Source of the DNA: a virus | DNA length: 32,130 nt | IMG/VR virus record: IMGVR_UViG_3300027833_000146 | Coordinates: 1-32,130 of that record | Direction: 5' to 3' (one strand) | In this document: in pieces, positions 1-32,130 of the stretch | How the letters are laid out: each line of letters starts with the position of its first letter | How positions within the stretch are numbered: the stretch's first letter is position 1 | Notes under the pieces: model-generated | The model's database searches: none | The model's input: the letters and a program-made list of their open reading frames with translations, nothing else | Told to the model about the DNA's origin: nothing | Program-made: the position numbers and the translations under genes

Positions 1-797
1 TAGTTAACGAAGCTAGTCTTGATTTCGATATTGATGGTATTGCAACAATTAACTGGTCAGGTATGTCCTCAGAAATCGTTGACATGACTGGTAGCACTAT
101 TACTGCTTCTGGAGCATCTGCGCACCCTGCATTTGATGCAACTACTGCAGATAGCACCACTGTAGCAGTTGGAGATGTCTGGTTGGATACGAATGACTCA
201 CATCGTTTAAGTGTAGTTACCGCTGTACCGGGTTCAGGTGTTATTACTAATACCGGCGCTGTTTATGAAGGTGCTTCGCAGACAACTAACTTTATTCGTA
301 ACCGTTTAACTCAGCTTACTGTAACACCTACTACTCGTGATCCTGATTCTGATGGAGTCAACGAACTAGAGGCGAACTACTCTATTACTCTTACTGGTGG
401 TAATATTACTATGAGTAACAACCTTACCTTTATTACTCCAGAAGAAATTGGTCTTGTAAATATTCCAATTGGCCACGTTACAGGAACTCGTTCAGTCTCA
501 GGTTCTATGACCTGCTACTTGAGCAAGGACACTACTGCAACTAACCATTCTGCAGATCTTTGGGAAGATTTGAAGTCTATCACTAGCGTGGTAACTAACT
601 CCTTCGGTCTTGTCTTTAAGATTGGTGGTATAACAGCAGGACAGCCTCGTTTAGAAGTTAATATGCCTACTTGTCACTTAGAGATTCCAACTCACTCTAT
701 TGAAGATGTAATCTCGGTTGAGACTGCGTTCAACGCATTACCGTCTACTATTGATGGAACTAACGAAGCTACTGTTATATACTATCCGAAGCAGTAA
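1..797 (+). CDS. major tail tube protein (5' end cut by window)
   Basis: Likely the main tail tube subunit, which polymerises around the tape measure to form the tail shaft. The frame is open back to base 3 (VNEASLDFDIDG upstream of the first ATG at 63), so the real start lies outside the window and ATG 63 is internal. Visible parts: the end of an N-terminal beta domain (FDIDGIATINWSG), a Thr/Ser-rich insertion (about residues 15-75 of the visible piece), then a second beta-rich domain with TLTGGNITMSNNLTF and SGSMTCYL. That second domain resembles the C-terminal half of the next gene (VSVSMELQNEIEW, LKGKILAGNITRYL), so the two look paralogous. Position just upstream of the tail chaperones and tape measure supports the role. 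The assignment rests on context and style; no catalytic motif is expected. Confidence 0.65.
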   Translation, partial: VNEASLDFDIDGIATINWSGMSSEIVDMTGSTITASGASAHPAFDATTADSTTVAVGDVWLDTNDSHRLSVVTAVPGSGVITNTGAVYEGASQTTNFIRNRLTQLTVTPTTRDPDSDGVNELEANYSITLTGGNITMSNNLTFITPEEIGLVNIPIGHVTGTRSVSGSMTCYLSKDTTATNHSADLWEDLKSITSVVTNSFGLVFKIGGITAGQPRLEVNMPTCHLEIPTHSIEDVISVETAFNALPSTIDGTNEATVIYYPKQ

Positions 798-808
798 AAT
801 CGTTACCA

Positions 809-838
809 GACCAAAAAAAGTTCTTGACAATTTTGGTC
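809..838. repeat. inverted repeat around the -35 box (possible operator)
   Basis: GACCAAAA (809-816) and TTTTGGTC (831-838) form a perfect 8-base inverted repeat with a 14-base gap. The centre (823.5) lies at the edge of the TTGACA box, and the half-site centres are 22 bases apart, about two helical turns. It could be an operator for a dimeric regulator or a weak stem at the end of the upstream tube transcript. The choice between these is inference. Confidence 0.5.
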
Positions 839-852
839 GATTAACATATAAT
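824..852 (+). promoter_or_regulatory. consensus sigma70 promoter
   Basis: TTGACA at 824-829 and TATAAT at 847-852 are separated by exactly 17 bases, a perfect match to the bacterial sigma70 consensus. An A7 run (813-819) just upstream could act as an UP element. The start of transcription would fall near 859, giving a leader of about 50 bases for the gene at 909. This implies transcription of the distal tail genes by unmodified host RNA polymerase. Confidence 0.85.
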
Positions 853-868
853 ATGTAGTATAAAAAGT

Positions 869-888
869 AGGGGCTTTTCGGAGCCCCT
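869..888 (+). promoter_or_regulatory. UUCG-capped leader hairpin
   Basis: AGGGGCTT (869-876) pairs with GAGCCCCT (881-888), with one T-G wobble, around a TTCG loop (877-880). Such UUCG tetraloops are exceptionally stable. No T-run follows (cactatatctgg), so it is not a classical intrinsic terminator. It lies between the predicted transcription start (about 859) and the gene at 909, so it probably protects the 5' end of the message or partly terminates readthrough from the tube gene. Confidence 0.6.
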
Positions 889-908
889 CACTATATCTGG
901 GATAATAT

Positions 909-1787
909 ATGGCAAATTACAGTTTTTTAAAGGAAGCAAAGGCTTATATAGTCTACGGAAGCACTAAGCTCCAACTAGATATGAGTTCTGTAAGCTTCAG
1001 TCAAACCTTTACAGAAGAGACTCGTACTGTAAGAACTCTGCACAACCAGAATAATCTATTTGAAGGATCTGTTATTAATACGGCAAATCCTGCAAACTTC
1101 GAGATGACAGTTAATCTACTTATCGAAGATGATTTAGAGATACTTTTTAATAGGTTATTAGATGTAGAATCTTTTGACCTTTATGTCACAACAGCTAGCG
1201 ATGTATTTAAGTTACAGAATTGCGTTATAACAAATGGGACGATCAATATCGAGAGATTGCGACCTCTGAGTTTGAGCATATCTGGTGAAGCATCCAAGCT
1301 CCTAACCGGACAATCTTTGCCATCGAGTATGGTATTGAGAACTGCCGCGTCTTCTCGTACATACAATCTAGCTTCTGATCTATTTATACAGTTAGGCTCT
1401 ACACAAATACATGACCACTTAGTGAGTGTGTCTATGGAATTACAGAATGAAATAGAGTGGATACCTTATAAGTTAGTACTAAATCCTGAAGGAACAAATT
1501 ACCCTCTTCAGTACAACTTAAAAGGTAAAATACTGGCTGGAAACATAACAAGATATTTAAATGATAGTACTGAATCGGCGGCACAAAGCTATGCCACCGG
1601 CCAAAGTCTCAGGATTAAAGCAGGTACTAACATAGGCGGATTATTTAGAGGTATTGACTTGAACACTAATAATGTTACAACAACTACTCGAATAACAACA
1701 GGCTCAGTCTTTACTAAAAGTACAGATTGGAGAATGGTTCAAAACCCTACGTCTCTTGGAGACGTATTCACTTACATAACACAGTAA
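909..1787 (+). CDS. second tail-tube-like structural protein
   Basis: A 292-residue protein predicted to be a tail structural subunit related to the major tube protein. The N-terminal domain carries FSQTFTEETRTVRTLHNQ, then FEGSVINTANPANFEMTV (about 52-69), then LYVTTASDVFKLQNCVITNGT and PLSLSISGEASKL, a block typical of tube proteins of marine phages. The C-terminal half (VSVSMELQNEIEW and NITRYL) parallels the preceding gene. Its start is an ATG with a GGGA element at 899-902, and it has its own strong promoter upstream. It may be a minor tube, tail terminator-proximal or tube-capping subunit; no enzymatic motif is seen. The tube-like fold is a fairly confident inference, the exact location in the tail is not known. 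Confidence 0.55.
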   Translation: MANYSFLKEAKAYIVYGSTKLQLDMSSVSFSQTFTEETRTVRTLHNQNNLFEGSVINTANPANFEMTVNLLIEDDLEILFNRLLDVESFDLYVTTASDVFKLQNCVITNGTINIERLRPLSLSISGEASKLLTGQSLPSSMVLRTAASSRTYNLASDLFIQLGSTQIHDHLVSVSMELQNEIEWIPYKLVLNPEGTNYPLQYNLKGKILAGNITRYLNDSTESAAQSYATGQSLRIKAGTNIGGLFRGIDLNTNNVTTTTRITTGSVFTKSTDWRMVQNPTSLGDVFTYITQ

Positions 1788-1797
1788 AAAAGGAAAA

Positions 1798-2253
1798 ATG
1801 ATGGATTTAAAAAACTTAATGGTAGACACCAAAGCAGTATGGGTAGACTTTCCAGGTCTCCCTGGATTTTCTGTTGAAGTAGCAAACTTATCAAGAAAAG
1901 AATTAAATGGCTTAAGAAAACGTTGCACCGGACAAAAGTTTGATAGAAAGACAAGAGCAGTAACAGAAAGCTTAGATGAAGATAAGTTCGTAATAGAGTT
2001 TACTTTAGCTACTGTTAAAAACTGGAAAGGTTTAACACTCGAAAACTTATCAGCATTGTTACTTATTGACACTAAAGGGCAAGACTTGTCAAAAGAGCTA
2101 GAGTATAATATAGAAAACGCTGAAACTTTAGTATCCTCTTCAACTGAATTCGATACATGGCTCAATGAGGTAGTCTTTGATTTAGATAACTTTCGTGCAA
2201 AGCCAGAAGAGCCAGTCACTAGAAAGACTGGAGAGGATGTACAAGAATCTTGA
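1798..2253 (+). CDS. tail assembly chaperone, upstream frame (gpG-like)
   Basis: A 151-residue acidic, helix-rich protein in the place where tailed phages encode the tail assembly chaperone that loads the tape measure during tube assembly. Visible features are a short beta-type N-terminus (VWVDFPGLPGFSVEVANLSRKE) and a long polar remainder ending DVQES. Two ATGs in tandem (1798, 1801) are available; AGGA at 1791-1794 is better spaced for 1801. The end overlaps the next frame by about 60 bases, as in lambda G/GT, so a frameshifted fusion with the downstream frame is expected. No sequence motif is diagnostic, so the call rests on position, size and the overlapping second frame. Confidence 0.65.
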   Translation: MMDLKNLMVDTKAVWVDFPGLPGFSVEVANLSRKELNGLRKRCTGQKFDRKTRAVTESLDEDKFVIEFTLATVKNWKGLTLENLSALLLIDTKGQDLSKELEYNIENAETLVSSSTEFDTWLNEVVFDLDNFRAKPEEPVTRKTGEDVQES

Positions 2254-2578
2254 TACTGGAATGACACGTAACAAGTATCTTGATATGTGTGAACAGTTAG
2301 AGCAAGAGCCAAAAAGTAATGAGATTCCTCCCGATTGGGAGGATTTTCCTGAAATAATACGAGACGCAATAAATACGTTTAACCAATTAGGGGATAGAGT
2401 TTTTCCAGAAATTGGATATGTAGGCAAAGATTACGCTAATGTGCAATACTATATAGAAGTATATCGCATTGAAGATATAGAGTTTTTCCTAGAAATACTT
2501 TCTTGGCTAGACTCAAGAGCTATCAAAAAATCCTCGGAAGACTTGAAGAGGCAGTATGATAAGCTAAAGAGAAAATAA
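2195..2578 (+). CDS. tail assembly chaperone, downstream frame (T-like)
   Basis: Second chaperone frame, open from 2186 and probably expressed as the C-terminal extension of the preceding gene. In lambda-type phages this part contacts the tube and tape measure. The visible core is acidic and helical: PPDWEDFPEIIRDAINTFNQLGDR, then YVGKDYANVQYYIEVYRIED. The maximal frame begins at a GTG (2195) with no ribosome binding site. ATG 2237 follows GGAGAGG with almost no spacing, and ATG 2261 is also poorly placed, so independent initiation looks weak. Relative to the upstream frame the phase is +1 (equivalently -2), not the usual -1. A candidate slip is at the upstream stop, TCT TGA (2248-2253). Start choice is uncertain. 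Confidence 0.55.
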   Translation: MQSQKSQSLERLERMYKNLDTGMTRNKYLDMCEQLEQEPKSNEIPPDWEDFPEIIRDAINTFNQLGDRVFPEIGYVGKDYANVQYYIEVYRIEDIEFFLEILSWLDSRAIKKSSEDLKRQYDKLKRK

Positions 2579-2579
2579 A

Positions 2580-5500
2580 TTGTCTAATACAGTAACCCTG
2601 ACGGTAAAAATTAATGATAATGGCGATCTTCAGTTACTGAGCAGTAATGCCGAGAAAGCAGCAAAGTCTACCGAAAAACTCTCCATAGCTACTGATAAAG
2701 CTAAAAAGTCTGCCGCTGGGCAAACAAAACAAAACAAAGGTGTAGCTGGCGCTACATCAAACTCCACAAAAGCCTTTTCGAAGATGACCACGGGTATTAC
2801 CAGTGGTCTCGTTCCTGCGTACGCAGTATTAGCAGCAAACATTTTTGCACTTACTGCTGCTTTTGGAGCACTACGTCGAGCTTCTGCCTTTGAACAACTA
2901 GAGCAAGGTTTGATAAGAGTAGGTAACGCAGCAGGTGCTAACCTGCCTTATGTAGCTAACCAAATTCGTGATATTACAGGTGCTGCAGTCTCAATGGAGG
3001 CCGCGATGAGTTCTACAGCTTTGGCCGTTAGCTCCGGATTTTCTTCGACTCAGTTAGCAGCATTAACTAAAGTTGCAAAAGGCGCTTCTCAAGCTCTTGG
3101 CAGAGATATGGAAGATGCCCTTACTCGACTGGTAAAAGGTACAGCCAAACTAGAGCCTGAAATTTTAGATGAATTAGGTATTATGGTACGTCTTGATGAT
3201 GCTGTTCGTACATACGCAGCAAGCATTGGTAAAAGCGATGACCAGCTTACTCAGTTTGAAAGACGACAAGCTTTTCTTAACGCTACTATTGAGCAAGGCG
3301 TGAAAAAGTTTGGAGATATAGCAGAAGCTATTGAACCAAACTCATATGACCAGCTTGCTGCCGCTTTTGCAGATCTTACCAAGCAAGGTTTAATTATTGT
3401 TAATAACGTGCTAGGCCCTTTAATAAACTTTTTAGCATCCACTCCGACAGCACTAGCAGGTGCTATGCTTCTCTTTGGATCAACTATTCTTAGTACTGTT
3501 TTACCTGCCTTAGATGGGGTAATTGTACGTCAACGAAAAGTTGCTTCTATTATGTCGAAAGAAATGAAAATAGCAGCAATTAAAGGAACCAGTGCTTTTA
3601 CAGAGGCTGCTGCTAAAATTACTAAGCTTCAGTTTGCACCCCCAAGTGTCAAAGCCTTAGAGAAAGAACTATTAAAAGGGTCTGTTCGAGGTAAGGAGTT
3701 AAATGCTGTTTTACGTAATATTGCTAAGTCAGAAAAATTACGTTCCATAGCTATCAAAACTGCAGCTCCTGAAATACTAGCTGCTAAACAAGCAGAGTTA
3801 TTAAGTGTACAACAACTGCATGCTCAGGTACTTGCCCTACAAAAGTTAGAAACAGCGCGAGGCTTAACTAGCGTAGCCGCAGAAAGAGCAATTACAACTA
3901 GTAGACTAGCTAGTGGTCAAGCAGCAGCTCTTTCTATGATGTCAGGTGCAGGAGCGTTTAAAGGCTTCGGAATTGCTTTAGCAAGTATTGGTAAAGGCGC
4001 TAAACACGTCCTAAAAGTCGCAGGCAACTTAGGCAAGTTAGCTGCTGGAGCTACTCTTGCAAAAAACGCAGTATCTTTACTCGGACGAGCTTTTTTAAAT
4101 GCTATACCAGGTATTGGACAGGTTTTGTTTTTTGGGTCTTTATTATATCCTATGTTTAAAGGGCTGTTTGGAGGAAAAGATGAACTTACAAAAGAAATAA
4201 ACGCTATAACAGAGTCTTTCGAAAGTTTTGGACGAATAGGTGAGCAACTCAAAGAAACTCTAGAGGGAGATAACACAGCCGCAGAAAACTTTGTATCAAC
4301 TCTTAAAGTACAGGTAGGAGTACTAAACCAGATTAAAGATGGGTATGCTCGATACGGTGCAGCTGTAAAAAGCGCCCGACTAGAAACCTTAATAGAGACT
4401 CAACGTGATGTAACGCGCCAACAAAAAGAACTAGCAGAAGCAACAGAAAAAGCAAACAAATCTACTAGCCAATTTGCACTAGTGGGCCTTATACCTCTAC
4501 AGCAGACTCTCCAAAAGACTAAAGATAAGGTTTTAGAACTACGAGCTGGTTTAAATGCTATAGACAAAGATGCTGCTGAAATAATTACACAAACCGCTAT
4601 TGACAATATTAAAAGTAGCCCTACTTTATTAGAAAAGATGGGAAGCAAGTTAGTAGGACTAGAGAAGCTCTTGGCGGATGTTGGATCAGAAACTATAGAA
4701 ACCGGACAAGCATTTTCAGACGCCTTAGATCTTATTATAGGCCAGGACGCTTCTGCTCTAGCTTCTATTGAGTCTGCAAAAACTGCAATGGGGGACTTTC
4801 AATCTGATGTAAATAAACTAGCAAGTAAGGTATCTTCTCCTTTTGATGCAGTTATTGACTCTTCTCAAAAGTTAGCAAATGAATTTATGCAAGCAGGTAA
4901 GGCAGGTGGAGTAGGGTTTCAAGCATTTAAAGACAATGCAGAAGGCCTTCAGGAAACTGTAGATAGAACTAGAAAAATACTAAACGTGCCTATGGCGATA
5001 AGCGATGCAGGAACTATTAATGTCCTTAGCAAGAAGTTAGCTAAAAATAGAGATATCATCATTACAACTGCAGCAACAGTTAAAAAGCAAGGCATTGCCC
5101 AAAAGAAATTAAACTCTATATCAGCTAAGAACCCTATAGTAATGCAGAGAGCCTTGGAACTAGGAGAGTCGATTCTTGATATTAAACAAAAAGCTATTAC
5201 TGCAGAGCTAGAAAATTACACACTTCTTGGAACAACCGCAGAAAACTCCGAAAGAATCAAAGTACTAAACGCAGAAACAAATGCAATCTTAGCAGAAAGA
5301 CTAATAAAAGGAGAAAAGCAAGCCAACATAGATCTTGCTTCTGCTAACCAAGCTAAAAGACTGAATGATATTGTTAAAGGTACTTTTGCGGATAAGAAAG
5401 CTATTTTTGCTATAGACCAAAAAATGGCTAAGAATGCCCTACTTAGGGACGCCGCTACCACAGGTAAAGATATTACTGCTCAGTCCGAATTAAAGTTTTT

Positions 5501-6851
5501 TAACGATATGAAGCCAAAACGTGAAAAAATGATAGCAGACGAGAAGTCAGCTAGGTTAGCCACTCTTGATATTGAGTATAATCTACTAGATGCTCAGCTA
5601 CGTTTAGAGAAAATAAAAGCATCAAGAGCGGGTGCAACAGCAGATGAGTTAGCAGTATTTACAGAAATTGCAACTCTTTACAGCCAAGGTAAGGATATGG
5701 CCTCAGATTTAATTGGTAAGCAAGCAACTGGCGCAACAGATGATTTAACTACAGAAGGTCTGCAAGCTCAAAGAACCGCTCTAAACGATAGCAGAAGTAA
5801 TAGTGGAACAATGCTAGAACGAATAAACGCCGCTACGGGAGAGGGAGGCGCTTTTAACGCCGGCACTGAGATAGACACTATGGGAGATAAAGTAGCTTCC
5901 GCAGTAAATGCTATGCAGCCGATGATGGATCTTATGGGACCTGAAGGAGCTCTTATATCTTCAGTAGCACAAGGGGCTGTTGCAATTACTGATGCTTGGA
6001 GCAATGCTTTCAAAACCATGGGGAAAGATGGAGAAATGAGTATGGCAGCAGCTATGGAAGCAGCTTCCGCAACTCTCGGTGCAATCGGAGGAATGCTAGC
6101 TCAATCTAGTGCAGACCGTATCTCTGGTGTAGATGCTGAAATCGCGGCCGAGCAAAAAAGAGACGGAAACTCTGCCGCCAGTGTTGCAAAGATTAAAAAG
6201 CTTGAAGCTAAAAAAGAGGCTATGAAAAAGAAGGCTTTTGAAACAGACAAAAAAGTAAAAATGGCTCAAACAGTTATGAATACGGCTGCCGGTATTATGG
6301 AGTTTATGTCTAAAGGTGATATTGGAATGGCTGTTGCCACAGGTATCATGGGAGCTATTCAGTTAGCTACTATTGCTAGTACTAGTTATAAAGGAGGAAG
6401 TTCTTCAGCACCTTCGGCTTCAATGCCTTCTCAAGTTGCGGTAGGATCTCGAAGCGCCTCTGTTGATCTAGCAAGGGGTAACAATGCTGGAGGTGAGCAG
6501 GCTTACATGAGAGGAGAGCAAGGTACAGGCTCTAGTATGACAAACTTTAGGCCCGCCTTTACAGGTGCTAAGTATAGAGCTTCTGGAGGAGAAACTGCAG
6601 GCTTTATGGTAGGAGAGCAGGGGCCGGAAATGTTTATTCCTGATCGTGCCGGAAGAATCGCACCAGCAGGTGAAACGGCTAATATGAATAATGCTCCTAC
6701 ACATATAAACTTCGCCATCAGTGCCGTAGACTCGCAAGGTGTCGAAGAATTACTAATAAATCAAAAGGGTAACATAATTAAAATGATACGAGAGGCAGCG
6801 AACGAGCATGGAGAATTCTTCCTTGAAGCCGTTCAGGAGAAGACTTACTAA
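2580..6851 (+). CDS. tail tape measure protein
   Basis: A 1423-residue tape measure protein that sets tail length and is ejected into the host envelope with the DNA. At roughly 0.15 nm per residue the tail would be near 210 nm. An N-terminal Lys/Ala-rich helical region (20-75) is followed by hydrophobic stretches at about 76-98, 271-310 and 504-530, and by long Ala/Lys/Glu-rich helices. A Gly/Ser-rich C-terminus holds the signature GGETAGFMVGEQGPEMFIPD (about 1335-1355), common at tape measure ends. The start is a TTG at 2580: an in-frame TAA at 2565 leaves no ATG, and AAGAGA lies just upstream. The stop overlaps the next ATG (TAATG). No peptidoglycan hydrolase motif is visible. The call is secure from length, position and the C-terminal motif. 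Confidence 0.95.
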   Translation: MSNTVTLTVKINDNGDLQLLSSNAEKAAKSTEKLSIATDKAKKSAAGQTKQNKGVAGATSNSTKAFSKMTTGITSGLVPAYAVLAANIFALTAAFGALRRASAFEQLEQGLIRVGNAAGANLPYVANQIRDITGAAVSMEAAMSSTALAVSSGFSSTQLAALTKVAKGASQALGRDMEDALTRLVKGTAKLEPEILDELGIMVRLDDAVRTYAASIGKSDDQLTQFERRQAFLNATIEQGVKKFGDIAEAIEPNSYDQLAAAFADLTKQGLIIVNNVLGPLINFLASTPTALAGAMLLFGSTILSTVLPALDGVIVRQRKVASIMSKEMKIAAIKGTSAFTEAAAKITKLQFAPPSVKALEKELLKGSVRGKELNAVLRNIAKSEKLRSIAIKTAAPEILAAKQAELLSVQQLHAQVLALQKLETARGLTSVAAERAITTSRLASGQAAALSMMSGAGAFKGFGIALASIGKGAKHVLKVAGNLGKLAAGATLAKNAVSLLGRAFLNAIPGIGQVLFFGSLLYPMFKGLFGGKDELTKEINAITESFESFGRIGEQLKETLEGDNTAAENFVSTLKVQVGVLNQIKDGYARYGAAVKSARLETLIETQRDVTRQQKELAEATEKANKSTSQFALVGLIPLQQTLQKTKDKVLELRAGLNAIDKDAAEIITQTAIDNIKSSPTLLEKMGSKLVGLEKLLADVGSETIETGQAFSDALDLIIGQDASALASIESAKTAMGDFQSDVNKLASKVSSPFDAVIDSSQKLANEFMQAGKAGGVGFQAFKDNAEGLQETVDRTRKILNVPMAISDAGTINVLSKKLAKNRDIIITTAATVKKQGIAQKKLNSISAKNPIVMQRALELGESILDIKQKAITAELENYTLLGTTAENSERIKVLNAETNAILAERLIKGEKQANIDLASANQAKRLNDIVKGTFADKKAIFAIDQKMAKNALLRDAATTGKDITAQSELKFFNDMKPKREKMIADEKSARLATLDIEYNLLDAQLRLEKIKASRAGATADELAVFTEIATLYSQGKDMASDLIGKQATGATDDLTTEGLQAQRTALNDSRSNSGTMLERINAATGEGGAFNAGTEIDTMGDKVASAVNAMQPMMDLMGPEGALISSVAQGAVAITDAWSNAFKTMGKDGEMSMAAAMEAASATLGAIGGMLAQSSADRISGVDAEIAAEQKRDGNSAASVAKIKKLEAKKEAMKKKAFETDKKVKMAQTVMNTAAGIMEFMSKGDIGMAVATGIMGAIQLATIASTSYKGGSSSAPSASMPSQVAVGSRSASVDLARGNNAGGEQAYMRGEQGTGSSMTNFRPAFTGAKYRASGGETAGFMVGEQGPEMFIPDRAGRIAPAGETANMNNAPTHINFAISAVDSQGVEELLINQKGNIIKMIREAANEHGEFFLEAVQEKTY

Positions 6852-7591
6852 TGACTGACTTTACTACTTATAGTAACATACTACCTGACCCTAATAATCC
6901 TATTGGAAACGCTGGTCAGGGCGGTGTAAATCAAACAACTGCGGGGTTGGGCTACTCTTCTGTGTCTCTAACTTCGGAGCATAAAATTCTAAATTCTCGT
7001 ACTAATTCAGGAAGACTAGTAAGCAGAGAGCTTTCTGGTCATCAATGGAAAATATCAATAGGCTACAACCCTATGCTTCGTGATGACTTTGAACGCATTA
7101 ATGCTTTCTTGGTACAGAAGAGAGGGTCTATGACGCCTTTCTTTGTGTCTCTTCCTCAGTATAAAGCCCCACAAGATAGTACTTTCGCTACCTTTGTTGC
7201 TAGCAATACTTTTACAAACTCAGCTACAGGAGCAGCTGGTACAACTAATTTATTAATTAGCCATAGCTCGTACTCTTCATCAAACGGTGTTGTAAAGCCG
7301 GGCGATATTTTTACTATAACGGACGATACGAATAGTAACCATAAAAAAGCTTACCAAGTAACTCGAGTTGAAAAGACAGACGAAAGCTTAACCGGCGCAC
7401 CAGCTATTGCAAGTACTGCTTTGTTGATACATTTTAACCCGCCTCTACAAAGAGCTGTAGCTGCAAATAAGAATATAAACTTTAACAACCCCTTATTCCG
7501 TGTAACCATGGCAGGCGATGCAACTGAATATGAACTAAACACAAATAATTTATATAGCTTCTCTTTGAAGCTAGAAGAGGTCCAAGCATAA
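6851..7591 (+). CDS. distal-tail / minor tail protein
   Basis: A 246-residue protein between the tape measure and the giant tip protein, the place of lambda gpM or the distal tail protein of other siphoviruses. The most conserved-looking block is SGHQWKISIGYNPMLRDDFERIN followed by AFLVQKRGSMTPFFVSLPQY (residues about 62-102), matching the beta-strand/helix pattern of tube-like distal tail proteins. A Ser/Thr-rich stretch (about 117-150) may be a loop or small inserted domain, and the C-terminus returns to a strand-rich pattern (YSFSLKLEEVQA). It is translationally coupled at both ends by TAATG. It probably forms the ring joining the tube to the tip protein. The role is inferred from position and fold style. 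Confidence 0.6.
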   Translation: MTDFTTYSNILPDPNNPIGNAGQGGVNQTTAGLGYSSVSLTSEHKILNSRTNSGRLVSRELSGHQWKISIGYNPMLRDDFERINAFLVQKRGSMTPFFVSLPQYKAPQDSTFATFVASNTFTNSATGAAGTTNLLISHSSYSSSNGVVKPGDIFTITDDTNSNHKKAYQVTRVEKTDESLTGAPAIASTALLIHFNPPLQRAVAANKNINFNNPLFRVTMAGDATEYELNTNNLYSFSLKLEEVQA

Positions 7592-10500
7592 TGACAATAA
7601 GAACACTTAGCACAAATTCAACAAACCAAACTAACCTTGTAAACTCCTTGATGGACTATGAGCCTTTTATAGTTGCACATCTTGTAAAATTTGAAAGACC
7701 TCAAAGTGTTGCTCAGTATGGCGGCAAGGTTCAAGGGTTGGCTACTGACTTTACTTATATTAGTGATGCACAGTATGATATTAGCTTTGACGATGGTGGA
7801 AAAACCGTAAGCGGGGTAGCTATAGGCCCTCAGCTTTATCGTGCAAATAAAGTTCTGAAACTAGGGGTAATTAATGAAAGTATACAGGCCAAGGCATCTA
7901 ATCTAAGTTTAACACTTGACTCCTCGACTTTAGGTACTAGCGAGAATATTAGTGCAAGTTTTACTAGTACTCATATGACTACTAATGTTGATCTAGCTTC
8001 TGCAGGGTTTAGAGAAGGTGACAAAGTACTTTTAACAGGTGCTGGAAACAGTAATAATAACAAATACTTACGAATAGATACTTTTAGCGGAGAAGGAAAA
8101 ATAGTAGCTTTCACAGAAATTGATTCTATTACTTCTAACTCTTCTTTACAAACTTATGTTATCTCTTCTGCCTCTGAAGAGATAAACTCTCTTATTACGG
8201 ATAAAACATCAACGTCTTATACTAGTTATATTAATAGAGATGTACTAATCTATAGAGTACATATTAATCCAGATACGAGAGCCATTATAGGCGAGCCTTA
8301 TATATATTTTAAAGGCATCATTGGTTCCGCTGATATCAGTGAAAAACTAGATTCTTCTACTATAACGTGGAAACTTGCTAGTCACTGGGGAGACTTTATA
8401 CGCGTACAAGGGCGGTTGACAGACGATGCAACTCATCGTGCCTTGCAAGCAGCGGGAACCCCTGATTTAAGTGCTGTTATTCGTCCAGAATATGCTACAG
8501 ATTTAGGATTTTTACACGCTAATACCGCTTTGAATTTGATGGCAACGTATAACACCACAGAGATAAGCTACAAGCAAGTAGACATAAACGGTGGTTGGTT
8601 TGGAGGTAAACGCCTACGAGAGGTAGAAACAATAGTTCCTCGAACAACTGACCTACAGTTTAATATTCAAGCTAAGATGCTCCCTGTAGTTTACGGCGTC
8701 CGTAAAATTGACTCTTTTCCTATATTTGTAGACACTCATAAAGATACGTCTGCAGAAATTTACAGAGTTGACGCACTATGCGAAGGTAAAATTGCAGGTA
8801 TTCTAGATATACATATAGAAGACAATAGCACTATTTGTACTGATCTACCTGATTTTGATTTGCGTAACACAGCTGGAGCAAACTATGACAGCGAAAGTGT
8901 AGAAGTAGCATGTTACGGCAGAGCTGATCGCGGAGACACTATGTCTCACTATAGCGCAAGAGCGGGAGCTGGTACAAGGCAAAGACAATATGATTATAAT
9001 GAACGTTATGGAGAATATGCATACTACTACGGTACTCAGTATCAAACAATAGGCACAGGTACTAACAACCCTGCCTCCGGCTTAGCTACAGGTATACTTC
9101 ATGGAGGTACTCATACGATTACTTCGCCTCTATCTGCGTCTTTCTCTTTCTATCAGGGTAAGCCCTATCAAAAAGCAGACAATACTTTAGTGAACCTAGC
9201 TTCTGCTAATAACTTTAAGTTACAGAACGACTACTATACGGGTAGATCCACCTATTGGGGTGCAAATCATAAACTATTAGATACTGCTTATTGTGTAGGT
9301 AAGTATACAATTGCAGAAGGTGAGACAAGTTTACCGGATTTAAAATTCATTGTACGTGGAAGAGATCCCGAGTGTTATAACTATGATGGTAGTTATAGAG
9401 CTACTGGAACAGGCGCGGGTGCAGGAAATGCGTTACCAAGTGTTTTTGTTCTTGGAGCCGATGTTACTCTACATAGAACAGACAATGACGTTGCTATCGG
9501 TGGAACAGTACAGATTATTGATAAATGGTCAACGTTTGATTCTGATGGTGTAGCTGATCATAGATTTAGATGGTCTGTACCTCCTGCTTTAGGTAATATA
9601 ACTGCTTTTTATATGAAAAGCGGGAGTAGTGAGTGGCACATGCAGACATGGGACCATGTAGAAAACTCAGGAACAGTTCCAGCAGAAGCCTATGTTACTA
9701 TAGCTTCTACTACCGCAGGTACTGCAGCAGGTAGAAAAGTAACAATAAACACACCTAGTGCAGGACTCGCTTGGCTTCTTGCACAAGAAGACCTTGGACT
9801 TTCTCCTTATATAGGGGAGTTTGGAGAAGACTTTGCAAGTACTTTTAGAGACTATACTCCTGCTTCTGCTTCTGTAATTGATAACGTAGCAGGGCTCGCT
9901 GATACGGTAACTGCCGGAGACAGGCTCTATGTTAAAGACGGTATTATTCTTGCAAGTGGTGCTAGCTCGACAAATGGATATTATGTAGGTAATACTATTA
10001 CAGTTACAGATATATCTGGAGCTTTAGTATATACTCAAGTTCGGAAAATCACAGGATATGATGGAGCTACTAGAACAGCTACTGTAGATGCTGTCTGGGA
10101 CTATTCAAATATACCGAATACCTCCACTAAGTATGTTATAGGATCTATAGGAGACAAACGTGTAACTATTAATCCTGCTATGCAACTACTAGACTATATG
10201 ACTAATGATCGCTATGGAAAAGGGCTTGATATTGATAATGATATTGATTTACCTGCTTGGATAGCATCAGCAGAAGACTGTGACTCTAGATCCGCTGTAA
10301 GTATAGTGCTGCCTTCAGCTACTTCAATTGCCGAGGGTCAGAAGTGGAGATACCCTGCTACAGGTGTTCTTCAATGGCAAGGTACCGTATCATCTGTAGT
10401 AGCTCGAGGAAGCTATAAAGAAGTTACTTTTGAGGACTGTATTGGTAAATTAGGTAATAAATGGAATGATTGGAAAACTTTTGCAGCAGGAGAACTATAC

Positions 10501-13500
10501 TGGTACAAAGGCGTAGCTTATAACAAAAATAGTTCGGCAGGTACAATTAGTACAAAACCAACTGGTACTTCAGGTACAAGTGCAGTTACCGTAACAATTA
10601 AAAAGGTGACTGACTCAACTACTGCAAATGTTGATACTTCTTTAGTATCTGCAAATGGTAACCCCATAGTTAAAGCATGGTCTCCTTCTAGTGAAAATTA
10701 TGATGCATCAGGTTATAGCTTATATGACTCAGACGATGTTAAATACTGGAGATATGTAGGCTGGGACGATTCAGTACAAAGAGCTGTTACTAGACACCAA
10801 ACTAATCAAGTAGTAAATACTACTAATCCATTATTTGATAATATTAATAGAATGTTATCGCAGTTTAATGGTATTCTTCGGTATTCAGGAGGTAAGTACC
10901 AGCTAGCTATTAAAGGTAAGAAGCCTACATCTGTAAATATAGCGGAGCAAATATCTAATGATGATATAATTGGTACTATTAAATTATCTGACAAAGGACT
11001 AAAGAATAGTAAAAACTTTGTATCAACTTCTATAGTAGACCCACAGAATAAATTCGAAGGAAGAAGCGTATCTTTCTTTAATTCAGAGTATCTTAAGGAA
11101 GACAAAGGCATTCAGAAGAAAGGATCCTTCAGCCTTCCAGGTGTAACTAATTATCATAATGCTAGGTTTAATATCAAGCAGTATCTTGACGAGTCTCGCT
11201 ACGGACTAGAAATACAATTTAGAATGGCTCCTCGAGGTCTTCTACTATTAGCAGGATCTATCATAGAGCTTACTTATCCTCGTTTTGGCTATACTGCCAA
11301 AGAGTTTAGAATAACAAATCTCAACTTTACAAAAGACGGACTAGTCGATGTTACGGCAGATGAGCACAATGACAGTGCTTATGTAGTTGAACCAGAGACA
11401 AGCGGAGCACTGGGTCTTGTATCTGATGTAGGTTCTGGAGGCAACACACCTGCACCGAGTACATACAAACCAGGCAGACCGAGTCGCTTAGTATGTACAC
11501 AAAACGAGCAAAGCGCCGTCAGCCTTACCTGGACAAATACTGCTCCTTTTACAGTGGGCATTCATCTTACAGAAATTTACAGAAGCAGTGTAAATAACTT
11601 TGCAGATAGTGTAGCAGCAGGCTCTTTTGTAGTAGGAACCAAGTACCGAATAGCGACTCTTGGTAGCACTACACAAGCACAGTGGAATACAGTGGCTGCT
11701 TCTACTAACGAAGTATATAAAGTTGGAGATACCTTTACAGCCGCTGCTGTTGGTACAGGTAGTGGAACTGTGACTCGTACATTACTTGTAGGAACTTCTG
11801 ATAGCGATGGGTATATTGATCCTATTACTACAGGGACAGGTTCACAGGAGCGCTACTACTGGATACGTTATATTACTAGAGTGCCCGTACTGAATAGAAG
11901 TGGTGCTCAGTTTAGAAACGTAGCTTCTCCGTATTTCCCTAATAGTAATGATAGCGGTTTTGGAGCAGGGCAAGGTATTGGAGGTATTGGAGCTGCTAAT
12001 AATGCTGTAAGAAGTATTAAATTAAGTTTTGGAACTACTAACACTTTTGTCTACGAAACAGACGGTACAGGTATAGAAGCGGGCTACCCTAACTCTACAA
12101 CTCTTACTGCTACTGCTACAAATATTGTGGGTACCGATACTTACGTCTGGAAAAAGACTTCAAAAACTGGTACAGTATCTGTAATAAGCGGAGCAACAGG
12201 ACTTTCTTATACTTATATACCACCAAATGCGTTTACAGATATTCCTGAAACAATTTCAGTACATCTAACAGATACTGTGGGGTCTGATATTTATGAGGCT
12301 CTTGACGCCGTAAGTTTTAGTGGAACAAGAGTTGTTATTGATGGAACCTCCCCTTCCCCTACTAGCAGAGCTGATTTAAGTAATGATAATCATACTATTC
12401 CTGCAGACTTTAATGGGGCAAATGGAACCTATACAGGTGCCTCTACTACTCTCACTATACTTGAAGGTACCACAGATGTAACTAGTAGCTGGAGTATCTC
12501 TACAGCAGCATCTTCAGGAACAACAATTTCAGGTGCAGGTACTGCAAGTGTTGCTGTAACAGCTATGAATAATTCTACTACTTCGGGTACAGTAACTTTT
12601 ACAGCTACTAGAAGCGGGTATGCTAACCTCACAGCCGTGTTTAGTGTTACAAAACAAAACGCTGCTACACCTGGCACCTCACCAATAGTGTATAGAATAG
12701 GTGGAGCAACAGGAGCTGTAAATCAGGATACTTCGGGTACTTTTACTCCTGCTAACTTTACTGCAAATGCTCAGAAAATTGACGGTAACTCTACTCCAGT
12801 AGCTCTTACTTCGGGAGGTACTCTTAAGGTATACCGAAACGGCTCTGGCACCGCTGTTGCAAGCTCTACTAACGGTACTATAACATGGCCAGTTACTTCG
12901 GGTACTACAACTATTCGAGTAACCTTAGAAGTATCAAATACTGTAGTTGACGAAGAAACAATACCGATAGTTTCCGATGGTGTGCCTGGAAGTGACGGTA
13001 TAGGTGTTGATATTATATTTAAAAGAGCTGCAAGTGCAAGCGCCCCCACTGCTAGCGCCTCCGCAAACAATAGCTTAGGGTGGTATGATACAGTCAGCTC
13101 AGTAGTAGGTACAGGAAAATTATGGGCTAGTAAGGGCGTGCAAAACGCCGCAGGACTTTTTGTATGGACAACCCCTTATGAAGTAGAGGGAGAGGTGGCA
13201 AGAGAAGTTTACATATACAGACGTAATAATGCTACATCTACAGCACCTGCTTTACCTACTTCAGGTAATTTAGGTTCTTATAACTTTGCTACAAACTCCC
13301 TTTCAGGAGTTTCTCCTTGGTCTACACAGCCTCTGAGCCTTACACTAGATGAGGATAGAGTATGGGTATATGTAGCAACAGTTTCTGGGCACGCAAGTGA
13401 GACAGTTAATATTCCTTATACAGCTTGGACAGGAGGAGCACTATACGCTCAACGAGAAGATGGAGACGACGCTGATACTGTAGACTTTTACTTTAAAAGA

Positions 13501-15885
13501 ATAGTCGCAGGCGGTAGTCTAGCTAATCCAGGTAGCGCAGCGACCTCGAATGGGTGGAATACAAATGCCTCCACTTTTGCAGGCCTATCAGGTATTTTAT
13601 ATGCTATTAAAGGTACTTTATCTGGCACTACTTGGAGTTGGGGTGCTCCATATGCAATAGAGACCTCTCTCGTAAGAGAGATAGCAGTATATAGAAGAAA
13701 TTCAACTGCTTTTACCGACAATGGTACATTTAGATTCGCTGCACCTAACCATGCAACCACTGCACTCCGAACCGATCTTTTAACGGCTCCTACTAGTTGG
13801 TCTACTATACCTCTTAATACTCAAATAGATGGAGATATTGTCTATAAAAGCATTTGTCTTGTTACAGGCGAGCCAGGTCAGACAGTTACACCCTCATGGG
13901 GCTCGCCTAAGATATACACTGAACGAAATGATGGAGGCAGCGTAAACATTGCTTTTAAGAGAAGTACTACGGTTCCTACTACTAATCCTGGTACAAGCCC
14001 TACTTATCCCTCGAGCTCAAATGGATGGTATGACAACCCTGCAGCTGCCACGGGGACAGATCCTTTATATGCAATTAAAGGTAATTTATCGGGTACTACA
14101 TGGAGCTGGGGAGGTCCTTATAGAGTAGATGGACAATCAGCAGCAGAAATATACTTCTATTCAGATATTGCAAACCCTGCAGGTACTGCCCCTAGTTTTA
14201 CAGCCCCTACTTATAACTTTACCACTAACGCAGCGGTAAGTGTGCCTAGTGGCTGGAACACGAGTCCTCCAAGTCTTGTAAACAACGGAGACACTGTATA
14301 CGTTGTAGTAGTACTATATGCAGGATCACCTTCTGATACAGCAGCGAGTGCACAAAACACTAGCGCTGTATCAGTATATGCTCAGAAAACTGATGGTGAT
14401 GATGGAGAAGGTAACATAGTTGCCCAATTAAGTAATCCAAATGTCATTATCACAGCAAATAATGATGGTACTGTACCTTCAGGAAACTTCCTAGGAAGTG
14501 GCACTGACTTGCAATTATTTGAAGGCACTACTCCCATAAGGTATGCTAACTCAGGAACTACAGCTGGAACATTTGCGGTAGGCGCGAGCGGGAACGGAAG
14601 CGTTGTATCTAGCTCTGGTATAACTAGAGGCGCTGGTACCCAAGTTGGGACTTCCTCTACTTACTTTCTTAGGTTAGCAGACGCTAGTGCTATGACTACT
14701 GATACTGGTACTATCACTTTTAATATAGTGGGTAAAAAGCTAGATGGGACGGCGTTCGCTCCTTTCAGTATAGTACAGAGTTTCTCTAAATCTAAGACGG
14801 GCGACACTGTAGATACTGTAGACTTTTACTTTAAAAGAATAGTTGCGGGAGGTTCGACGGCAGCTCCAGGCTCAGGAGCAAATGCAAACGGGACACCGTC
14901 GACCTTGAATGGGTGGTACACCAACCCTGCAAGTGTTTCCTCAGGTGCTGGAGTTATATACACTATTAAAGGTACTTTTAATGGTACTACTTGGAGTTGG
15001 GGTACCCCCATTCCACTACAAGGTTCTCTAGTACGAGAGTTATCTGTATTCGCACGACAAGTCGCGGGCGCTGGCGTGCCTGGGTTTGTAGCTAGTCCGA
15101 GTCTTCAGAGGTATGGAAGCTTTACTTTTGCTATTCCAAGTGGAGCAGCAGAAAGCTTTACAACGCCTGTAGGCTGGGATAAAACCCCTCAGACTCTTGC
15201 GGCGGACGGTGATATTATATGGGAAAGTAGGGTTGTTGTTTCTGGAGAGCCTGGACAAACAGTACAACCTGCAGGATACGCCGCTTTAACTAAATATGCT
15301 CAACGAACTGATGGCACCCCCTCTACTGTTCCAGGTCCCAGTGGCCTTCGTACTATTCAAGGGTACTTATATTATGAAAAAAGTACAAACCTTACCGTCT
15401 TGCCACTTGCTCCAACCTTTACAACCTATACTATTGCTAGCGGGGATATTAATGGAGGCAGTGGCGCAAATGAAGTTCTAGGTTTAAGCGATCCTTCAAC
15501 AGTTAATAAATGGACAAACGAACCTCGTACACAAGATCCTACAAGTCCTAATAAGCACTATACAATAAGATACTATGGGACAGAAGCGGCGGCGAACTCA
15601 ACGACGATTACTGTAACTTATAGTAGTGTTGTTACTTATACGAATTTTGACGGAGTTGTCACTTTTAGTAATGGAACTTTTTCAAGTGGGGGCACTAGTA
15701 TTAATGGAACTACGGCGGCTACTACTATTGATGGGGGAAACATCACTACAGGTACTATAAATGCACAACAACTAGCAATTTCGAATAATAGTGCCGGCAG
15801 TGCAGGTATTTTTATGGACAGTACTAATAATAGAATAGACATACGAGATGGTTCAGCATTACGAGTACGCATCGGACAACTTTAA
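7591..15885 (+). CDS. giant tail tip / host specificity protein (gpJ-like)
   Basis: A 2764-residue central tip protein. Residues 1-330 resemble a hub domain otherwise encoded by a separate gene (DISFDDGGKTVSG, LKLGVINESIQAK). J-like core motifs follow: VVYGVRKIDSFPI (about 365), LLDYMTNDRYGKGL (about 866), NRMLSQFNGILRYSGGKYQL (about 1085) and VTADEHNDSAY (about 1255). Next come an FN3 domain (about 1290-1435) with a 55-residue insertion, Ig-like beta modules (about 1470-1800 and 2275-2404) and four copies of a 155-168-residue repeat (about 1805-2275 and 2407-2575). The C-terminus (TTIDGGNITTGTINAQQLAI, then RIDIRDGSALRVRIGQL) is typical of J-like trimer ends. Lambda gpJ has 1132 residues, so this protein is more than twice as long. 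It probably forms the tail tip and carries receptor-contact modules. Confidence 0.9.
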   Translation: MTIRTLSTNSTNQTNLVNSLMDYEPFIVAHLVKFERPQSVAQYGGKVQGLATDFTYISDAQYDISFDDGGKTVSGVAIGPQLYRANKVLKLGVINESIQAKASNLSLTLDSSTLGTSENISASFTSTHMTTNVDLASAGFREGDKVLLTGAGNSNNNKYLRIDTFSGEGKIVAFTEIDSITSNSSLQTYVISSASEEINSLITDKTSTSYTSYINRDVLIYRVHINPDTRAIIGEPYIYFKGIIGSADISEKLDSSTITWKLASHWGDFIRVQGRLTDDATHRALQAAGTPDLSAVIRPEYATDLGFLHANTALNLMATYNTTEISYKQVDINGGWFGGKRLREVETIVPRTTDLQFNIQAKMLPVVYGVRKIDSFPIFVDTHKDTSAEIYRVDALCEGKIAGILDIHIEDNSTICTDLPDFDLRNTAGANYDSESVEVACYGRADRGDTMSHYSARAGAGTRQRQYDYNERYGEYAYYYGTQYQTIGTGTNNPASGLATGILHGGTHTITSPLSASFSFYQGKPYQKADNTLVNLASANNFKLQNDYYTGRSTYWGANHKLLDTAYCVGKYTIAEGETSLPDLKFIVRGRDPECYNYDGSYRATGTGAGAGNALPSVFVLGADVTLHRTDNDVAIGGTVQIIDKWSTFDSDGVADHRFRWSVPPALGNITAFYMKSGSSEWHMQTWDHVENSGTVPAEAYVTIASTTAGTAAGRKVTINTPSAGLAWLLAQEDLGLSPYIGEFGEDFASTFRDYTPASASVIDNVAGLADTVTAGDRLYVKDGIILASGASSTNGYYVGNTITVTDISGALVYTQVRKITGYDGATRTATVDAVWDYSNIPNTSTKYVIGSIGDKRVTINPAMQLLDYMTNDRYGKGLDIDNDIDLPAWIASAEDCDSRSAVSIVLPSATSIAEGQKWRYPATGVLQWQGTVSSVVARGSYKEVTFEDCIGKLGNKWNDWKTFAAGELYWYKGVAYNKNSSAGTISTKPTGTSGTSAVTVTIKKVTDSTTANVDTSLVSANGNPIVKAWSPSSENYDASGYSLYDSDDVKYWRYVGWDDSVQRAVTRHQTNQVVNTTNPLFDNINRMLSQFNGILRYSGGKYQLAIKGKKPTSVNIAEQISNDDIIGTIKLSDKGLKNSKNFVSTSIVDPQNKFEGRSVSFFNSEYLKEDKGIQKKGSFSLPGVTNYHNARFNIKQYLDESRYGLEIQFRMAPRGLLLLAGSIIELTYPRFGYTAKEFRITNLNFTKDGLVDVTADEHNDSAYVVEPETSGALGLVSDVGSGGNTPAPSTYKPGRPSRLVCTQNEQSAVSLTWTNTAPFTVGIHLTEIYRSSVNNFADSVAAGSFVVGTKYRIATLGSTTQAQWNTVAASTNEVYKVGDTFTAAAVGTGSGTVTRTLLVGTSDSDGYIDPITTGTGSQERYYWIRYITRVPVLNRSGAQFRNVASPYFPNSNDSGFGAGQGIGGIGAANNAVRSIKLSFGTTNTFVYETDGTGIEAGYPNSTTLTATATNIVGTDTYVWKKTSKTGTVSVISGATGLSYTYIPPNAFTDIPETISVHLTDTVGSDIYEALDAVSFSGTRVVIDGTSPSPTSRADLSNDNHTIPADFNGANGTYTGASTTLTILEGTTDVTSSWSISTAASSGTTISGAGTASVAVTAMNNSTTSGTVTFTATRSGYANLTAVFSVTKQNAATPGTSPIVYRIGGATGAVNQDTSGTFTPANFTANAQKIDGNSTPVALTSGGTLKVYRNGSGTAVASSTNGTITWPVTSGTTTIRVTLEVSNTVVDEETIPIVSDGVPGSDGIGVDIIFKRAASASAPTASASANNSLGWYDTVSSVVGTGKLWASKGVQNAAGLFVWTTPYEVEGEVAREVYIYRRNNATSTAPALPTSGNLGSYNFATNSLSGVSPWSTQPLSLTLDEDRVWVYVATVSGHASETVNIPYTAWTGGALYAQREDGDDADTVDFYFKRIVAGGSLANPGSAATSNGWNTNASTFAGLSGILYAIKGTLSGTTWSWGAPYAIETSLVREIAVYRRNSTAFTDNGTFRFAAPNHATTALRTDLLTAPTSWSTIPLNTQIDGDIVYKSICLVTGEPGQTVTPSWGSPKIYTERNDGGSVNIAFKRSTTVPTTNPGTSPTYPSSSNGWYDNPAAATGTDPLYAIKGNLSGTTWSWGGPYRVDGQSAAEIYFYSDIANPAGTAPSFTAPTYNFTTNAAVSVPSGWNTSPPSLVNNGDTVYVVVVLYAGSPSDTAASAQNTSAVSVYAQKTDGDDGEGNIVAQLSNPNVIITANNDGTVPSGNFLGSGTDLQLFEGTTPIRYANSGTTAGTFAVGASGNGSVVSSSGITRGAGTQVGTSSTYFLRLADASAMTTDTGTITFNIVGKKLDGTAFAPFSIVQSFSKSKTGDTVDTVDFYFKRIVAGGSTAAPGSGANANGTPSTLNGWYTNPASVSSGAGVIYTIKGTFNGTTWSWGTPIPLQGSLVRELSVFARQVAGAGVPGFVASPSLQRYGSFTFAIPSGAAESFTTPVGWDKTPQTLAADGDIIWESRVVVSGEPGQTVQPAGYAALTKYAQRTDGTPSTVPGPSGLRTIQGYLYYEKSTNLTVLPLAPTFTTYTIASGDINGGSGANEVLGLSDPSTVNKWTNEPRTQDPTSPNKHYTIRYYGTEAAANSTTITVTYSSVVTYTNFDGVVTFSNGTFSSGGTSINGTTAATTIDGGNITTGTINAQQLAISNNSAGSAGIFMDSTNNRIDIRDGSALRVRIGQL
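13005..15315 (+). repeat. four-copy protein repeat inside the tip protein
   Basis: Four units begin near 13005, 13471, 13935 and 14811. Each has the order (D/N)xxFKR, then GWYxN, then (Y/W)(A/T)xKG, TxxWxW, GxPY, VRE(I/L)x(V/I)YxR, a W-S-T-x-P element and a terminal YAQRxDG. Units 2 and 4 share an almost identical DNA stretch at their starts (gatactgtagacttttactt and following bases), pointing to recent duplication. An Ig-like module (14413-14805) separates units 3 and 4. Confidence 0.85.
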
Positions 15886-15909
15886 TGAGTACCATGAAAA
15901 AAATATATC

Positions 15910-15938
15910 TTGACATAACACCCCAAGTTAGCTATAAT
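15910..15938 (+). promoter_or_regulatory. consensus sigma70 promoter
   Basis: TTGACA (15910-15915) and TATAAT (15933-15938) have a 17-base spacer, a second perfect consensus match. An A7 tract precedes the -35 box, as at the first promoter. The predicted start near 15945 would leave a leader of only about 13 bases, just enough for GGAG (15947-15950) ahead of ATG 15958. It would drive the connector and fibre genes independently of the upstream tail operon. Confidence 0.85.
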
Positions 15939-15957
15939 TCTGTAATGGAGAAATGAA

Positions 15958-16299
15958 ATGACAGCAGCCGTATACAACCTAGTTATTGACCAAGGTTCCG
16001 ACTTTGCAATAGACTTAACAATCAAAGAGCTAGGATCTGCTAAAGATCTAAGCGGCTATTCTGCACGTGCTCAAATGCGGTCTACTAGGACTGCTTCTAG
16101 TGTTACCGCTACTTTTGACTGTACAGTATTAAACCCTGTTACAAATGGAGTAGTAAAAATGTCGTTGTCAAACAGTGTTTCTTCAGCTCTTGCTGCCGGT
16201 AGGTATTTCTATGATTTAGAAATACACACCGCAAATAATGCCGTAGTTCGCAGACTAATTCAAGGAGAGGTTACTCTCAACCCCGAAGTAACAAGATAA
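15958..16299 (+). CDS. small tail-tip/baseplate-type structural protein
   Basis: A 113-residue beta-rich protein directly after the tip gene and behind its own promoter. The pattern YNLVIDQGSDFAIDLTI, then DLSGYSARAQMRS, then AAGRYFYDLEIHTANNAVVRRLIQGEV is the style of the N-terminal domain of baseplate upper proteins (BppU-like) and of small attachment proteins in many tailed phages. GGAG lies seven bases before the ATG. The stop overlaps the next start (TAATG), coupling it to the following gene. It most likely attaches fibres to the tip. The family assignment is from pattern memory and is moderately sure. Confidence 0.6.
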   Translation: MTAAVYNLVIDQGSDFAIDLTIKELGSAKDLSGYSARAQMRSTRTASSVTATFDCTVLNPVTNGVVKMSLSNSVSSALAAGRYFYDLEIHTANNAVVRRLIQGEVTLNPEVTR

Positions 16300-16703
16300 T
16301 GTCTATTACCAACCCCACAATAGTAACTGTCAGCGAGTCAATAACAGACATAACAGTTACCGGACAAGAAACTATAGCGGTTGATATTACTCAGTCAGAT
16401 GTAAACGTAGAAGTAAACAACTTCGTACTTCCTAGCCAGTCCCAAGATGCGCAAAATACAGTAGTAGCTCCTTATGGAACTATTACTGCTACAAATGTGC
16501 AAGATGCGTTAAAACAACTTGCCGACCAAGATTTTAGATCCACAAGTACGCCTACAGGAACAAATGTTTCAGAGGGTGACACGTGGTATGATACCGATGA
16601 TAATATAATGAAAGTATATCGCGAAGTGAGCACCGGTGTATTTGCATGGACTAATTTAGTTGTTGCAGATACGGACGATTTACTTGATGCAGGAGCCTTT
16701 TAA
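16299..16703 (+). CDS. fibre connector / minor structural protein
   Basis: A 134-residue protein translated in tandem with the preceding gene. The N-terminal third is a Val/Thr/Ile-rich strand region (IVTVSESITDITVTGQET), the middle has TNVQDALKQLADQDF, a small helical motif found in stalks of marine phage fibres. The C-terminal part (EGDTWYDTDDNIMKVYRE, then VFAWTNLV) resembles the short beta-hairpin module seen in tail fibre bases. No enzymatic residues are apparent. It probably bridges the tip complex and the fibres encoded downstream, which is inferred from context. Confidence 0.5.
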   Translation: MSITNPTIVTVSESITDITVTGQETIAVDITQSDVNVEVNNFVLPSQSQDAQNTVVAPYGTITATNVQDALKQLADQDFRSTSTPTGTNVSEGDTWYDTDDNIMKVYREVSTGVFAWTNLVVADTDDLLDAGAF

Positions 16704-16721
16704 GGCTGACCGGAGACCCCA

Positions 16722-17714
16722 ATGGCTCAAACAATTTTAATCAAAAGAAGTACTAGTACCGCTATTCCCACAGCATTATCGAATGGTGAGTTAGCATATT
16801 CAGCACAGAGTAATAAGCTATTTATAGGACGTCCTGGAGGCGGTTCCGGAGACATTGACGCGATTGGTGGTAAGTATTATACTGATATTATTACTGGAGC
16901 AACTGACGCAAACACAGCCAGTAAGCTGGTATTGCGAGATGGCTCAGGAAACTTCTCCGCAGGAACAATTACAGCGACCTTAACAGGTACTGCTAGTGAT
17001 ATTTCAAACCATAATACGAATGCATTAAGTGAAGGTTCAACTAACTTATACTTCACAGATGCTAGAGCCGATGCCCGTATAGCCGCAGCTTCTACTAGTG
17101 ACCTATCAGAAGGCACTAATTTATACTATACAGATGCGAGGGTGTCTACTAGAGCAGACACAATATTAAACCATTCTAACCACGGTAATATTACAGTATC
17201 TAAGGTAGGAAACGAGCTACGCTTCTCAGCAGCATCACAGTATGGAGACAGCGATGTACAATCATACTTATCGGGAGGCACCGGAGTAACTCTTAGTTCT
17301 GGTGGCGAGTTTAGTATCGGTCAGGCAGTTGCCACAACTGATAACGTAACATTCAATAACGTTACTGTAGACGGTACTTTATCTTCTGACGATATTACAG
17401 CCGCAACAATGACAGCATCTGGACACGTAGTTGTTCAGGGCAATCTTACTGTAAACGGCACAACTACTACTGTTAACTCGAATACTGTTGCCATTGGCGA
17501 CTCTATTATGGTACTCAACAATGACGAAACAGGCACTCCTTCTGAGAATGCAGGCTTTGAAGTTGAACGAGGAACTGCTACTAACGTTTCTGTACTTTGG
17601 AACGAAGGTACAGACTACTGGCAGATTAATGATGGCAGTACTACTTCGAAGATAATGACAGCAGGCAATTTCGCAGCTTCCTTCACAGGCATACTTGACG
17701 GCGGCACATTCTAA
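16722..17714 (+). CDS. tail fibre base / structural fibre protein
   Basis: A 330-residue beta-structured fibre protein. The N-terminus MAQTILIKRSTSTAIPTALS, then NGELAYSAQSNKLFIGRPGG, is a tail-attachment motif shared with the next gene (MAQTIKLKRSATQGAIP). It continues with paired (S/T)DLSEGTNLYYTDARV and SEGSTNLYFTDARADARI repeats (about 108-145), then VTFNNVTVDGTLSSDDITA and a domain with VQGNLTVNGTTTTVNSNTVA and NAGFEVERG, typical of structural proteins of marine myo- and siphophages. GGAG precedes the ATG. It is likely a proximal fibre segment, with no tip domain visible. Confidence 0.65.
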   Translation: MAQTILIKRSTSTAIPTALSNGELAYSAQSNKLFIGRPGGGSGDIDAIGGKYYTDIITGATDANTASKLVLRDGSGNFSAGTITATLTGTASDISNHNTNALSEGSTNLYFTDARADARIAAASTSDLSEGTNLYYTDARVSTRADTILNHSNHGNITVSKVGNELRFSAASQYGDSDVQSYLSGGTGVTLSSGGEFSIGQAVATTDNVTFNNVTVDGTLSSDDITAATMTASGHVVVQGNLTVNGTTTTVNSNTVAIGDSIMVLNNDETGTPSENAGFEVERGTATNVSVLWNEGTDYWQINDGSTTSKIMTAGNFAASFTGILDGGTF

Positions 17715-17733
17715 AAATAACTATAAATCTCTA

Positions 17734-17745
17734 GCGTATATACGC
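17734..17745. repeat. 12-base palindrome in intergenic gap
   Basis: GCGTATATACGC is a perfect 12-base palindrome in the 49-base gap between two fibre genes, followed by aagtttt. It could be a weak terminator stem or a protein-binding site. The stem is short and the T-run poor, so function is unclear. Confidence 0.35.
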
Positions 17746-17763
17746 AAGTTTTAGGGGAGCCAC

Positions 17764-18684
17764 ATGGCACAAACGATCAAATTAAAACGTTCTGCAACGC
17801 AGGGCGCTATACCGTCTACTTCTTCACTGTCGTTAGGCGAAGTTGCTATCAATACATATGATGGCAAGATGTACATCAAGAAAAATGATGGGTCAGATTC
17901 TGTAGTTGAAATAGGGGGTAGTAGTGGAGCTGCTGCTGCTACGGGTATATGGAAAGAGTATCTGTATACTGCTACTGCTAATCAAACTGCATTTACAGGA
18001 GCCGACGACAACGGAGTACCCCTTACTTTTACTGCAGGACAAATTCAAGTATTTTTCAACGGTGTTCTTTTAGAACCTACGACAGACTACACTACTGCAA
18101 GTAATACAGTTACTCTTGTGTCAGGTGCTGCTGTTGGAGATATTATCCAGGTCGCATCAGCGAGTGTTGTTTTAGGTACTGGAGATATTCTTACAGACGT
18201 CTTTACAGGTGATGGGTCCACTGTAGCTTTTACTCTTTCTACCGCTCCTGGCGTAGAAAGCAATACTCTGATTTTTATAGATGGTGTATACCAGAGTAAA
18301 ACTGGATATAGCATATCGAACACTACATTAACTTTTAGTGGCGCGCCAGCGAACGGAGCCGAAATAGAAGCATCTATTGGCTCTAGAGAAGTTTCTTATC
18401 CAGATACAACAGCAATAAATCTCAGCGGGGATTTATCGGCCGTAAACGGATCTTACTCAGGCACCCTTACAGTAGGGTCTTTGGATATTGCAAGTACAGG
18501 AGCGCTTCAAAGCCCTGTAGGTACAACAGCTCAAAGACCCTCCTCCCCCGCAGCAGGACACTTCCGTTTAAACACTACAACGGGTAAATTTGAAGGCTAC
18601 TCTACACAATGGAGCGAGCTGGGTGCAACTTCAACAGTCGAAGCATTAGAAGACGAAGTGATACTTAATTTAGGAGTAATTTAA
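17764..18684 (+). CDS. modular tail fibre protein
   Basis: A 306-residue fibre protein whose N-terminus (MAQTIKLKRSATQGAIPSTS, then LGEVAINTYDGKMYIKK) is paralogous to the preceding gene and probably anchors it to the tail. Two copies of a beta module follow: residues about 66-133 (QVFFNGVLLEPTTDYTT) and about 140-205 (FTGDGSTVAFTLS, FIDGVYQSKTGYSI). Near the C-terminus is GTTAQRPSSPAAGHFRLNTT followed by GKFEGYSTQWSELG, a module also present in the stalk at 23073. GGGGAG precedes the ATG. The gene runs directly into the first fibre cassette. The role as fibre shaft is inferred from modules and context. Confidence 0.65.
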   Translation: MAQTIKLKRSATQGAIPSTSSLSLGEVAINTYDGKMYIKKNDGSDSVVEIGGSSGAAAATGIWKEYLYTATANQTAFTGADDNGVPLTFTAGQIQVFFNGVLLEPTTDYTTASNTVTLVSGAAVGDIIQVASASVVLGTGDILTDVFTGDGSTVAFTLSTAPGVESNTLIFIDGVYQSKTGYSISNTTLTFSGAPANGAEIEASIGSREVSYPDTTAINLSGDLSAVNGSYSGTLTVGSLDIASTGALQSPVGTTAQRPSSPAAGHFRLNTTTGKFEGYSTQWSELGATSTVEALEDEVILNLGVI

Positions 18685-19269
18685 ATGCCAGTACAAAATA
18701 CCAACTTTAATACGCTGATTACAGCGATCGATACAAAAGGACAAGCTCTAGCTGCTGCTGCGACCTCGGCAAAAGATCTTGTCTTTTTAGGCAAAACACT
18801 TGAGGCGCTCAATGTTACAGCTACAGTCTCAGATATTATTGGACAAGGGGACACACAAGTAGGTCTTGTAACTACACAAGGTACTACACAAGTAGGTCTT
18901 GTAACTACTGCGGGTACTACGCAGTTAGGTCTTGTAAACACTGCAGGCACTAACCAAGTTGCTTCTATTAACTCTGCCGCAGCTACGTTTAGTACTCACC
19001 CTCAAGGTACCACTACAAGCACAAGTAAAACTCTCGTAGCTAATGAGTTTGTACTTGTAGACACAGCGACTCAAACAATGACTCTTCCTGCAGGCGTAGC
19101 AGGGCAGTCTGTAGTTTATATTGCTGTAGGCAATTTTGTAGATACAGTTGTCGCTCCGAATGGTTCCGAAAAGATTATGGGCTTAGCTCAGTCAATGACG
19201 ATCGATAAAGCCAATACCACAATCACACTTATGTACCACTCAGCCACTCATGGCTGGCGTGCATTTTAA
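18685..19269 (+). CDS. fibre stalk 1 with GW cap domain
   Basis: A 194-residue stalk. The N-terminal third is helical (ITAIDTKGQALAAAATSAKD), then come three 11-residue repeats TQVGLVTTxGT (about 57-89). A C-terminal domain of about 80 residues follows: TLVANEFVLVDTATQTMTLP, then VYIAVGNFVDTVVAPNGSEK, ending TLMYHSATHGWRAF. This cap recurs at the ends of the proteins at 21196 and 25731 and, in diverged form, at 23073. Each is followed by a variable gene. GGAG precedes the ATG, which abuts the previous stop. It probably carries the tip encoded next to it. Confidence 0.6.
   Translation: MPVQNTNFNTLITAIDTKGQALAAAATSAKDLVFLGKTLEALNVTATVSDIIGQGDTQVGLVTTQGTTQVGLVTTAGTTQLGLVNTAGTNQVASINSAAATFSTHPQGTTTSTSKTLVANEFVLVDTATQTMTLPAGVAGQSVVYIAVGNFVDTVVAPNGSEKIMGLAQSMTIDKANTTITLMYHSATHGWRAF
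18853..18960 (+). repeat. 33-base coding tandem repeats
   Basis: Three 33-base units (18853-18885, 18886-18918, 18919-18951) and a partial fourth encode TQVGLVTTQGT, TQVGLVTTAGT and TQLGLVNTAGT. Length multiples of three keep the frame, so copy number could change by slippage without disrupting the stalk. Confidence 0.85.
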
Positions 19270-19282
19270 TTAGGAGAAATAA

Positions 19283-20725
19283 ATGAGTAATTTAACAGAT
19301 TTTTTTGGAAAAGGCGGGCCAAGGGTACCAGGAAAAGCCGCACACTCGCAGCCTGCTTTTGTAGTAATGGGGAGTAACTCTAGTAGCTATTTAAAAGCTA
19401 TTGTTTATGATCACTCTTTAAAGTCGCTTGGAACTTTCGAATCCCGTATGACAAATAACAGTGAGTTTGGTAGCTCAGGTAATTGGAACTATAACACTAA
19501 TCCGAGTGGCGAATATTCCAATAATAACGGGCACGGTATCTCTAAAAATGGTTATTTAGGTAATACAATAGGCTATACAACAAAAGAAACCTTTGAGCAA
19601 ATGACGAGCTATGATAGAGGCATAAATCCCGCGAGGGAGACACATTACGATTACGGTGGCGTACCAACTGCAATGGTAGGAACAAATCCTGGCATAAAGC
19701 AAAACTATGCTATAGGTACTTCTCACATCCTAGGCGTAGGTACCGCGGCTTTCATAAGATCTTGCCCCCGGAGTAATCGACGTATTATGAGAAACTTTGA
19801 TGGTCAAAATATCGGAGGCGCGATTGGCAATGAAAATGATCTGGTTTACGTGCAAACCGTAGGCATGTTAACCTCTGGATATCGTTTAGCCGCAGGAGGC
19901 TTTAGTTATAATCAAAATTCAGGCAATGCTGTTATTATTGAACGCGACAATTCCAGCACCAACACCGAATGGCGTCCTGTCCTCATAAAAAACTTTCCAG
20001 ACCCTGCAAAATATGTATCTGATCAAAAAGCTTGGGGAGCCGCAATTACGGCTATAACCGCAGTTTCGGCTAACCGAGTTGTCGGAGGCGGTACGAGCTC
20101 ATCTAGTAGAGATAGCATTGGCAATAATATCACTAAAGCACTTCTTTGTGATAATAATGACGTGTTTATTATGGGCAGTACAACTAATGGCGTACAGGTA
20201 CGACGGTGGCGTTGGAACTCAGGCACCAATACCTGGGACGCGCCAACAGCGGCGGATAGAGATTGGACTACTAAATATCATAACGATGGAACCGCCTCCT
20301 ATCCAAATTGGTGTATGTCTTTAGATGGCAAAACAGCTGTTCTTATGACCCACTCATACTATTATATGACCGGATACTATTTAACAATAATAGATGTAGC
20401 TACGGGAAATGCTCATAACTATTATCATACTACTAGCAGTGGCAGTTATAGTATAACTCCTATCGGAGCTTCTGAATTTTTATTTTCCCATAGCACCAAC
20501 ACTGATGGTTTTGCGGGAGTGTATACGACTGTAATATCATGGGATAAGATACAATATGATGCAACCCCAGACCATTTTACGGCCCATGCCCACCACCCTG
20601 CTCACATGACGCCAATTTATCGATTTATTGATGCGCCGCATAATAGCACAAACTATCCGACTATATGCCCTCTGATTGATGTTGATAACGAAAGCATTGT
20701 ATTTGCAGAAAAAGGAGAACTATAA
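19283..20725 (+). CDS. variable fibre tip 1 (candidate receptor-binding protein)
   Basis: A 480-residue protein with a short Gly-containing leader (MSNLTDFFGKGGPRVPGKAA) that resembles the starts of the other tips in the array, then a long Asn/Ser/Tyr/Trp-rich body. Strand-turn repeats of about 50-60 residues (AFVVMGSNSSSYLKAIVYD, LLCDNNDVFIMGSTT, WCMSLDGKTAVLMTHS, YLTIIDVATGNAH) suggest a beta-propeller-like fold. Aromatic and His-rich loops (DHFTAHAHHPAHMTPIYRF) look surface-exposed. AGGAG precedes the ATG and the stop overlaps the chaperone gene (TAATG). I do not recognise a named family. The receptor-binding role is inferred from location after a stalk and before a chaperone. Confidence 0.5.
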   Translation: MSNLTDFFGKGGPRVPGKAAHSQPAFVVMGSNSSSYLKAIVYDHSLKSLGTFESRMTNNSEFGSSGNWNYNTNPSGEYSNNNGHGISKNGYLGNTIGYTTKETFEQMTSYDRGINPARETHYDYGGVPTAMVGTNPGIKQNYAIGTSHILGVGTAAFIRSCPRSNRRIMRNFDGQNIGGAIGNENDLVYVQTVGMLTSGYRLAAGGFSYNQNSGNAVIIERDNSSTNTEWRPVLIKNFPDPAKYVSDQKAWGAAITAITAVSANRVVGGGTSSSSRDSIGNNITKALLCDNNDVFIMGSTTNGVQVRRWRWNSGTNTWDAPTAADRDWTTKYHNDGTASYPNWCMSLDGKTAVLMTHSYYYMTGYYLTIIDVATGNAHNYYHTTSSGSYSITPIGASEFLFSHSTNTDGFAGVYTTVISWDKIQYDATPDHFTAHAHHPAHMTPIYRFIDAPHNSTNYPTICPLIDVDNESIVFAEKGEL

Positions 20726-21159
20726 TGAAACCTACACTTAACGAACAAGGCTATATTACAAGCAGTACAGGAGGGGCAATAGACGCTCCAGAGGCAGCTA
20801 CAAATTTAACAGTATTCCGATACAGACGCGTAGACGGTGCCTGGGCTGATGCGTTTCCTGGCGAGACTGATGAAAACTTTATGATGAGTTATAATACTCT
20901 CAATGAAAGTTGGTCACTTGCAGAAAGAAAAGCACTTAGTATAGAGCCTATCAAGATGGAAGCCGCAAGGCGAATTGAAGCATTAGCTTGGAAAATCGAG
21001 CGCGCTACTGAAGTCGATGCAGTGGATGGTACTAACACTCTGGCAGGTGTATACGCAGAACGTGCAGCAATTCGTGCCGCAAGTAATGCTCATGAGGACG
21101 CGCTAAGTGCAGTCACTACTTTAGCTGAGATGAATGAATTTAACCCTGCGGGCTTTTAA
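20725..21159 (+). CDS. fibre chaperone 1 (tail fibre assembly-like)
   Basis: A 144-residue protein following tip 1 with a TAATG overlap. The N-terminal part (LNEQGYITSSTGGAIDAPEA) is an extended strand region. The C-terminal two thirds are helical (KMEAARRIEALAWKIERATE, then LAGVYAERAAIRAASNAHEDAL), in the style of C-terminal helices of small tail fibre assembly chaperones. It ends NEFNPAGF. It probably helps tip 1 fold or trimerise. It differs from the chaperones of cassettes 2 and 4, so the array carries more than one chaperone type. Role inferred from helical content and position. Confidence 0.55.
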   Translation: MKPTLNEQGYITSSTGGAIDAPEAATNLTVFRYRRVDGAWADAFPGETDENFMMSYNTLNESWSLAERKALSIEPIKMEAARRIEALAWKIERATEVDAVDGTNTLAGVYAERAAIRAASNAHEDALSAVTTLAEMNEFNPAGF

Positions 21160-21195
21160 GTACAGCTTTCAATAGCAAGCTAATCGGAAACTAAA

Positions 21196-21729
21196 ATGTC
21201 AAAATCAAAAGCAAGACATATGGGTGACATGATGGGAGCAGACGGTATCGTAAAGACTACCTCTGCTCCTGCAGTTGCCACTGCACGTTTAGCTACGGGG
21301 TCAGTCACGACAGATAAAATTGCAGATGCCAATGTTACAACCGCAAAGATCACAGATAGTAATGTTACAACCGCAAAGATCGCAGATGCCAATGTTACAA
21401 CTGCAAAGATCGCAGATAACGCTGTTAATTCCGATAAGGTTACTCCTACTCTTGCGGTGGGCGTACCTACTACCGTAATCAGCAGCTCAGCTACAGCAGT
21501 GGCAAATAATCACTATTTTATAGATACCGCCACACAAACACTTACTCTTCCTGCTAGCCCAACGGCTGGGCAGAAAGTATTGGTAACTGTGGGTAATTTC
21601 ACAGATACTACAGTTGCTCGGAATGGCGAAAATATCGCATCTCTCGCTTCTGACTTAATAATAGACGTAGCAAACATGGGTGTAACCCTTTGCTACACGA
21701 ACACATCAAGGGGGTGGGTAGTACTATGA
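21196..21729 (+). CDS. fibre stalk 2 with GW cap domain
   Basis: A 177-residue stalk. The N-terminus (MSKSKARHMGDMMGADGIVK) leads into a run of 10-residue repeats of the type NVTTAKIADA (about 36-85), a classic shaft repeat of phage fibres. The last 80 residues form the same cap as stalk 1: SSATAVANNHYFIDTATQTL, VTVGNFTDTTVARNGENI, then a terminal SRGWVVL. The stop overlaps the next start as ATGA, so tip 2 starts at 21726. A 36-base gap with a small AGCTT/AAGCT stem separates it from the previous gene. Function as a fibre shaft is inferred from repeats. Confidence 0.65.
   Translation: MSKSKARHMGDMMGADGIVKTTSAPAVATARLATGSVTTDKIADANVTTAKITDSNVTTAKIADANVTTAKIADNAVNSDKVTPTLAVGVPTTVISSSATAVANNHYFIDTATQTLTLPASPTAGQKVLVTVGNFTDTTVARNGENIASLASDLIIDVANMGVTLCYTNTSRGWVVL
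21331..21420 (+). repeat. 30-base coding tandem repeats
   Basis: Three 30-base units (21331-21360, 21361-21390, 21391-21420) start with AATGTTACAAC and encode NVTTAKITDS, NVTTAKIADA and NVTTAKIADN. Differences are few, mostly in the last two or three codons, so the units are recent duplications. Confidence 0.85.
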
Positions 21730-22877
21730 CAGCATTAACAGACTTAATTTCAGCAGGCGGAGGCGGCTCAGAGATTAACGAGATCAAATTCTTTACGGAT
21801 AGAGGGAGCTCATTTACCGATTCTAATGGGCAGGTTTGGTTGAAGGCCGGGGCTAAGACAGTGGACGTGACGACCTACCCAGATGCTGATAGTGGTTTGA
21901 CCACGCTCTCATTTAGTAGCGATTACCAAGCGGCGGAGAGTTCATCTACTTCTATGAACGGCAAAGGGTTAAGCCTGTCTTCTGACAACGTGTGGGCACT
22001 AAATCTTGACAGCGGCACGCAAATCCGCGTGACCGACCTAGCTACGGGTACGGTATCTCACTTTACTCCTTACAATGGATTTAACCCCGCGGGCGTTGGC
22101 TACGTCAAGGCAGCAGCCAGTTCGGGGCTCACAACACCTCTTTCTAATGCCAATGGTTACTTTATGGGAGTGTTGGGGGGATTTAATGGCACTTCTCTTC
22201 TGAGCTTTCACCTAATCGGGGGTTCTGGTACTGATGCAGGTAAGTCTAATGGCCTACAAGCATGGCTTGTATTGAGGGATCCTTCAGGCACGGGACTAAA
22301 CGCTTCACCTTATAATTATACTGCTACCACCCAGCCCGCAGCTTTTCATTGGAATCCTGCAACTCGATATTTATATGTGATGTTTGCTTCCTCCACAACT
22401 AGGTGCCACTTGTTTATTTACAACATGAGTGGCAACGATTGGGGAAACATCAACGCAGGTAATGGAACGTCGACTCAATTAAATGCTTCGTCATTCATAG
22501 ACTGGCAAACGCAGTCTGGGGCTAACTCTATTTATCATATGTCAGGAAGTTCTACGCACCTATATGTACATTACCGCAATGCATCTTACACCCGTAACAT
22601 AAGAAAAATACCTTTGTCGGGTAATCTGAGCTGGGCGTCGGGCACAGATGTTGGAACCAGCAACTCAGGCCTTCTGCAAAATGCTGATGGTACTTTTTCA
22701 ACTCTTAACTTCCGAGACTACCCCGTTTATTATCGGACTGCTGGGTCAACGGAAAAATTTCTAGTACACGACAATCCTAACAACAAGCTGCACGAGATTA
22801 CTTTAGACGTTCCCATAATTGGTCAAGCCGCATGGGATTACCGCAGGGCGCAAACCCCTTATCAGAGGATAAAATAA
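21726..22877 (+). CDS. variable fibre tip 2 (candidate receptor-binding protein)
   Basis: A 383-residue protein. I start it at ATG 21726, overlapping the stalk stop (ATGA) with GGGGTGGG upstream, rather than at the upstream TTG (21690); this gives MTALTDLISAGGGGSEINEI, matching the other tips. Next is QVWLKAGAKTVDVTTYPDAD, a motif shared with tip 3. The body has repeated strand-turn blocks (NVWALNLDSGTQIRVTDLAT, YLYVMFASSTTRCHLFIYN, HLYVHYRNASYTRNIRKIPL) suggesting a beta-propeller-like domain. The C-terminus WDYRRAQTPYQRIK resembles that of tip 3. It overlaps the following chaperone (TAATG). The adhesin role is inferred. Confidence 0.55.
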   Translation: MTALTDLISAGGGGSEINEIKFFTDRGSSFTDSNGQVWLKAGAKTVDVTTYPDADSGLTTLSFSSDYQAAESSSTSMNGKGLSLSSDNVWALNLDSGTQIRVTDLATGTVSHFTPYNGFNPAGVGYVKAAASSGLTTPLSNANGYFMGVLGGFNGTSLLSFHLIGGSGTDAGKSNGLQAWLVLRDPSGTGLNASPYNYTATTQPAAFHWNPATRYLYVMFASSTTRCHLFIYNMSGNDWGNINAGNGTSTQLNASSFIDWQTQSGANSIYHMSGSSTHLYVHYRNASYTRNIRKIPLSGNLSWASGTDVGTSNSGLLQNADGTFSTLNFRDYPVYYRTAGSTEKFLVHDNPNNKLHEITLDVPIIGQAAWDYRRAQTPYQRIK

Positions 22878-23071
22878 TGATTGGAATGATAGTATTGACC
22901 CCCGAGCAAGAAGCTAGAGAGTGGCGTGATGCAGAACTGGCGCGCACTGACATAGCCGCTATGGTTTCTGACTTCCCTAATGTAGATGCTATCTTAGTCT
23001 ATCGAGTGGCACTACGGAACTGGCCTAGTACAGAAGACTTCCCAAGTATTCGCCCAGAGCTAGGAGAATAA
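22877..23071 (+). CDS. fibre chaperone 2 (phage_tail_APC-like, short)
   Basis: A 64-residue protein starting at ATG 22877, which overlaps the tip stop (TAATG) with GAGGA eight bases upstream; the longer reading from 22832 is less likely. It reads REWRDAELARTDIAAMVSDF, then LVYRVALRNWPSTEDFPSIR. The pattern R..RD.eL..tD, short gap, YR.aLR.wP matches the small tail assembly chaperone family PF16778 as I remember it. The C-terminal RNWPSTEDFP block is almost identical in the chaperone at 26338. It probably serves tip 2. The absence of an N-terminal domain makes it a minimal member. Confidence 0.6.
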   Translation: MIGMIVLTPEQEAREWRDAELARTDIAAMVSDFPNVDAILVYRVALRNWPSTEDFPSIRPELGE

Positions 23072-23072
23072 A

Positions 23073-24683
23073 ATGGCGTTAACTCGAATCAAGTCTGACA
23101 GCATAACAACAGGTGTTGTTGAAGGCAAAGTAGATGCACACTTATCTGGAGGAACGGGTATTACCCTATCCTCTGGAGTCATTGCGGTCGACTCAACTAT
23201 TGCAACAAACGCGTCTGTCACAGCTGCAATTGATGGACTATTAGACTCCGCTCCGGGTGCATTAAATACTCTCAACGAGTTGGCTGCATCTCTCGGAGAT
23301 GATGCTGATTTTGCAAATACTGTAACTACTAGTATAGCTGCTAAGCTTCCTACTGCAGGAGGCACTCTAACAGGTCCTCTTACTATTAACGATACAAGTG
23401 CTACTAGAGTTTCTGCAGGTACAACAGCACAGAGAACTTCAGGAACTCCGGGAGACTTTCGTTATAATAGTACAACAGGTAAGTTTGAGGGGTATTCAAG
23501 CTCTTGGGGAGACATTGGAGGAGGAGCTAATTTTACTTTAAATCAGTTTACCGGCGATGGATCTACTACTGTATTTACCTTATCAGGTTCAGCGTTAGAG
23601 GAGCTTAATAGCCTACTTTATTTAGATGGAGTCTATCAGTCAAAATCAAGCTATGATTTAACGGGTACTACCCTTACTTTTTCTCCTGCTCCTGCATCAG
23701 GAGTATCTATAGAATTAATGGGGATAGTTATGTCTCCCCCCACCACAAGTAACCAATTTACTTTAAATCAGTTCACGGGAGACGGATCCACAGTAGCCTA
23801 CACACTTACACTTTCTCCCTTTTCTGATAACGAAACTAGTGTCTATATTAACGGGGTATACCAGTCAAAATCAAATTATGGTGTATCTGGTACTACTCTT
23901 ACTTTTACTACTGCTCCTCCTGCAGGTACTTCTGTTGAGGTAATGGTAGCAAGTAGTGTGGTCGTTTCTATAAGCACTCCAAATGATGGCACTGTTACAA
24001 CATCAAAAATTGTAGATAGTGCTGTTACTTCTGCAAAGATTGCTAATGGTTCAGTTACTGCTGATAAGCTAGCTGCGGGTGCAGGAGGTGCTTTTAATGA
24101 CTTTGTGATTAAAACAGCTAGCTACACAGCAGTTGCTCGTGATCAAATTATTACTAATAAAGCTGTAGCTGCTCCTGCTACTTATGCTGTAACGGTTTCC
24201 GGAGGAGTGTTTCATATTGATGGATCTGCTAACCCTGTATTAGTTCTCACACGAGGAATAACGTATACTTTTACACAGTCTGATAGTACTAATGCTAACC
24301 ACCCTATTGCTTTTAAAGATACAGCAGGAAATAGTTATACAACTGGAGTAACTTCAACAGGTACTCCAGGAAATGCTGGAGCACAAACAGTATTCGTAGT
24401 ACCTGCAAATGCACCTTTAGGAGGTCTTCGATACTACTGTACAGTACATGGCAACGGTATGGGAAATACAATAAACATAGTTGAACCCGGTCTTACAATT
24501 ACACTTCCGGTCTCACCTGTAGCAGGCAATTCAATATTTATTAAAAATGCAGGAGCTGCTACAGTAACAGTGGGTCGTAATGGCTCAAACATTAATTCAA
24601 CAGCAGACGATGGTGAACTGATTACAGATGCAGCGGCAACGCTAGTATATGTAGACGGCACCATCGGATGGAAGGAGCTATAA
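23073..24683 (+). CDS. large fibre stalk 3 with cupredoxin-like domain
   Basis: A 536-residue mosaic fibre. In order: N-terminal MALTRIKSDSITTG and a coiled segment with LLDSAPGALNTLNELAASLG (about 50-70, a widespread fibre helix); GTTAQRTSGTPGDFRYNSTT and GKFEGYSSSWGDIG (about 111-148); two FTGDGST beta modules (about 156-218 and 231-294); VTSAKIANGSVTADKLA repeats (about 309-335); a cupredoxin-like domain (about 368-470) with candidate copper ligands H410, C456, H459 and M463; and a C-terminal piece (PVAGNSIFIKNAGAATVTVG to IGWKEL) related to the GW cap. ATG follows GGAG. It probably bears tip 3. Confidence 0.7.
   Translation: MALTRIKSDSITTGVVEGKVDAHLSGGTGITLSSGVIAVDSTIATNASVTAAIDGLLDSAPGALNTLNELAASLGDDADFANTVTTSIAAKLPTAGGTLTGPLTINDTSATRVSAGTTAQRTSGTPGDFRYNSTTGKFEGYSSSWGDIGGGANFTLNQFTGDGSTTVFTLSGSALEELNSLLYLDGVYQSKSSYDLTGTTLTFSPAPASGVSIELMGIVMSPPTTSNQFTLNQFTGDGSTVAYTLTLSPFSDNETSVYINGVYQSKSNYGVSGTTLTFTTAPPAGTSVEVMVASSVVVSISTPNDGTVTTSKIVDSAVTSAKIANGSVTADKLAAGAGGAFNDFVIKTASYTAVARDQIITNKAVAAPATYAVTVSGGVFHIDGSANPVLVLTRGITYTFTQSDSTNANHPIAFKDTAGNSYTTGVTSTGTPGNAGAQTVFVVPANAPLGGLRYYCTVHGNGMGNTINIVEPGLTITLPVSPVAGNSIFIKNAGAATVTVGRNGSNINSTADDGELITDAAATLVYVDGTIGWKEL
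24166..24480 (+). other. cupredoxin-like domain of stalk 3
   Basis: The encoded segment LTRGITYTFTQSDSTNANHP, then VVPANAPLGGLRYYCTVHGN and GMGNT, carries the plastocyanin-type order His (410), then Cys-x2-His-x3-Met (456, 459, 463). The His to Cys distance of 46 residues is close to the 47 of plastocyanin (H37 to C84). Copper binding is a prediction from the residues only. Confidence 0.6.
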
Positions 24684-24684
24684 G

Positions 24685-25665
24685 ATGGCAATTACATTAG
24701 GTGGTAGTAGTGGGGGCGGTGGCACTGAAATTAACGGCTTAGTAGAAGGGATGACAGGTAAGTCTATGTACACTACCGCTTCGGGGGAGGTTTACTTGCA
24801 AACTGGGAGGACCTTAACAGACGTTGCTTCTTACCCCGACGCACAACTAAACATAGGGATAACAAAAGACCCTACGACAGTGGCAATCAGTAACCCGTGG
24901 TACGGTTCAGCAAGTGATGGGGTTTTAGGCTTTGGTATGACTACTTCCAAGGTGATAGTTATCTCCACCGTTACCGACGCAACAGGGGCGTGGGCGTGGT
25001 CAGCCAATGTCGGTTTAGGTGCTGAGTACAACACTTGTACTTCTACCACCCTTCAATCCTCATGTGATATGGTTGTGGTGGATAATGGAGGCTCTAAGGA
25101 TTTATACGTTTTAGGTTATAGCGTAACAGCTACTAATGGTGTTGTAATCAAACACGCTGGTGTCACTAGTACAAGTCTAGGATCAGTTTCAACCATAACC
25201 CTGCCTTCGTTCATGACAGTACCTAGAGGGCTTACATGGGATGGTACTTATTTCTGGGTGTATGATTGGAATACTCAATCAGTACATAAGCTAACTTCTT
25301 CTTTTGCGGACACTGGCGAGTCGCACTATATTGGCTTTGGCCATTGCAAACTTGAATATGATTCCGGAGCATCAACCGTCTGGGCTTTCTTTGCAAGTAA
25401 CACAAATATGGAAGTAGCGGGTTTAGCTCTATCCACAGGAAGTAGAATGTGGCCTCACGCGATGAACCTAAACCAACCTCTTAAGGGTATGGTCTACCAT
25501 GCTACCACTAATACGATGGGGCTAATTAAAGGTTCAGGCAACGTTATCCACCCAGTAGACATGACTGAAAAAACGGTAGGGCATCCGTTCGCTATAGTTG
25601 ATTCGAGCAATGCTAGATCACCTCGAAGTGAGAACTACATTAGCTACTATAAGAGGATTAAATAA
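24685..25665 (+). CDS. variable fibre tip 3 (candidate receptor-binding protein)
   Basis: A 326-residue protein with a Gly-rich leader (MAITLGGSSGGGGTEINGL) and the motif EVYLQTGRTLTDVASYPDAQ, shared with tip 2. The body contains strand-turn blocks (DLYVLGYSVTATNGVVIKH, GLTWDGTYFWVYDWNTQSV, TVWAFFASNTNMEVAGLALS) consistent with a beta-propeller-like fold. The C-terminus SENYISYYKRIK parallels the tip 2 end. GGAAGGAG precedes the ATG. The stop overlaps the next gene (TAATG), so unlike cassettes 1, 2 and 4 there is no chaperone gene directly after it. The adhesin role is inferred from the paired stalk and the variable middle. Confidence 0.55.
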   Translation: MAITLGGSSGGGGTEINGLVEGMTGKSMYTTASGEVYLQTGRTLTDVASYPDAQLNIGITKDPTTVAISNPWYGSASDGVLGFGMTTSKVIVISTVTDATGAWAWSANVGLGAEYNTCTSTTLQSSCDMVVVDNGGSKDLYVLGYSVTATNGVVIKHAGVTSTSLGSVSTITLPSFMTVPRGLTWDGTYFWVYDWNTQSVHKLTSSFADTGESHYIGFGHCKLEYDSGASTVWAFFASNTNMEVAGLALSTGSRMWPHAMNLNQPLKGMVYHATTNTMGLIKGSGNVIHPVDMTEKTVGHPFAIVDSSNARSPRSENYISYYKRIK

Positions 25666-25727
25666 TGGCTTTAACACAAATAACAGCAGAGGTAATTGCA
25701 GATAATTCCGTAACTACTACCCTATAG
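25665..25727 (+). pseudogene. severed N-terminus of fibre stalk 4
   Basis: ATG 25665 overlaps the tip 3 stop (TAATG) and begins MALTQITAEVIADNSVTTTL, then stops at TAG (25725-25727). The bases 25724-25741, read one frame off, encode IADDAV, and the original frame resumes after an extra C (25742) with TAAKIAADAITAAKIA. Thus one base is missing near 25719-25723 and one is added near 25742. Repaired, the stalk would run uninterrupted from 25665 to 26078. Confidence 0.7.
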
Positions 25728-25730
25728 CTG

Positions 25731-26078
25731 ATGACGCAGTTCACAGCAGCAAAAATAGCTGCTGACGCTATCACAGCAGCAAAAATAGCTTCAGTGCCTG
25801 TTGCAGTAGGTATTACGTCTGTCGTTACAGCTACGTCCTTAACAGCAGCTGTAAACACACACATTTATGTCAGTGCAGCTACTCAGACTATTACACTTCC
25901 CGCTTCTCCGAGCCTAGGACAGAGAGTCCTTATTACAGTGGGAAATTTTGTGGACACGGTAGTCGGCAGGAACGGATCAAACATTATGAGTCTAGCAGAA
26001 GACCTTACAATGGACACTGCTTATCTTTCAATTCAGTTTATATACACAGATTCTACAGGAGGATGGATAATAGCATGA
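25731..26078 (+). CDS. fibre stalk 4 with GW cap domain (remnant or re-started)
   Basis: A 115-residue frame in the same phase as the severed leader just upstream, beginning at an ATG that only exists in this frame because of the indels. Residues 1-30 hold degenerate shaft repeats (FTAAKIAADAITAAKIASV). The rest is the GW cap: SLTAAVNTHIYVSAATQTI, VLITVGNFVDTVVGRNGSNI, ending STGGWIIA. No ribosome binding site stands before ATG 25731, so translation may depend on re-initiation after the TAG or on readthrough. The intact form would have 137 residues. The stop overlaps tip 4 (ATGA, 26075). It may be functional without its extreme N-terminus. Confidence 0.55.
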   Translation: MTQFTAAKIAADAITAAKIASVPVAVGITSVVTATSLTAAVNTHIYVSAATQTITLPASPSLGQRVLITVGNFVDTVVGRNGSNIMSLAEDLTMDTAYLSIQFIYTDSTGGWIIA

Positions 26079-26338
26079 GTAATTTTACAGGATTTATAGG
26101 CGGCAGCAGCAGTGTAATTAAAAGTATACAAAAAGTATCAATGGGTGGTTCTAGTAGCGGTAGTGCTACAATTAGCGCAGTAGACCTCAACAAAACCTTT
26201 ATTACTCTTGTTAGTAGCTCTACTAAGGATAATACTTACTACCCCCGAGTAGGCACCGTTACTTCTACATCAGTGTCGGGCTACTGGGGCGGTGGCTACC
26301 AGATGGGCATGACCGTATATGTTGTGGAGTATAACTAA
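26075..26338 (+). CDS. small fibre tip 4
   Basis: An 87-residue tip. I start at ATG 26075 because MSNFTGFIGGSSS lines up with MSNLTDFFGKGG of tip 1 and it overlaps the stalk stop as ATGA; ATG 26063 sits directly on AGGAGG and is less likely. The body (VIKSIQKVSMGGSSSGSATI, SAVDLNKTFITLV, ending GYWGGGYQMGMTVYVVEYN) is a compact beta domain of the kind found at the ends of many marine phage fibres. It looks complete, not truncated. The stop overlaps the chaperone start (TAATG). Receptor binding is inferred. Confidence 0.5.
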   Translation: MSNFTGFIGGSSSVIKSIQKVSMGGSSSGSATISAVDLNKTFITLVSSSTKDNTYYPRVGTVTSTSVSGYWGGGYQMGMTVYVVEYN

Positions 26339-26730
26339 TGAGTATTTATGTAAGAATAGAAAAAGTTAATTGGGGAAACAAAAACACTTCTGACGTAGAA
26401 GAATTAGACACTGTTACGGCTGTTGTTACTACGACAGGGGTTATAGAAGACACTGATTATCAGTTAGCTGAAGAAGAGCCAACAATAAACTCTATAAAAG
26501 TTGAAGGTAATTTTGTAGAAAGAGAAGATGTCTTTGAGCCTTTTATTCCTGAGACTACAAAAGCAGAATACGCTAGACGTAGAAGGAACGAATTACTACA
26601 GGAAACTGACTGGATAGTTAATGTATCTGACCATCCACAACACAGTGCTTACATAGTCTACCGTACAGCCCTACGTAACTGGCCTTCTACGGTAGACTTT
26701 CCAGCCACACGCCCAGTACTCGGAGAATAA
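26338..26730 (+). CDS. fibre chaperone 4 (phage_tail_APC-like)
   Basis: A 130-residue chaperone. The N-terminal half is a strand-rich domain (VRIEKVNWGNKNTSDVEELD, ESSENTIALLY acidic after it). The C-terminal half (AEYARRRRNELLQETDWIVN, then YIVYRTALRNWPSTVDFPAT) shows the RR..ELL..tDW...D......YR.aLR.wP pattern of PF16778 as I remember it. The last 18 residues are almost identical to those of the chaperone at 22877 (RNWPSTxDFPxxRPxLGE), so the two genes share a recent ancestor. GGAG lies about ten bases before the ATG. It probably assists tip 4 and might also serve tip 3, which lacks its own. Confidence 0.6.
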   Translation: MSIYVRIEKVNWGNKNTSDVEELDTVTAVVTTTGVIEDTDYQLAEEEPTINSIKVEGNFVEREDVFEPFIPETTKAEYARRRRNELLQETDWIVNVSDHPQHSAYIVYRTALRNWPSTVDFPATRPVLGE

Positions 26731-26732
26731 GA

Positions 26733-27446
26733 ATGGCATTTACTAAAGTTTCAAACAGTCTTTTAGCAGATAATTCTGTTACTTCAGCTAAGTTTGCAGA
26801 TGGTGCAGTTACTTCAGCTAAGTTTGCAGATGGTGCAGTTACTTCAACTAAGATTGCAAGCAGCGCAGTAACTGCAGACAAAATTGCAGATGACGCAGTT
26901 ACTTCAGATAAAGTAGCTAATGATATTAAAGTAGCCGGTATAGAGACTATTTATATACCTGCAGCAGGTATGTATCCAGAGACAACTAACGGGTGCGCTG
27001 ATCTAGAGCAAGTCGAACTAACTAATGGCCCCGAACTCAAGTGCCTAGACTTTGCGGCTGCAGCGGATGCCTTTGCTCAGTTTCAGGTCATCTTTCCTAA
27101 GTCGTGGAATGAGGGCACTGTTACTTTCCAAACCTTCTTTACTGTTACAGGAACAAACACTGGTACGGTAGCCTGGGGATTAGCAGGTAGAAGTTATGCA
27201 GATAATGCAGACATCAACACAGCTTTTGGAACTCAGGTAGTGGCAACAGCTAAAGCTCACTCTGGAACTTCTAATGATCTAAATGTCGCGGTAGTTAGCG
27301 GCGCAGTAACTATTGCTGGAGCAGCGGCTGATGCCTTAACTATCTTCCAGATTGCGAGAGATGTTACGGCAGACAGCCAGACAGGAGATGCGCGCCTTCT
27401 TGGTATTAAGCTTTTCTTCACCACTGACGCTGCAAATGACGCATAA
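26733..27446 (+). CDS. fibre stalk 5
   Basis: A 237-residue stalk. It starts MAFTKVSNSLLADNSVT, related to the first residues of stalks 3 and 4, and continues with five shaft repeats of the type AVTSAKFADG (about 15-65). In place of the GW cap it has a different beta domain of about 170 residues: GIETIYIPAAGMYPETTNGC, LKCLDFAAAADAFAQFQVIF, then TVTFQTFFTVTGTNTGTVAW and ARLLGIKLFFTTDAANDA. That domain is common in fibre and tail proteins of marine phages. It is followed by the Gly-rich tip. The shaft role is inferred from repeats. Confidence 0.6.
   Translation: MAFTKVSNSLLADNSVTSAKFADGAVTSAKFADGAVTSTKIASSAVTADKIADDAVTSDKVANDIKVAGIETIYIPAAGMYPETTNGCADLEQVELTNGPELKCLDFAAAADAFAQFQVIFPKSWNEGTVTFQTFFTVTGTNTGTVAWGLAGRSYADNADINTAFGTQVVATAKAHSGTSNDLNVAVVSGAVTIAGAAADALTIFQIARDVTADSQTGDARLLGIKLFFTTDAANDA
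26778..26867 (+). repeat. 30-base coding tandem repeats in stalk 5
   Basis: GTTACTTCAGCTAAGTTTGC and the following ten bases occur twice exactly (26778-26807 and 26808-26837), with a third, diverged unit (26838-26867). They encode VTSAKFADGA. Perfect identity of two units indicates a very recent duplication. Confidence 0.9.
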
Positions 27447-27455
27447 GGATCAAAT

Positions 27456-28346
27456 ATGACTGGTTTTGGTTATAACGTAAGCGGTTTTGGCTCTTTTCCT
27501 AGCCGTGGTGCGGGCTTGTACGCATTTACTGCTGCTACATTTACTCCTGGGAGCAATACTGGAAATACTGGCCCAAGTCTTGCAGTAGCACGTGCAGGCC
27601 TTACTGGCACAGGAGTAAACGCTTGGAAAAACGACACTCAGTTTTTTAATACCTCCAGTGGGATTCAATTATGGACTGTACCTGCTGATGGTACTTACCA
27701 AATTGAAACTTGGGGCGCTCAAGGAGGTGATGAAGCTAACGCAGGTAGAGGGGGTTCTGGGGCAAGAATGCGAGGCGATTTTACTTTTATTTCTGGTGAA
27801 GTTATAAGTATACTGGTGGGACAGCATGCTAATCTAAGCCGAAATGGGGGCGGTGGAGGAACATTTGTATATAAAACTGCAACTAGTACTTACCCTCTCA
27901 TCGCCGCAGGTGGTGGAGGTGGTTGGGGAAGTAGCGGGCAAAATGCAAGTCATGGTAGGACAAGCACTTCTGGAGGTACTACTTACGGAGGCGGTTATGC
28001 TAGTGGCACTGGAGGCAATGGAGGTAATACAGCAACAAACTCCGGCTGGGGAGGCGCTGGGTCTGGGTGGTTGACTAACGGAACGTCAGGCGGCGCATAT
28101 GGTGGTCAATCATATGCGCCTCGAAACGGAGGAGCCGGAGGAAATATTTTTGTATGCAGCGGAGGTTATGGTGGTTTTGGTGCGGGCGGAGGCGGTGGTT
28201 GTAACGGCGGCGGTGGCGGTGGTGGCTATAGTGGAGGAGGTTGCTCCGGAGGTGGGGGTGGTTCCTACAATGGTGGAACTAATCAAAGTAATTCAACCGG
28301 TGTTAAGACTGGAAACGGTCAAGTAACTATTACTAAAATAGCGTAG
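27456..28346 (+). CDS. glycine-rich fibre tip 5 (adhesin-like)
   Basis: A 296-residue protein. The N-terminal 65 residues end in a linker, followed by FFNTSSGIQLWTVPADGTYQ and IETWGAQGGDE, then GEVISILVGQHANLS and GGGGGTFVYKT. This pattern, a strand domain opening into glycine-rich segments, matches the glycine-rich domain family of ALK-type proteins (PF12810 as I remember it). The second half has six or more poly-Gly runs (GGAGGNIFVCSGGYGGFGAG, GGGGGCNGGGGGGG) as in the polyglycine-helix sandwich of gp38-type adhesins of T-even phages. It ends GNGQVTITKIA. Likely a receptor-binding tip; composition differs sharply from neighbours. Confidence 0.65.
   Translation: MTGFGYNVSGFGSFPSRGAGLYAFTAATFTPGSNTGNTGPSLAVARAGLTGTGVNAWKNDTQFFNTSSGIQLWTVPADGTYQIETWGAQGGDEANAGRGGSGARMRGDFTFISGEVISILVGQHANLSRNGGGGGTFVYKTATSTYPLIAAGGGGGWGSSGQNASHGRTSTSGGTTYGGGYASGTGGNGGNTATNSGWGGAGSGWLTNGTSGGAYGGQSYAPRNGGAGGNIFVCSGGYGGFGAGGGGGCNGGGGGGGYSGGGCSGGGGGSYNGGTNQSNSTGVKTGNGQVTITKIA
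28092..28120. repeat. 10-base inverted repeat inside tip 5
   Basis: GGCGCATATG (28092-28101) and CATATGCGCC (28111-28120) are perfect inverted repeats with a nine-base loop, inside the coding sequence. They encode GAYGGQSYAP. Low-complexity codon use could create it by chance, but it could also form a stable mRNA hairpin. Confidence 0.6.
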
Positions 28347-28356
28347 AGTAGAATAA

Positions 28357-28842
28357 ATGTTAAAATATATTAAAATAGAGAATAATCAACCAATAAACTA
28401 TACACTTGAACAACTATTGATAGATTTTCCAAATGCAATAATTTACAAAAAAACAAAATTGCCAAACGAAGACTTAATAAAAAAATTCAATGTATATCCT
28501 TTAATAACAACGCAATCACCTGAGCTGCAAGAGGATGAAACTGCGGAAGAAGGAATTCCTGTATTTAAAGATAATGAGTGGACTCAAACTTGGAATATTC
28601 GAAAATTAACTCAAGAAGAAGTATCAGACATTATAGAAAGTCATTTAATAGAGGTAGAAGAATTAGAGACAGATGCAGTGTTTTCAGCATTTTTCGTAAA
28701 TACAGAAGTGCGAGAAGCTAGATATGATATTTGTAAGCTATGTACTTCGTTCACTGCATTAAAAACTTGTAACGAATGCCACTGTATAATGCCCTTAAAA
28801 ACTAAACTTAGAGATACTGTTTGCCCTCTTGGAAAGTGGTAA
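28357..28842 (+). CDS. last fibre gene: chaperone-like with zinc-type C-terminus
   Basis: A 161-residue protein after tip 5. The N-terminal part (MLKYIKIENNQPINYTLEQL, LIDFPNAIIYKKT) and the Glu-rich middle (KLTQEEVSDIIESHLIEVEE) look like a tail fibre assembly chaperone. The last 40 residues (122-161) contain C126, C129, C138, C141, C143 and C156 in the order CxxC-x8-CxxCxC-x12-C, ending CPLGKW. This compact cysteine module occurs in proteins of marine phages and probably binds zinc. Its position suggests it assists the Gly-rich tip. Codon use is strongly AT-rich beside the GC-richer poly-Gly gene. It is the last + strand gene before the terminator. Confidence 0.5.
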   Translation: MLKYIKIENNQPINYTLEQLLIDFPNAIIYKKTKLPNEDLIKKFNVYPLITTQSPELQEDETAEEGIPVFKDNEWTQTWNIRKLTQEEVSDIIESHLIEVEELETDAVFSAFFVNTEVREARYDICKLCTSFTALKTCNECHCIMPLKTKLRDTVCPLGKW

Positions 28843-28853
28843 TCTATACAATA

Positions 28854-28877
28854 AAAAAGGGCTTTTCAGCCCTTTTT
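28854..28877. terminator. bidirectional intrinsic terminator
   Basis: AAAAAGGGCT (28854-28863) pairs with AGCCCTTTTT (28868-28877) around a TTTC loop. The T-run on each strand follows a GC-rich stem core, so it works for the + strand fibre operon and the - strand replication operon, which converge here. Confidence 0.9.
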
Positions 28878-28891
28878 CACTTTGTTACTCT

Positions 28892-29119
28892 TTAAACTAC
28901 TTCAGCTTCTGCACGTGGTTTTTCTAACTCTTCCTGTAGCAAGTTTGTAAAACCTGCAATACCTACTTGAATCTGGTCAAGACGGCTACGAGCTTGATTA
29001 GCCTGTGTTTGCATGTCCTGTACCTGTGATAATAGATACTTCGCTCTATCAGACAGTTCGTCTACTTTGTACTCTTTATCGTTCATAGATATGGTTTGTA
29101 CTTCATTTTCTTTAGTCAC
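28892..29119 (-). CDS. small DUF6447-like protein
   Basis: A 75-residue acidic helical protein: TISMNDKEYKVDELSDRAKY, then LLSQVQDMQTQANQARSRLD and QIQVGIAGFTNLLQEELEKP. The order, a short beta start followed by a coiled-coil helix with KxxLSDxAKYL, is that of DUF6447 proteins seen in cyanophages and other marine phages. The function of that family is unknown. It is the last gene of the - strand operon, 14 bases after the reductase and just before the terminator. The coiled-coil pattern suggests a small oligomeric accessory protein. Confidence 0.7.
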   Translation of the reverse strand: MTKENEVQTISMNDKEYKVDELSDRAKYLLSQVQDMQTQANQARSRLDQIQVGIAGFTNLLQEELEKPRAEAEVV

Positions 29120-29133
29120 TATAATGTCCTTTA

Positions 29134-31011
29134 TTAAATCTCACACCCGCCAGCGACGCAGGCAAGCTCTTGTGAGCCTATTGTATTATCTTCTTTTTCA
29201 AACTGAGCTAAATCTTCCCAATTCACATTTTGTGGCATAGCCGCTACTAGCTCGTCGTATTTTTCTGCACTGATGTCTTCATAAGGTGCTTGCTGATAAA
29301 CGTGGTCACTAGTCGGTAATAGACTAATACCGGAACACATATCAAAGTTATCCCAAATCCATTGTGCAACTTGTAAATACTCACTGTCAGTATAGTATAC
29401 AGTTACACTTGGTTTATGTTCACACCAATGATTTTGATAGGTTTTCCATAAAGCTAACTGCTCCATAGCACCTACTTCTTTCACACAAGTACTTGACTCT
29501 GGTGCTTTCACAGGGAAGCTAAACACTACAGAAGAGGCAGACATAACGTCATTTTCTACTGGGAATCCTGCTTGTTCCATATAGAGAGCAAGTGGGTCTT
29601 TTTTGTCGCTACGCACCCTGCGAATATAATGCTTAGAGAAACGAGGATGAATCCCGGAAGCACTGTCAACAAGCTGAGAGACAGTGCCACTAGGCTTAAC
29701 GCATGTAATAGCCACAGACTGATTAACACCAAGCTTTGCAGCCCATTCTTTATTTGTTTCAATACTAACATCCCTCATCTCCTCTAGCCATCCAGCTAAC
29801 TCTGTGTTGTTAGGGTCACCTAAAACTGCATGATCCATAATTCCTGTTAAGCTCACACCCAACAATGCTTCTTCTTCAGTGTTACGCTTCCATCGCACCC
29901 GCAGATACCTAAAGTCAGTCAGGCTAGACTGTAGAGTACCAATAATGGTTGCTACTCTTACTTTTTTCTTCAGCGTTTCAAGGTTATCATCTGCTCGTAC
30001 AACCACTTCTGATAGATTACAAAACTCATTACTACGGAGAATAATTTCCGAGCAAGGGTTAGTACCGAAGTCATGCGTTGCATCTCTACGACCATTCCGT
30101 GCTGCGATCTTCTGAGCTGCTACACGACTAAAGATTCCTCGCTCACCTGCTTTAGATTCATACAAGTTCTTCATCTCATTAAGGTATGCTTCGAAGTCAG
30201 GCTTCTCAGTATACGCTACAGAGTTGTTTGCGAGACGACGTTGACCTTCGTTCTCCCACCAAGCACCAGACTTAGCTTTTGACATTCGCTGATCAGAGAG
30301 ATTTGAAAGACTAATAAGAGCAGAACGACGTACACCGCCTACTACTACAATATCCGCAATCTTACATACAACATCATGACACTCGATACTTGTCAACTTA
30401 CGACCTGCTGCTTTCTGGAATATATTTACACAGAAACGAAACAAATCTTCTAAAGGCTCAGGTCCTGAGGCTCTTCCACCAAATGTCTTAAGTCTAGCAC
30501 CTGCTGGACGTACTCGGCTCATGTCCCACTGAGGTAGTTTACCTGCATAAAGCATGGCAATCAACTCACGGAAGGCACTCGACCATCCTAGCTTACTATC
30601 ACTTACTACAATAGTAGAACTTGTTTTGTGGAATGTTTCAGCTACTTCTGGTAGTTTAGTAATAAAATTACGCTCTACACTGAAGCCTACTCCAGTTCCG
30701 CACATTAATACATACATAAGCTCGTCAAAAGCTCGTGGATGGTCAATATGTAAATAACTACAGTTAAAGCCTGCTACGTTATCACGTTTAAGTGCTTCTC
30801 CTGCTGTCATCATACAACGCATAGAAGGCATAACTTCCATCGCATGGATAGCGTCATAAATCTCTTGACCTTCTTCGTCATTCAATTGCTCTCTTTCTTT
30901 GAAGAAATCAACATAACGTTGAACTGTCTCTTCCCAAGTCTCTCTACGGCCTTCTTCTTCTAGCCAACGTGCATACCTGCTTTTATGAATAAAACTTTGA
31001 TACTGATCCAT
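29134..31011 (-). CDS. nrdJ: adenosylcobalamin-dependent ribonucleoside-triphosphate reductase (class II)
   Basis: A 625-residue class II reductase that converts ribonucleoside triphosphates to deoxy forms for phage DNA synthesis, using vitamin B12 as radical source. Key residues are present: C84 (FNCSY), the NPC320-S-E322 loop with C320 as the thiyl-radical cysteine, and C331 eleven residues on, the same spacing as C408 and C419 of the Lactobacillus leichmannii enzyme. C84 would be the partner of C331 (C119 there). The C-terminal pair C618-x4-C623 corresponds to C731-x4-C736. PSGTVSQLVDSASGIHPRF is also typical. It is shorter than the 739-residue bacterial enzyme. The start overlaps the exonuclease stop (TAATG). 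The host must supply or import B12. Confidence 0.95.
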   Translation of the reverse strand: MDQYQSFIHKSRYARWLEEEGRRETWEETVQRYVDFFKEREQLNDEEGQEIYDAIHAMEVMPSMRCMMTAGEALKRDNVAGFNCSYLHIDHPRAFDELMYVLMCGTGVGFSVERNFITKLPEVAETFHKTSSTIVVSDSKLGWSSAFRELIAMLYAGKLPQWDMSRVRPAGARLKTFGGRASGPEPLEDLFRFCVNIFQKAAGRKLTSIECHDVVCKIADIVVVGGVRRSALISLSNLSDQRMSKAKSGAWWENEGQRRLANNSVAYTEKPDFEAYLNEMKNLYESKAGERGIFSRVAAQKIAARNGRRDATHDFGTNPCSEIILRSNEFCNLSEVVVRADDNLETLKKKVRVATIIGTLQSSLTDFRYLRVRWKRNTEEEALLGVSLTGIMDHAVLGDPNNTELAGWLEEMRDVSIETNKEWAAKLGVNQSVAITCVKPSGTVSQLVDSASGIHPRFSKHYIRRVRSDKKDPLALYMEQAGFPVENDVMSASSVVFSFPVKAPESSTCVKEVGAMEQLALWKTYQNHWCEHKPSVTVYYTDSEYLQVAQWIWDNFDMCSGISLLPTSDHVYQQAPYEDISAEKYDELVAAMPQNVNWEDLAQFEKEDNTIGSQELACVAGGCEI

Positions 31012-31841
31012 TAAATCATCTTCCTTTGTATTTCGGATATATTATCCGCGCCTATTGCATCGTCGCAATATGTTATTAAATCCATCAACTCATAATTCTT
31101 TAAAAGAACTTCTGCGTTCTGGTTCAGTTCTTGAATATACTTATAGTGTCCGCTTATCGGTACATTATCATATATAGTCATTGCATCGCCGTAGTCTCGT
31201 ATAAGCTGTTCTGCTCTCTTCGGGCCTATGCCATTTATACCTGGAACGTTATCTCCTTTATCGCCTGTGAGACACTTAAAAGAAATGTACTCTTCAGGTG
31301 TTACATTGTAATGTTCGCTCCAGTTGTCTATTGTTATCTCTTTTCGAGTAACATACGAGAATCTACTTACACCTTCTTGTATTAGTAAGTCCCAATCTCG
31401 GTCACTTGATACTAGCCATATATTTTCTAAACCGTACTCCTTTTTATCTTTTACAAGGTGGGCGGCAAGATCATCCGCCTCTACACCTTTGTAACGAAGA
31501 ATAGGATAATTCTCTGCCAGTAGTTCTAGTGTTTCTTCATACTCTTCAAAGAAATCAACAAATGCTTGCTTCTCTGCGTCTGTTTGTGTGGCATACTTGT
31601 CTTTTCGATTCTGTTTGTACTCTGGTAATATCTCTTTTCTATAACTAGAAGATCCCCAATCTGCGGTAATAATTATATTGCCACAATTATAAGAATGCGC
31701 TAGAGATTTTACTGTTTCTACATACTGATCTCTAAAGTCTGTTCGGCCTTGATGTTTCCAACGAAAAGCTAAGTTTAGTGCGTCTACTATAAGTGTTGTA
31801 TTTTTTGCACCGCCAACACGTTCATTAAAATTAAAAGCCAC
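31011..31841 (-). CDS. FEN-family 5'-3' exonuclease
   Basis: A 276-residue structure-specific 5' nuclease, probably for primer removal and recombination processing during replication. Visible metal-ligand motifs: D20 (TTLIVDALNL), YRKEILPEYKQNRK (67-80, helical arch side), E121, D123 and D124 (KGVEADDLA), D147 and D149 (SSDRDWD), and D194 and D197 in LTGDKGDNVPGINGIGPK, the helix-three-turn-helix DNA-binding region. This is the arrangement of T5 exonuclease and the Pol I 5' nuclease domain. It overlaps the upstream nuclease gene by 11 bases and abuts the reductase, consistent with one operon. All catalytic acidic positions appear intact. Confidence 0.95.
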   Translation of the reverse strand: MAFNFNERVGGAKNTTLIVDALNLAFRWKHQGRTDFRDQYVETVKSLAHSYNCGNIIITADWGSSSYRKEILPEYKQNRKDKYATQTDAEKQAFVDFFEEYEETLELLAENYPILRYKGVEADDLAAHLVKDKKEYGLENIWLVSSDRDWDLLIQEGVSRFSYVTRKEITIDNWSEHYNVTPEEYISFKCLTGDKGDNVPGINGIGPKRAEQLIRDYGDAMTIYDNVPISGHYKYIQELNQNAEVLLKNYELMDLITYCDDAIGADNISEIQRKMI

Positions 31842-32130
31842 CTATCCACTCCACTTTTTCTTTTGCTAACCAATCTTCTGCTAGGAGTACATAACAGTTT
31901 AAAAACCGAATGTACAGATACTCATCTGTGTTCTCTGGCTTTATCTCTGTTACTACAAATACTTTGGATCGATCATATTTAAAAAATAGCATTGGCTTTT
32001 GATTGCCACCTGCCGCCTGTATTACAACTTTCTTCCACCATCTTATAAGATTGTTAGTCTTAGGTTGAGTAAATATTCTATCACTCAATGGGGAATCTTT
32101 GTAATTCTTTACCTCTATACAAAAATGATT
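31831..32130 (-). CDS. PDDEXK-type nuclease (start outside the window)
   Basis: The C-terminal part of a restriction-endonuclease-like nuclease. The frame continues upstream of the TTG at 32088 to the window edge, with HFCIEVKNYKDSPLSDR, so TTG 32088 is not the real start. IEVKNYK is the E-x-K half of the PDDEXK catalytic motif. The following RWWKKVVIQAAGGNQKPMLF, then FKYDRSKVFVVTE, is the continuation typical of phage Holliday junction resolvase-like and recombination endonucleases. The first acidic catalytic residue must lie beyond the window. Overlap with the exonuclease by 11 bases implies a shared operon; both act on branched or flapped DNA. The exact substrate is not determinable here. 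Confidence 0.65.
   Translation of the reverse strand, partial: NHFCIEVKNYKDSPLSDRIFTQPKTNNLIRWWKKVVIQAAGGNQKPMLFFKYDRSKVFVVTEIKPENTDEYLYIRFLNCYVLLAEDWLAKEKVEWIGGF

Follow-up and report, generated by a model that had tools for sequence, protein, structure and literature searches.

The window, which is the whole of a 32 kb IMG/VR contig (32,130 nucleotides), derives from a marine T5-like siphovirus: positions 7591-13590 match the T5 tail hub protein pb3 (32% identity, E 1e-33), and the fibre-assembly gene A1 described below points the same way. At 18685-28842, 14 short ORFs form five cassettes of stalk, tip and, in some, chaperone, in the repeating order over about 10 kb that the initial annotation had described. 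This order exceeds chance since it recurs for all 14 genes in an independent contig (L127), while another lineage (L226) keeps the stalk slots in the same order. The coupling of genes by stop/start overlaps, also proposed, applies to six of the 13 junctions, which overlap by 1-4 nt; genes at the remaining junctions are 1-36 nt apart. A megablast search of cultured phages with the array returned no match.

The cassettes belong to one apparent transcription unit, which is larger than the array first delimited. It begins with a sigma-70 promoter at 15910..15938 (TTGACA-17-TATAAT, 12 of 12 bases; like all features of the unit, on the plus strand). About fifty related loci have this promoter too, with 11-12 of the 12 bases retained and 19-21 nt between it and the ATG. 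The promoter is followed by A1 (15958..16299), a gene of the fibre-assembly type (phrog_1084, E 7e-27; phrog_3304, L-shaped tail fibre assembly, E 2e-18), and by A2 (16299..16703), a gene of unassigned function that is conserved with A1 and 98% identical in L127. Two further genes precede the first cassette, namely the fibre or structural gene F6 (16722..17714; phrog_697, E 8e-26) and the fibre gene F7 (17764..18684), which resembles stalk S3, matches tail-fibre PHROGs and in L226 has its N-terminus fused to a stalk end domain. The unit closes with an intrinsic terminator at 28854..28877, a 10-pair stem with a T tail that is the same in L127 and L128.

Stalk ORFs are found at all five proposed starts (18685, 21196, 23073, 25665 and 26733), with the exception that the fourth is interrupted in this assembly. 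S1 (18685..19269), S2 (21196..21729), S3 (23073..24683) and S4 (25665..26078) have a C-terminal domain in common (43-52% identity, E down to 1e-36), hereafter the socket, located at about 19009-19266, 21463-21726, about 24495-24680 and about 25818-26075, respectively. In S2 the socket comprises residues 90-177 and is predicted by AlphaFold with a pLDDT of 97-98 as an XD1-type fold (Z 14.4 to CBA120 TSP4 and Z 10.8 to T4 gp9), and the sockets of S1, S3 and S4 are assigned to this fold by their similarity to S2. S2, S3, S4 and S5 are tail-fibre proteins according to PHROGs (phrog_892, E 4e-13 to 8e-24), and S2, S3 and S5 have 30-nt repeats in common. As for S4, an in-frame TAG at 25725 follows the ATG at 25665 and the frame re-opens at an ATG at 25731. 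Stalk 4 is uninterrupted in two close relatives, L128 and L127, and the window differs from L128 by two compensating one-base changes, so that the stop is best read as a recent lesion with restart or as an assembly error.

Tips and chaperone-position genes

All five proposed tips, starting at 19283, 21726, 24685, 26075 and 27456, are present as ORFs. As had been claimed, they are unrelated or alike at their ends only, the sole detectable likeness being that between T2 and T3 over the first ~55 residues and the last ones (RIK). With the exception of T5, tips begin with about eight residues devoid of Trp (hereafter the plug; e.g. MSNFTDFI, MTALTDLI, MAIKLGG), followed by a linker and a body. T1 (19283..20725; plug MSNLTDFF) has a 59% identical relative in L127 and no others among viral contigs, cultured phages and the PDB. 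T2 (21726..22877; plug MTALTDLI) is 68% identical to a tip of L267 that bears another plug; its family profile found no match in the PDB, and neither the T1 nor the T2 protein matched cultured phages. The family profile of T3 (24685..25665; plug MAITLGG) matches beta-propellers in the PDB (E 1e-11); an AlphaFold model of T3, built with ten relatives, was discarded for its mean pLDDT of 41. T4 (26075..26338; plug MSNFTGFI) has 87 residues, and its slot in L127 holds an unrelated tip of 291 residues.

Cassette 5 differs in kind. S5 (26733..27446), which also matches tail-fibre PHROGs, lacks the shared socket, and the Gly-rich tip T5 (27456..28346; phrog_22713, E 1e-30) lacks the short conserved start. 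Gly-rich sequence is found in T5 and many relatives, which may or may not form a polyglycine-II sandwich as in gp38-type adhesins. Gly-rich matches of T5 to ALK were also obtained, which may reflect composition.

Chaperone-like genes had been proposed to close cassettes 1, 2, 4 and 5. This is borne out for C2 (22877..23071; PF16778, E 1e-8; N-part short) and C4 (26338..26730; E 1e-7), which exceed the curated cut-off of Pfam Phage_tail_APC (PF16778) with 35.1 and 32.0 bits against 26.6. In contrast, C1 (20725..21159; no Pfam match, 92% identical in L127) and C5 (28357..28842; Cys-rich end, phrog_13558, E 6e-12) do not match PF16778 up to E 0.1, and their label as chaperones is thus one of position.

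Tip exchange and covariation with the stalk end

The proposal that tips are exchangeable is strongly supported by near-identical backbones that carry replaced tips and by single bodies that occur with more than one stalk, the tip's first eight residues then being different. Between L127 and the window, stalks are 76-99% identical while tips 2-4 are replaced; over all alignment columns identity is 88% for S2, 99% for S3 and 89% for S4, against 24% for T2, 25% for T3 and 14% for T4. Similarity breaks off 20-47 nt into the tip genes; it returns within C2 and C4 or, in the case of T3, at its last codons. In a further transplant, the body in slot 2 of L135 is 96-97% identical to that in slot 1 of L137 and L144, the plugs are different and the DNA is nearly identical from the Gly codons onward. 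T2 bodies found elsewhere likewise have a plug of the type that goes with the stalk in front of them, and a tip and its chaperone are present twice in one contig, L129. These comparisons show tip exchange between genomes and, in L129, as copying from one slot to another of the same contig.

A stalk end followed by a plug is also present in the cultured phages CRP-2, NrS-4, Mosig and S-CAM1, the first two of which have the same anatomy as the window, and in three of the four contigs returned by an alignment scan of bacterial genomes. In other phages socket and Gly-rich body are fused in one chain; such fusions were counted only where a clear GW-type socket end was present, since hits of the stalk HMM included repeat regions within long fibres.

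Across 102 non-redundant stalk/tip pairs, the plug, taken as the first eight tip residues, tracks the socket (Mantel r 0.68, 0 of 2000 permutations) and the body does so much less (0.31). Tip bodies fall into 35 groups, and where sockets are at least 80% identical, 120 of 193 pairs have bodies without detectable similarity. Plug identity is 0.71 for tips with the nearest socket and an unrelated body, against a background of 0.26, and drops to 0.13 where a homologous body stands behind a dissimilar socket. Shared ancestry was therefore rejected as the sole cause of the covariation, which persists where bodies are unrelated and breaks down where homologous ones stand behind other sockets. A second rule links the tip body to the N-part of the chaperone (r 0.64, 0 of 1000 permutations), the APC half being conserved throughout. 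We found no description of the plug/socket rule in the open-access literature, and one may exist elsewhere.

Proposed plug-and-socket fibres and competing readings

Collectively, the anatomy, the operon signals, the swap boundaries, the two covariation rules and the predicted socket fold point to an array that makes a set of plug-and-socket tail fibres with exchangeable adhesin tips, a reading that we consider fairly probable. Stalks 1-4 would finish in an XD1-type beta-sandwich acting as the socket, and the next gene would provide a separate tip protein whose first eight or so residues are the plug for that socket. Behind the plug would come a linker, usually Gly-rich, and a receptor-binding body from one of many unrelated families, while the downstream chaperone would combine a client-specific N-part with an APC half that does not change. 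With one joint in the linker and the other in the chaperone (or in the last codons of the tip), recombination would swap body and chaperone N-part as one unit, leaving stalk and plug unmoved. We infer that the plug docks on the socket, that all tips reach the virion and that their bodies bind receptors. Cassette 5, which breaks the rule, and the interrupted S4 of this assembly are points against this reading.

It is possible, though rather unlikely, that linkage alone accounts for the pattern, with exchange taking place at Gly codons and the plug staying with the stalk merely through its place upstream of the joint; the plug would be a feature of translation start or stability, and the tips would be attached otherwise or not to these stalks. 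Plug and socket are adjacent in the DNA, so that a preference of recombination for linker codons could produce some of the covariation by hitch-hiking, and the joints are found at the Gly linker or close to it; two invariant plug codons, TTT (F4) and TTA (L5), also leave room for a constraint on translation start. However, plug types are sharply specific to the stalk type and constant over unrelated bodies, most plug positions vary synonymously with the residue retained, and natural socket-tip fusions exist.

That the small genes in tip position encode soluble products or assembly factors instead of virion tips is improbable. No family was recognised for T1, T2 and T4, and T4 is only 87 residues long, which would suit such a role, but fusion to the stalk end in other phages, Gly-rich and propeller-type bodies, and the frequent replacement seen on near-identical backbones, as is usual for receptor-binding parts, speak for tips.

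Returning to plug-and-socket fibres, all slots would be transcribed together and are probably displayed together, and one virion may have several specificities, as the initial annotation suggested, on indirect signs, namely the operon signals, the slot-specific stalk ends, the slot order of L226 and purifying selection (dN/dS 0.09-0.49, below 0.5 in every comparable gene). The least probable reading is the in-genome reserve that the initial annotation had also raised, in which one or a few tips are in virions and the others are silent spares recombined on demand into an expression slot: the duplicated tip and chaperone of L129 and the interrupted S4 slot would fit it, but the single conserved promoter, the single terminator, the co-oriented cassettes with intact starts, the selection and slot order just mentioned, the lack of inverted repeats of at least 20 nt within 16700-28900 (invertible tail-fibre cassettes of the Mu and P2 type have them around alternative tips) and the lack of an invertase or other recombinase among the family-matched ORFs of this contig, itself a fragment, leave it unsupported.

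Generality and known systems

The chances are about even that the arrangement reflects a general code, in which, across several types of phage, the XD1 stalk end accepts tips via an eight-residue peptide, and the client code travels with the body on a two-part chaperone. If so, receptor-binding bodies of unrelated families would circulate as interchangeable parts in a shared marine phage pool, and their exchange without rebuilding the fibre would be explained. The gene after an XD1-ending stalk could then be predicted to encode a receptor-binding protein in uncultured marine phages, where tips are now annotated as hypothetical, chaperones would gain a readable client code, and cultured phages, among them CRP-2 and NrS-4, would allow multiple specificities per virion to be tested.

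The closest parallels come from four known systems. In the S16/T2-type long tail fibre, a separate adhesin, gp38, caps the gp37 fibre via its N-terminus, the S16 gp38 body is Gly-rich, and variability is tied to host range (PMC6851490). However, gp38 attaches by an N-terminal three-helix domain with a conserved Trp, which the plugs lack, being about eight residues followed by a linker, and the fibres compared here show 35 body groups, XD1 stalk ends and several slots in one genome. The branched tailspike complex of CBA120 (Ackermannviridae) resembles the window in its modular acquisition, its XD1-type beta-sandwich and its several receptor-binding proteins per virion, which for the window are inferred; it differs in that the spikes are single long proteins and partners dock via XD2 and XD3 (PMC8825819, PMC11414711). 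XD1 is described there as a spacer, not a docking domain (PMC8825819), which counts against the plug/socket reading. The T5-like phage DT57C has a similar tail and more than one lateral fibre protein, the branched LtfA and LtfB (PMC4728585, PMC10713586), against five short stalks with separate tips in the window. Finally, the Alteromonas phages V22 and A5 show that a fibre and its cognate chaperone can be common to distantly related marine phages; there one fibre is paired with one chaperone (PMC7289586, PMC10579305), whereas in the window the tip body moves with only the N-part of the chaperone, and the slots are serial.

Organization of the fibre array

The window is a complete IMG/VR virus record of 32,130 bases, and we take the virus to be a T5-like siphovirus because its tail hub gene (7591-15885) matches T5 pb3 (32% identity, E 1e-33) and A1, a gene beginning at 15958, has a hit at E 2e-18 to the PHROG for L-shaped tail fibre assembly. 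Megablast of positions 18000-28900 against a collection of cultured phages returned zero matches, the window being distant from all of them. A perfect TTGACA-17-TATAAT promoter lies at 15910-15938, 19 nt 5' of A1. Each of some fifty loci carrying A1 relatives (protein identity down to 44%) retains 11 or 12 of the 12 promoter positions, 19-21 nt 5' of the ATG; when the 90-base region concerned was shuffled 2000 times, 12 positions were reached once and 11 five times. C5, the last gene of the array, is followed by a terminator (28854-28877) that the related loci L127 and L128 share, and no inverted repeats were found within 16700-28900. We thus read A1 to C5 as one putative operon. A second perfect sigma-70 promoter of identical spacing is present at 824-852, upstream of the tail tube gene (909). 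A class II ribonucleotide reductase gene lies 3' of the array on the opposite strand, and in L133 a gene of 204 aa (8309-8923), its start resembling a signal peptide, stands between the two. In five loci (L003, L008, L009, L014, L015) the same flanks enclose one gene of 1400-1800 aa and two smaller ones in place of the five cassettes.

The initial annotation had proposed five tandem cassettes of stalk (S1-S5), tip (T1-T5) and, in all but the third, chaperone (C1, C2, C4, C5), and all fourteen reading frames are indeed present in that order (18685-28842). In cassettes 1-4 the stalks share a C-terminal domain, the socket; cassette 5 is of a different kind, as S5 lacks this domain and T5 the common tip start. 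S2, S3 and S5 have 30-nt repeats in common. The chaperone assignment stands for C2 and C4, which Pfam places in the Phage_tail_APC family (PF16778), while C1 and C5 are not recognisable as such. Unlike the APC chaperones, C5 (28357-28842) has a Cys-rich motif at its C-terminal end, with a match to phrog_13558 and a weak one to DUF6171. Cassette 3 (T3, 24685-25665) has no chaperone in the window or L127; T3-related tips in L131, L219 and L226 are followed by an APC gene. S4 starts with an ATG at 25665, meets an in-frame TAG twenty codons on (25725) and re-opens at 25731. The TAG arises through two compensating one-base differences (25665-25731), and S4 is whole in both L127 and L128, the latter 99.9% identical to the window across 23739-31138, so the stop either arose recently or is an error of the assembly.

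Boundaries of tip exchange

L127 (IMGVR_UViG_3300009079_000198) has the same fourteen genes in unchanged order, with upstream proteins 96-98% identical to those of the window. The stalks are also conserved (S2 88%, S3 99%, S4 89%), whereas identity over all columns falls to 24%, 25% and 14% in T2, T3 and T4, respectively; T1 and T5 retain 59% and 90%. Blastn blocks stop 47, 20 and 27 nt into T2, T3 and T4 and restart within C2, at the final T3 codons and within C4. From these boundaries, the unit of exchange is the tip body plus, where a chaperone exists, its first part. In the genes that allow comparison, dN/dS is 0.09-0.49.

Individual transplants are also evident. Between the tip in slot 2 of L135 and that in slot 1 of L137 and L144, bodies are 96-97% identical throughout and the DNA is near-identical from the Gly codons onward, while stalk ends and plugs (the first eight tip residues) differ. 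Similarly, the T2 body is 68% identical to that of an L267 tip bearing a different plug, and in thirteen more T2-type loci with a readable stalk, near-duplicates among them, plug type matches the locus's own stalk. In L129 (60-3519) one tip (795/801 nt) and its chaperone (324/324 nt) follow two different stalks, the tip start differing between the copies, although an assembly artefact is possible.

Covariation of stalk, tip and chaperone

Every stalk ending in the common domain in the fetched IMG/VR loci was paired with the gene directly after it; once near-duplicates were removed there were 102 stalk/tip pairs, whose bodies formed 35 groups at E 1e-5. The plug tracks the socket (Mantel r 0.68, 0/2000 permutations), as against r 0.31 for the tip body. 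Pairs with similar sockets and unrelated bodies have a plug identity of 0.71 over a background of 0.26, and those with dissimilar sockets and homologous bodies 0.13. Typical combinations of socket end and plug are ...GWVMS with MSNF(S/T)DFI, ...GWKEL with MAIKLGGG, and ...ATIGWAIA(Q/H) with MSTYSTFA, and two thirds of tips have at least three Gly within residues 9-18. A second rule concerns the APC protein that directly follows the tip in 62 of the 102 cases: its N-part tracks the tip body (r 0.64, 0/1000 permutations), with identities of 0.63-0.66 for homologous bodies, whatever the socket, and 0.15-0.29 for non-homologous ones, while the APC half is alike in all classes (0.47-0.65).

The S2 end domain (residues 90-177; pLDDT 97-98, from 83 sequences) is predicted to resemble XD1, a beta-sandwich domain, of CBA120 TSP4 (Z 14.4, rmsd 1.3, 90 residues), and also two T4 proteins, gp9 (Z 10.8), which connects the long tail fibres, and gp10. 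The modelled fold places these stalks among phage fibre connectors. In TSP4, XD1 is deemed a spacer, docking being assigned to XD2/XD3 (PMC8825819), so that the fold alone is no proof of docking. The T3-type family profile matches beta-propellers (Pizza6, PknD; E 1e-11 to 1e-6), T3 itself giving no usable model, and T1, T2 and T4 have no known fold.

Collectively, the evidence favours contact between plug and socket: the plug would dock on the socket, the Gly-rich linker may allow tip movement, the bodies would bind receptors, and every slot may be filled within one virion. The main weakness of this reading is that plug and socket adjoin in the DNA: if joints preferred linker codons, linkage without contact would account for some of the covariation. 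Against linkage, plug type shifts with stalk type even where the bodies are unrelated, and in pelagiphage HTVC023P, L260, L269 and L281 a natural fusion unites socket and tip body in a single chain. The suggestion that the array is a silent reserve of tips in the genome has little support.

Occurrence and relation to known systems

A stalk end followed by a plug is also present in cultured phages, namely Roseobacter phage CRP-2 (gp53/gp52, plug MSNLSDFLGGSGGGG), Nitratiruptor phage NrS-4 (51/52, MSTLSSFGG), Pelagibacter phage Mosig (63/62, MADLRDFTG) and Synechococcus phage S-CAM1 (104/105, MSSLRDLL), whose tips are annotated as hypothetical, and in three of four bacterial contigs. In L137, L131 and L160 the cassettes directly adjoin virion genes (major head, portal or others), unlike in the T5-like window, and these gene neighbourhoods suggest that the system crosses phage types. 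L226 has five consecutive sockets, and the window's order of S2, S3, S4 and S5 recurs in its stalk starts.

In the literature searched, no description was found of the plug/socket rule, of a chaperone split into client and constant parts, or of arrays of five stalk-tip slots. A separate adhesin at the fibre end is likewise found in the gp37/gp38 tip of S16/T2-type phages, but the helical attachment domain of that gp38 family (PMC6851490) is absent from window-type tips. Several receptor-binding proteins per genome are likewise present in the branched fibres of DT57C and in the CBA120 complex, and joint transfer of fibre and chaperone is already known from Alteromonas V22/A5.

Follow-up and report, generated by a model that had tools for sequence, protein, structure and literature searches.

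A cupredoxin-fold domain with a type-1 copper ligand set in the tail fibre of a marine T5-like phage

Does a phage tail fibre carry a genuine type-1 copper domain, or do four of its residues merely recall one? The question was raised by a virus contig of 32,130 bases, analysed over its whole length (hereafter, the window), in which one tail-fibre protein had been predicted, from the letters alone, to hold His, Cys, His and Met in the order known from plastocyanin. The type-1-copper-like domain proposed there was borne out both by its predicted fold and by the conservation of its ligands among homologues, as detailed below.

The domain is carried by a 536-aa protein encoded on the plus strand (23073–24683), in which Pfam recognised DUF4183 together with the Phage_T7_tail N-terminal domain. 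The same ORF was matched by PHROG tail fiber protein families, and its neighbours in the tail cluster encode a tape measure, a distal tail protein, fibres and a fibre-assembly protein. The tape measure of this tail module matches T5-like phages, and we assign the carrier as the tail fibre of a marine T5-like siphophage.

Within the carrier, the cupredoxin-fold domain spans residues 368–474 (24174–24494, plus strand). These bounds were derived from a 60-sequence homologue alignment of the domain (A1), from AlphaFold2 and from the Foldseek and VIA-align matches to cupredoxins; they replace the less accurate interval 24166–24480 given originally, while the domain itself stood. Alignment with paralogous fibres placed the domain inside a C-terminal fibre tip domain, the first part of which precedes the insert (24102–24170, plus strand) and the remainder of which follows it (24489–24680, plus strand). 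Specifically, the cupredoxin sits between the NKAVA and LTITLP motifs of the tip domain, a position that is empty in three sister fibres of the window, which align over the same tip domain without a cupredoxin (21196–21729, 25731–26078 and 18685–19269, all on the plus strand). In close relatives, the same arrangement of a cupredoxin within the tip domain was observed. At another locus (L003), two tandem fibre genes (2314–3504 and 2–1174) were found to combine a near-identical shaft and cupredoxin with different C-terminal tips, which, at the level of sequence, suggests that tips are exchanged beyond the cupredoxin, on its downstream side.

All four predicted ligand residues are present on the plus strand where they had been claimed, namely His410 at the first equatorial position (24300–24302), Cys456 at the thiolate position (24438–24440), His459 at the second equatorial position (24447–24449) and Met463 at the axial position (24459–24461). 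These assignments draw on the placement of the residues and on the conservation and covariation data presented below and, for the thiolate, also on the Cys count: Cys456 is the sole Cys among the 536 residues of the fibre protein, of whose four His residues His410 and His459 are two. The spacings described for the window fibre were likewise accurate (a His-to-Cys distance of 46, Cys-x2-His and His-x3-Met). With regard to the comparison with plastocyanin, the order of the ligands held but the exact spacing did not, as plastocyanin has Cys-x2-His-x4-Met (for instance, that of Prochlorococcus, L500); the Cys-x2-His-x3-Met spacing of the window agrees with the Copper-bind proteins L530 and L531 rather than with plastocyanin. 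The closeness of the His-to-Cys distance to the 47 residues quoted for plastocyanin, which had been pointed out originally, proved undiagnostic because this distance ranges from 43 to 63 within the family and is 37 in the L500 plastocyanin.

AlphaFold2 modelled the domain from A1 with high confidence (pLDDT 96.4, pTM 0.89) as nine strands. In domain numbering, one strand of the model ends at residue 89 (Cys), residue 92 (His) lies in the loop that follows, and residue 96 (Met) is located near the start of the last strand; the His, Cys, His, Met order is accompanied by the strand and loop placement typical of cupredoxins. Taken with the Foldseek and VIA-align comparisons, the model displays the Greek-key beta-sandwich of the cupredoxin fold, and the fold that had been anticipated was therefore recovered with confidence. 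When the C-terminus of the fibre was modelled, the tip remained below a pLDDT of 50, too low to show the insertion site or its orientation; the cupredoxin part was unchanged.

Among PDB structures, Foldseek placed rusticyanin first (E 2e-3, probability 1.00, 20% identity), with multicopper oxidases prominent below it and unrelated Ig-like domains further down the list; none of the E-values went past 1e-3. An Ig-like domain was considered, since titin Ig was among these lower matches, but it was rejected in view of the first rank of rusticyanin and because an Ig assignment leaves the ligand triad unexplained. VIA-align gave its best match to the N-terminal cupredoxin of the copper nitrite reductase from Hyphomicrobium denitrificans (2dv6, 6tfo), with Z 9.2 and an rmsd of 2.5 over 96 of 107 residues at 23% identity. 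That cupredoxin holds a type-1 copper, with His80 and His122 (numbering of strain 1NES1) among its ligands (PMC7201279). The aligned range (29–138) runs on for 16 residues past His122, and the phage model for 15 residues past His459; the agreement of these ranges is consistent with superposed ligands, and it is an agreement of ranges and not a measurement of distances. That the four residues come together at one site is thus supported indirectly, through this superposition of the whole domain on copper proteins, the strand and loop placement and the covariation described below.

Sequence kinship with copper proteins was detected at the level of profiles. A1 was compared with a profile of the plastocyanin family, for which 35 loci were used, and a match was obtained with a probability of 93.7 and a score of 42.3, the His, Cys, His and Met columns being in register. 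Reversed profiles scored 12–13 and 100 column shuffles reached at most 19.3. Masking of the ligand columns lowered the score to 15.3; most of the signal was thereby removed, which indicates that similarity outside the site is weak. A second link to the accepted members of PF00127 was provided by a Prochlorococcus protein of 148 aa (L505), which has a signal-peptide-like start, scores above the Pfam Copper-bind cut-off and matched at E 3e-7 an A1 profile built without it. This protein was the only match to the phage profile among the fetched Copper-bind loci.

Family databases and single sequences were less telling. Neither Pfam nor NCBIfam called a cupredoxin in the window domain or protein, no cupredoxin name was attached to the domain in PHROGs, and the PF00127 Copper-bind cut-off was reached by neither the protein nor the domain, one of the 60 homologues coming to E 0.034. 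The At5g54830-like domain (PF25489), a plant family, matched weakly by profile in 14 of the 60 homologues (best E 3.9e-5) and only marginally, under the cut-off, in the window domain (E 0.082). Single-sequence database searches, including those of the PDB, returned nothing significant, and the hits of a profile search of the PDB were chiefly antibody chains, drawn in by a common YYC pattern. As these PDB searches were uninformative, sequence alone misses the solved relatives.

We then considered whether the four ligands are conserved, and whether they are conserved together. In A1, the two His and the Cys are each at least 90% conserved, and Met is invariant. Over a broader set of distinct domains, the His/Cys/His/Met set was intact in 310 of 376. 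Every one of these 310 copies has a Cys-to-His step of exactly 3, whereas the His-to-Met step is 3 in 195, 4 in 114 and 5 in one. Exactly one Cys was found in 306 of the 310, which speaks against a disulfide role, and that reading was rejected. Conservation among homologues, on which the original prediction had staked itself, was therefore upheld: the ligands are kept across relatives, and their loss tends to be a joint one. This was most evident from the two His (H1 and H2), which, in the set reduced at 85% identity, were both present in 157 copies and both absent in 31, one or the other being found singly in just 2 (157/31/1/1). In line with this, when mutual information was ranked over all 3741 column pairs, H1-H2 came first, C-H2 second and H1-C sixth.

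The degenerate copies behind this covariation came largely from two scans, and the signal weakened when these were left out. Removal of either one gave ranks of 3, 12 and 32 or of 4, 21 and 14 for the same three pairs, and removal of both gave 44, 168 and 196, with only 8 degenerate copies remaining. By parsimony, 9 changes were counted for each His and 14 for Cys. Only 3 independent pairs were located on well-supported branches, too few for significance in a sign test, and a phylogenetic test of joint loss consequently lacks power. Conservation as a unit thus stands on the 310 intact copies, the joint loss and the covariation, and is weaker without the degenerate-rich samples. The Met463 column behaved differently, in that it did not covary with the other ligands and was kept in nearly all degenerate copies; its persistence in domains devoid of the other three indicates a structural role as well, besides any axial contact. 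Dozens of homologues lack His, Cys and His and yet keep the rest of the domain; the site having been lost repeatedly while the fold was kept, the scaffold is of use without metal.

Homologues were present in 154 phage records and at hundreds of IMG/VR loci. The window sequence alone matched 78 viral loci, the alignment used as query gave more than 500 candidates, and searches started from other subfamilies added more. Most of the named phage records come from marine phages of Synechococcus, Prochlorococcus, SAR11 and Methylophilales. Within the tail proteins of other phages, the domain takes N-terminal, internal or C-terminal placements; it occurs in the T4-like gp9 connectors of S-SSM4 and S-CAM22, and we read it as a mobile module of the virion, which beyond this fibre is found in connectors of the gp9 type, wedge proteins of the baseplate and long fibres. 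Among 13 cultured phages, 12 carry the intact set in at least one copy; these include T4-like and T7-like phages that infect cyanobacteria, SAR11 and Methylophilales. That conservation extends from phages of photosynthetic hosts to those of heterotrophic ones speaks against a role in photosynthetic electron transport. In cyanophage PSS2, the annotated baseplate wedge subunit gp080 (L544, 1498–1836) consists of a cupredoxin-like domain on its own, from which His, Cys and His have been lost. The domain was also encountered in large ORFs of marine bacterial genomes, some of which copies may be viral DNA in single-cell assemblies; no plasmid record carrying it was found.

Several explanations of the site were weighed. 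That the His, Cys, His, Met order arose by chance in an unrelated beta-sandwich is scarcely credible: the failure of single-sequence database searches to return a significant match would fit it, but it is contradicted by the fold prediction, the profile alignment, the conservation and the joint loss, and the pattern, as judged from the aligned sequences, exceeds chance. Very improbable, too, is the notion of a relic, that is, an Ig-like adhesion scaffold in which the ligand residues are kept for packing alone. The dozens of triad-less homologues that retain the rest of the domain, Met included, speak for it; however, packing residues are not expected to vanish together, as the two His largely do, and an unpaired Cys would hardly be maintained for this purpose in nearly all intact extracellular domains. 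The idea of a structural relic, raised originally for this fibre, was accordingly set aside for the window copy and applies instead to a minority of its relatives. We also regard as distinctly unlikely a redox-active copper fibre, in which Cu(II)/Cu(I) cycling would sense or exploit redox conditions at the host surface or in the periplasm, for instance to trigger DNA ejection or to conduct electrons over a short path. Electron-transfer cupredoxins have this very ligand set, with single-Cys loops of the form Cys-x2-His-x(2-3)-Met, and the top-scoring structures are domains that transfer electrons or belong to oxidases; nevertheless, no partner domain was recognised beside the cupredoxin, its diverse placements offer no common neighbour fit to be a partner, and in several clades the fold persists without the site.

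A further alternative concerns the metal. The cytoplasm, in which fibres fold, offers little free copper, and Zn(II) can occupy type-1 sites. The Cys-His2(-Met) site could thus take up Zn(II) during fibre assembly and serve as a pure structural clamp, of which, as of any metal clamp, the joint loss of three ligands would be expected. We consider this unlikely. The near-universal Met at the axial position and the membership of the bridging relative L505 in Copper-bind point the other way, although both are compatible with zinc all the same, and zinc is the less likely filling of the two.

The reading that we favour, and hold to be probably correct as a whole, is that residues 368–474 are a genuine cupredoxin-fold domain, in which all the ligands of a type-1 copper site are in place, and act as a metal-organised adhesion module. 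Its parts are not equally firm. A cupredoxin fold with a functional metal site is very likely; copper is, on balance, the native metal; and a structural or adhesive use, in preference to a redox one, is an even call. Under the adhesion-module reading, the site would hold a metal, copper in the first place, taken up either during assembly or after lysis. At the copper end of the domain, this metal would pin the Cys-His-Met loop, which would in turn shape a surface that we infer to be exposed and to take part in host adsorption. By analogy, iron ions organise the tip of the T4 fibre. There, iron organises the receptor-binding end of the long fibre through ligands that are His-x-His pairs; the two systems would resemble each other in having a metal-organised receptor-binding end and differ in fold, ligands and metal.

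Comparison with known cupredoxins helps to place the phage domain. Like plastocyanin and azurin (PF00127), it has the cupredoxin fold and the His, Cys-x2-His, Met order, and the four ligands align, but those proteins are secreted electron carriers, while the phage domain lies within a tail fibre and below the Pfam cut-off. It is no plastocyanin PetE, which is a small secreted carrier with Cys-x2-His-x4-Met, whereas the window has an x3 spacing within a 536-aa fibre. Rusticyanin, the top Foldseek match, is also a single-domain type-1 copper protein, yet, at about 150 residues, it exceeds the phage domain in length, and it carries electrons as a free protein. The Hyphomicrobium nitrite reductase cupredoxin is likewise tethered to a larger multimeric protein (PMC7201279), although there it is fused to a copper enzyme core, and the phage domain adjoins no recognised redox domain. 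A cupredoxin encoded by marine phages is already known in the cyanophage plastocyanin PetE, an auxiliary metabolic protein (PMC3037559), which, unlike the fibre domain, works in the infected cell and is not a virion component. While cupredoxins have long been known and phage PetE is known as well, no account of phage tails bearing a cupredoxin with copper ligands was found in the openly licensed literature.

Since tail proteins of aquatic phages contain the module by the hundreds, virions may carry copper at the point of host contact. As a tentative generalisation, aquatic tailed phages of several kinds would have working type-1 copper centres in the fibres, gp9-type connectors and baseplate proteins of their virions, with the bound copper serving host recognition or acting as a redox-sensitive switch. 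If copper is indeed held, many ocean phages have a transition metal just where they meet the host, copper chemistry becomes tied to infection, and virions join the marine copper ligands; copper on virions would also be the counterpart of iron-bearing phage tails. The proposal offers a testable reason for the conserved Cys-x2-His-x(2-3)-Met motif common to hundreds of unannotated tail proteins, and definition of the domain, which Pfam and NCBIfam miss in the window protein, should improve the annotation of tail proteins from cyanophages, pelagiphages and related phages.

A number of additional observations were made. Tandem cupredoxin pairs occur in ORFs of L087, L130, L137, L139, L146, L156 and L161, and a 1873-aa ORF in a Prochlorococcus single-cell assembly (L100) contains several copies of the domain, both intact and degenerate. 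With regard to the window itself, neither tRNA genes nor Rfam families were found in its 32,130 bases. On its minus strand, a class II (B12-type) ribonucleotide reductase is encoded (29134–31011), which is 59–62% identical to Roseobacter-group, rhizobial and SAR116 phage enzymes. An ORF of 2764 aa (7591–15885, plus strand), flanked by the genes for the distal tail and for fibre assembly, has no PHROG match and probably encodes the central tail tip or the straight fibre. Three more plus-strand ORFs located among the fibre genes (21690–22877, 24685–25665 and 19283–20725) are supported by neither Pfam nor PHROG families; the first two have a short N-terminal motif in common (37% over 41 residues) and may represent receptor-binding tips in their own right.
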